Below, in pieces: positions 1-64,000 of a stretch of 64,000 bases of DNA (its first letter is position 1; every line of letters starts with the position of its first letter). A model generated the notes under the pieces. That model ran no database searches. It was given only the letters and a program-made list of their open reading frames with translations, and was not told where the DNA came from. A program made the translations under genes and the position numbers. The stretch is from Diplolepis rosae (lineage: Eukaryota; Arthropoda; Insecta; Hymenoptera; Diplolepididae), in assembly GCA_030998225.1 (NCBI GenBank), contig JAPYXD010000608.1, forward strand, positions 7,470,501 through 7,534,500, written 5' to 3'.

Positions 1-103
1 GAGACTGTTAGCGTTGCTGCCACAGCGTACCTGCTATGCCGTCAGGCAGGTGTCGCATCTCTTCTCTTCAGTATCGGTGCGTGACAACTGATGTGACCGT
101 CTC
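1..103 (-). repeat. Inverted partial copy of the 6605-8637 unit
   Basis: This stretch matches the first 105 bases of the right-hand unit in inverse orientation, including the GACGGCATAGCAGGTACGCT segment. That segment carries the same GGTACGCTG string used as the loop of the iterated hairpins. Only the U3-like start is inside the window; its TATA box and hairpin portion would lie upstream of base 1. Confidence 0.8.
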
Positions 104-360
104 AACGTAACGTATTTATCAACTATCCATGAAAATTTCTCTCAATTATCATAAACTGAATATTCATTCCATACTCATTTGACAAAAAAAATAACAAAAA
201 AAAGAAAATTTTCCAAAATCGCTCAAATTCCTTTTTTTTATCACAAAATGCTTTAAGAATATATCATTGTTTTCATTATTTAGATTTTCATCAAAAATGT
301 TGTAGCAAAGTTGACATGACTTGACTCAATGTGAAATAATCGATAACGAATACACTACAT

Positions 361-882
361 GCCATCTGATCAAATTTGACCCGGACTGGTTGAAAAAACA
401 ACATTTTTATGTATTTTAATACAAATCTTTATTATCGCCTTCAAAATAGAATCCTTTTGAGCCAATACAACATGACGATTTTCAAGCACAATTTTTTTCA
501 CTTTTTCGATGTTATCGTCGTTAACAGAAGTGGATGGACGACTCGCATGAGTCAAGTTTTCTACGACCTCACGACCCTCACTGAATGATTTATACGACTC
601 AAATACTTGCGTTCTCTATAGAGTAGACTCCCAAAAACACTTCTGCAACATTTTCAATGATTCCGTAGCCGTAATTCCATTGGAAACACAAAATTTCAAG
701 CAAACTCGTTGTTCAATTTTTTTTCATGGTAAAAATTGCTAAACAAACTTTTCCCGTCGTAAACCAATGGCTGCCAAACATACACTAATGGACTTCTCCC
801 GCTCAAACTTCACACTTCACCTCTGTCAAAGAACAAGTGCGGTTTAAGTGGACCAGTCCGGATCAAATGTGATCAGATGGTA
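361..882 (-). mobile_element. mariner-like element, internal-deletion derivative with N-terminal transposase relic
   Basis: The ends at 361-390 and 853-880 are inverted copies of about 28 bp (CCATCTGATCA..GGACTGGT). On the minus strand, from about 730 down to 460, the translation shows the mariner/SETMAR-type N-terminal DNA-binding region: a helix-turn-helix reading EQRVCLKFCVSNG, then TQVFESYKSFSEGRE, then SRPSTSVNDDNIEKVKK. Stops and a frame change interrupt it. The catalytic DDE part is absent, so the copy could only have been moved by another element. It lies inside the 104-6604 interior and a TA is present at 881-882. Confidence 0.8.
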
Positions 883-1049
883 TGACAAAAATAAGACGTT
901 CAGAGACGTGGAGAAAAGAAGAATTAATTAAATGACTTAATTTGATAGTTGGGACTACTTAAAGATGGCGCTGAAAACCTTGCGTTAGCTTTGAAAAAAG
1001 GAAATTTAGCAAAAGCAACGAAGTCAAGTGTTTTCCAGAACAGAGAACA
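883..1049. other. Noncoding stretch
   Basis: AT-rich sequence between the mariner derivative and the first relic gene. I see no gene, hairpin or repeat match here. The same holds for 104-360, which is poly-A/T-rich and featureless. Confidence 0.5.
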
Positions 1050-1510
1050 GCATTTTCGAAAATAATTTCATCTCGGTCAAGAACTGTATTTAGTCTATCC
1101 CCAGTAAGAAGGTGGGCATTGAATGGCAATGAAATGTCAAAATCTGGAAAGAAACGGAATCGAGCATGAAACTTTTAAATGCCTCTCAATACTTAGGAAT
1201 TAAAATGCATTCAAAAGTCTTCTAAACGAAGCCTGCAGACCGTCATATTGCACAACACAAACTCATATGCATCGATACAAATAGCTTATTCAACAAAACT
1301 TGAAGAAGTTTACAGTAATATAAAAATTATCTTGGAAAAAATCGAATACAAACAACATAAATGGGAAATTTTTGCAGATTTCAAAGTACTTTCAATGCTT
1401 TTGAAATACAAATCAGGAAATACAACGTATCCTTGTTTCTTTTGCTCATGGGATAGCCGCACAGTGACCGACAAAAATAAATCTTGCCAAACGTATTTTT
1501 TTTAACCACA
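1050..1510 (+). pseudogene. Relic of a high-copy arthropod repeat protein (GDLKV..WDSR type), first part
   Basis: From about 1235 the frame reads VILHNTNSYASIQIAYS, then KLEEVYSNIKIILEKI, then WEIFADFKVLSMLLKYKSGN and YPCFFCSWDSR. This is the order and spacing of a very abundant uncharacterised protein family I know from insect genomes, where the central motif is usually W.ICGDLKV..LL and a C..C..WDSR. The family is repeat-encoded and its biochemical activity is not known to me. The frame closes at 1505 soon after WDSR, and a later part of the same family resumes at about 3581, so the gene has been split. Nearby upstream sequence is degraded. The family match rests on memory of motifs. Confidence 0.6.
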
Positions 1511-2081
1511 AAGAAACTCTAAATTATGTATTATAGTACTTTCTAGGCATCCCAATGAATGAGAATTTCATAATAAATGGGTTTTAAAATTGGTTTGTAG
1601 TAATGAAAAGCAATCACAAAGTAAGCATTTTTCAAACGCATCACATGGACAAAAATGAGGTTCTGTTTGAAAGACGTTATACTTTCTATTGGAATAATTT
1701 GAATAAAATATCGTATAAGCAAGTTAAAGCATACTATCGAAGGATTGGAAAATGAGTCTACTTAGTCCATTTCATGAGCTACAAATAAGATAATACGAAT
1801 CTACTTCCAACCCCTTTCTAATTGTGAACGCTGTCATGTTTAAAGAGATTATGAAAATCCCCGACAAGACGCGGTAAGAAAGGAAATATGTATAGTACAT
1901 AGTCTAGAGTAGACTGCGAGTACATAGAACTTTGATTCAGTTGCGTATTCCTGCGCTTTTTGGAAAAAAAGATTACATTTTTTTCAAAATTCATTTATTT
2001 ATGCATGTTTGCGATTGTTTTACCGATAACCTGCAAAGTTTTACACGTACCTCCAATAAAAATAGGTATTAGAACTCAAGT

Positions 2082-3580
2082 TTGATGTGCATTTTTACAA
2101 TAGCATCCAATATCGAATCAAGAAAATTTCAAAGAAAAGAACTGGTTGAGATATTGCGGAGATCAACTAAGCACGAATTTAAAAGTCTATGTGTAGATCT
2201 CATTGCTCAGATAAAAACTTTACTTCAATTTGAAGGAAGCGACGAAGAATTCAATAAAAATACAAGAAACAAAGATAATTTTTCACGTTTCACTTTTGAT
2301 CATTATAAAAGATGGCAGAAGTCGTCCCGAATACTAGAGAAGATTTTAGAAGATAATGATGAATGGTTGAATAATGAAATGACATTTTTTATCCAAATGC
2401 TTCAAACGGCCTTTATTGAATTAACTTCCTCAACCAAAAGGTCGTCTGAAAATGAGTTTTAGTGAAGGAAGCACCCGTACTAACTACAGAAAAGTTGAAG
2501 AGTTACGTTCATCCACCGACCGTGAACAAAATCTGCTTGCTGCTCAAGTTAGTTTGAGATTAGACAGAAATGAGACAGCAGCTAAAGTCATTCAACAATC
2601 TTCTCAAGGGCCAGAAGGGGAAGTGAGGAATAGTGAGGAAGGAAGTAGATCTAAGCCGAAACAGTGTGTGGAAGATGCACTTTCTATTATCATTGATGCA
2701 CATTTATCATAGGAGCAATACCCAGTTATCAAAAGGATAGTAAAATCCAAAAATATAAATATATTCCCTTCATACGATGATGTCTTGAAAGCTAAAAAAG
2801 AATGTCATTCTGATCCTAAAACCAACAGAATTTTGATACGAGTGCGGAAATAGAATTAAAAAGTTTAATGGATAAAACCGTTTAGAAATTTGAAGGAGAA
2901 TCTGATGGTCATACTTTTCCTTATGGAAACATGTTTCTAGCTGTTTGTGTACCATTACAATTAATATCAGGTAATGCTACTTGTGATGACAGAATAATAC
3001 TCTGACAGAAACCACGTCCATCCTCTACATGTTATTGTAAACCTATTTTTCTTTACTTCATGAAGGAAACTACAGAAAATACTCTAAAATTAAAAGAAAG
3101 GATTTACAAGCAAAGTCATGATCTACGTCCTTCTTTGTATGATATCAATGAAAACACGTTGCTGTAATTTATCATATATTATTTACAATGATAGATGAAA
3201 AGGTTTGCAATTCAATTACATCGACTACCAGTCAGGGGTGTGACATATGTGGCACTTAACCGAGGGGAATGAACAACATTGACTGTGTTCGTGGGACACT
3301 TATTGATATTTTTATATATAATATATTTTATAATTTTTTATATATTGAAGTTTGGTCTGTCGACTCTTCACACTTGGATACGGTTCTTTGAGTGCCTATT
3401 ACACGTACCTTGTAGGCTTCTGATCCAGAAATGGAAAGAGCGAGGAGATGGAGATAAGTTACTCTATCAAGTGATTTTTATTTGAAGAAGCTCAGGGAGC
3501 TTGTAACAAAGATTTCCAGGCTATTAGAGAGCATCATTCTCGAAAATTTTTGAGAAAAAACACCATTGAAGATGTGTTAC
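2082..3580 (+). pseudogene. RAG1/Transib-like DDE transposase relic (inferred), with stops and an internal deletion
   Basis: Decayed coding sequence in several frames. Two ORFs (2082-2462 and 2452-2712) overlap by 11 bases and look like one N-terminal region with a shift. Later pieces read YDDVLKAKKECHSD (2778), VPLQLISGNATCDDR (2950), MIDEKVCNSITSTTSQGCD followed by ICGT (3190), FGLSTLHTWIRFFE (3345) and EEAQGACNKDFQAIREHH (3487). These match, in order, an arthropod repeat family with a CxxC finger (C.ICG) and an acidic SEEA..A.NK motif. That motif resembles the neighbourhood of the last catalytic glutamate of RAG1/Transib enzymes. The stretch between the WIRFFE motif and EEAQ, roughly 190 residues in relatives, is missing. 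Stops occur at 2849, 3015 and 3260. The protein family is fairly clear; the RAG1 link is inference. Confidence 0.5.
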
Positions 3581-4065
3581 ATCCATTAGTAAAGACATCA
3601 AAAGTCCTCTTTCCATCTCGTCGTATTAATTTGAGTCTCATGAAATTGAAATTAGAGATATTTGATAGACCTTAAATTCGACAGCTATTAAAAGACGATG
3701 CTTTTGCAACTAAAATAACCGCAACTGAGAAAAAAGCATAGCTCTATTTCAAAGGTGTTGTTGAACGATTCCCGGTAAACTCTAAAAGTCCAGAGTGGAA
3801 AAAAAATATTTCGAGAATGGTCGATAGTTTCAAAAAATTGGAGTGTTTAATGAATTTGAAGCTCCATTCTATGGATTCTCTTCTTCAATACTTCCCTGAC
3901 AATCTTGGGTCTACAGTGAAAAACAGGGTCAAAGGTTCCATCGAAGTATTAAAGTGATGGAACAACGATATAAAGGAAGATGAGATCGAAATATGATGGC
4001 AGACTACTTGTTCGACGTTGAAAAGAGATTTGCCTGAGGAAAATGTTCAAAAAGGGAAATTCTGC
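3581..4065 (+). pseudogene. Relic of the WDSR-type repeat protein, C-terminal part
   Basis: Right after the RAG1-like piece the translation switches to the remainder of the family seen at 1050-1510: HPLVKTSKVLFPS, INLSLMKLK, then LKLHSMDSLLQYFPDNLG near 3870, and, after a frame change, RFHRSIKVMEQRYKGR, a TGA stop, and DRNMMADY (3935-4010). In relatives these are the PLV..K.LLPPLHIKLGLMK, ..HSHL.FFPENLGD and GERFHQDI..ME.RY.G.W...MMADY segments. So the gene is interrupted between WDSR and PLV by the 2082-3580 material. At least two stops and one frame change make it non-functional. Confidence 0.55.
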
Positions 4066-4104
4066 TACGAAGGTCTTTTGAATACAAAAGAGTACGTTAT
4101 AATG

Positions 4105-4480
4105 AAATGAAAATCTGTCCGCTTCGCGCTCCATCTTATACTCTTCGCATACATTCAAGTTTATTTCTTGTAATTTGATACTGAAGCTCAAGTCACTTTC
4201 ATAATATTGTAGACGTGATTTGCATTTTCTCACAGCTATTCAAGTACTATAATTTTGCATTTCAATTCTTATTACGTATCTCACATATGTTGGTTAAAAA
4301 GTGGTATTCTTGATTTGCAAAAGTGTTTTTGAAATCAAACCATCAAACATACAAGAAAAACATTATTTTTAATGAACAAAGTATTAAGCTGTCGAAAAAT
4401 AATACTTTTAATAATGTTTTTTGCAATAGAATTTTGTCTGACTATCGCAACCACTGCTGATACGAGCAACTAATATTTGC
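4105..4480 (+). repeat. R1 repeat, internally deleted copy
   Basis: Starts with AAAATCTGTCCGCTTCGCGCT, the same left end as the full R1 copies at 14222 and 43856. It then has the shared TTCGCATACATTCAAGTTTAT block and resumes with the TCTCACATATGTTGGTTAAA block near 4280. The GC-rich palindromic part and most of the middle are missing. The right limit is vague. Confidence 0.6.
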
Positions 4481-4992
4481 CGAGAAAGTGCAGTTCTCTA
4501 TTTTTCAACCAAAAACAAACTCAAAACTATGAGGGAAACTACATTAAGAACCACATGGGAGGCTATGTTGTAATTTGAGCCCAGATCATATAAATGTAGT
4601 TTCTCATGCGGCTTTGTATGCTCAATGTCTTTTATATTCTCATCATATGAGGAGGTGCACTCAGAAAAAAGATTTGATTGAATGAAACAAAATAATTTGC
4701 TTGGAAGAATTTTCTTGATTAAAAAAAAAGAAAAATTTTGCAAAACATGCATTAAAGAAGTACTTCGAGTCCCTGTAAAGCGGTAGTAAGGACGTCCATT
4801 TACGACCGGCGTTTTCATATTGTATCTGTTTTCGTTCCTTAGATCCTACTTTCGTTCCTCACGTCCGCTGAACAGATATATATTATTTAAATTAAATAAA
4901 ATTTGTTTAATTTAAACAAAATATCTTTGGGCTAAAATATTATTCGTTCGAATCAAATAAATTTTTTTTCAAAACAAATTATTGCATTCGTA
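4481..4992. other. Noncoding stretch
   Basis: No gene recognised. The open frames here lack codon character and known motifs. There is a run of alternating TTTAAAT/ATTTAAA palindromes at 4885-4925. Confidence 0.5.
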
Positions 4993-6513
4993 CAAGGTGT
5001 CCCAAAAGTAGTTGCTGAAACCAATCGACTGTCATTATTTAGTGTTTGCAGTTTTTCAGAAAACATGAATAGCGTTTGAAAGAGAAAAGATGCAAGTTTT
5101 ATTTGAGTATATGTACAAACGGGCGCTTTTGTATAGAGATATTTCATTAATTAAAAAAAGTGAAACATTTACAGAGGTCAACGGTAAATATTTACAAAAT
5201 GAGAACCATTAGAGCCAGAACAAAATTCAATCCTGTTACGAAAACTGTTAAAAACTTTTTCTAAAATCTCGCTTGTGATGCCATTCACGGTTTTCTTAAT
5301 TGTGCGCACCAAATCATCTACAGTTTGAGGACTCTCAGCATAGCAATGATCTTTGATATAGCCCCAAAGGAAAAAATCACAAGGGTTCAAATACGGTGAA
5401 TATGGTGGCCATTCTAATCCCCCTCGTGCAAATTTAGGGTACCCAAGACCGATGACTTGAGCATCATAAACTTTATGTAGTGCCTCAAAAACCTTCTAGG
5501 TCCGGTGTGGCACCGCTCCGTCTTGCATGAAGTGAAAATTCTTCACCAAACCTCTTTTCTTTGTATAAGGAAAGAATTTAGTTTCCAGAAGATTTTTGTA
5601 AGTCCTGGCAGTGACCGAAGATTCCAAAAATTGAAGGTAAATTTCTTTTATAGAGATTGCTGCCCATGGTGGAACCTTCTATGGGTGCAAAGCTTTTGAT
5701 TTGGAGACATTTGGATTTTCTGATCCCCAAAATCGATAATTTTGCTTGTTAACATAGCCATTCAAATAAAAATATGCTTCGTCTGTAAAACTGATCAATT
5801 TTTCATCAAGTTCTCTGTCTTTAAACATTCCAGTTATCGTTTTGCAAGATTTAACACGTCCCATAGAACGTTCGGATAACAGCTGAAGAGAATTTATTTT
5901 ATACGGATGCATGTTCAAAAAATGTTTTAAAATCCTATGTAGTGATGTTTTAGATATTTTCAAGGCTTGAGCAGCTTTCCGAATTGCCGCATTTGGATTA
6001 ACCTTGAAATAGTCTTTAATTCTCTCGACATTTTCATCTGTGGTCACTGATACGGGTCGGCCTGATACATCGTGTCTGCGGTCTTGTTGAGTTCCATATT
6101 CGATGAAATTATCTATAACTCTATAAAAAATATAATAAAAAGACACTTATGTAACAATAAAAATGACAAAAAGTGTCTTGCCACTGGCTGACGCAATACA
6201 TGTAAATATGTGCATAATACGTTCTCGCCTTTCAAGAGTATTTTCGCTCGCAACTCTGTGAGTATTCCATACTTAGCACGAAATCCCCTATAAGCATCAC
6301 TATACACTTTTCCTCTAGAAAATAGGCACTCAGGATAAACTTTTTCTTCCGTCGTAAGGTCACTCATCTTGACTCAAACTTTGTTGCTTCTGAGAAGGCT
6401 AGGATAAAACTGCAGGGTTTCAGGTATGCTAACCTCAAAAGTACAGCCACTACTTAAATTGTAAAGGGGGAAAATATACATTTAGTTTCAGCAACTCGTT
6501 TTGGGACTCTCTG
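4993..6513 (-). mobile_element. Tc1/mariner-superfamily element, complete ends, decayed transposase
   Basis: The left end (AGGTGTCCCAAAAGTAGTTG, then CTGAAAC) and the right end (GTTTCAGCAACTCGTTTTGG then GACTCTCT) are inverted repeats of about 28 bp. TA flanks both sides (4991-4992 and 6514-6515), the target site of this superfamily. Length is 1521 bp, normal for the family. It sits inside the 104-6604 interior, about 90 bp from the right inverted arm. Confidence 0.88.
5178..6367 (-). pseudogene. Tc1/mariner-type transposase pseudogene
   Basis: Read on the minus strand. N-terminus at 6367 is MSDLTTEEKVYPECLFSRGK, the helix-turn-helix start of a common insect transposase family. After a frame change the ORF 6146-5679 carries GRPVSVTTDENVERIKDYF, a second DNA-binding part (ISKTSLHRILKH) and the first catalytic region SFTDEAYFYLNGYVNKQN followed by FWGSENP. 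A last frame, 5390-5178, has NPCDFFLWGYIKDHCY, the region of the third catalytic aspartate, and the C-terminus. Sequence around 5505-5680 is frame-broken, so the middle catalytic region is not readable in one frame. The product would have cut and pasted the element at TA sites; this copy cannot. Confidence 0.85.
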
Positions 6514-6758
6514 TATATGGTCAAAGATACTATTTATTTGATTTAAGATTGTATGTAAAAAAATCGATCTCTGGTAGACTTTTACGGAAAACGGAAAAAA
6601 CTTTGAGACGGTCACATCAGCTGTCACGCACCACTACTAAAGGCAAGAGATGCGACACCTGCCTGACGGCATAGCAGGTACGCTGTGGCAGCAACTCTAA
6701 CAGTCTCCGCTAGGGTCGCACCGCGACTCTGTCCACAGTCAACCCGAACCCGTCAGTC

Positions 6759-6795
6759 TATAAGCAGGCGTAATAGATCTCCCAGAATCACTTCG
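6759..6795 (+). promoter_or_regulatory. Core promoter: TATA box plus initiator
   Basis: TATAAG at 6759-6764 is followed by TCACTT with its A at 6790, so the TATA box begins 31 bases upstream of the initiator A, the canonical insect spacing. It lies upstream of the hairpin array and would drive transcription through it. Confidence 0.45.
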
Positions 6796-6879
6796 GTCAG
6801 ACTCTCAGTCTGGAATTCTGCCGTCTAGAAGAAGCAGCCAAAGGGCCATCGAGGAAAGAGAATAGTTGGTGATTATTTT

Positions 6880-7220
6880 GCTGAGTGACTCTAGGTACGC
6901 TGCCTAGGCTCTAGAGCACTCATTACATTTTAAAATTTTCTTTAAATTATACTACTCTCTGGGTACGCTGCCCAGGCTCCAGAAAGTAGTAAAAACGCAA
7001 TATATCTTTGGGTACGCCACCTAGGCTCCTCAGATACACCGCATTTATCTTATCTTGCATCCCTTTCTGGGTACGCTCCCAGGCTCTAGAAAGAGATCAA
7101 GTGGCAACGTACATTGTTGGGCACGTCACCCAGGCTCCAATAAATGACGTGCTAAAGTCTTTTCTTTTTTTTGTAACTCTCACTCTGGGCACGCTGCCCA
7201 GGCTCCAGTGTGAGAGCGTC
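6880..7220 (+). repeat. Six iterated stem-loops with shared core and covarying stems
   Basis: A core close to GGGTACGCTGCCCAGGCTC occurs at about 6892, 6960, 7010, 7069, 7120 and 7186. Flanks differ in every unit but stay complementary: TGAGTG/CACTCA with CTCTAG/CTAGAG; ACTACT/AGTAGT with TCTGG/CCAGA; ATCT/AGAT; CTTTCT/AGAAAG; ACGT/ACGT with CATT/AATG and TTGG/CCAA; CTCTCAC/GTGTGAGAG. Inside, an inner hairpin (CTGGG..CCCAG) competes for the same 5' arm as the outer stem, so each unit can fold in two exclusive ways. Spacing is 50-70 bp. Kept pairing with changed sequence argues for structure-level selection or structure-templated origin. Confidence 0.8.
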
Positions 7221-7420
7221 TTTCAACCAAGTGAGCTTAGTCTATTCGATAAAACTGGTGATACGGCTACATTTAATTTCGGGGTTCACCCCTATAGCGA
7301 GAGCAGCGCTATCTGCTCACCTTCCACAAACTATATCAGTGTGTACTACGAAACTGCATTACCGACGGTAAAACTCAACGATAAAAGTGAGACTGATCTG
7401 ACTTAGATTATTCATACCTC

Positions 7421-8420
7421 GATACTAGCGTCATCCGTAGGAACTATTAGCAAAACTGTTAGAAGGATATACTTGTTTCTATTGATGAATTAGTTTTTAA
7501 GAGAACCGACTGAGTAGGATAATCCTTGATCTTATTGAAATACCAGCGCCACCTACATTATTGGATACTGCTTAAAACATATATTTCTTTTCTGTTATTT
7601 TGCAGGCGTGGGCGACCGAGCAACACGAATGATTTCTATTATTCTGTTTCAGCTTCGCGATACCAGCGACATCTATTGTTATAAGTGGATAAAGATTGTT
7701 AGGAATATTTTCTTTAGTAATTTCAAAGGTGTAAGGGCAATAGTACAACACGAGTGATTGAAATTATCTCTATGTATTAATTGTATTAGTGCGGCGTCAG
7801 CGCCATCTACATTTACGAATCATTAAGTTTGTTTATAATATTTTTCCTTGTTAATTTGGAAGCACATTGGCGATTGCGCAACGCTAGTGACTCAAATTAT
7901 TTCATTTATTATCGCGACGTCAGCGCTACCTATGATTACTAATTAATAAAAACTGTTTAAAACACATTTCGCTAACCATTTCCGAAATGCGCTAATTACC
8001 TAGTAACGCGAGTAATTGATATTATTTTACATTGCGACATCAGCGCCATCTATGTTCACAAATTGTTACAATTTGCTTATGGTTTGTTTCTCTAGTTGTC
8101 TTGGAAGTACGTTAGTGATCGTGCAACGCTAGTCATTTAAACTATCCACATTAGTTATCGCGACACCGGCGCCCTCTACGTATACGAAGTTTTAAAGTTG
8201 CTTAAGGTATGTTTCTATGATTATCACATTAGTTATCGCGACACCGGTACCATCTACGTGTACAAAGTGTTAAAGATAGCTTAAGATATGTTTCTATGAT
8301 TATCACATTAGTTATCGCGACACTGGCGCCATCTACGTGTACAAATTGTTAATGATTGCTTAAGATATGTTTCTATGATTATCACCTATTTTATCGCGAC
8401 ACCGGCGCTATTAAACCCTT
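7421..8420 (+). repeat. About 120-bp tandem repeat array with a 79-bp contracted subfamily
   Basis: A CGCGACACCGGCGCCATCTA-like block recurs at about 7421, 7541, 7661, 7796, 7918, 8038, 8161, 8239, 8318 and 8398. The first seven are spaced 120-135 bp apart. The last intervals are 78-80 bp because the segment with GGAAGTACGTTAGTGATCGT and its CAACGC neighbour has been lost. The 79-bp units are the most alike, so they are the newest amplification. Several units keep GCGCCATCTA, whose complement TAGATGGCGC resembles the CTCF core. Confidence 0.85.
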
Positions 8421-8587
8421 TCGTAATACTCAGCTTCAGTGCCGTTAGCGCCACTCAGTATTAGTCCATAAACAACGGGCTGTGACACTTAAGGTGCAAG
8501 GTGACGTCACACCTAACAAGCGCCATCAGCCGTCGAAATAGGAATCAAAGTTACTTAGGTAACTCTCCGATGTACATAGATTTAAAA

Positions 8588-8593
8588 AATAAA
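8588..8593 (+). terminator. Polyadenylation signal AATAAA
   Basis: AATAAA lies 44 bases before the end of the unit, followed by a T-rich stretch. It is consistent with transcripts starting near 6790 and ending just after the satellite array. Confidence 0.4.
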
Positions 8594-8637
8594 GACTACT
8601 TTATTACATTAAAAGACTCCTACTAATTCTTCCACAC

Positions 8638-9007
8638 CTTTGGGTCCACAAATATTATTTAAATAAACTAAATTAAATTAAGGACAATATCTTGCTTTTA
8701 TAGCAAATATCTACTAACAAACAATCAGACATACGTATTATCTAGTGTTTTATTATCCAATGAAAACGAGAGTCATGAGGCCATAGACCAATCACAGCTC
8801 ATCATACATTTGTGAAATACTCCTCGTTAAAAAGAGTAATAATTGTTAAAATTATCGGAAATCTGCAAATAACTAACAAAATCTCCCTTCTCACGGCTTC
8901 CGAGTACCTTCCGATTCCAATAATCCCTTGAAGACAATAATACTGACGAAAAATCGGAGTCCTTGCGATTCCTCACATTTTCATCAACGTACAATTCAAA
9001 ATAGTAC
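8638..9007. other. Noncoding stretch with CCAAT motifs
   Basis: No coding signal that I trust. ATCCAATGA (8757) and GACCAATCA (8786) are two CCAAT-type motifs 30 bp apart. They could belong to a promoter, but no gene follows. Confidence 0.4.
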
Positions 9008-9536
9008 ATTACGTGCCCAGGCGCAGAATGAGGGTCATTGCGGGACGAGCGACAATGCTCGCAGGAGATCGAAGCTAAGGCGTAGTCGAGGCAAAGCCGA
9101 GACGAAGCCGAAGCGCGATCAGTCCTGCGAGCATTGTCGCTCGTCCCGCTATGACCCGAATTGTGTGCATTGGCATGTATTCTATTTTATGTGACTTCGG
9201 TGCATATACGAGTTTTTATGCGTACACTGGAATCTAAACTAGTATTGTAGTTGTTTGCGGCGCTAGTCATTACACTTGATATGTCACGACTAGTCCCGGC
9301 CATTTTGATTTTATCGATCTTGTGTAGTAGTAATGGATTTTAGTAGACGCATGCGCAGTTCAAATGTACAAAGCTTTGCCAGTAAGATGCTAACGCTGTA
9401 CGAAGAAAAAGAAGAATAAGAAGGATTGAGCTTCATTTCATGGCTATGGGCGCATGCGCAGTTCAGTTTTTACATTTCATTCTTTTCTGGCGAAATGTAC
9501 TACATTGCCCTACTGTTAACTGTAGCGAAAAAACGA
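9008..9536 (+). mobile_element. R2 promoter-like mobile repeat, copy 1
   Basis: Matches the inverted stretch 19495-19996 over its whole length, from GTGCCCAGGCGCAGAATGAG to the TGTAGCG..AAAAAC end. The second copy interrupts an R1 repeat, so R2 is mobile. It has a long hairpin at one end and, further in, two GCATGCGCAGTTCA blocks (about 9350 and 9451) and a GGCCATTTTG (9299). Coding potential is low. It looks like a non-autonomous element carrying a CpG-containing promoter-like segment. Confidence 0.7.
9032..9157. repeat. Long imperfect hairpin inside R2
   Basis: The arms GGGTCAT.GCGGGACGAGCG followed by ACAATGCTCGCAGGA pair with their complement at 9119-9157, about 40 bp of stem. The loop is a degenerate run of GAAGCC/GAGAC units. 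The copy at 19855-19975 keeps both arms with more mismatches. Confidence 0.8.
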
Positions 9537-10744
9537 GTTTGCGCGCCGATGGCACATAAAATCACTATCCATACTTTCTTACGTGAAAAGTTTGTTCGTG
9601 GATTTTTCACAAACAAATTCATTTTTATGATAATAAAAAAATCATTTTGCTGATAATTTATATATAATCATTAAACTTATCACAGTATTCATATGTTATA
9701 AGTATAAAGCGATCATAAAACAATAAATAATCAATTTCCATTACTTTTTGATAATAATGTTCTCGAAGAATTGAACAGTATTCAGCACTAGCGGAAGATG
9801 CGCTCAACGCCGTCGATCGAAGATCGTAATTCTACGCGCATCACTTTACGAAAAAATTCATATTTCGGGCAATTTAATGATCTAATGATACGTTTGCGTA
9901 ATTTTTTCAGAATTTTTCCTGGTTTCAGTTTTTAAATAATTGAAAAACAACAAACACGTTTTTTTATTGTTTATCCCATAAATTTTTAAATAATGCATGC
10001 AAAAATTTGAAATTTTGGGATTCTTTATTATTTATGTTAATCTATCAACTCTTAACATTTCAAGTAAGTCGGAATGAATGAAAACATGAATTCCTAAACC
10101 CGTCCGATTTGGCATGGAACGGCCCATATACAGGTATAGAAAAAAGATTGAATTTTATAGAAGCTTACGTATATAATTCTTTAATCAGTGTAGCAGATGA
10201 AGCGTCAATTTAACTCCAGTCCATTAAAACTCATAATATCAATGTTGGAATTGTAGAAAAAAACCGTGCAAAATATTTTTGCGCCTGTCTGCAACATGAT
10301 TGATGAGAAAAAGTACTACTCTTTGTAAAATCATACAAATTTTTACTGTAATAGTAGAACCGTCGCCTTTTTGGGACAATAGGAACTTCTGGCCTCACCT
10401 TTCTTGGTGTTTGTCGGGAATTAAGGTCTGGTTTCATTTGCTTCCGCTTTCAGACATGCGAGACACGCGATTCCAAGGTCATTTTTTATCTGAGTTTATC
10501 GTTTCTTCATTAGTAGGTACCTCTTACCGAGTGAAAGGTATTGCTTATTTCTCGTACTCTGAAATTTTTCTCCAGAGCCTTTCAACTTTGTCTGAGATTA
10601 CCAAACGCTTTTTTAAACAAAATTTTCAACTTTCTGCAAAAACATTAAGTAAGACGTGTTGAATGTTTTCTAATAGGACTATTCGAATTTGATCAATTTA
10701 ATTGTAGGCACTACTCTTAGCTCCACCCAGAAATGACGTGAACG
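9537..10744. other. Noncoding stretch
   Basis: AT-rich with no repeat match found. A 120-codon plus-strand frame (10300-10662) and an overlapping minus frame show no known motif, and I treat both as chance. Confidence 0.45.
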
Positions 10745-10965
10745 TAGTTGTCGTCAGTTCCCATCGCCTTTCACCATCGGGGTGCTTGTTTTCGATGAAA
10801 CCCTTCGCATCTCGTTATCGATGTGCCTGTTTCCGATGAATCCCCTCACATCTCATCGGTATATTTCCGGCGAATCCCCTCTTATCTCACCATCAAAGGA
10901 CTGCTTTCTGGAAAATCTCCTTGCCTCTTATCATCGGGATGCTTACTCCCGATGAAAATTTCACA
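10745..10965 (+). repeat. Degenerate minisatellite of about 40-45 bp
   Basis: Five units built on CACCATCGGGGTGCTTGTTT followed by CCGATGAATCCCCT recur from about 10762 to 10960, with substitutions and small gaps. The short frame across it (10823-11137) is a by-product of the repeat. Confidence 0.65.
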
Positions 10966-10974
10966 ACAAGTGCT

Positions 10975-11280
10975 CAAAATAGTGCTCGACCAGTTCGATG
11001 CATTTGTTGATTCAAGCTTTGAAAAATTCTACACGACGTTGATGTGTGTTTGGCGTCGTTTGGAGACAAGCAGTCTCGATACGCTCGATTATGTTATCAT
11101 GAGATGTTGGCACTTCTTGATTAACTTAACTCTTTAAATAACCCCACAAATAGAAATCCTGCGACCTGGCAGTCCAATTTACCGGACCACCTCTACCGAT
11201 CCAGTGACCATTGAATTTGCGATTCAGAACTTCCTGCGCGATTTTCGAATAATGTGCGGGACAACCGTCGTATTGAAACT
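10975..11280 (-). pseudogene. C-terminal fragment of a Tc1/mariner-type transposase
   Basis: On the minus strand the frame reads FQYDGCPAHYSKIAQEVLNR, then WIGRGGPVNWTARSQD and FYLWGYLKS, a stop, and QEVPTSHDNIIERI. This contains the second catalytic aspartate region (QYDGCPAHY) and the third (SQDFYLWGYLK). The N-terminal half is absent and the 5' break at 11280 is abrupt. It is a different subfamily from 5178-6367 (QDFYLWGY versus CDFFLWGY). No inverted ends found. Confidence 0.85.
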
Positions 11281-11505
11281 ACATGTTCTGTCACAATCCC
11301 AAGATTAGGTCTACAAGCAATATTGGAAGTTGATTTACAAGAAAGTTATGATAAATATTCTGAAAATCATTGCCATGAAGTTCTTAGAACAGCGAAGTGT
11401 GGAAGGGATGATATTTATTACGTTTTAATACCTTCCGAACACTGGTTAGACATTCCGGAACTGCAACTTAGTTGTCGAGGACTAGTTACGATGCGGTCTC
11501 GGTAA
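11254..11505 (+). CDS. Unrecognised ORF fragment, 83 codons
   Basis: From 11281, where the transposase match ends, the plus frame is open to 11505 and has a protein-like mix of residues (SYDKYSENHCHEVLRTAKC, then YYVLIPSEHWLDIPELQLSC). The part before 11281 overlaps the transposase and is a shadow. I recognise no family. It might be a stray exon or another repeat's coding fragment; there is no clear splice signal or start. Confidence 0.25.
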   Translation: MRDNRRIETTCSVTIPRLGLQAILEVDLQESYDKYSENHCHEVLRTAKCGRDDIYYVLIPSEHWLDIPELQLSCRGLVTMRSR

Positions 11506-11639
11506 GAAAGCGGAACTAGGAAAAAAGTCGGGCAAGAATGTCCTATGGTTCCACACAGGGTATATTAGGGAGGGGAATAAATTTCTGGTTACCGAGAAAA
11601 GTTGTGGAGTGGTGTGGGTTTTCTCTTTTTTTTAAAGAA

Positions 11640-12330
11640 AGGAAGGAGCGACTGACAATTATCTTAAAAATTGTTTATTATTCTGCTTTACAGCTTATAC
11701 GAGTGCGGTCAAATAGTAGGTGGCTGTCTAGGTGCTGCGTGGCTTACTCCGCTTCAAAGTCGGCTGCGCTGAGCTAGGTCGGTGGTGATGCCGGTTATGA
11801 GGCAGCTGTGGTGGTCGACGTTGAGGAGAGACGAGTGGCAGACGAGCGGTGGAAATCAGGGAGGCGCCCCCGGGGTGGGTGGTGAGGCTGCCGAGGTGGT
11901 TGCCGGTGTTGACTGAGTGCTTCTGCCAGGTTGAAGTTCCTTAGGCGTCGGGTAGTAGGCTGGCTCGATGAGTTCCGCCTGCGTGGTGGCGGCCGCATCG
12001 TACCCTGGTCTGGTCGGACTGCACCCTGGCGGTGCCTCGCTGGCTTCCCTTGCCAACCTCTCGGCCATCTCATTTCGGCATGGGCGAGACTCCCTCCTGG
12101 CCCTGAACGGGCACTTCTTCTTGACTTTCTAAGATGAATTGAGTAATTTCAGTAATGGTATCTTTCGGTTCCACGAGAAGATACGTTGCTGATAACTGCC
12201 TGGGTACCCCCGGGCAAGCGTCAGGATAGGACAACTCCAATTCCCCCAAGTGAGTTGGAGGTTTGAACATGAGTAGATCCTATCGTACTTATCCCTGAGT
12301 GGATCACGGGGGTACAAATGACCTCCCACT
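11640..12330 (-). other. GC-rich minus-strand unit ending in AATAAA, possible retroelement 3' end
   Basis: This block is far more GC-rich than its surroundings. Read on the minus strand, two adjoining frames (12270-12070 and 12068-11856) give proline- and glutamine-rich protein-like sequence such as KPPTHLGELELSYPDACPG and EPKDTITEITQFILESQEE. They are followed by noncoding sequence with AATAATAAAC near 11672 and a pyrimidine-rich tail. It may be the last coding part plus 3' UTR or LTR of a retroelement, or a host gene's last exon. I do not recognise the protein. Confidence 0.35.
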
Positions 12331-13590
12331 CATACACGCACACATTCAGAATTGAATGTTTTTCCATTTAAATGGTTTTGAAGTGAACGGAATAAATGAT
12401 AATCGGATGGTGCAACGTCAGGACTATACTATATTATACTATAAGGTTTGTAAATTTTATTTCTGGTCTTAACTAACCAATTATATTACTCTATTATAGC
12501 CTATACTAATGAATACTAGGATATCAACACTTATATAATAAGTATTTACATGAATATATAATAAACATAGTATGTTCAGTAATTAGTGAGCCCCTTCCGT
12601 CCAGCATGCTGTTTACTTTATTTAATTAATCTTTGTTTCCTTTTCAGATTCAGCAGGGAATAGGGATCGCGGCGTGATCGTCACGTCACATTATAAACAA
12701 AGAAATGTTTTTACAAATTAAATTTTCACTTTTTCAGTATTTATGACTACTTTTGTCTCCTAAATTATTTCAAAATAGTAAGCAGTTATTATTTATAAGT
12801 GAAGCTAAATATTCTTTTTCAAGCAATACATGTTAACATTGAGTCCCTTTTCTCATAATTATTCCATTCCTTGTAGAAGAAACGGATTAAAGTTAGAACC
12901 ACCTAAAAAAAATTAAATTTCTCTGAATTAAGTCTTCTTTCATTTATCCTTACGTAATTTTTATGTTAAAATTGCAGAAGTAATCAACAAAACGCGTTTT
13001 CCATTTTTTCAGAAAAAGAGCGAAAACACTGAAAACACAAAGTTTAAAAAATTCATAACTCCGAAGTTTATGAAGATATAACAAGGCCCGCCAAGCTCTA
13101 ATGCAAATGGTAGCGACAAAGTTTTTGCTACCAGGTTCTGTCCTGGAGCGTCGATGGCGCCACATGCGCCACTAACATTAGTGAACGCTGTGTCACTGAT
13201 GAGCCAGTAAGTATAAAACACGTGTAAATTGAAAAAAAGGTTTGTAATATTGAAAAGATAAAGTAGCTTTGAGTTTTGAGATTTTCTTAGCCTCTCTTTT
13301 ACAGAAGCAAAGAAGTGTATCATATTTGAAAAATCATTGCTTCTTATCACTAATAACGTTATACTTCTCTTGTGAAAAGGAACATATTTCTTCTGTACAA
13401 ATTTGTTTAATTTAAGATTTAAAATTTATTTGAGAAGAAGAATTTTGGCTATTCCTAACCTATCTTTTGTGAGCAATATGAACAACAGATTAGAAATTAT
13501 ATCTAATTATAGTAGTTTTTTTTAAGTGGAAATAATTTTCGTAATGTTTTCATTTATAATAGGAATATAAAAAATTATGTTTCAGACAAA
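12331..13590. other. Noncoding stretch
   Basis: AT-rich. An island at 13130-13200 has GATGGCGCCACATGCGCCAC, again CTCF-core-like, next to a possible 5' region of the THAP exon that follows. The 113-codon minus frame 13009-13350 has no recognisable domain and looks like chance. A TTTCAG acceptor-like site directly precedes 13586. Confidence 0.4.
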
Positions 13591-13834
13591 TATGGGGAAA
13601 AGATGTGCAGTCCTCTTTTGACAATCAACGAAAGGACCTTTTTTCACATTTCCTCATGGTTCCAGGGACAAAGATCGTTGTTTGCAATGGGTTTCAGCTT
13701 GTGGAAATCCTTCTCTGCTTAAAATCCCTTTTGACAAATTAAAAAATAAGACTTTATGTAAAAAGCACTTTCCCGTTAAGTTCTTTTATTTTCAAAAGGC
13801 TAAGTAGATCTGCGATACCTACTTTAAAACTACC
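13591..13834 (+). pseudogene. THAP zinc-finger exon, dead
   Basis: Starts MGKRCAVLF, then a TGA, then QSTKGPFFTFPHGSRDKDR, QWVSACGNPSLLKIPF and KNKTLCKKHFPVKFF. This is the C2CH THAP layout: Cys at residue 5, a CX2H pair (CKKH) about 55 residues on, and the FP, W and final hydrophobic positions. The first stop sits at the spot of the second zinc cysteine (CX4C). A second stop follows at 13805. The exon ends at CCAG/GTAACC and is preceded by TTTCAG, so it was spliced. THAP domains bind DNA in P-element transposases and host factors. No matching downstream exons are seen on this strand. Confidence 0.75.
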
Positions 13835-14221
13835 AGGTAACCTCCTTCACTATTATGAATCCTAATTATTAATTAATTTGTCACCTGAAAATTAGTTCAT
13901 TGTATTCCACTTGGAAATTTTTGTTGTGGAGTTAAAACTTCCGCTTGATCTAAAGGCTTACCATGAAAACTGTAACTTGGAGGAAACTCAATATCAATTT
14001 GACATAGCGACGGAAACTTTAATGAAGAAATGCGAGTTAGCGATGTGCCAGTATTTTCAAATTATACAATATTATAAATATATTTATTTACTACTTTGTA
14101 GTAACGCTTGTTAGTAAATTGTAATTATCTTTTGTTTTAAATGAACCCTCGAAGGAAAATAGGGATGGTTTGTTAGTTGATGATAAAAATGTAATTCATT
14201 TATCGACAATTTAACGAAGAA
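13835..14221. other. Noncoding stretch
   Basis: No gene or repeat recognised. The 67-codon frame at 13911-14114 has no known motif. Confidence 0.4.
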
Positions 14222-15620
14222 AAAATCTGCCCGCTTGGCGGGCACATTCTCACTACGCGCTTCGCGCGCAGCTCGCTTCGCTTGCAAGTTTGAGCGCGCC
14301 TAGGGCGCGCGATTCGATCGTCGCGCTGCGCGCTCGGTCTTGTGCTCTTCGCATACGTTTAAGTTTATTTCTTATAATTTAATACTGAAGCTCAAACCAA
14401 TTTAATGATATTAAACATGATATAAATTAGTCAATTTCTCAAAGTCACTCTATTTCTTTTTGAATTTAAGTGAAACAGGAAATTCAATTTACTTAAGGCT
14501 CTATCGGCCTTAAGGAACACATTCTCATCATGACACTCGCGCTTTGCGCTCGATTTTCTGTATGCATTCTTGTAACTTTTTAATAAATTACATGATTATT
14601 GATAAACTTATTTTCTTTCAAATATCTCAAAAAGGAAAAACAATCGTAGACTTTATTTATGGAAACGATTTTACAGAACAACGCTTATTTCGTATCTCAC
14701 ATATTTTGGTGAAACAAATCGAATTTTTTCAATATTAAAAATCAAAATATTAAAATATACATCCTGTCGAGAAATTTCTCGATAAGAATGTGTAGACCTT
14801 ATTTAGCCAAACAATTTTTCATCTCAAAGATTTTTTTGTATCTCACATATTTTGTCTAAAAAATGGAATTTTTGAATTTTAATCGTATTTTTTGGAATTG
14901 AAACGAAAAATATATCTTTTATCAGAAACTGTGTGAGACAAAACTTGTAGATCTTTTTGAAACGACAAACTTTGTATTCTTACGTTTTTTTCGTATTTCG
15001 AATATTATTGTTAAAAAAATTGAATTTTTGGATTTTCAATAGTTTTTTTTTTAATTAAAAAGAAAAATATGCATCTTATGAAAAAATGTTATAATTCAAA
15101 TTTGTAGGTCTTTATGTATTCAATAATATTGTATCATAACGTTTTTTCGTATCTCGTATAATTTAACTGGAAAATGGAATTTTGATATTGACTTTTTTCG
15201 AATTTGAATATGCTGTAACATTTCTATTTTGCATTTAATCAAAAAATGTTATAAGGATAATTTGTAGAGATTTATGAGCACTATCAAAAACCAGGATTGG
15301 AATTTTTGATTTTTTCAAAAAATTATTTTCAAAAACACAAAAGTAGTGCTCCATCCCTCAATTTTGATTGGATGTGGCTGGTTAACGAACTTGTCCTTAC
15401 TTTTTCGGCTCCGATAAAGTGTACCAAAGCTCAATTCAATCTGATAATTCTATCGAGAGTTATGCCGCACACGACCTACTACAGACAGACAGACAGACAC
15501 TTTCGTAAAAACCATTTTTTCTGACTCAGGGTGTCTCAAAACGTAAAGATTTGATGAAAATTTCGAAAGTCATTTTTCACATAAAACCAATACCTTCTCA
15601 TCCATGATGAGAATGTAAAA
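14222..15620 (+). repeat. R1 repeat, full copy A (about 1.4 kb)
   Basis: Aligns end to end with 43856-45252, from AAAATCTGCCCGCTT to CCATGATGAGAATGTAAAA. It starts with a cluster of GCGC palindromes (14238-14340). It then has AT-rich sequence with repeated TCGTATCTCACATATTTTG blocks, a GACA microsatellite (15483-15498), and a conserved tail with GTCTCAAAACGTAAAGATTT. A CTCATCCATGATGAG hairpin lies just before the end. There are no inverted ends and no target duplication I can see. A 75-codon frame is shared by both copies but may only reflect repeat identity. Class unknown: SINE-like, Helitron-like and other non-autonomous types remain open. Confidence 0.85.
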
Positions 15621-16456
15621 AAAGTTGCGATAATATATAAAGAGGCAGCTATTTTTTTTTATTTGAGGAAATAAGACGGGTGTTTTTTACTAATTATTTA
15701 TATGATGGTTTTTTTTTATAAAACAAACAAAAATTGTATTATTGATTTACATGCAGCATTGTAATGCAGTTTTATAATTCTTTTTTGATTGAAACTGAGA
15801 AAATTCTATGAATTGTCCACTCCAAAATTTATACACACTTTTTAATGTGTTCTCGGCGAAGAATTTTTCGGCTTCGTATAAATTGTACATAAAAAATGTA
15901 ATTGAAATCCTTTTCTATAAAATTTTAAACTTTAATAAATGTAATTCAACTTTAATGGTACTCTTTATTATCCCTGGATTTCAGTTCAGCAACTTTCAAA
16001 TAAAATGTACATGCTTATGTAAATGCTTTAAGAATTGTTATGAATTAATTTTACTTCATTAATTTGTATTAAAAAGTGACTAAAATTGGACTTATAGTAA
16101 TTGAAAAAGATATAAAAGAGACATATTTGTCAAGAAATATATTAAATGATGTTTTAAACCATTTCTTCTTTATTTTCTGGTGTAAGAATAAAACAGTATA
16201 AATAACTTTCAATTAAATCAGAAAAACGAGTAACACGAATAAACGATGATCTGATGTATCATAAATAACATGAATAAACGATAATCCATATTTTACTACA
16301 TATATAACATTATGTAATAGATCGTATTTTCTTTACATGTAAACTTTTTCTATCTAGGGCTTTTCGTTTGTAAGTTTTTCTTATCTTTGGTACATCATCT
16401 TCACGATGAGCAATTTCTTCAGCTTCATTATCATCAGAAACAATTTCTTCCTTTAC
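15621..16456. other. Noncoding stretch
   Basis: AT-rich. It is the likely 3' flank of the P-element gene. I found no inverted end here that pairs with one beyond 18945. Confidence 0.4.
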
Positions 16457-18945
16457 TTAATTTGCATTCGCCGATTTCTTTTTTGAATAACGTGTTCCAC
16501 TTGCGTAAATTGTTTCCATTAAACAGTCACGTTCAGGTGGTAGATCAAAACCTAGTTTCAGTTTACGCAAAAAGTCAAAATAATATTGACTAATGCTACC
16601 AACGTAATTGTTAATTACTATATTTTTTAATCTTCCAACGTGTTCACATTGTTCGAACTGAAATTGAAGTGTCTCCATCAGATACGTTTTTATTTTCGTT
16701 GTAAAGTTATCATATTGAGACACTATCGGAAAATAGTGCAAAGAATCGTTGGCGATATGCATTGCGGAATGATAAAGGTTTGAAACTCTGGAAAAAGGTT
16801 CACAAGCTCATCTTTCACACCCTAAAAGCAGATTCTTAGTGCAGGTTGAGCAATCTATATAAGAATCGTTCAGCATTTTCTTTTGAAATATGTCGTTTAT
16901 AATTTCGGTAGCAGAATTGGTCAAGGGCTTTTGAGAATCGAAGTCATTTAGAAGCGCTGGTAAATCCCATACTTTAGGAGAGGATAGATTATGTGGCACA
17001 TGGTTCATGAGAGCTCGAATGTTGACGAGAAATCCAGATGACAAACTATCTTCGCAGTTAGTGCCTCTTACATTATTTTGCACCACACTGTTGACCAGCA
17101 AACTTTTAAAATAATCTTTAAAAGCTGCAGTCGTTGGTTTTGTATTTCGTGCACCATGCTGCCTAATTTGTCCAAAGAAATTTTCTATAGGGTCTTGATT
17201 AAACATGCGACCGGAAAACCTTAGAAAACCATGCTCCTTCATCTTCTTCCTGAGAACTTTAAAACTTTTCAGAGTGTGCACGAAATTGTTCACAACGTTC
17301 GGCCTTTCTTTCGCTTTTGGAGTATTTTTTATGAATTCCATATTTTCGAACAAAACAATGGCCTTGTCCCACAGTTCTTCGTACGGACACTCACCTGAAT
17401 TGGGAATAAGAGTTTTGTAAATGGACTCTTCTTCTCCATCCAGGTTAATTCGTATCTGAGTAAACTTTTTCTCGCCGTTCATACTATCGAAGATATTGTC
17501 GACAATATGAAACAAGTACCTCGTGTCTTCCTCTTCCGGTTTCATCTCCAAAGTTTTGTCTGGATTCTTTTTCATGCTTCTGCACATATTGATCAATATG
17601 GATGCAGTTGTATGGCTAAAAACACTTTTACACAATTGTACTCGCATTTTTTGTTCATTGATTGGATGTATATTAGCCTCCGATAATTTCCTGAACAATC
17701 GAACCATACCGCCGTATTTGTCTATTGTAAATGCTCTTTCTAAATGAGTCCAAGAAGCTTTTCCATTTTTGCCTTTCCACATGGACAGCAAATATTTTGT
17801 TATAAGGTTATTCCTTAAACATTTCAAGGGGTGAGGATAATCAAACAAAGTGACAATTTCACTATCATATAACTATTGTGTTTTTGCAATAATTCTTGTC
17901 CTTCAAAGCATTGTTCTTAGACTCTTTTAGTAATTCTTTCATAGCTTTCTCATTCGTGGCAACTTGATCGCAGACGGACGCAACGAAGTAAATCCGATTC
18001 CATGCAGACGTCGAACCACCTCTGTATACATATTCTTTATCTCTGGAACACTTGATGATCCTTTGCAGAAAGAAAAAACAAGGGCCTGCGTCCATGGCTT
18101 TTTCTTGTTCTTAGGGTTTATACCCTTTGCCAGCCATACAGTGGCATGATCCGCAAGTAGGGGTTTCCGTTCAGTTCCATTGTCTACATATCCTTCGACC
18201 TTATCCGTCTTTTCGTCAAATAAAATGGATACATCTATCTCCACGTCGTCACACATCAAACTGCACAATCGGTCTGTTGGGTCTTTCATCCGTTTTCTTT
18301 GCAATTCTAGGCTTTCGAAAATGGAATCGCAAAGCCCTGGTTCCAAAGATATTTGCGAGAAGATTTTTCTTATCGATTCTGCACTAGGTAGGCAAAATAT
18401 ATTTGCCAAATACCTGTAAGCAGCCGCACTTCTCTTATAAAGGGAAAAACGAATAATTTGTCATCTAAAGTGAACCTCCTGGCAAACTTCTTTTTGTTCG
18501 CATTCCGAAGATGACACTGTACAATGTTGCGCGCTTGTGGAGTGAAATCATTCACGAGATTTATGCTTCCGGAATCGAAAATTTTCTCAGCTCGTTGCAA
18601 TCTTTGTTTCAAATTTTCATTCTTATTCCATGCATCACTGGTTTCTTTCGTAAGAAAAGTTATAGAATTGTGAATATTTTGGTCTCGTGTGGAAAGATTA
18701 TTTCTCCGACTCACTCCGAAAATTGTAAGAAGCGACCCTAAACAGACAAATATGTGTTTATTAGCTGGTGCATATTCCATTTTAATATAATAAAGAAAAC
18801 TGTAATAATAAATTAATTAAATTGAAGTAATTTTAGTATCTACATGTAACCCTTACGCCTCTTCGGAACACATTCTCTTGGTGTTGATTTTTTTTTCCTG
18901 TAACCTTTGGTGTCACTTTAGGCGACTTTATGGTAAAATCATCTA
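16457..18945 (-). pseudogene. P-element-type (THAP9-like) transposase, lightly damaged
   Basis: Minus strand. A short upstream exon (about 18945-18863, DDFTIKSPKVTPKVTGKKNQ, ended by GTAAGG) and the main body from about 18740 downward. Motifs of the P superfamily: CLPSAESIRKIF, DRLCSLMCDDVEIDVSILFD (first catalytic region), GYVDNGTE, ADHATVWLAKGIN, the SVCDQVATN motif, FDYPHPLKCLRNNLI, and late RMFNQDPIENFFGQIRQHG, the QDP.EN.FG.IR signature. The C-terminus runs to 16457. Lesions: shifts near 18452, 17990 and 17880 and one in-frame TGA at 16807. No THAP exon is found upstream on this strand. The product would excise and insert P-type elements with 8-bp duplications. Inverted ends not located. 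Confidence 0.88.
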
Positions 18946-19229
18946 AAAAATAAAAGGAATTTTTTAATATCTTAGGTATATAAAAATATTCTAATGGTAT
19001 TTGTCAAAGTATAATATTACATAAATTATTCAACATTTTCTCTCTCCACGTTTTTTTCGCTAAAATCCATAGGGGAGAAACAATCCACGCATATGTGATT
19101 TTTGGCACCTTCCTCCAAAAATTTGCCCGAGTTTCGGTCCAAAATTCTTGTCACAAAACCAGATGGTAAATAAGTGACCTAAAATGAAGCGATTAAGCCA
19201 AAAAACTGCGCCCTTGAGTTCATATAGTG
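18946..19229. other. Noncoding stretch upstream of the P transposase
   Basis: AT-rich; expected place of upstream intron or promoter for the minus-strand transposase. No THAP-coding exon seen in it. Confidence 0.4.
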
Positions 19230-20310
19230 TAAAATGACAATTTGACTGGACTAGTAGTAGAAATATACAAAATATGTGAGATACGAAAACAACGACAAGA
19301 TGGATAATTATTTGCCTGAATGAGATCTACAAATTCTCAACCACACATTTTTTAAAAGACCTATACTTTATGTTCTGATTTTGAAAAAAACTATTGAAAA
19401 TCAAAAATTCAATTTCTTATCCAAAATATGTGAGATACGAAATGAGCGTTGAAGCACAAAATCTTTTGCTTAAATAAAGTCTACGATTGTCGTAGTTTTT
19501 ACGCTACAGTTGATAGTAGCGTAATGTTGTGTATTACGGTACAGAGGAATTTAATATAAAAATTGAACTGCGCATGTGCCTATAACCATACAGCGGAGCG
19601 TAATATTCTTCTTCTTCGTATAGCGTTGGCACCTTACTGACAAAGCCTTATACATTTGAACTGCGCATGCTCTAATACGATACGCTACTACTACAAAAGA
19701 TCGAAAAAATCAAAATGGCCAGAAGTAGTCGCGAAATATCAAGTGCAATGGACGAGAATCATGATGAATACTAGATTAGATTTGAGTGTACGCATAAAAA
19801 CTCGTATACGCACCGAAGTCAAATAAAATAGAATATGTGCCAATGCACACAATTCGGGTAATTACGAGACTCGCTTAAAATGCTCGCAGGATTGATCGCG
19901 CCTCGGCTTGGTCTCGGCTTGGTCTCGGCTTTGTCTCGGCTTCGATCTCCTGCGAGCATTATCGCTCGTCACGTAATAACCCTCATTATGCGCCCAGACA
20001 CATAATATACTATTTATCATGTTATTTATTAGAAAGTTACAAAAATGTATACAGAAAATCGAACGCGAAGTGCGAGTGTCATGATGAGAGTGTGTTCCTT
20101 AAGGCCGATAGAGCTTTAAGTAAATTGAATTTCTTTTTTAATTTTAAATCAAAAACAAATTTAATAACTTTGAAAAAATGTGATTCACATTTACAATATT
20201 ATAAAATTGACTTGAGCTACAGTATAAAATTACAAGAAATAAATCTAAATGTATGCGAAGAATATAAGACCAAGCGCGAAGCGGGCAGATATGTTAATGT
20301 GTATTACAAA
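19230..20310 (-). repeat. R1 repeat, partial inverted copy interrupted by R2
   Basis: In reverse complement it matches the middle and left of R1: the AAATATGTGAGATACGAAA blocks, TAAAGTCTACGATTGT, then after the R2 insertion TATTAGAAAGTTACAAAAAT, the CGAACGCGAAGTGCGAGTG block and TTCCTTAAGGCCGATAGAG. It lacks the GACA microsatellite tail and the GC-palindrome start. The frame 20092-20316 is a by-product also seen, decayed, at 4233-3949. Confidence 0.75.
19495..19996 (-). mobile_element. R2 promoter-like mobile repeat, copy 2, inserted in R1
   Basis: Reverse-complement match to 9008-9536, including the hairpin (19855-19975), AACTGCGCATGC blocks (about 19570 and 19660), CAAAATGGCC (19710) and the CGCATAAAAACTCGTATA block. 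It splits R1 between ACGATTGT and the TTATCATGTTATTTATTA part, with a short piece of R1 lost. Confidence 0.75.
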
Positions 20311-20647
20311 ATTTAGTTCCATTAAATTTCACAAATAGTATATATAACTGTAGTATCAAGTCTATAAATGTATATTTCTATTTTTGAATGTATTTTTAAT
20401 GAATTAGTATTATTAGCTATGACTGAGTAATATGTATGCTGTTTATGTATCTGTCGGTTAAAGTTTTACGGCCGTCAGATTACTTAATTCTTTAGTACTC
20501 TCCTTCCAACGTTCATTACCATTTGAACCTTTTTTTGCTTTAAAATGTTAGTTATCGAGAACAGTATCTATTACAGACCATTGTGGAATATATTCATATA
20601 GTCACACTTTTACGTTGGTCGAATTAAGTATTCATGAATTTCACTTT
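20311..20647. other. Noncoding stretch
   Basis: No gene or repeat recognised. Confidence 0.4.
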
Positions 20648-21857
20648 ACACTGAAAGAAATGGTATTGTGTTTCTGCCTAACCGAGTTTGTTAGAGAATT
20701 TCTATGCAAATTAGAAAGAAAATCTTCTTACTTCAGTTATATTATTTTGTGTGTTGATAAGTATGAGTAAGAAATTAACAAATATTAGTTGAGCTAATAA
20801 CATGTCTTTAAATTAGCTATCAGCTCAGGAAACTTTCATAAATGTCCTTCTGATTGTATTATCCATCAGACTGTTATGCTGATTTAGCAAAACAAAATGG
20901 TTTGTTTCAAGGATGTATATTGGTGTGGGTAGGTATACATTGTACCATAGTTTTAGTTGCCCAAAGTTTCAATTGCCCATAAAATCACCAGAAGTCACTA
21001 TATTTGAAAAGCAGTGTTTGACGAAGATTATGAAAGGAATACGTTGGCAAAAATTGCAAGTATATATCAAATATGGGCGGTAGAGAGCGCTTCAGGAAAA
21101 TGTACAGGAATTCTGCATTTTGCAATCCTCGCAGTTTTTGCCAACACATTCCTTTCATAATCTTCGTCTAACACTGCTTTTCAAATATAGTGACGTCTGG
21201 TGATTTTATGGGCAATTGAAACTTTGGGCAACTAAAACTATGGTACAATGTATACCTACCATTGGTGTGCGTTCAAACGTTCGCAGAGTGATCGTATGTG
21301 ATCATGCAAACAAAACACGTATTGCTGGCATCGATTCAATTTTTTTTTTTTTTAGATTTATAAATTTTATATAAGCTGTACAACTTTGCCGCTTACTGTC
21401 TGACAATTTCAATCTGTCGATTTCGACTAGCAATTACCGCTGCAGCCATTTATCGAAAAACGGCGAAAGCAAACTTGTACACTTAATAATAATTTATGTA
21501 TAGATCTATGAAATTAATTATTTGATTCAATTTTAAAATCTTAAAATCAACCACTGATATAATAGTTTACTTAACCCTAACATCTGAAATTACTACGCAA
21601 TTATAGCAAACAAGCGTCTGTTTGAAGTTGAGCTGATTTTTCAAAACAGAGTTTGGCTAAAGGAACCATAACCATGTTTCATCTGTTGCAGCCATATCCG
21701 TTTGGATGTGTGTATTGAAAATATATTACTGGTGCAGTTTCAACTATAACTGTTTTTATGAAACACCCATACAGTATAGCTGTATTTAAGTCAGCCAAAC
21801 TCTTTTGCTAATAAACGCAGAAAATTATCTGTATTCACGATAAATTTCTTTCAGTGT
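20648..21857. mobile_element. Possible MITE with ACACTGAAAGAAAT ends
   Basis: ACACTGAAAGAAAT at 20648 is matched by its complement ending at 21857. Subterminal parts both contain a GAGTTTG block in inverted sense. The 1.2-kb element has no coding and contains the foldback MITE 20928-21260. Only 14 bp of perfect terminal repeat supports it. Confidence 0.45.
20928..21260. mobile_element. Foldback MITE with 137-bp inverted repeats and 9-bp target duplication
   Basis: The first 137 bases (GGTAGGTATACATTGTACCA onward) are nearly perfectly complementary to the last 137. The loop is about 60 bp. ATTGGTGTG flanks both sides (20919-20927 and 21261-21269). A 9-bp duplication is typical of Mutator-like elements. 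Total length 333 bp with no coding capacity. Very low divergence between arms suggests a young insertion or arm homogenisation. Confidence 0.93.
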
Positions 21858-22600
21858 ACCAAAATAGATGTGAAAATATGTCGAAATGTCCTTATGTCCC
21901 AAGTTATCCCAATTTAGTCGACTACAGTTTCTCGAGCTACACGGTAAAAATATGTTCATTAAAGATAATTGAACTTTTTCTGAAGTCTCGGATTTGAGTC
22001 CCAGTGTAAAAGTTTCTAAAGAACTTTAGTTAAAATATACAGACTTTCAGTAAAAGTTTAAGAACCGGTACGCTAATTTTTTTTCAGTACACGAAAAAAA
22101 CAGTATAGTTAAGAGAACAATATTTTGGTCCTCAGAACCAGAAAATATTGTTATCAGACCAATGCTACCGGATGATCCTCAGAACTATACCAGTATAGGC
22201 GTAGCAACTATACTGGTATTTCTAAACGTCATATTGCTCCATGAAGCATACAAGTTCGTTGAAATGACAATACGATATATACACTGAAAAAAAAAATATA
22301 GTCATGGCAAGTCCGCGTTACATATTCGTGGCTGTCACGTTGCGACTACCATTTGTATAGGCGCACACACGCAAAAGCACATAATTGTGAAACCGATGCG
22401 ATCGCATAGACGCTAAATCTATCTACAGGTACGCTGCATGCATATTTTCAAATTTCAATATAGGTTAAGTTAGCCTAATAAACGCGAAGAATTTTGAATA
22501 AAAAAAACATTATTTTTCGCACAAGAATAATCGAATAATGGCTAAAAGAAACAAAAGAAATATGAACATATTTTCCATACCTTTTTCTTCAATGCCTGAC
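21858..22600. other. Noncoding stretch with weak foldback
   Basis: Around 22095-22295 there are inverted ATACTGGTAT/ATACCAGTAT bits and the insect-MITE-like ends ACACGAAAAAAACAGTATAG and ACACTGAAAAAAAAAATATA. They may mark an old 200-bp MITE. Nothing else is seen. Confidence 0.35.
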
Positions 22601-22919
22601 GCCACTATGCTGGATAGCAGGCCGTGCAAACCTAATGGAAAGGTCGTGGACTGTTAGCAACTAGCGCCGCGTACAGCACTGCGCATGAACTACCATTATG
22701 TGTGCACGTGTTAGTGCATATACATGCATACGTAGGTTCTTTAAATGTGTTACAAAGAATATATTCAAATAAAATTAAAAGAAAATTGAAGATTTAGCGC
22801 AAAATTGTGAAAATTTAATTCAAGAGTGAGAAGTTATGTTGATATCAACTCACTCTTTAATTACATTTACACAATTTTGCCTTAAATCATGGTTTTCTCG
22901 TCATAAATAAAAATCAAAA

Positions 22920-23111
22920 ATATCTGTAATTTGTATTTTTATTTTCAGAAAATATAGTTGCTTAGCACATTTTGCGTTGATTTTTGTACTACAAGATAAT
23001 CGAACACTTTGTGGGGTCGAGATAGCTCTTTTCGGTGTTGTGTGAAAGTCTTCTCCAAATACATCCTTGCTGCTTCCTGCTTCTGGGATATCTTCTGATT
23101 TTTTTTTCTGG
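22920..23111 (-). pseudogene. Second exon of the P-like THAP gene
   Basis: On the minus strand a TATATTCCAG acceptor precedes a frame reading KKKSEDIPEAGSSKDVFGED, then HTTPKRAISTPQSVRL and CAKQLYFLKIKIQI. A proline- and serine-rich linker with TPK/TPQ motifs is what follows THAP domains in P-type and related proteins. The frame ends in the AT-rich tail near 22920. Confidence 0.5.
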
Positions 23112-24662
23112 AATATAGATTAAAAGCATTTAATTTATATGAATATTTGAAATTTATTTCGTAGGTATTTTATAAAATAAACAAAAATAAATTTTATAAA
23201 ATAAAACTCCAGTCACATGTTTTGCGAAATTGTGGTGGGAATTTCTGACATTGTGGAATTTGTATTGGCAATTCTCAGCTATTTTTTCATAAATAATCCT
23301 TTGTAATTTTATACCATATATGTACTTGCATCTATATCTTCAGTAACATTTAGACAGAAGTACACTGCCGGTTGAAATTATTTGTTCACTTGTTGTTTCA
23401 GCTATTCCTAAAGTGTCTTAATTTTTATAATAACAACTTGAAATTTTTTTCCCTATCATAAAATAAAAGTTAATAAAATTTTGCAAATAACAAATAAAAC
23501 AAAATAATAAAATAAAGTAAATAACAAAATTGAAGAAATTTTTTTTTTCACAGAAAAATTTCTTCAATTTATATTGGAAAATACCATCTAGTTTTAAATA
23601 ACGTTGGATTAATTCTAAATCAGAGGTTGATAAGGTCGATATAGTAGAGTTCCGTTGTCACGTACAGTGATACACTCTTCTAATGATCGACATAATCGAC
23701 TGAAATGATTTAGAAAAATCAGAAAAAATAACAAAATGTTAATTTTATAAAAAAATATTTCAAAAAACTTGAAATTTCAATCATTCTGAAAAATATTAAC
23801 AACTCTGAAATTAATTAAGATTTTTAAAAGTTTTTTGTCTCATTTAAATGGTAGGTTTTCATAGTATTTTGCTAACTAATCAAGATATTTTCAGATTTTT
23901 TTCCTGGATTCTACCCGGTGTCAAAAATGATACAAAAAGGTCATAAAATTTTAAAAATGTGTAGCTACTTACAAGAAATTTGTAAAAACCAATGTGTATC
24001 ATATTTTAATAAAATTTATAGATTACTTTCTTCATTTGAAAATTTTCGACATGTTTGTACCAAGTTTGACCCCAGGGTAGAATCCAAAAGAAAAATTCTA
24101 AAAATATCTTGATAAGTTAACAAAATACTATGAAGAGTAACCTTCAAAATGAGACCAGAAACGTTTAAAGGTCTTAATTAATTTCAGTGTTATTAATATT
24201 TATTCAAAAAGATCGAAATTTGACGTTTTTTGCAATATATTCTTATAAAATTATCATTTTGCCTTCAACTTGGGCTCAGTAGATGCAAAATTTAAATAAT
24301 TATAAAAATTAAGACACTTTAAGAATAGCTAACACAGCAGGTTAATAAATAATTTTGACCGGTAGTGTATATACTACTTTTTTAGTTTGGTATCTCAAAA
24401 TTACGTGCTAGAATTTTATTGTCATTCCTAAGGAAGTTTTAGATACTTCATCGAAGTTTCTTGTACTATTTTATGTAAATTTTCTTACGATTTTTACATT
24501 TTTTCACATTTTCAAAGTTTACTTCGAAATAGGGCTCATATATGTAATATTTTATTTATTGCACTTAAAATTTTAGAAATAAAGATCACTAATGAGGACT
24601 GATCAGAGTCGAAAAGTTTGAAATTATATACAATATCGTATGAAATTAAAAATATTGTTACT

Positions 24663-25038
24663 TACGTGTGCAAACTGCACGCTACTTTCTTCAAAGTCTC
24701 GTGTGCCTTCTGCAGGTTTTTCTACTTCGGGAATAAAAATTTCGAAGTCTGATGGAGAAGAAACACTCGCCGGTTTAATGTTCACATCACTTCCACTCGA
24801 CACATCACTACACGACGGTAAATTTAACGTCGGAAAAATGTCGATGACAAATAAAAAATTGTCTTTCTAGTACTTCGAGGTATCCTAACCTCGACAAGTA
24901 GGGATTTGAACATGCTTCTATCCATCGTTGTCCGGCATTTTCTTTCTTCGGAAACCGATGAATTGACACATTGTTCTTCCGACCCCTTTTGGAGGTACAC
25001 CCACTCACAGCACACTGAATTTCGTACTTCGAATTCAT
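24663..25038 (-). pseudogene. THAP zinc-finger exon of the P-like element
   Basis: Start chosen at MNSKYEIQCAVSGC (25038). The C2CH set is complete: CX4C at the start, then IHRFPKKENAGQRWIEAC, and CHRH (CX2H) followed by FSDVKF. After DVKF the frame shifts by one base and continues as PSCSDVSSGSDVNIKPASV, EIFIPEVEKPAEGTRDFEE, ending at GCACAC/GTAAGT, a good donor at 24663. The zinc finger looks able to fold; the shift right after it would truncate the protein unless it is a sequencing error or an intron edge. Confidence 0.75.
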
Positions 25039-25316
25039 TATTAAATGATTATAAAGCGCGATCGCGTACGAATTGTTGATACATGTATACAACAATGGCG
25101 GAACTCATACGAAGCCGTTCCCTTTGCCGCACTCCGCCCGCTTCCGACAACTAGCACCGCGTACACCACCGCAGATGAACTATCCTACGGGGACACCCAA
25201 TACATTAGAGGTCGACCTGCCCTGGCTGGATAGCTACCATCCGAATGTAGCACCAGCAATGTGGTACATAGCCGCTGCGCCTATGCAATATCGTCCGACT
25301 CAAAATACAACTTGTA

Positions 25317-26228
25317 CACGGAGAAAAATAGTTGAAGTAATTTTACTCAACTTCCGATTAAATTTGGGACATAAGCACAAGTTAGAAGTTATTTAGTATC
25401 ACTGTAATTATTTGTGATACATTAAATGTTTAAAAATGAATTAAAGTTGATTAAATTTCAGAAGTGTAGGGTGAAGTTGGAAAGCGTGCATTGAAAGTTT
25501 CTAAATATATATATTATTACTCGTAGTATAATAATAAAAAACCAGTCTTTTATTAAATCACAAAAATAGTAGAGCTTTCCATTCATTCTACTCTACGCTT
25601 CAATCGAGAGTTGAGAAAACCGTGAATCGCAGGATTTATTCCACTAGCTAAATCTATTCACGCAGGAACGAATGAAAGTAATCTGCGCCTAGGGCACAAT
25701 TAAACATTTTTTAATTTCAAAAACGTGTTGAATTTTCAACATGCTGATGTTGTACGTTATTATATTTAATAATCAAAATTAATTACAAACATACAAAATA
25801 CAATTACAGTTTATTTTAGTACTCTCTAAATCCGAAATAGTGGAATAGCCACTGTTTTATCTAGTGCGTGATGAACCACTTACTTAATAGTGGATTCAAC
25901 ATACTTATAAACTAGTGATTTTAAACACTCATCGTAATTTGATGATTATCCACTGGTTTACATAATTTTTTTGAATGTTTCACATAATCTAGTCATATAG
26001 ATTCTGTAAGTTTAATGAATTCTTCATTCATAATTTTTTCTTAGTTCATTTATAAATACTTCGTTCTTTTTCACTTAAGTTTAATAATTTAAATTGTTTT
26101 CATGAAAATTTAAACGTCAAAAGTCTTGATAAGTGTATTACATACAATTCAAAAAATCTACACAGGATTTTGATTTCACATAAATTTCTGAGGCTCAATA
26201 ATAATTTTGAATTCGCAATTGTAAAACC
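25317..26228 (-). mobile_element. CACGGAG-ended element (R6), partial copy A
   Basis: From CACGGAGAAAAATAGTTGAA (25317) to about 25725 it matches the inverted right end of the 62361-63731 element. About 360 bp of unrelated sequence follows, then the match resumes at about 26098 (ATGAAAATTTAAAC..GATAAGTGTATTACATA) and stops at 26228. The second terminus is missing. Confidence 0.75.
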
Positions 26229-27099
26229 CGTGTGGAAAAATTTCATGGCAGTCTATTGTCTGATTTGGCCCAGGTCTGGCAATGTCCAGACCGGCTAGTC
26301 TGGAAGTTCTGGCCTAGCTCAGATCTGGCGCTGGTCAGCATTCCATGACAAAGAAGTTTATGCGTGGCGAACGAAATTTTTTTTACAAGTTTCGAAAAAT
26401 TCATATAGTAACAAGTTTTTATAAACATTTATTGCGTGACCAGAAAAAAGTATCTCCTTACTTACTTACTCCTTACTTACTTATTCAGTATATCCGTCGG
26501 TATCTAATAAATAATTTTATTTTTTAACAACGTACTTTAACATTATAATAGATAAAACGAATTAAAGCATACTCCGAAATTAAATTTTATTTTTGAATTT
26601 AATTTTCTTGACTTATGGTAAAAAGGATATAGGACTATTGTAGGGCACTCGATTCCTTTGAACCTAGAAAAAAATTTTCTACTTACTTTAAAACCAAATT
26701 GTTGAAATTGTAAAAGTTATAATAATAAAAATGTAAATTTGTATTTAAAAAAAAAAATTAAAAATCACAAAAGCCTGTATAAACATATGAAAATCAATAA
26801 AATCGTAAATTAACAAATTTCAAATTTAAGTCATTTGATTTTATTTCATTCTTTAGTTTAACTCTTTCATCATAATTAAATATATTTTTATTACAAACTT
26901 TATTGAAAATAAAATTCTTTGCTGTAGAAATTCGAACTTAAAATTCCTGTGCATTCATTTTTAATGAAAGCAATCCGTCCTTCATTCTATAAAGCTAATT
27001 TAACTGTCAACGAAGTAAAAATATCTAATGAAAAAGTATAATTACTTAATAAAATATGTATTTATTTGAATGAGGACAATTTCGCGTATTTAATAAGTG
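26229..27099. other. Noncoding stretch
   Basis: A short CTGG-rich, self-complementary patch (26250-26340; TCTGG/CCAGA repeats) and then AT-rich sequence. A near-duplicated TCCTTACTTACTTACTCC microsatellite lies at about 26455-26485. No gene. Confidence 0.4.
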
Positions 27100-27522
27100 A
27101 TGGCTGTGAGCTGAAGATTAGAACCACGTGACACCTCTTCGATCTTTTCTATTTGCTATATTTGAATGTTGCGGGAATCGGCGATTCAATCATGTTTCAG
27201 AACTGAGTAGCCATACTTCTTCTCTACCTCAAGATTCTACTTTCGCTTGTAGATACAGTTCATAGTCTCAATGTTAAAGACCCATTGGTTGATGTAACGG
27301 ATATCATCCAATCGGAGAGTAGCAAAATAAATTCGGTGCGGCAAACCTCATAGAGTCACGTGACTTGTACATTTTAGAGGAGAACGCGTCAAGACTCGAA
27401 TATTTGGTGTGCTTTCATATTGTATTTGCATTACTTTTTGGCTACATATCGGTATTGTAGTAATTTATTTAACACGTCTACGAAGAAGAATGTCTTCAAA
27501 AAAAGGTACCAAAAAAGGTAAT
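27100..27522 (+). promoter_or_regulatory. Possible promoter and first exon ending in a donor site
   Basis: Mixed-composition sequence with CACGTG boxes (27127 and 27357) and a CCAAT (27309) leads to ATGTCTTCAAAAAAAGGTAC, giving MSSKKGTKK up to AAAAG/GTAATA near 27520. This looks like a 5' UTR and short first coding exon. Its partner exons are unknown; the 27974-37211 element begins 450 bp downstream and may have landed in its intron. Confidence 0.3.
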
Positions 27523-28589
27523 ATAATCTGCTACTTGTGCAGTTAGTGTTAAGCATAAACAGCATAAACGATTTCCACGCGCGTCAACACAAGGAACAAT
27601 TGCATGTCAATTACATTTTTTCAATATTTACTCTTTTTATTGAATTTTGCCTGCGTTATTGTGCTTCCATTTTTCAGTATTCTAATTTCTGTTAAAAAAT
27701 GTCGAATTGAGTTCTTAAAGTCAATGCAATTTAAGGTTAAGTACAGTTTCAGACCATTATTTTTGATAGAAAAACATATATTTGCACCAGGGAAAAAGAG
27801 AACTTGAATTCTCAAAATATTCTTGTTCAAGTGTCGTAACGTTGATGATAGTTACATGCTACTGATTTTCCATGCAACCTAAAAGCAAAATGTACGTAAA
27901 TGCTAAAATTTAAGATTGAATACTTTGGTTTTGAAGAAAAAAAAATCATATAAAACTTAAATAATCGTATATACCCAGATAACATTTGTGATTTTCATTC
28001 CAAAATCACATGACGATTTTCACAATGTGAGCTAGATACGCACTCAAGATGATGTATCATATGATCGTGACTTTATGATTTTCATCAGTGAGTTCGTAAC
28101 GCACTCGTGGTGAATTTATAATTTTAACATCATAGGTGAGCTTGATGCGATGGCGATAATTTTATAAGATGCACAAGCAACTGTTTTTTTTTCATCTGGT
28201 GATGATGAGTGTTAAGAGTGTTGTTGTGTATGTCAAAATCCCGTTACTGGCAGAATAGAAGCAGCAAGAAAATCTATTTTAATCACATATTTCATATTCA
28301 CCGCAGATTCGTATGTACTTGTTACGTCTGTCTAAAGCAATCCGCGATTTTATTTATTTTATTCCACTATATATATACTAGACGTATAGTGAAATAGTTG
28401 AAAAGATGTAAGTCCACGAAAAAATGTAACCCCAAATTTTTTTGCTTTTTATTTATTCACTTTCAACGATTAAAAAGTATAAACTTAAATATTACGCATT
28501 ATCCATTTTTTCATGTCAATAAACGTGATTAAAATACGAATTATTTGCACTTTAATCGAATGTTTTCACCAATTTTTAAAAAAATCTTG

Positions 28590-29630
28590 TGTTAACTTGA
28601 TTACACAGGTCAACATTTTATCTACTCTGGAACATCAGAAACGGATTGGATATACAAAGGTTTTTGAAGTCGCTGATTACGATGAGAGGGTCAGTTAACC
28701 TCCATCACATCAAGTTCAAGGTCATTTGAAGGTCAAGTGTAGAAAAATGCGTCAGAAAAATCTGAAAAATTCTTACTTATGTGTTTGAGGTCACTGAGTT
28801 CGAATCCAAGGTCAGTTAGTCTTGATCGCGCCAAATTCAAGGTCATCTGAAGGTCAAATAAAGGAAAAACTGTTAGAATACTCCGGGAAAATTCATACTT
28901 ATTTTTTTATGGTCACTAAGTTCGACACCGAGATCAGTTAGCCTTGATTCTTCGAGGTTTAAGGTCATTTGAAGGTCAAGTGTAGAAAAATACGTCAGAA
29001 AAATCTAAAAAATTCTTACTCATATGTTTGAGGTCACTCAGTTCGAATCCAAGATCAGTTAGTCTTGATGACACCAAATTCAAGGTCATCTGAAGATCAA
29101 ATATAGGAAAAACTGAAAAAATATCTTGATCATGCAAAAACAACTTGGGCAGCTTCTGCCTTTTTTATAGGCAGTGTATTTTGTGAAAATAAATTCAAAT
29201 TTTCATAAGCATTCAAAAAAATATAATGAATTCTTCAATATGGAGGTTAGTCCATTATGCGGTTCATAACCAGAGACACAAATATAAGAAACAAAAACAA
29301 GGAATCGGTTTAAAACATTTGCAACTCAACGTAATGATCAATATATTTTTTCAGTTTTTCCTATATTTGAACTTCAGATGACCTTGAATTTGGTGTCATC
29401 AAGACTAACTGATCTTGGATTCGAACTGAGTGACCTCAAACATATGAGTAAGAATTTTTTAGATTTTTCTGACGTATTTTTCTACACCTGAACTTCAAAT
29501 GACATTGAACCTGATGTGATGGAGGTTAACTGACCCTGTCATCGTAATCAGCAACTTCAAAAACCTTTGTATATCCAATCCGTTTCTGATGTTCCAGAGT
29601 AGATTAAATGTTGACCTGTGTTATCGCTGG
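28590..29630. repeat. Tandem plus inverted repeat with AAGGTCA motifs
   Basis: A unit of about 122 bp recurs at about 28717, 28840, 28960 and 29082, each with AAGGTCATYTGAAGGTCAA. The stretch 29345-29625 is the inverse complement of parts of 28595-29125, so transcripts could fold into a long hairpin. Many TCAAGGTCA-type half sites are present, the extended nuclear-receptor half-site sequence. The left flank (28561-28597) matches the outer part of the foldback at 35345-35380. Confidence 0.82.
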
Positions 29631-30180
29631 AACTACAGTAAATTTTCAATTACTACTTGATCGATTTTGGTTGTCTATCAATAAAATTAATGTCTCCTAT
29701 TGTAATAAAAAGTTTTTAACGATGATTCTTGACGAAATTCATAGTATTTTAATTATTAATTTGCGAATCAAGGTATATGATTTAATACTACACAAATGTT
29801 AGCAAGACTTTTCATCAATTGTTGGAAATTTAAGATCTAATTATTTTGAAGTATAAATTGTTTCTGATGATAATGATTTTTTAATGCATAAACAGTTGTG
29901 TCAAGTATACATAGTTGACAATGCTAAGTTATAAATGGGTAAAAGACAGCTTCGAAATTCGCTGATTTCGAACTACAATACTCATTTTTATTCAAAATAT
30001 ATCATACAAAATGTTGATTGATCAACATTTCAATATTTTAATTGAAATGTTAATTGATCATTATTTTGATTTTTTAATTGAAACGTTGATTCATCGACAT
30101 TTAGATTTTTCAATTGAAATGTTTTTTAAAATGTTTTTATTGCAACAATCGTTTTCATGTAAGGTTATACTATAAGGTGA
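29631..30180. other. Noncoding stretch before the transposase gene
   Basis: AT-rich. An ATTGATCAACATT/AATTGAAATGTT motif is repeated three or four times at 30005-30125. It may be the transposase promoter region; no clear TATA-initiator pair. Confidence 0.4.
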
Positions 30181-30258
30181 TGCATGTTCCATTCAAAAGA
30201 AGTTACAAATTGGCCATCCGGGTTTTTCCTCAGAACTATCGAGAAAACAGAAGGAGCT

Positions 30259-32469
30259 ATGGCCTCCAAATCAAACAGATATAGTGAACTGTCTTGGCGA
30301 CAAAAAAGAAAACGTATGGCTCAGATTGAACGAAACAGGTTAGCGGCTCTCGACACAACTGATTCCAATGATTCAAATGAGCTGGATCAGCATCACATAC
30401 AATCTGAATCGAATGAGTCATTGCAGCCCCACGCTGAATCTGATTCGGATGATTCTTCAAACAACAGTCACCCTGCATCTCGTTCTACCGAAGATTCCTC
30501 TTCTGAATTATCATTTGATGACGCAGCAACTGTTACAAACCCAGAACCAGTTGCTGGTAGCATTAATAATAGAGTTACGGATGACAATGAAAACTCAGAT
30601 GCTTCAACCGAAATCGAAGAAAACAATGAAGCAGAGGTCCTTCCCAATCAATTCTTACAAGGAAGATTAACTTTGAGGAATATGTGTTTATCTGTAAATT
30701 TAAATCACGTACAGGTCAAACGCTTACTGAGAACGTTAAGAAATGTGCCATTCAATTTACATTACTTGCCGAAAGATCCTAGAACTCTCCTCGAAACTCC
30801 TACTGTAGTTGTAAAAAACATTGTTCAAAACGTTGCTGGAGGCAGATACTTGCATTTCGGGTTCAAACTTCTATTGCAAAGAAAATTAGAGAGCGTTCCT
30901 GATGATTTGTTGCCTGATCGTATTGAAATTGATTTTAGCACTGACGGTGGTAGGGTTTTCAGCAGTACTTTGCAGCAATTCTGGCCAATTCAATTCAGAA
31001 TTTATAATGTGGCGCCAAAAAAACCAATAATAGCTGGTTGCTATCTTGGTCACAAGAAGCCATCAAATGCATTCGATTTTCTAAATCCACTCGTCACTGA
31101 GGTAGTCGAACTCATAGAGCAGGATGGTATAGATGTGTGAGGCAGGCTGTTGCCTTTGCACATTAGATGTTTTATTGCTGATGCCCCCGCTCGGGCTTTC
31201 GTTTTGAATCATTATGGACACAATGCACCTTATGCTTGTTCTAAGTGCAAAGTTGAGGGTCATTACAGCAGTGTTCCCAACTTCGAACGTACGAGAGTTT
31301 TCACTGGCAAAGGTCGTCAACAAAGAACTGACGATGAGTATCGCGCAGTTTTAGATGAGGATCACCATAAAGGACCAAGTCCGCTTAGTAGGATCATGGG
31401 GCTGGTTACTCAAGTGCCGTTTGAGGTAATGCACCTTATTTACAATGGTGTTCTGAAAAGATTACTTGAAGCTCAAATCAATGGTTCTTATGGGTTCCGG
31501 CGGTTAAATGCAAGAAAAATGAACATTCTCGTCAGTAGATTGTCCTCGTTAGAATGCTATTGTCCTTCTGAATTTAATCGCCGTCCTTTGAAGTTGTCTC
31601 TTTTCAATCTTTACAAGGCAACTATGTTTCGACAGTTGTTACTTTATACTTGCCCTGCTGTTTTTTGTGACGTTTTCTCACCTCCTTACTACCTTCATTT
31701 TGTGCTGCTTCATTTTATCATCCGGATTCTCAGTGCCAAAAATATTCAAGATGACCTTTTGGTCTATTGCAAAAACGCGATGGTAATTTTCATTGAAGGT
31801 TCAGAGGAACTTTATAAAGAGAATATCATGTCGTATAATTTACATGGGCTATTGCATGTTGTCGATGACGTGCAAAAATTGGGGAACATCGAATCGTACA
31901 GTGCTTTTTGCTATGAAAACAATATGAGAGAATTCACAAGTCAAATCCGTAAGCCAGGAGCTGTTCTCGAACAATATTACAATAGGTTCCACGAAAAAAA
32001 CAATTTGGCCTTAGTTCACGAAATTGACGATCACAATATAAATGCATCACAGCAACATGTCGAAGGACCTCTGTTAGATCTCTTACATGCACGTCGATGT
32101 GTTCAATTTAAAAAATTACAAGTTGGTGCCATTACATTCGATACGACTCAACGCAACAATTGTTGCATTCTCAGAAATTTAGATATATGCCTTATTCGCA
32201 ACATCATTCATTTCGAAGGAAATACATATTTGATTGTCAATGCATTTACACATCGAAATTCATTTTATGAATTTGGTTACGCCTCCGACATTGCAGGTGC
32301 GTATTACTGTAAGAACATATCGAACTACATAAGAGCTGTAAATTTGCAAGACGTCAAAGCAAAATGTTACGTGATGCCTAAATGGAAGAAAGCTGAAGGG
32401 AGAGAAGAAATTGAAGAAGAACATGAATTCATATGTGCGGAGTTACTTACACCGTTTATTTTACCGTGA
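30259..32469 (+). pseudogene. CACTA/TNP2-like transposase with one in-frame TGA
   Basis: Start chosen at MASKSNRYSELSWRQKRKRM; the frame is open upstream to 30184. Residues about 1-140 are acidic and serine-rich. A conserved part then starts: EIDFSTDGGRVFSSTLQQFW, LPLHIRCFIADAPARAFVLN, an ACSKCKVEGHY zinc-ribbon-like CX2C, MHLIYNGVLKRLL, KATMFRQLLLYTCPAVF and YNLHGLLHVVDDVQKLG then FCYENNMREF. This order is that of the animal CACTA/TNP2-like (DUF4218-related) transposases. The single lesion is TGA at 31138-31140 between DV and GRLLPLH. Both sides are in the same frame, 736 codons in all, so a one-base CGA-to-TGA change is a simple explanation. It ends in TGA at 32467. Confidence 0.8.
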
Positions 32470-33040
32470 TTTTTAAATAATGGAACGTAAAAATTTCAAT
32501 GTAATTTCAATTCAAAATTACATCTGCTACTGAATTTTTGATAGTGTATTGCAAATTTGAGATAAACTTTAATTTTCTTTAGAAGATTTAGTTGAATTGT
32601 CGAATGTACTCCGATGTTTCATATTTTCATGAAATGATGTATAAAATGTAGAACATTACATGTAGGCTTAAGAAGAAAATACTATTCCGACTTTTTCCGT
32701 GGTCGATATAGGAATATTATAAAATACTCAATGCCTTAGCAGCATTTTCCTTAGGGTTTTTGTGAATTTCCATGGCATAAACTTTGTATTCATCATCCTC
32801 AAATGAAAATTCCGGTTTCAGCCCTTAGCCAGGCTTAGTTCTATAAACTTTGCCTCTGATAAAATATGTGTACGTCTGGAAAAAATTAGGACAATATCTA
32901 CACGATTGAAATTACGAATATGAAAAAAGTACATTGTAAGAAGAAAAGTTATTGTTATTATTTTCCTAGAATTCAAAAGTATTAAACATGTATTTGTCAG
33001 TGAGTAAAATATTTAAAATAATTTAATTTATGTAAGATGA
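32470..33040. other. Intergenic region between the two transposon genes
   Basis: AT-rich, no plus-strand gene. It contains the small minus-strand coding-like relic described separately. Confidence 0.5.
32715..32885 (-). pseudogene. Coding-like minus-strand relic, unknown family
   Basis: After an acceptor-like TTTTTTCCAG the minus frame reads TYTYFIRGKVYRTKPG, a stop, then GLKPEFSFEDDEYKVYAMEI and HKNPKENAAKALSIL. A related stretch, more decayed, is at 48790-48560 (FGYDLKPKMWDESGGYAFSI). So this is a repeated coding fragment. I do not recognise the domain. Confidence 0.35.
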
Positions 33041-33535
33041 TGCCATTACACACAGAAAGTGTGAAATATCGATCGACGGGGAAAGATAATGCTGCGGCTG
33101 CAAACGATAAAAAAAGAAGTCGATTGAAAAATTAGGAAAAGAAATCGACAAACCCTTAGATGAAAAAACAGTGAAGCAGACTACAAAAAACTCTAAGTTC
33201 AAAATCCTTGGCAAGAGTTCGAAGGGTCGAACGCAAAAACGACCATTACATCTCAACACCACTGACGACGACTCTCTCGCATTTGCCAGAAAGAAGAAAA
33301 AGGACACCTTCAGTGGTCTTGATAATTTACGAAAAATATCAGCTGAACAAACAAAATACGAAAAACACCGAAATGTTTCTGCTGCGAGCAAAGCGTAAGT
33401 ATCTTTATCAGAGTAATATTTTCCTTGTAACAAACTTACTTTTCATATCATGAAAAATACTCACTTATGGTTCGAACCTTTTTCCGCCTTAAGGAATTAA
33501 GTGAATTCACATTGCATTGTAATCTAAGTGTTAAG

Positions 33536-34130
33536 GTAGTTCATCCACGAAAATTAAACCTCGGACAAAAATAGATAATTTTGCTTACAAGAATAGCGAT
33601 ATTATTATTGAAGGGCTAATTTGAAAGAGAAAAGATTATTTTCTACAAAAAAAATTTGAAGCACAGAAAAATAATTTTATTAATAAATTTTAATTGTGTC
33701 CCAAATTTTTTTCTTATCACTTCTTACCAAATTCAAAAAAATCAAGCGATTCTAGTAAATCGCGAATCATTTTTTCGGAGAAAAGATTCTCTACAACTTC
33801 ACCGTTTCCAATTTTTGAAAATAAAATCTTTAATGGCTGAAACCATTGAAAATTAATTTTCCAAAACGAAATGGTTAAATTGGAAACGTTTGAGTTGTAG
33901 AAAATCTTTTCCTTGAAAAAGTGATTCGTAATTTATTAGAATCGCATAATTTTTTTTAAATTTGGTAAGAATAAATAAGAAAAAAAGTTTAGCAAAAATA
34001 AAATTTGTTATATACATTATTTGAAAATAATGTTTTCTTTTCCAAATTAGCCCTTTAATAATAATATTGCTATTCTTGAAAGCAAAATTATCTATTTTTG
34101 CCTGAGGTCTAATTTTCGTGGATGAACTAC
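33536..34130. mobile_element. Foldback MITE in the first intron of the second gene
   Basis: GTAGTTCATCCACGAAAATT at 33536 pairs with its complement ending at 34130. Complementarity continues, with mismatches, over nearly the whole 595 bp. It has no coding capacity. Left flank is TTAAG, right flank TTTCA, so no clear duplication. Confidence 0.88.
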
Positions 34131-35029
34131 TTTCATCTAGAATAGAAAATAGAGCTTTATTTTAACTCGGATCGCAGCAGATATTCACTTGAAAATGCAG
34201 GCTTTTTAAAAAAAAAAAGTTTAATCCTTATTCGTTTAAATCACAATGATAAAAGCTCATTTTTTAGATCCATACGCATAAATTTAAAATTTGCCACATT
34301 TTGCGTATTGAAAATTTTTGCTGGTTTCACTAATAGTTTCACATAATGCAAAAAATGTAGAATTACTGCATTGAAGCATTGGGCTTTATATATTTTTAGA
34401 GTCATTGGCAATCCCAAGAAATTCGAGAGAGCTGTGAAACCCGCCGAACCATCTCTCACTTTGGATGCAGTCCAGGCATTCTTGAAAAAAACGGATTAGA
34501 AGCGATCCCTCAACGAGAGAAACTGAAAGAGACTTTGGATGAAGATAATCATCAGAACATAATTGACGAACACGCTGATCCCGATCATGTGACTAAAGAA
34601 ATATTAGATTCCAATTACGACGAAAGAAGGGAGTCTGAATTTTCTGACGACGAATATGAACAGTTACATCAGGAAAAAAATTTCATGGAAGCGTAAGTGT
34701 TATGAATATTTTTAAATAAAAACTTAGTAATATTACGATAATTTAGTCTTCCAACTGTTATTGAATATTAAAAACTGTTTTCACTCTTCCTTCCGGCAAA
34801 ACATTCAACGATCAAATAATTTGAGTATTATTCGAATAATAATAATCAACAAAAAAGTAATTTATATCGATACTATGTTTTATACGTTGGATGTTCACTT
34901 AAAAAAAAATTTTGTTGATGTTTTTAAAAAAAAACCTCCATTTAACTGTAAACGCTCAAGTACACTTAGAAATATTGGCGTTCTACATGTAAAGATGTAA
35001 TACTCAAATGAAGAAAAAAATGCAAAATG

Positions 35030-35385
35030 CAATGCAATTTTTTTTTCAAATCGGTGAAAACATTCGTTTAATAGTAAATATATCGAGAGAATTATTTCAG
35101 AATTTTGTACAGCACCATTTTTGAGTAATCGATCGTCAAAGTTGCGAACTGACATAGGCAATTACTAAAGAGAGAAAGAGAGGCAAGATGAAAGGTCTAA
35201 CCGTCAAATCTTTCATTTTGCCTCCCTTTCTTTCTTTAGTAATCGCCTCTATGTCAGTTCGGAACTTTGACGATCGATTACTCAAAAATGGGACGGTAAA
35301 AAATTCTGAAATAGTCCCATCGATATCTTTACTATTAAACAAATGTTTTCACCAATTTTTAAAAAAATCTTGTGCTAACTAAATT
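35030..35385. repeat. Foldback repeat in the third intron
   Basis: Arms of about 150 bp, centred near 35195, both contain TTGAGTAATCGATCGTCAAAG and GAACTGACATA. The centre is ATGAAAGGTCTAACCGTCAA. The outer right flank TTTTCACCAATTTTTAAAAA recurs at 28563, linking it to the 28.6-kb repeat. Confidence 0.85.
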
Positions 35386-37211
35386 TACGCACGAACTACT
35401 TTAAATTCTAAGTGTTATTATCTCAAAATTAATTGTTCGTCAACGAAACGGAATTAGCAAGTCCATTACGGTATTGTAGAATGAGACATCCGATGTTGTT
35501 GTCATCTGGGATGGATTTTCCGCCAAAACCATTTCCATGGACTTCGACGGCGGTTGAAATCACGGAACTTGTTAAAGAAAATGAGGGAAATATGAGTGAA
35601 GTTGAGGACGGGATAATTTACTCAAGGTAAAGAAGCATTTTGTTGTAATAGCTCTTTGTAAATCAAGTGGAAATAAGAAATATTAAAACATTGTGTTGCA
35701 GTGCGAATGTTACAGGAAAAACCCTCGTGCTCGAAAAACTCTCGTTCTTAGAAAAAAGAGCCATCGTAACTTCACCAATCAACACCAAAAATCGACTTAC
35801 TCATCAGAAAAAAGCAATTCCGACTCTGAACTCCAACCAGAAAACCGATCGCTCCCGAAATTCATCGAAAATATCGAAACAGGATTTAAGGAGAAACATT
35901 GAATCCCATTATGAAACGCGAAATTCATCTGATTCGCTAGTCATGTCTGAACGAATGATGTAAGTGTCAACATTCCCGAAAGTTGCATTTGTTCATGAGA
36001 TTCAATTGAAAAACTTGTTTCTATAGGATTATAGAAAACAATCAAAGTCTGATGATAGACATGCTCTGTGCGATTTTCGAGAAAATGGACACTGTCGAGA
36101 CCAACAAAACTTTGTTACAACCACCAGCAGGATTCCCCATTCAAAATCTGGACGATTTAAAAGCATTGGAAGAAGACGATCAAGAAGATGTGAGAGAACA
36201 ACTGGTAAGAGGCTTCAGAGTTTGAAAATATATTCCTTTTCAAAGGATTCAATCCTAAACACATTTTTGAAGTAATATAACATATTTTTATTCTTGATGA
36301 CCAATATTCATATATTTTCAGGCACTCTGTAAAATGCCCCTCGTCAATCGAAAGAAAAGTAGGAACATGGTATGTAATGTAACTTTATTTTTAACCTGTT
36401 ATTATTTGTTTCAGAAAGCTCATTTGAAAGATGTCGGTGCTTGCGGATCGCGAGAATTCATGAGAATAAGCTTGACGGTAATGATGATTCCGCAAGTAAT
36501 GGATCAAATAACATTCTGCGGAAAAGGACACACCTATGAATTTGGAAACACAAAAGCCGCTAACCTCATTTACGGTACTTATTCTAGATCGATATCTCTG
36601 CAATACGCATCTTTTACAAATTATATTGTTTTATCTTTTTCAATACAGAAGCTGCAATTCATTTGAAATTTTACAAAAGAGGCGAAGGGAGCAAATCGGC
36701 ATTCAAAAACGACATTTTGGAAGTTATACGAGTTAAAAAACAAAGTTACAGGAGGAACAAAAATGCTGCTGAGAAAAACGAAGATAAAAATCAAAACGAA
36801 ATCCAAAAGCCTCATGGCAAGATAATTTCACGCGAAGAAATAAATGAAGAAATCAAGGAGCAGAATTCTTCATCGACGGATGATGAAAACTGATCTAAAT
36901 CCAACGACTCAGGCGTATAAATATTCTTTCGATTTCTTTCCCTACTAATGTACCTTTTTTTGCAAAATGTATAAATAAAACCATAATTTTGATTCTATAG
37001 TCATAATTTTTTAATCCAACCTCAAACTATGAATTTTCAAGCGTGTATAGAAGCTTTAGTGTAAATCACAAGAGTGATTCTCTTGTGAATCTCGAGTGAT
37101 CTCGATGTGAGCTCATGGTGGTCATACAACTGTATATGTATGTGAGCTCACATGTGATTCACTTGACGATGTGTATGTGATTTCACATGTAAATCACGAA
37201 TGTTATCTGGG

Positions 37212-38675
37212 GGTGGTCACCAAGGCAGAAATATTTTTCTTAAAGTAACCTTACTTTTTTTTCCTTCTTTTATTTCAGCTCCTTCCGCAGTTCATAGTAT
37301 TTAAATCATTTATTATTCTCAAGGTTAAAATTTACGCCTGAAGATTTGTAATATTACATTAGCAGCCTTCAAAATTGTTCGAGTAGTTGATAAATTACGA
37401 TTTGAAAATGTTACAAATTGAATAATTTTAGGATAAAGTTGGTATAATTTTGAATTTAAGGTACTAATATTTGATGTATTTTAAATTCCTTGTTGGGAAT
37501 CTGTCAAATTTTTAATGCTTTAAGTTTTAAACTGTACAACTCTGAAAGGTTTAATTTTAAACAAAATGCATTGTTAAAAATGTTTAATTTGAAATAATTC
37601 CATTTGTACCATTTCAAATTTAAAAACTTTGTCTTTTAAATGCGTATTATTTAAAAAATCTAGTTTTTCGTGTATGTGGCTCACGACCATATAGCATTAT
37701 GTGGACAAACAGAATATAGTGCCTGCAACCATACGTTTTTTTCAGTGTAGCGATCGTAAGCAAAGTATATTTCACGTGTAATAAAACGAAACGCGATACA
37801 CATAAATGATATTTTAAGGAATGAAAAAACACGTCGAACAAATCGACACTTCTTTCCCACTTCAAGGTTAGAAAATACGGAATTCTTTTTTTTATAGACA
37901 GTCCTCACTTTTTCCGAAACTTTTCTTCAATTTTTCAGTTGAGTCGCAGTATTATCTCACGAATCTGTTCATCATTTTACCATATGATTTGAACTAAATA
38001 AATAGCATAGGAAGATTTTCTAAATTCATCTAAAATATTCAAAAATTAGTTCATCGTCTATTAAAATTTAGTTCACCGGACTTTTACATAATCCTGTCTC
38101 AAATCCGAGATTTCGGAAAAAATTTCAGTAATTTTTAATGAACTTTTATTTTCCGTGTGCAATTATTCCAGTATAAAATGCATTTTATATGATTTAATTT
38201 CTAAATTTTCAGTGGAAAAAGAAAAAAACTTACACTTAATTTGATTAAAAATAGAGTAGGAAATGGAATTCTTTAAAGTCGATGCGTATGCAATAATAGA
38301 AAAGCGATCTGTTATCGACTTATTTATACTTTAGTTTTCCTTGATGTTATCTTACATAAAATATTATTTCAATTTTTGAAACATTTACTGACGAAGGGAA
38401 AATGATCATTTAGTTTGACTGCGAACGTCGGCCTCCATTGAGTTTCGTTTCTAAGCTTTCCTCTATTCCTTCCGTTTTCCCTTTTCTTTCTATTTTAAAT
38501 AGTCCCTATCTGTTCCTAATTGAAGTTTCACCTTTGTAGGAAGATCCTTTGTTCGTATGTCGCTAAATTTCCGACAATTACCAAGCGATTTGATTACCGG
38601 ATTTCCTCAAATCCTCCATTCAATCCTTACCCTATTTTATACTTTCAACGTCTTCAATTCGATCGAGTTATTTAA
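37212..38675. other. Noncoding stretch
   Basis: AT-rich, no recognised gene. Minus frames 37647-37908 have no domain. CGGAATTCTTTTTTTTATAG-type runs only. Confidence 0.4.
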
Positions 38676-38677
38676 TA

Positions 38678-39904
38678 TCAGGTGTACAAATAAGGTTCCG
38701 CCGTTTGACAAAAGTTGGCGTTACCAGTATGTTTTGATTGAAATTGACAGGTGTAAAACCTTCAGTATAATCAGTATAATCAGTATAATATATTCTTATG
38801 TGTGCGAAAATTTTGAGTTTTGAGCCGAATAAGCCTCATTTGCAGGAATTTTTTATTTACTTCTTCAGTTTGAAGAAATCTGCAGCTGGGGCGCATCAAT
38901 TCCCTGTAGAAACATATGGTGAGGCTGCCTTGAGGGGGTCTCCTCGTCAGTCAGCTTCAAAAAATCGATTTTTTTTTGTTGCTTCAATCGTTAGAATTAT
39001 TATCTGAGAATATTCTTGCAAAGTTTCAAAGTATAGCTGATTAACATCTCATGCCTATAAGTTTCCTTTAATTTAATTTTTTTCCTTCGAAAAACTTTAA
39101 AGCCCATTTTATGAGAACCATGTTTTTTGAAATTCCGTGCACGATTACAAAAAAACTATAAACGCTATGTATACAAGTAAAACACTGTATTTTAGATAAT
39201 TTAATCTTGCATAGACTGACTTAAAAAAATTTATTAAAAAATCTCTTTTTACAATGTTATAAACGCACTTACTGCTAAAAAAGGCCAAAAAATCGAGTAC
39301 TTTACTAAAAAATGACTAAAATATTCAAATTTAAACTTTCAATCACCATAATAGACTATACTGTGCAGAAAAGCCTTCCGAATAAGGAAGTATTTTAATT
39401 TTTTGTTTCAGGTAAAAATTACGGGCTGAATTTTTCACGGAGTTTGAGTTGTCCGCGGCGAGCTGCTGCGCGAAATTGTTTATAAATCCTCCATTTTTAT
39501 TTATTCTGACATTCAAAAAACTTTTTATTGTTGAATAAATATATGTTCAAAGATAAGCAAAAGATCATTTGTTTCTCTTGCTGTTTTCATGTTTAAAAAA
39601 AATCTTAAAAAACCACCTTTTTTATGAGCCACTGATGAGGAGACCCCCTTAAGTGAGAGAAGTTGTCGTGAGTGGTTTCGAAAGTTTAAGAACGGTGAAT
39701 TTGACATCGAAGACTATAAACGTAGCGGAAGGCCGAAAGTCTACGAAGACGAAGAATTGGAAGCATTATTGGATCAAGATTCGTGCCAAACGCAAGAAGA
39801 ACAATACGATGGACAATACTTCAAATAAAACATAAGGTCCCGTTCTTTCACAATAAATGCCCAATTTTTCATAAAAAACGGCGGATACTTATTTGCACAC
39901 CTGA
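38678..39904 (+). mobile_element. mariner element, internally deleted, split by a TTAA-type MITE
   Basis: TCAGGTGTACAAATAAGGTT and its complement (CTTATTTGCACACCTGA) form the ends, with TA at 38676-38677 and 39905-39906. Coding from about 38850 reads YFFSLKKSAAGAHQFPVETY, GEAAL, and after the inserted MITE SERSCREWFRKFKNGEFDIE, SGRPKVYEDEELEALLDQDS then CQTQEE. This is the mariner N-terminal DNA-binding region. The DDD catalytic part is deleted and the sequence jumps to the 3' end. It cannot transpose alone. Confidence 0.9.
38934..39648. mobile_element. 715-bp MITE with GGGGGTCTCCTC ends at a TTAA site
   Basis: GGGGGTCTCCTCGTCAGT at the left is complementary to ACTGATGAGGAGACCCCC at the right with one mismatch. 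Flanks are TTGA (38930-38933) and TTAA (39649-39652). Removing the insert restores the mariner reading frame GAA-L-SER across one TTAA, so the insertion boundary is exact. TTAA is the target of piggyBac and Kolobok-type transposases. No coding. Confidence 0.9.
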
Positions 39905-39906
39905 TA

Positions 39907-40173
39907 GAATTACTTGTTCTGTTTTGTTCACTGTATAATTTGTTTCTTGACTACGCATTTGTTCCTTAATCCTCAGAAAAATTGGGTTTTTTAAATTCTT
40001 TATTAAAAGCTACATCCGTTTTTATAATTATAATACCATGAGCTTTTTAATATTTTGTTATCAATTATTCTATTATCTAATAGTATTTTAGTTAGAAATT
40101 TGTATTTGATTATCATAAATTTAGTTGTTATGATTTGATATAAAAAATTGTAGTGCTTAAAAGAAAAAAACTT
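39907..40173. other. Noncoding stretch
   Basis: AT-rich, nothing recognised. Confidence 0.5.
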
Positions 40174-40363
40174 AGGGCCGGTTGATGCAACTTCTTATAA
40201 GTTCCAGATGAATTTGTTTCATAATATTTAATATGTGATTGTTACGTACGGCTATTACCAATTAAATAAAATTAAAATTAAAAAGTAAATATCATTACCT
40301 TCAATATATTTCATTAATAAGTAGGAGTACGCGGAGGTCGTCCAAACTGCCGAATTTAGTTAA

Positions 40364-41747
40364 TATAAATATTAGCTAAATTCGTTTATTATTATGTGGG
40401 GTCGTTGGTCTTCTACTCTCGGACTGAGAGTGTATTCTACACGCCTACGCTTATCACTTTTAATTTTTAAAGAAAGAAAATGGGAAAAGGTGCTTCAAAT
40501 AATTTCTAATCTAGTGGCTAAAATTCATATAAATAACAGACAATTTATTCTTAAGAAAAGCAAAATAACAGACCGATGTGAACATTTTTACATGAGTTAA
40601 AATAATAAAGAGTAAATTAGAACGATACATAGGTACATTGCCGCCTTCTTGTGTTTATTGTTGTTCCTTAATCCTACCGGATGTCCTGGGAGCAAAAGCA
40701 AAGAAGAGAATACGTTCTGGCTGCTGAAGTCCTGGAGATCCGGGCAAAATTCGATTTAAGATTGTCGTGGTTCCAAAAAGGAACCACCCTTGTCCTTACG
40801 CGACTCACTCGCGCACACACCCTTTTTCTTTACTTGGACCTTATAGTTTTAAGGTGAGAAAGAAATGGATAGCTTTGAACTAGAAGGGAGGCAGTACTTT
40901 TAAATTGCCTGTCCTTCGCCACTCCTGTCTCACAGTAAACCTATTTATGGTTTCAGAAAATAGACTCCTCGTCGTTTTGAGATTCGACGAGGTGTAGATT
41001 TTCTTATCTAGTTAGTGCTTGACTTACTAGATTTTTAGCTCCAGATCGCGACACACTATTGGTACTTGCGACCAATTGACCACCGGCGAGCTTCTGTATA
41101 ATAAAAACTCGAACTTAGCAGTGAGAGTATTTTTGAATACTCTCAGAGTCACTATCCTGCGTTTGGCTTCCGTCGGAGAGAAGATTTTGAAGTATTTACG
41201 TCCGCCCAAGTACAATCCCCAATTTGTGGCCCTGGCTAGGTCTTTTTACGAATCTAAGTCAACTATCCAGGTGATAGGACGTACTTGTTCCGAACCGCGG
41301 ACGGGCAAAGTAGAGAAAACTACATTCTCTACTGTCCGAGTAGTTCTGGTTAGTACCAGGTTGCTCGAGTGACTGCGAATTTGATTGAATTTAGATTTGC
41401 CTCTAAGACTCGTATCGATGATGCTTAGTGGGGTATTTCGATGATTTTTGGATTTTTCTCTACTATACTCTACTATTTTGTCTATTTTTGGAAGGAGTTC
41501 ATGCTGATCAGTAATTTTGCAATTACCGGTTGCCTAAATACCTGGTGGCCTACTTGTTATTACTTGTTGCCTAATTACTTGATAGCCTACTTGTCATTAC
41601 CCGTTGCCAAGTGAAATTTGTGATGAAATGATTATTTCTGATGTAGTTGATATTTTTGGATCATGTTTCATGACACCAATAAATCAAATATCGATATAAA
41701 ATAATTAAATCGATTCCTTTGATTATTAATTCTGGATTCTGACACCT
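40364..41747 (+). other. Second hairpin-rich noncoding unit: TATA box, hairpins, tandem repeat, AATAAA
   Basis: TATAAATA at 40364. Then perfect or near-perfect hairpins: ACTCTC/GAGAGT (40414), GTGGTTCC/GGAACCAC (40768), CCTCGTCG/CGACGAGG (40967), ATCTAGT/ACTAGAT (41006), ATTGGT/ACCAAT (41058), GAGAGTATT/AATACTCTC (41123), AGTAGAGA/TCTCTACT (41309) and CTGGT/ACCAG (41346). A tandem repeat follows at 41520-41610 and AATAAA lies near 41680, with the end near GACACC. The order matches the 6605-8637 unit although the sequences are unrelated. No long ORF is credible. It could be a solo LTR or a structured RNA gene. Confidence 0.4.
41520..41610 (+). repeat. Short tandem repeat, period about 46 bp
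   Basis: GTTGCCTAAATACCTGGTGG then CCTACTTGTTATTAC is followed by GTTGCCTAATTACTTGATAG and CCTACTTGTCATTAC, then a third GTTGCC. Two and a bit units. Confidence 0.7.
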
Positions 41748-42468
41748 TAAATATTTTTCATAATTAGAAAAAACATTGGTTCAGATCCTTTTCAGAAATA
41801 TCGTATGCACTGGCTATGGTAACTCGCAGCTATCCAAGTTTGGTTACAGTATTTATAGTTTATAATGTTTATAGCAAAAGCACTGTAGTATTTATGCGGG
41901 TAACAAAAATATAATAGCAGATTCGGAAGGGGATATAGGGAAAAGTATATAAAAACTAGGTGGAAACTATTTGGAAACTATGGAAAAACTAAACATCATT
42001 GATACTTGTGTTTGAGAGATTTTCCACGTTTTGAGTCTGATTTTAATGTATTCTTCTCTCACAACGTAGCCAGATAGAGCTGAAAAATGACTATGTGCGC
42101 TAGCGTACTATTTTTAAATATTTCAATTCTTAAATTTATTTCTTTAAGACTTGCGTTCTCCTTCTTGCTTTTACTTTCCAGTCATCCGAATGCTGTGCAA
42201 ATTTATAATATTTTCCTACAGTTTACATTTATTTAGAAATAGTATGAATGAAAATTTATATATTATACATAAATTTATATATTATATAATATATAATACA
42301 TATAATATATATAATAATAATATATATAATATATCATATATATATATATTTGAAACATAATATAGTGTAATTTAATATTTATACAAACCAAAATGTACGA
42401 TTATATTAATTTATACAGATATTCACGCGTTCGTTTTTTATTATTTACATTAATACTCTAAAACAATA
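41748..42468. other. Noncoding stretch with AT microsatellite
   Basis: No gene. A TA/ATAATAT microsatellite occupies about 42238-42360. Confidence 0.55.
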
Positions 42469-43089
42469 CACTGAGAAAAAAGAATATTTGAATCAAAGAA
42501 TATTTCTTTGATTCAAATAAATGGTTGAGCTGGATGGTGACGAATAAATATTTTTTCAGATCAAAGAAAAATTTTTATTGTCTTTAAAAAATGAATAATT
42601 AAAGCAAAAAAATGTTTTTCTAGTACTATTAAATATTCATTAGATTCAATAAATATGTTATTAACATTGTGTAGCAATTATTTGATAAGAGAAGTAAATT
42701 TTTTGATGTAAAATGATGTGATGCATGTTCAAAGAAACAATGGATTAATTCAAAAAAAATTTGCATTGGTTCAAGTAAATTTGTTTTCCATTCCAATATA
42801 GATTCCTTGTTTTTAATGAGCGTATTGTAAATTGAGAGAAATATTTATTTGAAATAAGGAGATAATTTTTGGTAGGATCAAATAATTATTTGCTTCGAAG
42901 ATGTGATTTACTGTTTAAAATGGTCAAGTAGTAAAGTGTATTGAGTAATAATGGATGCAAAGAACGATAATATTGCCTATGGTAAGTTAGAGATTTGTGT
43001 CAAAAAGATGTTACTGATATGAATAAACGTGTTTTGAAATTTAAGAAATATTTCTTAAATTTGAAGTAATATAAACTTCATGAATTGTA

Positions 43090-43855
43090 AGGAGTTAAGT
43101 TAAACGTTGTCATGGTTCTCTTAAATAACAAAAAAATTCTCACCTCGAAACTGCCATTAATCATTCAATACATACATATATAAATATCATACAATTAGAT
43201 TCACACCATTCAGTCGCAGCCAATCATATTTTCTATCGTAAATACACTTAAATATACAATTTCGCAAATATAAACCTGATAACTAAAACTTATATATATT
43301 AGGACGATACGCTTTCGTCGAATCACGCACACGCTCGCTTACAATCCTGAGACATAATATTTGGAACTTTCTTATATAGTGACTGCAAGAGTTATTCAGA
43401 GCTTGTGAGAGAAATGTGTCGTGGCTAGAGCTTTTGAGCCTCACTCAAGTAAAAATAAATCAACTATTTTTATAAATTATTCATAAAATATTTTTTAAAA
43501 TTATTATAATCATGATTATTGATAAATATATAATATAATTATTAATTAATATTAAGTATACATTTTTATTATAACTATACGTATGAAGTTTAATGAAACT
43601 AAGTTTTAAAATATATATTCAAAAATTTCATTAATATAAAAAAGAATCTTGTGTAAAAACATTTAAAAGGAAATTCTTTTATTTTCTGTGTTGTATATTT
43701 TCAAAATATAAATTATACAATTGTGAATTCTAAATTATTATTGTACCTAAGAAATTTATGCGAAATCTAAATCTTGTGTAGATTTTTTAGAGTTTATGTT
43801 ATAAATTTATCAAGACTTTTGCTGTTTAAATTTTTGTAAAATCAATTTAATTCAA
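43090..43855 (+). repeat. Core shared by the CACTGAG and CACGGAG elements
   Basis: Matches 62680-63320: TTCACACCATTCAG..GTAGCCAATCA, GATACGCTTTC.TCGAATCAC, ACACGCTCGCTTACAAT, TTTCTTATATAGTGACTGCA and GAGTTATTCAGAGCTTGTGA are kept. The spacing is kept too. Conservation of an internal noncoding core in elements with different ends suggests it carries a function or a common origin. No ORF. Confidence 0.8.
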
Positions 43856-45252
43856 AAAATCTGCCCGCTTCGCGGGCACATTCTCATGGCGCGCTTCGCG
43901 CGCAGCTCGCTTCGCTCGCAAGTTTGAGCGCGCCTAAGGCGCGCGATTTGATCGTCGCGCTTCGCGCTCCGTTCTTTCTGGACCTCGCGCTTCGCGCTCG
44001 GTCTTGTGCTCTTCACATACATTCAAGTTTATTTATTATAATTTGATACTGAAGCTCAAACCAATTTTATAATAATATTACAGATGATGTGAATTACACA
44101 TTTTCTCAAAGTCACTCAATTTCTTTTTGAATTTAAGTGAAACAGGAAATTCAATTTACTTAAGGCTCTATCAGCCTTAAGGAACACATTCTCATCATGG
44201 CGCTCGCGCTTCGCGCTCGATTTTCTGTATACATTTCAGTAACTTTTTAATAAATTACATGATTAAAATAATTTATTTTCTTCCAAATCTCTCAAAAAGG
44301 AAAAACAATCGTAGACTTTATTTAAGGAAACGATTTTCCAGAACAACGCTTATTTCGTATCTCACATATTTTGGTGAAAAAATCGAATTTTTTTAATATT
44401 AAAAATCAAAACATAAAATATAAATACTGTCCCGAAATGTCTCAATGAGAATTTGTAGACCTCATTTAGGCAAACAATTTTCCATCTAAACGTTTTTTTT
44501 GCATCTCACATATTTTATCTAAAAAATGGAATTTTTGAATTTTAATCGTATTTTTTGGAATTGAAACGAAAAATATATCTTTTATCAGAAACTGTGTGAA
44601 ACAAAATTTATAGATCTTTTTGAAACGACAAACTTTGTATTCTTACGTTTTTTTCGTATTTCGAATATTATTGTTAAAAAATTGAATTTTGGATTTTCAA
44701 TAGTTTTTTTTTTAATTAAAAAGAAAAATATGCCTCTTATGAAAAAATGTTATAATGCAAATTTGTAGGTCTTTATTTATTTAATAATATTGTATCATAA
44801 CGTTTTTTCGTATTTCGAATTTGAATATGCTGTAACATTTCTAATTTTAATTTAATCAAAAAATGTTATCAGGATAATTTGTAGAGATTTATGAGCACTA
44901 TCAAAAACCAGTATTGAAATTTTTGATTTTTTCAAAAAATTATTTTCAAAAACACAAAAGTAGTGCTCAATCCCTCAATTTTGATTGGATGTGGCTGGTT
45001 AACGAACTTGTCCTTACTTTTTCGGCTCCGATAAAGTGTACCAAAGCTCAATTCAATCTGATAATTCTATCGAGAGTTATGCCGCACACGACCTACTACA
45101 GACAGACAGACAGACAGAGAGACAGACACTTTTGTAAAAGGCGTTTTTTCGGACGCAGAGGGTCTCAAAACGTAAAGATTTGATGAAAATTTCGAAAGTC
45201 ATTTTTCACATAAAACCAATACCTTCTCATCCATGATGAGAATGTAAAAACC
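43856..45252 (+). repeat. R1 repeat, full copy B
   Basis: End-to-end match to 14222-15620. It interrupts the core above, between TCAATTTAATT and TAAGTGAAAAATAAAG, which fixes its boundaries. Its GC-palindrome start (43870-44005) is longer than in copy A, with an extra CGCGCTTCGCGCTC unit. A GACA/GAGA microsatellite lies at 45100-45128. Confidence 0.87.
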
Positions 45253-47372
45253 TAAGTGAAAAATAAAGAAGTAATTATAAATGAATTAAATTTTAAATGA
45301 TATATTTAATATTGTGAATCAAAACGAATATTTCCTTTGAAGAGACTGATAAATCTTCAACCCTATGAAATATATTCCACATTTGAAAGTATGTATATGT
45401 ATGTTCATATCAACTATGAAAAACAGTTGAATAGAAAAAAAATGTATACCATGGTGGGACGAATATTTGTTTGGAATGACACATTGACACATTTCAAGTT
45501 GATAATGAGAGCGAATGTTTCTTAGAACGAGAATGATAAATTTTCAATTCTATCGAAAATATATGTTTTAAGTTTAAAAAACATGTAATCATAACAACTA
45601 TGCCAAACGTTTAAATGGAATACACAAATTTTTTAAACGAAAAATACTTCTTTCTTTTAAAAAAATGGTTTATTTGGTCTAAATTATTCCATATTCATAA
45701 TGCAGGCGAATATTTCCTAGGAGGAATCCAATAAACATTTAATTATATGAAATATGTTTCAAGTTTAAAAAATATGTTATCTTAACAAATATGGCAAACC
45801 TTTAAATTAAATCAACAAATTTTTTAAACAAAAACTACCTACAGTTTTTTCAAAAAAATATTTCTTTCTTTTAAAAAATTGGTTTTTTTGGTTTAAATTA
45901 TTTTATATTGATAATGTAGGCAGATATTTCCTACGAGAAATCTAATAAAGATTAAATTCTACAAAATATGTTGCAAGTTCAAAAAAATTGACAATTGTAA
46001 CAATGATGCCAAACATTTATGTAAAAGAAATTATTTATTTTAATTGAACGTACTCGCAGTCATTTCAACAAAATATCGTTTTCTTTGAAATAAATATTCT
46101 TTTTTGAATGAATTCTTCCATTCTACTGTTCACAAGAAACATTTCTTTCAACTAAAGAAATAAATATTAATGTAAATACAATATTTTATTGATATGAAGA
46201 AACGTTACATTGATATCCATGTATCAACTCTTTGAATCGAATAAATATCTTCCTAAATTAATTAATGAATGCCTCAATTAAATTAATATTTCCTAGATTC
46301 AACTAAACCTAAAGCTTGATTCATCCATGGATAAATTATTTGATTCAAATGCGTCTTGTTGAATTCAAAAAATGGGACTTATTGAATGAAATAAATATTT
46401 CTTTGAGTGCGAAAACAAGATTCAAATAAACTAGGTACTTAGTTTCAAAGACATGATTTGGTTGAGTTAATTCGCTCACATTCACAAGCAAAGAAATATT
46501 TATTTGTATTGAAGAAATGCCTATCAAATAAATTATTTCTTTGAATCAAAGCACGCGTTTCGTGCTTCTAAAAAATATTTAATTGAATTAGGTAACGAAT
46601 TGTTTGATAGAAAGAAATGGAATCAATTAAATACATTTCTTTAGATCTAAGAATCTTTTTTCTCAGTGTATAATACAAAACAGAATATAGAAATATAACA
46701 CATTTGATTATATAAGTGGCTGCAGATATTTACCTATTAGTTTTCGTCATTTATATTTATAATGATCCTGCTTTTATTCAAATTTTAGTTTTAATTTCGA
46801 ATTAATTTGGTAAATTATTACTCGGATAAAATTTGTTGGAATACTGTTAAAAATGTCTGTATTAAACTTTCATCGCATATAATGGAAGTTTGATTTTCAG
46901 TAGCGAATATTAAATTCGAAATACTTCCATCTTAATAAGGATACAGCTTTTAATCTTTAATTTTAATATACTTCATGCATGAATTTTAATAATTCTAACT
47001 TTAATTTTGATATATTTTGATTGAAAAGTTACTTATTAAAATATGAATGTATACCAATTTTTCATAATGTACAATTTCATTGACTTTGATCTATCATTTG
47101 CATGTTTAAGTACATCAAAATCAATAACATCTTAACGATGAAGTTATATAATAATAATTTAAATTTAATAACTATTTGGCTCAAAGTAGCAAGATTGGAA
47201 ATTTCCTTCCTGAACCAACCATATTTTAAAGTCTTCGACCCTAGCATTGATGAGCTGCATCAGCGGTCTTGTCATGGTGCTCGGGTTACGTGCGCTTCAA
47301 GTGGCATACAAATCTAATTAATGAATTATTAATACGAATTTTTGGAAAAATTCCGCCGTCTTGATACGCTCG
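45253..47372. other. Noncoding; degenerate ATTCAAATAAATATTTCTTT units, then AT-rich sequence
   Basis: Up to 46660 the sequence is a decayed array related to the CACTGAG terminus. Beyond it nothing is recognised before the right AGGGCCGG end. The 71-codon frame at 47102-47317 has no known motif. Confidence 0.5.
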
Positions 47373-47424
47373 TAACAGTGATAAATTTATCTGAAGCTTA
47401 TCAGAAGGTGAATGAACCGGCCCT

Positions 47425-48124
47425 TAGTTTGTAAAAATATATGTAAACGTGAGGCTGATGGAAGCTAAGAAAGAAAACAAATTCGAAATTACACAAAGTT
47501 CTTTTTCGTCAGAAAGTAAAGCTGACAATTAGTAAAGTATGGTTTCCCTCGTAGTTCAGTCAGTGTTCCAGGTCGATAAAAATCAATTTAGTGCTTCAAT
47601 TTTGGACGGTCATAGCACACGATACTTCGAGGTAAAAGAAAGTGGATGTAGCATGAGAATAATGAAAGAAAGTATATTTCACATCTTTTCGCCCCTTTAG
47701 TGGCAACAATATGGTCTGTATTTCCTTTCAAATACGTAATGTTCATGTTCACTGCGGATAAAAGCTGAAGGGTGAAATTATTAGTCGTTTTACTCCCAAA
47801 TTTCAATTTACCTTTCCTTCCTCCAATCTCAAAGGAAAAATGGAGTTCCTATTTCTAATTGCACATGTTATTCACATTAAGTTTATTTATATTAAATTAT
47901 ATTTCAAATACATTTAATGGTAAAAAATATCCAACATTTTGTGAGCACAATTTTCATCTGGTACCAACTTTTGTTTTCCAATTAAAAAGATCTTGAATTT
48001 CGCACTTAGTGTCTCTTGTCAATGTTCAAATAAGTCCTTTATTCTTACTTTATTAATTAAACTTGAGGATAAAAAGGCGAGTGTTTCAGTCTTGGGACAC
48101 GTGTCAGTGAACAAACGAATATTT
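47425..48124. other. Noncoding stretch
   Basis: No recognised gene or repeat; the minus frame 47588-47806 has no domain. Confidence 0.45.
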
Positions 48125-48262
48125 TTACATTCTCATCATATGAAAAAGTATTGCTTTTATGTGAAAAATCACTTTCGGCATTTTCATCAAATCTTTACAT
48201 TTTGAGACCCCCGGAATCAGAAAAAATGGTGTATACAAAAGTGTATGTCTGTCTGTAAATAA
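48125..48262 (-). repeat. R1 repeat, tail fragment
   Basis: Inverted match to the last 140 bases of R1: TTTTTACATTCTCATCATAT, then ATGTGAAAAATCACTTTCGG, TCAAATCTTTACATTTTGAG and GTCTGTCTGT. Confidence 0.8.
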
Positions 48263-49716
48263 TATGAAATGATACACTAAATAATATTATACCCATAAAT
48301 AAAATAGGACTTGTATTGACCGTCAAATAATAATTCCATACGATGTTGTTGTTCATAATTGGCTTTAGGGTCCAGAAATGATAAGTCAGGAAGTTATATA
48401 CTTTCAAACGTTGCGACTCTAATCCGAGTCCTCTTCAGTGATTTTTATTTCTAAAATATCAAAACTTTGGATAAATATTGCACATATTTAAATTACACAC
48501 ATACATAAATTTCCTGAGAAAATTCAAAATCTGTCGAAAACAAACTATTATAACTCATACTACACTTTATGGCCTCCTTTTTTTGTAGTACTCCAGTCAT
48601 CTTGAGCACATCCTTCCATTTTTTTTCTCTCTCCTTTTCCGTAAAACCTCAACTCTGAATACAATAGAAAAAGCATACCCTCCACTTTCATCCCACATTT
48701 TCGGTTTCAAATCATAGCCAAACTTTAGTTGCATTTGGTTATGTAGACAGATAACTTCATAGTGAACAGTGACTTAAGTCAAAATATGTGTGTGGCCAGG
48801 AAACGCAAAAGGAAAAAATTTTAAAAATTATCTGAGGGTATTAAAATCCCTCAGTTTATAACGATTAGGATATTACATTACACAAGGTTAGTTCCATTTA
48901 TTTTCAAAATTCCAAATTTTATTGAGATTGAAAAATTTAGATATCCCTTTGTCAGAACACATTGTTTTTTATAAAACTAATATTTGCAAACTGGCATTAT
49001 TATGAGCAATTTATTTATAATTTTACGCTTATATTATAAGTTTATTCGCTACATTTCAATTTTAACTCTAAAAGTTTTTTACACACTTTTATCCAAAATT
49101 GTTATTATTTTAAAAAAAAATATTTGAACACTGCACTGTTAGAAATGCTCGGAAATTTACAAATAATACCTTTATGTATTATTATATTCTAAAGGTTTGG
49201 GAAAAATTTACTGAATTTTCAACAAAAAGTTCTTAATATTATGGAGTTCAACTGAATTTTCATAAAATGTATCTTGAAACCACCAAACTGTAACAGAACT
49301 GTTATAAATTTATCACAAAATTACGTAACTGTAACGGAGTTTCGGTTGTATGTGGCGGAATTTCGAGCTGCATGTAGCTGCATTAAACTTCGGTTACAAA
49401 AACGTAAAATTATTCCTATCACAAGCTTCAGTATTTCCAGAAGGACATATATAGTACAGAATATTTAACACTTTGTAACTGAATTTTATATGATAAAAAT
49501 TTTTTTCTTATCATAAATTTACTAAAAAGTAACAGAATTTTCGGAAATTCTGTCTTAATTTTGTGAAGCGGTAGCTGAATAAAACTTTAGTCACATGTTC
49601 TGGGAAATTGCGGTAGAAATTTCTAACAGTGTAGAATTCATATTAGCAATTCTAAGATAATTCTCATAAATAATACATTGTAATTTTATACTATATAAGT
49701 ACTTGCATCTACACAG
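48263..49716. other. Mostly noncoding, with a coding-like minus relic at 48560-48790
   Basis: The relic (FGYDLKPKMWDESGGYAFSI) is a diverged match to 32885-32715. The rest is AT-rich with no recognised gene; 49560-49720 has a partial match to 23205-23340 (AATTCTAAGATAATTCTCAT, GTACTTGCATCTA), so it is another old repeat piece. Confidence 0.4.
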
Positions 49717-50035
49717 TGTGTCCCAAAAATAACCGAACTTTTTGGATATAGAATAAGATACACATTATATTATCTTTGAAAGTTATTATTTATTTAAAAT
49801 AGGTTCCATTAGACTCAGTACAACGTTTGGAACAGTGTTCGCAGAACGTGGACGTAAACGGTCCCCACCATGGACCCTATCAACTCATGGCTTCTTCTTC
49901 GCTCCACTGCCATAGGTTGGTTGAATGAGGAAGAGACAATGAGCTCGAAGCATCTATGGTGGGGGCCGTTTACGTCCACGTTCTGCGAACACTGGTTCAA
50001 TTGTGTCAGTATTTGATTTAGGAATCACTAGTGCT
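49717..50035 (-). mobile_element. Tc1/mariner-type remnant, one end plus C-terminal coding
   Basis: ACAGTGTGTCCCAAAAATAA at 49716 is a typical terminus of this superfamily, next to a TA. Minus-strand translation just inside reads FQTLYESNGTYFK and a stop, the usual C-terminal end of a transposase. A 162-bp hairpin MITE (49833-49994) interrupts it. The rest of the element is missing. Confidence 0.65.
49833..49994. mobile_element. 162-bp hairpin MITE, copy 1
   Basis: CAGTGTTCGCAGAACGTGGA with CGTAAACGG.CCCCACCAT forms inverted arms of about 43 bp. The middle is about 75 bp. It differs from the copy at 57954-58115 by a single base. No flanking duplication is evident. Confidence 0.93.
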
Positions 50036-50279
50036 ACTTATTTATGAACGGCGCGGTCACTTCAAGTCGAATCGGATGATTTATGAATCTCCGAGCATAA
50101 GTGCATTTTCCTTTTTGTTTTGTCTGGATGATCGTCAAAAACAAAACAAAACAAAAAAATAAAAAACTGGTCGGTTTTATAAGTATATTGTGTGAATCGG
50201 TTCTCATAAGATTCGAAGAATTTAAGTTCAGAATTGAAGGATCCATCTAAATTTTGATATCCGATAAATCCTCAATATA
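50036..50279. other. Noncoding stretch
   Basis: No gene recognised. An AAAACAAAACAAAACAAAA run at 50139-50157. Confidence 0.45.
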
Positions 50280-50499
50280 AGATGGCGGAATTTTCTGTTT
50301 TTTCCTCCAAGCGCATCGTAGTTACCTAAAGGAATGCTTGTGGCACTGCCCTGACTACGGCAATCAGTGACGTACTTATTTCGGGAGTTTATGGACTCAA
50401 AGGGTCATCACTGTGGCGCTCTTGGGTCATCGGTAGATCAATGCTGTATTTATTTCTAGCGAACTAAAATTTGGTTTAATTGAATTGTGACTCAGTAAA

Positions 50500-51501
50500 A
50501 TGAATGAAAGTATAGAAGAATTTCAGACCAGGAACCCTGGCAGGTTCACGGTAGTTACTCTAAAAGAATTGCTCAGATTACGCAATCTGTCCATTACAGG
50601 AAACAAGGCAGAATTAATTGGGAGATTAACAGAAGCTGATCCGACAGAATCGTGGTTTGAGGAAGCAGCCAGGATTCAAGGCCTTAACCAGGACAGTTCT
50701 TCGAATGCTGGGGGTCTACCTATAAGTCAAAATAATGAGAATGTTGTACCTCGTACAGCAACATTATCGATGGAAAATGAAATGGAATTTTATAGAAGAG
50801 AGCGAGAACTTTTATTGCGAGAATTGGATCTCGCTAAAAGAGAAAATGAATTTCTAAGAAGAACTCCAAGAGAAAATGAACCTGAACAACGACAGTCGCG
50901 TCCAGTAAATATCGGTACCATCAAGGAGTTATTACCTGATTTTCAAGGAAACAATGTAGAATTTCTAAAGTGGAAAGAACAATTTGTGTTATTACGTGAA
51001 GTGTATCAGTTAGACTACAACAATGCTCGCCTATTATTAGGAGCAAGATTGAAAGGAAAAGCTCTACAATGGTTTCAGTCTAAATCAAAGTACGTTGGAA
51101 TGACAGCTGACACACTGTTAGACGAGTTAGCTTCAATGTTCGATCATCGGCCAAGCCGAATGGACCTTCGACGGAATTTCGAGGAAAAAGTCTGGAGGAG
51201 TAATGAAAATTTTAGTGACTTCTATCACGAAAAACTGATTTTAGCAAATTCAGTTTCTGCACATAAAGAAGATTTAATAGATTATTTGATAGACGGCATT
51301 CCGGATCTGTCAATAAGAAATCAGGCTAGGATCCAGTGTTTCAAAGAAACGAAAAAACTTTTAGAAGCTTTTGAAAAAGTAACTCTTAAATGTCACAAAA
51401 AAAGGAATGCAGATGGTTCCGAAGTCGGAAAATTTTCCCGAGACCAAATTGAAACCAGAAGAATCGTCGAAAACAGGAGAGAGTGGCAGCCGCCCAGCTA
51501 G
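50500..51501 (+). CDS. Gag with N-terminal SAP domain (333 codons)
   Basis: Start MNESIEEF. Residues about 14-48 ([24 protein letters not shown]) form a SAP-type helix-extension-helix DNA-binding motif. Residues about 90-130 are a charged coiled-coil-like stretch. The capsid-like part starts at about 145 with [17 protein letters not shown], then [17 protein letters not shown] and [20 protein letters not shown]. Gag would assemble the particle. It ends at 51501 before any zinc knuckle; these lie in the next frame. SAP domains in Gag are uncommon but known in some insect Gypsy lineages. Confidence 0.85.
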
Positions 51502-52846
51502 TACCCGCTGCTTTAATTGCAATAAGTTCGGACATCTCGCACCAAACTGTAAAATGCCTAAACGTGAGAGAGGGGCATGTTTCAAATGTTTTGAAATAGG
51601 ACATCAAATCAAAGATTGCCCTAAAAATATTAAGGATAAGGACAAGGATAAATCATTGCAGATCAACAACATTCCAGAGAAGAAGAATGATGACAACGAG
51701 AAATTCTTCAAGGACGTCGTCTACGAAATCACTTTTACTGGTGGAAAGTTTGATTTGTTATTAGACACCCTTCTGGACACGGGTAGTCCTGTGAGCTTCA
51801 TGAAGAAATCATTTGTGCCTGAAGTAATACTTTGTTCTAGTGATTTAAAAATGAGTGAGTACAAAGGTATTAACGATACTGGATTGCAGTTTTTCGGTTC
51901 AGTGAGAGCGAATATAAAAATTAATGATTGTATTTGTAACGATATGTCAATATTTGTTGTACCGGATTCGACTATGAAAAGCTCAGTTGTTTTAGGCCGT
52001 GATGTAATAAATAGTTTTGAATTAGAATTAATGTCAAGTGATAGCAGTGATAGCGTACGAGCTATTAACGAGATTTTCTCAATTATTGTTGAAAAAGAAT
52101 TGGCCAAAATGACGGAGTCTCTGGATATTAATCCTGAAATACAATTTAAAACCCAAAGTTTTGTAAGAGAATTATTCTCGGATCAGTATTTAATTCCGGA
52201 ACGTCCAGAAGTCCCTCATGTTAAAATGGAACTTAGTTTGACACTTACTGATGATCGTGCTTTTAGTTGTAATCCTCGTAGGTTATCATTTGAAGAGAAA
52301 GTTCATTTAGAGAAAATTCTAGAGCGATTATTGTTATCTGAAATTATCCGTCCGAGCGAGTCTCCTTATGCTTCACCTATAGTTCTAACGAAAAAGAAAA
52401 ATGGCGAGATGCGACTTTGCATTGACTACCGGGTCCTAAACAAAATTACCGTTCGAGACAATTACCACCTTCCGTACATTGAAGATCAGATCGATAAACT
52501 AAGAAATGAAAGAATTTTCACATTATTAGACCTTAAAGACGGGTTTCACCACATCAGTATGACTGATGATTCGGTCAAATATACAGCGTTTGTAACGCCC
52601 CTCGGACAATTCGAATATCTAAAAATGCCTTTCGGACTAAAAACCGCTCCTCCTAAGTTTCAGCGGTTCATCAATACAGTATTATCAAGTTTAACTAGAT
52701 CAGACGATGTATTGGTTTATCTTGATGATTTCCTAATAGCAACTGAAACATTGGAGCGCCACCTTTTCGTTTTGGAGCAAGTATTTAAATTACTCGTAGA
52801 AAATAAACTCGAGCTCAGACTGGATAAGTCTATTTTATGTGAATAG
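51407..52846 (+). pseudogene. Nucleocapsid-protease-reverse transcriptase ORF, C-terminally truncated
   Basis: The frame overlaps gag by 95 bases in +1. It has two perfect CX2CX4HX4C knuckles ([14 protein letters not shown] and [14 protein letters not shown], about residues 35-71), protease active site LLDTGSPVS with the downstream VVLGRDVI, and reverse transcriptase blocks: [43 protein letters not shown] and catalytic YLDD. The protease start repeats LLDT twice. The stop at 52846 removes RNase H and integrase. A seven-A run at 51397-51403 just before the overlap could be where one base was gained, or a recoding site. Confidence 0.88.
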
Positions 52847-52850
52847 ATAG

Positions 52851-53042
52851 AAAATTTAGGGGACAATTCTTAGAATAGGTCGATTTCCCGCTTTTGAAAT
52901 AACCCATGTGAACATTGATAAATAAAAATCTTGTAAAGGGAAAATTGACATAGTATCAGCGACAAGTGGCATCGAACATGCACAAGGGGACTTAGATAGA
53001 ACCTTGACGGAAACAACGGAGAATAGTGAAGCAGCAATCAAC
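52851..53042 (+). other. Junction between the two retroelements, possible 5' leader of element 2
   Basis: No LTR. A short A/G-rich leader precedes the first ATG of element 2 at 53043. Confidence 0.4.
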
Positions 53043-54379
53043 ATGGATTTCAGGGCGCAGACGACTCATAGAGGTAAGGAATTCTCAGAAGCCTTGAAAA
53101 AGAAGCTTGAAGAGTTGGAGAAAAGAATAAAAAAAATGCTAGAAGAAGAAAGAAAGAGAAAAAAAATCTAGAAACAGAAAGAGACAGAGGTCTACAAAAA
53201 AAATTAGTTACGATGGAAGCAGGAATCAACAGATCACTGGAGGCCGCTACAGAAATTACACAAACCTTGGAAGAAAGGAATAACAGGATAGAGACGTAAT
53301 TTGGCAGATTGGAAGCTCAAAAAACCAGGATCATGGAAAGATTGAATGCTGAAGGAGAAAGGAGGGAAGAAAATAGAGAACCGGAAAGGAATTCCAACAT
53401 AAAATATATACTCCCGGAATTCCGAGGGGATACGAGCCCGATTCGATACATTAATCAATTGAAACAATATTGGGGAGCAGTAAATCCCAGACAGTGATAC
53501 ACACTACCTAATCGAAATATCACTAATGGGACCACCTGGAGATTAGTGGAAAATTATTAAGGACGAGGTGAATAACTTCCCAACATTCTTAAACAAGTTC
53601 CTACGAAGATACTGGAACGAGCAAGCACAGCACAAACTCAGAAGGAAAATGAAGTTTGGATCGCACCAAGGAGAAAAAATTGGATCCAGAGTTGAGTATG
53701 CAATCCGTCTATATGCGTAATCTAAAGAACTGAAACCCATGATGTCATCCAAGTAAATTATTCAGAAACTGGCGAGGCATTACAATGAGGAAATCAAATA
53801 TGAGATCATAGGTCAAGGAATAGATGGTACTAATGATCTGGTAGAATTGTTGGAAAACTTTGACAGGATAGGCCCTATTAATATGAACGACGGAAGAGAA
53901 AGAGAAAAAAAGATGCATGATGGAATTAGAAACGAATTCTCAAGGAATCAACACACGATATCGCCATCATAGAGAACACAGACGAGAGGAGATTTCCAAG
54001 ACAAAGGGAGACATCCTCAGCATTCAAATACATCGTCCTGGCAAAGGAACGCACATGGAAACTACGGAAACCATCGAGAGAAAAATATAGAACGAAACAC
54101 AGATAGAGATACTTACAGGAATAACCAACCAATAGATAATAGACCATGGAGAGAACACCCAAGAACAACAAATCACATAAGAAATATTGAAGTAGAACCA
54201 GAGGTCCTAGAGGAAGGCATTCAAGAAGAAAACACTCCAGATATGGAATCGGGAAACGAGTATCAGCGACGCCTATAAACAATAATGAGGATCAAAAAAT
54301 AGACGTGGCACTAGAAATCGTGGTCCATAGCAACATGCTACAGCAATCAAGAGATAAGCTACTAGAAGAAACAGGAGAA

Positions 54380-54841
54380 ATGGAAGCAAAGAAACGTTCT
54401 AAATTTTATGTTGCAAATATTCTTATTGGAGGTATTCTTATCACAACCCTAATAGACACAGGAGCCGAGGTGACCTGCATACCAGAAGAGTTTGTCAACA
54501 GAAACAAAGAGAGATTACAAGAATATTCAACACTACCGATCAACGGGGTGACTCTGATAGGCCCTCTTTGAGGAAAAGCAATCAGATTAAATAAGCAGAT
54601 ATGTGCAGATATTCGGCTACCGAACCATGTAATTCAAGTCGTTTTCCTGGTGGTTCCTAAGTTATCGAGATCCTGCATTATAGGGATCGACCTACTCGAC
54701 GAATTTGGAAGCCACATCGACTTGGACAGCAAAACGATATCCTTTCCTCATCTGGAAGGGAAACCGTCGATCAGAATTATAAATGAAGAAGTGACAACGA
54801 CACCTAGAGAAAAAAACAAATATTCAATTCAATATAAATAG
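54380..54841 (+). pseudogene. Protease region of element 2
   Basis: FYVANILIGGILITTLIDTG with AEVTCIPEEFV contains the DTGA active site of retroviral-type aspartic proteases. After a TGA at 54569 the frame resumes with RSCIIGIDLLDEFG, the second conserved ILG-D-like block (here IIGIDLL). One stop in between. Confidence 0.85.
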
Positions 54842-55079
54842 GAAAATATGAGACAAAAATAGACAGAAATGAAATTAAAGCAAAAGTGGAAGAAATAAGT
54901 CCCACAAACATTGAAGTAAAAAGCAACTGGAAGGCATCCGGTGGAGACACAAAGCAGTATTTAAGAAGGGACCAGGCAGATTAAAAACATACCAGCATGT
55001 TCTACGAATAAAGGAAAATCAACCTTTCGTGGGGTGAATCTATCCACTACCAATGGCGTATCGTGATAAAGTAGACTAA

Positions 55080-56210
55080 GACATAAAAAGAATGCTAGAT
55101 ATGGGAATTATCCAACGATCAAATAGCTCGTACATCAACCCGATCGTACCAGTAATAAAAAAAGATGGCACGATCAGACTATGCCTAGATGCTAGGAAAT
55201 TAAACGAGATATTAATAGAAGGTTGGGAATGCCCAGAACCAGCAGAGATTCTGTTTCAAAAATGTAAAGGGACGAAATTTATGTCAAGTTTGGACATGAC
55301 TAGCAGTTTCTGGCAAGTACCATTCGAAAAAAACTCTAAGCAATACACAGCATTTCAATATAGAGGAAAGAGCTATGAATTCAACGTAGTACCCTTTGTT
55401 TGAAGACAAGCACCGCAGCATTAGTGAGAGGACTAGACAAAGCCTTACAAGGAGTCGGGGATCACATAATTTCCTTCGTGGACGACACTTTCATAACCTC
55501 AGTCAACGCAGCAACATATTGTACACCTGGAGGAGATCCTAACACGATTAGAAAGAAATAATTTAACGCTTAATTTAAATAAATCACATTTCTTTAAAAA
55601 GGAAACCAAATTTTTAAGTTTTGTTTTAACAACAGAGGGAATTAAACCAGATCCTGGCAAGATACAAGGAATTGCTGACTTTCCGGCACCCAGGAATGTC
55701 AAAGAACTGAGAGCATTTCTAGGACTCGTAAATTTCTACTCAAAATTCAGTAGCAAAGACGCAGAAGAAACAGTTTCACTATTGCATCTAATAAAAAAGG
55801 GAGTACCATGGAAATAGGATGAAAATACACAGTGCTGCTTCGATAAAGTGAAGAAACTTTTTAGTAATGCTACGTCGCTATACTTTCCAGATCCATAGAA
55901 ACCATACTACCTCGAAACGGACGCAAGTAATTACGCACTAGGGGCCATATTATATCAAAAAAATGACAAACAAGAGAAAGAAATCATCACACTGGCTAGT
56001 AGAACCCTTAAAGGTCCTGAAATATCATACTTCACCACGGAAAAAGAGCTCTTAGCAATCGTTGCGGGCCTTACAAAAGTTTCGGACTTACCTACAAGAA
56101 GCTCAAATTATAAATCTAACGGATCACATGGCACTAACCTTCCTGCGAACATGTTAATTCGTAAATGCACGTCTAACACGTTGGCTACTAGCGATACAAG
56201 ATTATAACAT
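55080..56210 (+). pseudogene. Reverse transcriptase and RNase H region of element 2
   Basis: Pieces: MLDMGIIQRSNSSYINPIVP, KKDGTIRLCLDARKLN, SSLDMTSSFWQVPF, then SFVDDTFITS (the catalytic xxDD box as FVDD) and GIKPDPGKIQGIADFPAPRN with LRAFLGLVNFYSKF. RNase H shows YLETDASNYALGAILYQ and TEKELLAIV. Shifts at about 55400, 55500 and 56090 and stops break it. Confidence 0.85.
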
Positions 56211-56214
56211 CACA

Positions 56215-56740
56215 ATGGAACACTGTCCTGGGAAAGATAATGTAGCGGCAGATGTACAAGTACTTAGTCGACAACATCCAGAGAAGAACTGGGAGAAGAA
56301 AGAAAAGGACACAACACAAATATACATAAATGCACTTAAATACAAATGTTCGAAAGAACTAGAAAATAATCTAAAAAACGTACAGCAATTCCAACGAGAA
56401 GATACACGAGTAAATCAAACCATCCAATCATTAGATGAGGGAGAAAAATTAACCTCTCGCTTTAAAATGAATAAAGGAATATTATATCGAAAAACAACAC
56501 AAGGAGAAGAAAGAATATATTTACCAATCAACACGATAAAAATGTTGATCTGGAAGTGTCGCATAGCCTATGGACACACTGGAGCAGATAAAAACCACAA
56601 AATTATCAAGGATTATTTCTACTAACCACATATGCAAAAATAATTCGACAAATATTAAGTACGTGTGACTCATGTCAAAGGAATAAAACTAGAACAACAG
56701 CCAGTGCAATTATCCAGGAATCGGTACTCTCATGTATGAT
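56215..56740 (+). pseudogene. RNase H tail and integrase zinc-binding region of element 2
   Basis: MEHCPGKDNVAADVQVLSRQ is the usual H.PG..N..AD.LSR end of the RNase H/connection. Later KCRIAYGHTGADKNHKII and, after a stop and frame change, STCDSCQRNKTRTTASA give the HHCC zinc motif. Nothing of the DDE core follows. Confidence 0.82.
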
Positions 56741-56925
56741 AGATTTTTATCACAAATTTTAAAAAATCACAAAAAAACAGTTACAACAAAACATCATGAG
56801 TCATTTCAGTTAAGTCAAAATGGAATTGACATTTTCAGTTGACTCAAAATGGAACGGAGATTTTCAGTTAGGACAGTTTGTTCACTTGTTTGTGAGTTAA
56901 GTCAAAGTAGCTCAGGACCATCGAA
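56741..56925. other. Short repeat-like noncoding patch
   Basis: CATTTCAGTTAAGTCAAAAT recurs as variants (TTTTCAGTTGACTCAAAATGG, TTTTCAGTTAGGACAG) three times from 56795 to 56880. Confidence 0.5.
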
Positions 56926-57520
56926 CTGTGCATATACGTGTTGGTGCACATACATGCGTACGTAGGTTCTTTAAATGTAATCTAAGAGTGAGAAGTTGAT
57001 ATCATCTTCTCACTCTCGAATTAAATTTTCACAATTTTGCATTAAATCTTGGTTTTGTTGTAATAAGTAAAAATAAAAAATATCTGTAATTTTTATTTTT
57101 ATTTTTAGAAGATATATAGAATATTTTCCAACGCAACGAACTTCGAGCCTTACGGGTATGTGATACTTAGGAAATTAGCAAATTTTATTGATTTTAGGTT
57201 TCTACATGTTTGTGTCTAAAGTACATAAAATTTTGTTTCTAAAATTTGGGTCATGGTAGAGAAGATAAAACCGGACGTAGATAGACTACTTCTGATTTTA
57301 AAATAGAAAAAAAACCGCACACCAGAAGAAAGGTACCATTTCTCTTTTGATAGAAATATTCTTTTCTTCTGACACCTTTTAGTCATACGAAGTCAGTTCC
57401 CCATGCCGGACTCCGCCCGCTTGCGACAACTAGGACCGCGTACAACTGTGCACATGAACTAAGCTTTGCGGACACCTCATCCATCAGAGGTTGACCAGCC
57501 CTGTCTTCGGATCTGTTGAA
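56926..57520 (-). mobile_element. R3 P-like element, internal-deletion copy
   Basis: The left part (56926-57115) matches 22690-22965, including GTGAGAAGTTGATATC and CACAATTTTGC blocks. The right part (57380-57510) matches 25100-25230 (CGAAG.C.GTTCCC..TGCCG, CTCCGCCCGCTT). The THAP exon is absent. Confidence 0.75.
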
Positions 57521-57953
57521 AAATCTTTTAACCTCAGGACTTCCGACATTTTTTTCTCATAATTCTGAGGATAATTCTTTTTCTTTTCTGTTATTTTGAA
57601 AATTTGCATACTTTATTTCATGCAACTTTAAACTTAAATGACGCCTTAACTTTCCATTTTTTGCATGACTAATTACAATATTACAATGTATACAAATTAA
57701 TCCCTGCCTTTCAAACAGAGGTTCATAGGAATCTTTTTACTCCTTGGCACATTTTTAAAACAATTTGCTATTTGAACACATCGGAACTTCATCAATATTA
57801 TTATTATACATTATTATTTCCATACAGTATCTATAAAACATTGAATTGCAGCGAATCATATGTCAACAACCAAATAAACAGCGCATCGAACGAGTAAAAA
57901 ATGGGAGTTAGGTAGAGAGTGGGACGTGAGGAATCGTGCGTAATCGTGCGTGC
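57521..57953. other. Noncoding stretch
   Basis: Nothing recognised beyond two GTGCGTAATC/GTGCGTGC short repeats at 57933-57953, immediately before the hairpin MITE. Confidence 0.4.
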
Positions 57954-58115
57954 CAGTGTTCGCAGAACGTAGACGTAAACGGTCCCCACCATGGACCCTA
58001 TCAACTCATGGCTTCTTCTTCGCTCCACTGCCATAGGTTGGTTGAATGAGGAAGAGACAATGAGCTCGAAGCATCTATGGTGGGGGCCGTTTACGTCCAC
58101 GTTCTGCGAACACTG
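57954..58115. mobile_element. 162-bp hairpin MITE, copy 2
   Basis: One base differs from 49833-49994 (GTAGACG instead of GTGGACG in the left arm). Neighbouring sequence is unrelated to that of copy 1, which confirms the ends. Confidence 0.93.
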
Positions 58116-60704
58116 GTGAGTGCCCGACACGAGGTGTCTTATGTGCCCAGTGTGCGCGCGCATGTTAGCTTGCTCGGTTCAGGGGCTCTCTGCAACAAGC
58201 GATTCAAGGGAGCTGAGCCTACGCTCGGTGCGCAAATTTACACGCAATGAAGTAAATGCTAATAATCAGCATTTTCATGCTGCTCAGCAGAAACTGAGGT
58301 GCTTAATTTTGCTTTCGCAAGGGAATATGCTGAAGTAGAGTAACTTCGATTCTAATTTGAAGTTTTCTAAATTTTCACAATACAGCAAGCTCTTCGGTAA
58401 TAGATAGAAAAAGTAAAAATCATCGATTTGTAATTCCTTCTTCATTGGATATTCGAGATAGATCTTCCAAAGGTAAGTTTCTCAGAAAAAATACAGAAAA
58501 AGTGCACAAAATACATAAAGTACAAAGTATTATTTGAACTGCGGTTGAACGTGGTAAATTTTGCGCTTGTGATTATTGAAAAATGCATATTTGGCATCAA
58601 AATTATTAAATATGGTCAAATGTAGAGTCTTCAAGATATACAGTTGGTCTAATTTGAGAGGCCATAACATACGACCTATTTAACCTGGCACATTGTATTG
58701 TTCTGAGAATTACTTGGAATTATCTTCACTTTAACTCATTTCTAGTAAATTTTTACGAAAATTAATTAAATTCTGAGCCACAATGAAACAAAACAAAATC
58801 AGTGTTTTTTGGCAAAAAAAACGAAAAAGGGGGCAACTTTCAAGAATCATAATTTAGTGCTTATTAAAGGTAGAAGGTTGAATGTTCTTGTAATGTCCTT
58901 GAAATTATGTTCACTTTATTTTTAATCACAACTACTTTCGCTCTGGCATGCAATGGGAAGCGTCAATCCACGCAAACGAGATTTTTTGAACATTTACCAA
59001 AAATATTTCCGGAACGCACCAGGCGATTTGTTTGGCAGCTTAATTTTTCCTTTAAAGCCACTCAATAAAGCGTAATATATAAAAACTCAGACTTTACCAG
59101 TTAACAAGTCGTAAAATTATCAGATACCTAAACTAGTAAGGAAGAGTTTATTGAGAGGCATAGAATGGCATTAAACATTTTAATGCCTCTAAATGCGGAA
59201 CAATTCCGTTTCTGATCAAAGAGCATTAGATGGCATTTAATGGCATACGTTTTTACGATATTTCCTTTTGCACGAAGCATTATATGGCATTTAAATGGAA
59301 TCAGTTTCAAAAATGAATTTACTTAGATCAATCTTTATTTTGTGAAAGGCGTTAAATAGCATTTAAATTGGAAGATCACCAAACAGCGTTAAAAACATTA
59401 CCTAGTGATTTCCACGTGCATTCGAAAAGAGAGAAATGGTCATTTTTATGTACTAAAGTGAATTTAATGCGATTTCAGACAAAAACGGAATGGTTTCGCA
59501 TTTCAAGGCATTAAAAAAATCAGCGAGAACTGAATTATATACAATTGTTTTAATATTTTTTGTTATGAAAGAGCAATAATGTTTTTGTAATATTCCTGTT
59601 AAAAATTCGACTTTTGATGCTGCATAGGGGGATCTGCGCTTTAAAAAGAAGTCTATTGACAGTGAAATTACGTTCCTTTCAGAACGCATCCATTGAAATT
59701 AAGCAGATTTCTTTTGCCTATCAACAGAATCGTTTCACTATTAAAAAAAACTCATCTGCAAAATTCAAAACGAAAATAGTTTTGCCGATAAACTATTTCT
59801 TTTGACTCTGAAAAGAAATCCTTTAACTATTAAAGAACTGCATTTTTAGGCTAGCAGACGAAGTGCGCCTACGCATCAGTGAGTGTACATTGTCTAGTGC
59901 TTAACAGTGCAATATGCGCGAGTATTTTTTGTGTTGCGCAATATATTCTTTTATCATCGCGATTAATTAACGTGGATGCGTCAAGGAAATGGATTTATTT
60001 GAAATATTAGGAATCCCAGAGTGCGCTGTAAAATTTTTGGAAGATACGTATACCAAAACAAACAATTTTTATCCGCATAACCTCATTTTTCATCGCTTCT
60101 AGCAATCGAAGCATTATAAATTTATTTATTTTTAATGCTTTTAACCATCGAAGGATTATTAGTGGCCTTTTTTAAATGACTTTGTAAAGCGTGCTTGAAT
60201 TTCAATGAATATTATGGTTTTTATCAAAGTTGTATTTTAAAATTTTTCTAAGCTGAAATCTAACACAGGTCGTTAGTATTGAAAATGTCCAATTTAGTAT
60301 TTGCATTTGTCAAAGTTGGACTTGTGTATATTTCTCATTAGGTTATATCATACAATTTTTTTTCTTTCATCCTCGAAATTATATTTCCTTTGCATGGCAA
60401 AGGGTTTCATTCTCAGACCAAAGCAAATACTTTGACAGTAAAAAGAGAGCATTTGAAACGACAATCCTTTAACTGTAAGGGATTTACTCTCATGCAAATT
60501 TTGAATAAAAAATCCTTCAATAGTGGAAGGAATCGTTTGACAGTCAACAGTCTGTTTTTAGAGTGTGTCGTACTTTCAATCCTATACAGAGAAAATGTCT
60601 AACTTCTATAGTAAGATGAGGTATTTCTCTTGTACCGTGGAAATTTATGATATAGAAGTTTGAAACGTCTCAAACCCAAACTTGAGACGAATTGTGAGAC
60701 AAAC
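58116..60704. other. Noncoding stretch with diffuse repeats
   Basis: No gene recognised over 2.6 kb. Between 59135 and 59400 GGCATTTAAATGGCAT-like words recur about every 60-70 bp. Between 59600 and 60545 motifs like TTTGACAGTAAA, CCTTTAACTATTAAA and TTCAATAGTGGAAGGA recur, so this may be an old foldback. The 58120-58338 frame has cysteines but no domain. Confidence 0.4.
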
Positions 60705-60706
60705 TA

Positions 60707-61463
60707 AAGGGTTTCCCAATAAGGGTGATATGTTTTGAAATTGAAAAAAAACACTGAATATTCATTCGGAATTGATCGAAATCTTTTTTATTATATTGGA
60801 TATTCTATGCCATTTATGATTTAAACAATATATCGGCCAAATGTCCCCCGAGACTTGAGCCAAAAATGCGCCTCATCAGAAAAGATGATTTTTTGATGAA
60901 AATTGGGATAATTTTCAATTGATTCCAGAGCCCAATCCGCGAACTCCCGACGCAAACGATGGTCATTAGGCTTCAGTTCTTGGGCCAGAATCATCTTATA
61001 GGGATGCAGGCCAAGATCCAATCGCAAAATACGCCAGGTAGTCATCCTGGACAGGCCCAATTCCTGAGATCGGCGTGGCACGGACAATTCACGGTTTTCC
61101 TCGATACTGGCCTGTACGGCGGCTATATTCTGTGTAGAACGTGCGGTACGCATACGATTTTTAGGCTTAGTATCCAATAGAGTAAATTCACTCTCCAACT
61201 TATCGATTATTCGACGAATTGAGAGCGCGGATGGAGCAGAATGACGACCATATTTTGCACGATATGCTCTTTGAACACCGACAAAACTTCTCGAATTTTC
61301 ATAAAATAATTGGACAATTTCCAAACGTTGTGGAAGCGTGAAACTACTCATGATTAAATGGCAAACCTTACTGATGACAACTGACAGCAGACGTCAAAAA
61401 TTTCAGTTCAAATGAGCCCGATAGGGACATTCAAAATCATATCACCCCTATTGGGAAACCCTG
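60707..61463 (-). mobile_element. Tc1/mariner-type element, 757-bp deletion derivative
   Basis: AGGGTTTCCCAATAAGGGTG with ATATG at the left is complementary to the right end (CATATCACCCCTATTGGGAA then ACCCT). TA flanks both sides (60705-60706 and 61464-61465). Ends are nearly perfect, so the copy is fairly young and probably still recognisable by a matching transposase elsewhere. Confidence 0.92.
60821..61351 (-). pseudogene. N-terminal transposase of the 757-bp element, truncated by deletion
   Basis: 176 codons in one frame. Residues 1-50 MSSFTLPQRLEIVQLFYENS and VGVQRAYRAKYGRHSAPSAL form the first helix-turn-helix. NIAAVQASIEENRELSVPRR then LGLSRMTTWRILRLDLGLHP is the second, followed by YKMILAQELKPNDH. 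IIFSDEAHFWLKSRG carries the first catalytic aspartate. The rest, with the second and third catalytic residues, is deleted; the frame ends in the 3' terminus. A DNA-binding-only product like this could in principle repress relatives, which is inference. Confidence 0.9.
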
Positions 61464-61499
61464 TATTAGGTAGGAAATTCTTCTACGAGACGGAAATTC

Positions 61500-61630
61500 A
61501 TCCCTAGATCAGGTAACGAAGGAAGACAATAGAAGCAATAAAGAATACCTCTATAAAACGAGGGACTCTTGTACCGAAGTTTGGGATAAAATTTACCTCA
61601 AGGGAACCCTTGTCACTGATCAGCATTTTA
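61500..61630 (+). repeat. Fragment duplicated at 63846-63980
   Basis: AATAGAAGCAATAAAGAATA with CCTCTATAAA and TGGGATAAAATTTACCT align with AATAGAGGAAATAAAAGCAA, CCTCTATAAACCAAGGGTCT and TTAGAATAAAATTTATTTAC of the later copy. Both are plus-strand and similarly diverged along their length. Confidence 0.55.
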
Positions 61631-62360
61631 TCACTTAGGTTGACACAAAATTACCATAAAAAACTCTGCTCATATGTTAACGCTACTTATGTAATGTCCG
61701 CTGAAGGTGCATATTCGCGACAATTAAAAAAATGTTGACGTTCTATATAAATGATGAATATAATCTTAATATAATATTCAATTAAAAAAGTTATAAAGAA
61801 CTGAATGTTACAAACGAATTTTTCTGTATTTTATTTTACAAAATATTTTTCTGAAAATTCAAGAAATGCAGAAGCTGACGATAAAAAACATTATTGAACA
61901 TGGAAAAGTTTATATATGATTCAATCACGTGACCTGATAAAGAAATTGCGTTAACCGCGCAAGTAAAAATATGTCATTGCAATGATGAAAAGACAGATTT
62001 ACAACGTTTATATATGAACATTGGAGTAGATGGATGGAGTAAAGAAAATGTATTCCGAAAGGGTTTTTACACGCGAGTATTTTATAACAAGAGACGAATA
62101 GCTTTATGAAATACAAGCGAGTCAGAGCGATTCGATGAATCTAGTGTTGTGTGTGTGTACTTGTATATCAATCAATTGGAGATCGCTCGCGTTCAATAAG
62201 AAGTTACGTTTTTTTACGAAAATAATAGAGGAGATTAGTCTCTTTTCAGAAGCTCTAACACGCCTTTCTGAACGTTCCAAATAGATAGAATTTTAGTCCA
62301 GGTAATAAAAGCAATTCTTGGCTTTCTATTGCATATATAAAAAAGCATAAAAAATGCATA
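61631..62360. other. Noncoding stretch
   Basis: AT-rich, no gene or repeat recognised. Confidence 0.45.
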
Positions 62361-63731
62361 CACGGAGAAAAATAGTTGAAGTAATTTTACTCAACTCTGT
62401 CGATTAAACTTGGGACATAAGGACATTTGAACATCTATTAAATCCTAGACGGGTAAAATCAATTTGATATATACCTAATTCACCCAAAGTAAATAACAAT
62501 AAGCGTTACATAGGGAATAGTAAGGAGTTGAGTAAAACGTTATCGACGACAGGGCACCAACATGCGTCAGTGGGTTAACATGAAATGTATAAGTATATCA
62601 CCGATGCTTGAGGTGCATCAAACCGTAGTTGGGTAAAATGAGCGTCGGGCGTATTATTTGAACTGGCAATGGTATGGTTCTCAAATAAAAAAAAATTCTT
62701 ACTTCGAGCCTGCCGAAAGTCATCCGGTACATACATAAACAACTTACAAATACATTCACACCATTCAGACGTAGCCAATCACATTTCAAATTACAAATAC
62801 ACTTAAACTTATAACCTTACATATATAAACCTAATAACTACACTTATATATAGTACGATACGCTTTCATCGAATCACACACACGCTCGCTTACAATGGTG
62901 AGATATAAAACTTGAAACTTTCTTATATAGTGACTGCATGAGTTATTCAGAGCTTGTGAGAGTAAGTGCCGTCAATAAAATTTTTTAGCCTTACTCAAGT
63001 AAAAATAAATCAACTTTTTTCATAATTGATAATTAAATATTTTTAAAAATTAATATAATTAATCAATTATTATAACTATGATTATTGATATATATAATTA
63101 TTAAATTAGATTAAGTATACATTTTTATTATAACGACGTATGAAGTTTCGTGAAACTAAATTTTCAAATGTACATTAAAAATTATATATATATATTACAT
63201 TTGCGAATTCCAAATTATTATTCTGCCTGAGTAATTTATGTGATATTTCATATTTTATGTAATACACTTATCGAATTTTTTTGTTTAAATTTTCATAATA
63301 TCAATTTAATTTTAAGAATTTAATTTTTTGAAATGAAAAATTTTTTATATGTGCCCAAGGCGCCGATTACTTTCATTCATTTCTGCGTGAATAGATGTAG
63401 CTGTTGGAATAAATCTTGCGATTCACGGTTTACTTAACTCTCGATTTAAGCGTAGAGTAGAATGAATGGAAAGCTCTACTATTTTTGTGATTTAATAAAA
63501 GACTGGTTTTTTATTATTATACTGCGAGTAATAATATATATATTTAGAAACTTTCAATGCACGCTTTCCAACTTCAACCTACACTTCTGAAATTTACTCA
63601 ACTTTGATTCATTTTTAAACATTTAATATATCACAAATAATTACAGTGATACTAAGTAACTTGTAACTTGTGCTTATGTCCCAAATTTGATCGGAAGTTG
63701 AGTAAAATTACTTCAACTATTTTTCTCCGTG
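62361..63731. mobile_element. CACGGAG-ended element (R6), complete copy B
   Basis: CACGGAGAAAAATAGTTGAA with GTAATTTTACTCAACT at the left faces its complement at the right, about 37 bp nearly perfect before divergence. A TA precedes the left end. The 1371-bp element has no coding and contains the core shared with 43090-43855. Its right 400 bp match the partial copy at 25317-25725. Confidence 0.85.
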
Positions 63732-64000
63732 TGGGAGTTGAGATTTCGCTGTTTTCCTGATTGCATAAATTCAGCTCACTTTCAAAAAATTGAAATTTCA
63801 AAGCTCAAACTTCAGACAAATCGGCACACATTATTTTTCTGCCGACTCGAGGTCGATCCTCGGCAGCAAGTAGGAGACCTAGGCAATAGAGGAAATAAAA
63901 GCAACCTCTATAAACCAAGGGTCTTTCATTATAGCTTAGAATAAAATTTATTTACATGCAACCCTTCCAATCAATCATTTTTTAATAATTTTCATATTAT
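63732..64000 (+). other. Noncoding end of window, with second copy of the 61500 fragment
   Basis: 63846-63980 matches 61500-61630. The 71-codon frame here has no recognisable domain. Confidence 0.5.

Follow-up and report, generated by a model that had tools for sequence, protein, structure and literature searches.

At positions 6882 to 7216 of the window, by which we mean the whole 64,000-nt stretch of Diplolepis rosae DNA analyzed here, six hairpins follow one another on the plus strand. They share one conserved loop, their stems are unrelated to each other, and pairing occurs within each unit. What kind of element shows such an organization, and at what level would it act? A first-pass annotation had noticed six stem-loops with a common core and had listed among their possible functions a protein-binding RNA array, a packaging or replication signal, a two-state switch, a self-processing RNA, and a DNA cruciform array; the location of the array in the long terminal repeat (LTR) of a retrotransposon was missed.

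The hairpin array and its retrotransposon

Unit 1 spans positions 6882 to 6922 (loop, 6895 to 6910), unit 2 positions 6950 to 6991 (loop, 6963 to 6978), unit 3 positions 7003 to 7036 (loop, 7012 to 7027; stem TATCT/AGATA plus an internal loop), unit 4 positions 7059 to 7097 (a 15-nt loop, 7071 to 7085), unit 5 positions 7107 to 7150 (loop, 7121 to 7136), and unit 6 positions 7177 to 7216 (loop, 7189 to 7204), all on the plus strand. The 3' arm of unit 5 contains an AATAAA (7139 to 7144), which is reminiscent of a poly(A) hairpin. With up to 3 mismatches, the core had 5 matches in the window and none in 100 shuffles. When the 64-kb window was searched with a covariance model trained on 45 units, only the six array units were recovered at E values up to 1 (4.7e-10 to 3.1e-06 for these units, five of which belonged to the training set of the model).

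As judged from homology and element organization, the array sits in an LTR that belongs to a Ty3/gypsy-type retrotransposon. This LTR (6604 to 8689, plus strand) starts with TGAGACGG and was delimited by BLAST homology to fetched loci; the comparison of window positions 1 to 14000 with 20 such loci placed the start of the repeat at 6603/6604 and its end at 8688. Relative to the copy at locus L057 (3516 to 5442), the window LTR is without the last ~15 nt. Paired repeats were observed at L063 (98.7% identity over 1070 nt) and, in the subfamily of the window, at L056/L057 (99.2% over 791 nt). The repeats begin with TGA(G/A)ACGG after a purine tract, and the L063 repeat ends with ..GAACTCTCTCA, followed by a PBS-like TGGCGCCCGAACAGGGAC, which we take to be a tRNA-Lys-type primer site. 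The L063 repeats enclose a gag-like open reading frame (ORF), pol, and a third, small ORF, and L056/L057 are organized alike; the gag assignment was made mainly by position (Retrotrans_gag at an E value of only 0.3 in Pfam). In the pieces submitted to Pfam, RVT_1 was matched at 3.5e-05 (24 bits, below the curated cut-off) and rve, in a later ORF, at 1.5e-12. The reverse transcriptase (RT) had 187 homologues; among the 120 listed, the first named were hymenopteran (Orussus, Trichogramma), followed by other arthropods and other animals, and those listed carry PF00078, many of them also PF00665. In summary, paired direct repeats flank gag-pol, RT precedes integrase, and a PBS-like site and a purine tract are present, as is characteristic of the Ty3/gypsy type. 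In viral contigs, the search for relatives of the element RT gave 3 pattern-matching stretches, none of which was confirmed.

A second repeat array is present in the LTR (window 7540 to 8410; L057 4300 to 5150; L063 LTRs), with a GCGACAYCRGCGCCATCTA-like unit, a period of 79 in part, and related repeats in the diverged LTRs of another subfamily (F2, below). Its core, AGCGCCATCTA, presumably resembles the insect CTCF motif. The 5' end of another copy of the array-bearing LTR occupies window positions 1 to 105 in the opposite orientation (minus strand); its array lies just beyond the window, with core matches at C313:7470105 and 7470213. The window also contains other mobile-element genes, at 16808 to 18409 (minus), 50500 to 52846 (plus), 60821 to 61351 (minus), and 5679 to 6146 (minus). 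They comprise TNP-like transposase domains, a further retroelement whose domains are SAP, CCHC, and RT, an ORF of the DUF4817 helix-turn-helix type, and a fragment resembling mariner (recognized by eye, without a Pfam match). Look-alike ORF sets at window 30184 to 32469 (plus) and L056 1486 to 2901 (plus), also recognized by eye and without a Pfam match, share the motifs DxPAR.., YAC.KC.V.G, and MHLLY.G.. and may represent an unannotated transposase family.

Genome-wide occurrence

At up to 2 mismatches, the core occurred at least 395 times in the 758-Mb genome and not at all in the reversed control; a looser 16-mer gave at least 1007 genome matches versus 197 in the control. Several LTR types carry the array, namely, the window type with 6 units (F1), the L063 type with 9 units (F2), the L066/L065 type, whose pieces of roughly 500 bp contained 7 and 5 units (F3), and a further type with 4 units at L020. 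The stems at other loci differ greatly, examples being GATTGGT/GCCAATC, GAGAGAT/ATCTCTC, and CTTGTTTTCTGG/CCAGAAGACAAG. Two copies have deletions ending in loops (L045 at 4404 and L059 at 4452), which fuse a left arm and a right arm from different units; template switching would be expected to leave such junctions. The core was also matched once each in 13 stretches of viral contigs, which scored at most 20 bits with the covariance model and were judged to be chance matches, the covariance E value of 0.0049 having come from a set preselected by the core.

A small bulged head on freely variable stems

The part that is conserved across the units comprises 16 nt (GYACGCYRYYYAGGCT). The core had been reported earlier as 19 nt long; its conservation was borne out, and its extent had to be shortened, the longer version having included stem bases. 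The flanking GG/CC represents closing pairs, which in other units are U.G, A-U, C-G, or others. The refined motif consists of a variable stem, a YAC bulge, a 3-bp GCY/RGC stem, a loop of roughly 5 nt, and a U, giving a head with the layout YAC (bulge), GCY:RGC, RYYYA, U. As an alternative to the YAC bulge, the same bases can be read as a GY bulge and a bulged C separated by an A-U pair. The YAC bulge with a G1.U16 pair is therefore one description, and A3-U16 fits slightly better because 3 of the 45 units change to C3-G16; the A3-U16 pairing raised the covariation score (see below) to 0.492. Among 133 units, positions 3 and 16 were A-U in 114, C-G in 8, A.G in 6, and others in 5.

The GCY/RGC inner stem was paired in 98.5% of the cells of the 45-unit alignment, with variation on one side only, and RNAalifold, when run unaided, predicted the identical head and stem (8 pairs). 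The loop above the inner stem usually has 5 nt, with 4 in window unit 4 and 6 to 7 in some others, and a 3-bp inner stem is still possible in the units listed with loops of 4 to 7 nt. The outer stems, of about 5 to 12 bp, vary freely. Single-sequence thermodynamics alone backs head formation poorly: of the six window units, only units 2 and 3 showed the head in the minimum free energy (MFE) structure of the whole array, as did 4 of the 9 L063 units, and the inner-pair probabilities for window units 1 to 6 were about 0.45, 0.77, 0.99, 0.3, 0.06, and 0.10.

In agreement with the initial statement that no named RNA family has this core, the window had no match in Rfam 15 at the gathering score, and at an E value of up to 5 there were only two weak snoRNA matches, both below their cut-offs and both located on the minus strand elsewhere than in the array. 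A tRNA identity for the array was considered and rejected. The motif fits no family among those tested. Cis-acting RNAs of retroelements are a known kind; in the libraries searched, we found no earlier case of a small bulged hairpin with such a sequence being repeated in a Ty3-type LTR. No description of the array was found in the literature searched (mostly titles and starts of abstracts), in which the loop 13-mers had a sole text match, to a paper unrelated by title.

Stem arms covary

In the window array, the natural pairing of left and right arms was the best of all 720 possible arrangements, with a summed duplex energy of -75.7 as compared to a permuted mean of -35.1. The same arm-swap analysis of the 9 units of L063 gave -86.5 versus a mean of -34.0, and none of 40000 random arrangements reached the observed sum. 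For the other loci, the respective observed sum was attained by 31 of 5040 arrangements in L066 (7 units), 2 of 120 in L065 (5 units), and 1 of 24 in L020 (4 units). When the three loop-adjacent bases were left out, the corresponding values were 1/720 for the window, 0/40000 for L063, 67/5040 for L066, 2/120 for L065, and 4/24 for L020.

For a broader comparison, the 45 units were chosen by the loop alone, near-identical arms being dropped (45 kept of 199); a separate list, limited to units whose arms paired at 4 or more of 5 bases (28 kept of 195), was avoided for this test. The covariation score was 0.471, whereas shuffled arms reached 0.191 ± 0.017 (0 of 500 as high; this control ignores relatedness among units) and slid arms at most 0.260; the proportion of paired cells was 79.6% versus 62.4%. 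Copies with nonpairing arms had been named as the observation that would speak against covarying stems. Among 133 distinct units (of 206), picked by loop and neighborhood, 94 paired at 5 or more of 6 arm positions, whereas this applied to 8.7% of 11698 combinations of unrelated units. A coarser permutation over 11 merged consensus types was moderately significant only (385 of 100000) because one cluster merged 86 of the 133 units. To our knowledge, such strong multicopy covariation of an unnamed RNA motif in animal retrotransposon LTRs is unusual.

Loops are less variable than spacers

Across 16 F1 LTR copies, the number of differences per site was 0.019 in the loops, 0.057 in the stem arms, 0.106 in the spacers, and 0.131 upstream, so that loops vary about 5-fold less than spacers. 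This comparison of 17 loci left out L045 (internal deletion) and L053 (other subfamily); since L056 and L057 are the two LTRs of one element, the figures were also computed without L057. Because the copies were found through exact cores, the fairer measure comes from units 1, 3, and 5, whose cores deviate from the search pattern; their loop divergence was 0.000, 0.029, and 0.045, respectively. In 12 F2 copies, spacers differed at 0.312, loops at 0.023 to 0.217, and arms at 0.062 to 0.211. In five F2 units (A, B, D, E, and G), loops differed as much as the arms or more, and the pooled value for loops E, F, and H, in which the next base is off the search pattern, was 0.094. The loops look selected: head sequence and stem pairing are kept, and the stem sequence is free.

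Position in the transcript and strand

All 9 LTRs that were aligned have an unchanged CTATAA box, which in the window LTR occupies positions 6758 to 6763 (plus strand). In the three LTRs measured, the box is at LTR position 154-155 and the first loops begin at 264 to 295, that is, 110 to 140 nt downstream. This TATA-like box suggests a transcription start near 6790. An AATAAA near the 3' end of the LTR, a probable poly(A) signal, is present in the window (8588 to 8593, plus strand), L057, and L063; the L057 and window LTRs have further AATAAA sequences upstream of it. A start near 6790 and an end near the 3' AATAAA would place the array in R, about 80 to 110 nt from the predicted RNA start, and it would accordingly be copied at both ends of the RNA. 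If transcription started later, the array would still be carried in the 3' end of the RNA through the 3' LTR.

An element that functions as RNA should accept G.U more readily than A.C. Pair 7-13 was U.G in 28 of the 45 units, C-G in 16, U-A in 1, and never C.A. Clear strand asymmetry was seen at this pair only: G.U and A.C cluster events numbered 27 versus 19 in the outer stems and 3 versus 4 at inner pairs 5-15 and 6-14. The sense fold had the lower energy in 32 of the 45 units and the antisense fold in 13. Taken together, this strand evidence favors sense RNA; it is modest and not decisive. A genome-wide wobble count for a single pattern, the T6 variant, gave 6 matches versus 1 in the control.

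A candidate docking site for a protein

A head whose sequence is preserved on stems that preserve pairing and are free in sequence is the signature of a protein-recognized hairpin. We consider it somewhat more probable than its opposite that the array is a multivalent, protein-binding cis-acting RNA element in the LTR that serves the export or packaging of unspliced RNA, which retains the protein-binding array and the packaging or replication signal of the first-pass annotation as the best class. Transcription from near 6790 to the 3' AATAAA of the LTR would put the array at both ends of this RNA, each unit would offer a stem bearing a small bulged and looped head, and six to nine copies would make the docking site multivalent. 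The docking protein would most likely be Gag, the product of the third ORF (ORF3), or a host RNA-binding protein, and docking would lead to the export or packaging of unspliced RNA. It is from the hairpin and element sequences that we infer RNA-level action, a binding protein, and a role in export or packaging. A simple-pattern search for a CCHC knuckle in L056 and L063 gave no match.

In both full elements, L056 and L063, a sequence resembling a splice acceptor precedes a third ORF region. This accessory ORF3 (L056 8838 to 9464; L063 1115 to 1582, minus strand) encodes 208 aa in L056 and has relatives in other assemblies (6 database relatives among 119 candidates). No Pfam domain was matched, the best E values being 0.099 and 0.16, below the cut-offs. 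An alignment of 7 sequences, some of them partial, contained 23 invariant columns and basic patches (the RPQIRRIKRIPP region); the structure prediction was uninformative (mean pLDDT of 59). In L056, a polypyrimidine tract ending in CTAG directly precedes the ORF3 ATG. The same CTAG tract is found in L063 before a stretch matching the start of ORF3, the listed open ORF beginning further down, and L063 has a donor-like GAG|GTTAG site before gag. Given the acceptor-like tract and this donor-like site, ORF3 is probably made from spliced RNA, in which case the unspliced RNA may need help in leaving the nucleus. That the ORF3 product binds the array as a Rev-like partner is a speculative guess. A complete circuit of the Tat/TAR or Rev/RRE kind that arose independently, in which the spliced ORF3 product binds the heads, multimerizes along the array, and exports or activates unspliced RNA, strikes us as rather doubtful. 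If true, an insect Ty3/gypsy-type retrotransposon would have invented retroviral-style posttranscriptional control independently. The array might reveal the way in which nonretroviral elements label their unspliced RNA, and the compact hairpin could serve as a query for other genomes and as bait for its binding protein.

Other explanations

The array might instead act as DNA, its 16-nt loop being bound by a transcription factor or insulator protein and its palindromic arms being secondary or permitting cruciforms. A promoter-near array in an LTR fits enhancers or insulators, the strand asymmetry is modest, and further downstream the same LTR contains another repeat array, whose core is GCGCCATCTA. 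However, a protein that binds double strands would not require arms that change in sequence yet stay paired, the frequent U.G and absent C.A at pair 7-13 are tolerated by the sense strand only, and the sense fold is the lower in energy in most of the 45 units. We therefore hold a DNA-level element to be unlikely, and the DNA cruciform array suggested initially is less likely than a protein-binding RNA. Quite unlikely, in our view, is a function in RNA-RNA contacts, by which the loops would pair mutually or with another RNA (kissing, dimerization, or template-switch guidance). The CCYAGG of the loop is self-complementary when Y is T, and the L045 and L059 deletions have their end points in loops, but this self-complementarity is not conserved (CCCAGG, TCCAGG, and CTTAGG occur), and GYAC and GCY, which lie outside CCYAGG, are also strongly conserved.

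The two-state switch, in which the outer stem of each unit would alternate with an inner GGG/CCC hairpin, would fit the RNAfold MFE structures of window units 1, 4, and 6, which prefer the inner hairpin. Across the 45 units, however, the alternative hairpin shows no covariation (score of 0.234 versus 0.252 shuffled), with columns 12-22 unpaired in 19 of 45 and columns 10-24 in 20 of 45, and we consider the switch very unlikely. If the units were functionless remnants, left by local duplication and by template switching that forms palindromes, this would explain why they are paralogous and why ordinary tandem repeats also occur in the LTR; it would not explain that loops are less variable than spacers in two subfamilies or that the stems have diverged yet remain paired, which makes this origin highly improbable. 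Hammerheads occur in retrozyme LTRs, and a small conserved core with variable stems in an LTR recalls such elements. A new self-cleaving ribozyme in tandem is nevertheless extremely improbable, and the earlier suggestion of a self-processing RNA was not sustained: no Rfam self-cleaving family matches, a bulge plus pentaloop is very small, and cleavage at each unit would destroy the genome RNA. A twister-sister-like ribozyme was rejected, as the layout given in the part of the description available (PMC11620745), in which a CA cleavage site and a pair of internal loops lie between two stems, was not seen by eye and Rfam gave no match.

Comparison with known systems

The preferred reading, a protein-binding RNA array, invites comparison with several retroviral and retrotransposon RNAs. 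In the hairpin of lentiviral TAR, located near the start of the LTR-derived RNA, a short upper stem with an apical loop stands above a 5'-side bulge. The array head shares these three features according to the consensus fold and the pair counts (in single-sequence folds, the shape appears in 2 of 6 window units only), and the array would likewise lie near the start of the LTR-derived RNA if the start predicted here is correct. Binding by an element-encoded arginine-rich protein is a mark of TAR, Rev/RRE, and the Rex response element; in the present element, it is ORF3 that has basic patches. Unlike TAR, the array has several copies, another sequence, a 3-bp upper stem, a loop of ~5 nt, and no Rfam match, and we know of no Tat homologue for its element. 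The MPMV constitutive transport element, which we take to be the NXF1-binding structure referred to below, presumably has repeated internal-loop motifs that are read by a protein. Structured RNA and repeated motifs are common to both, whereas the array is made of many independent hairpins and has no Rfam match.

Cer1, an LTR retrotransposon of Caenorhabditis elegans, requires the spliced accessory protein CERV for the export of its genomic RNA, according to the available part of the report, which also mentions an NXF1-binding structure (PMC10309623). When passages of its main text were searched for a response element, a stem-loop, or an inverted repeat, none came up, and the word "hairpin" occurs once, for a protein fold (PMC10309623). 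The likeness to our element is that of an LTR retrotransposon with a spliced accessory protein, the splicing of ORF3 being only predicted here. The Rex response element of HTLV, as described in the available part of PMC3504254, is a structured RNA in the LTR (U3/R or R/U5) that is carried by the viral RNA. It resembles the array in being an LTR-located structured RNA of an element with an accessory ORF, and it differs in being one structure of 226 to 254 nt (PMC3504254), whereas the LTR studied here carries a row of separate copies of a small hairpin.
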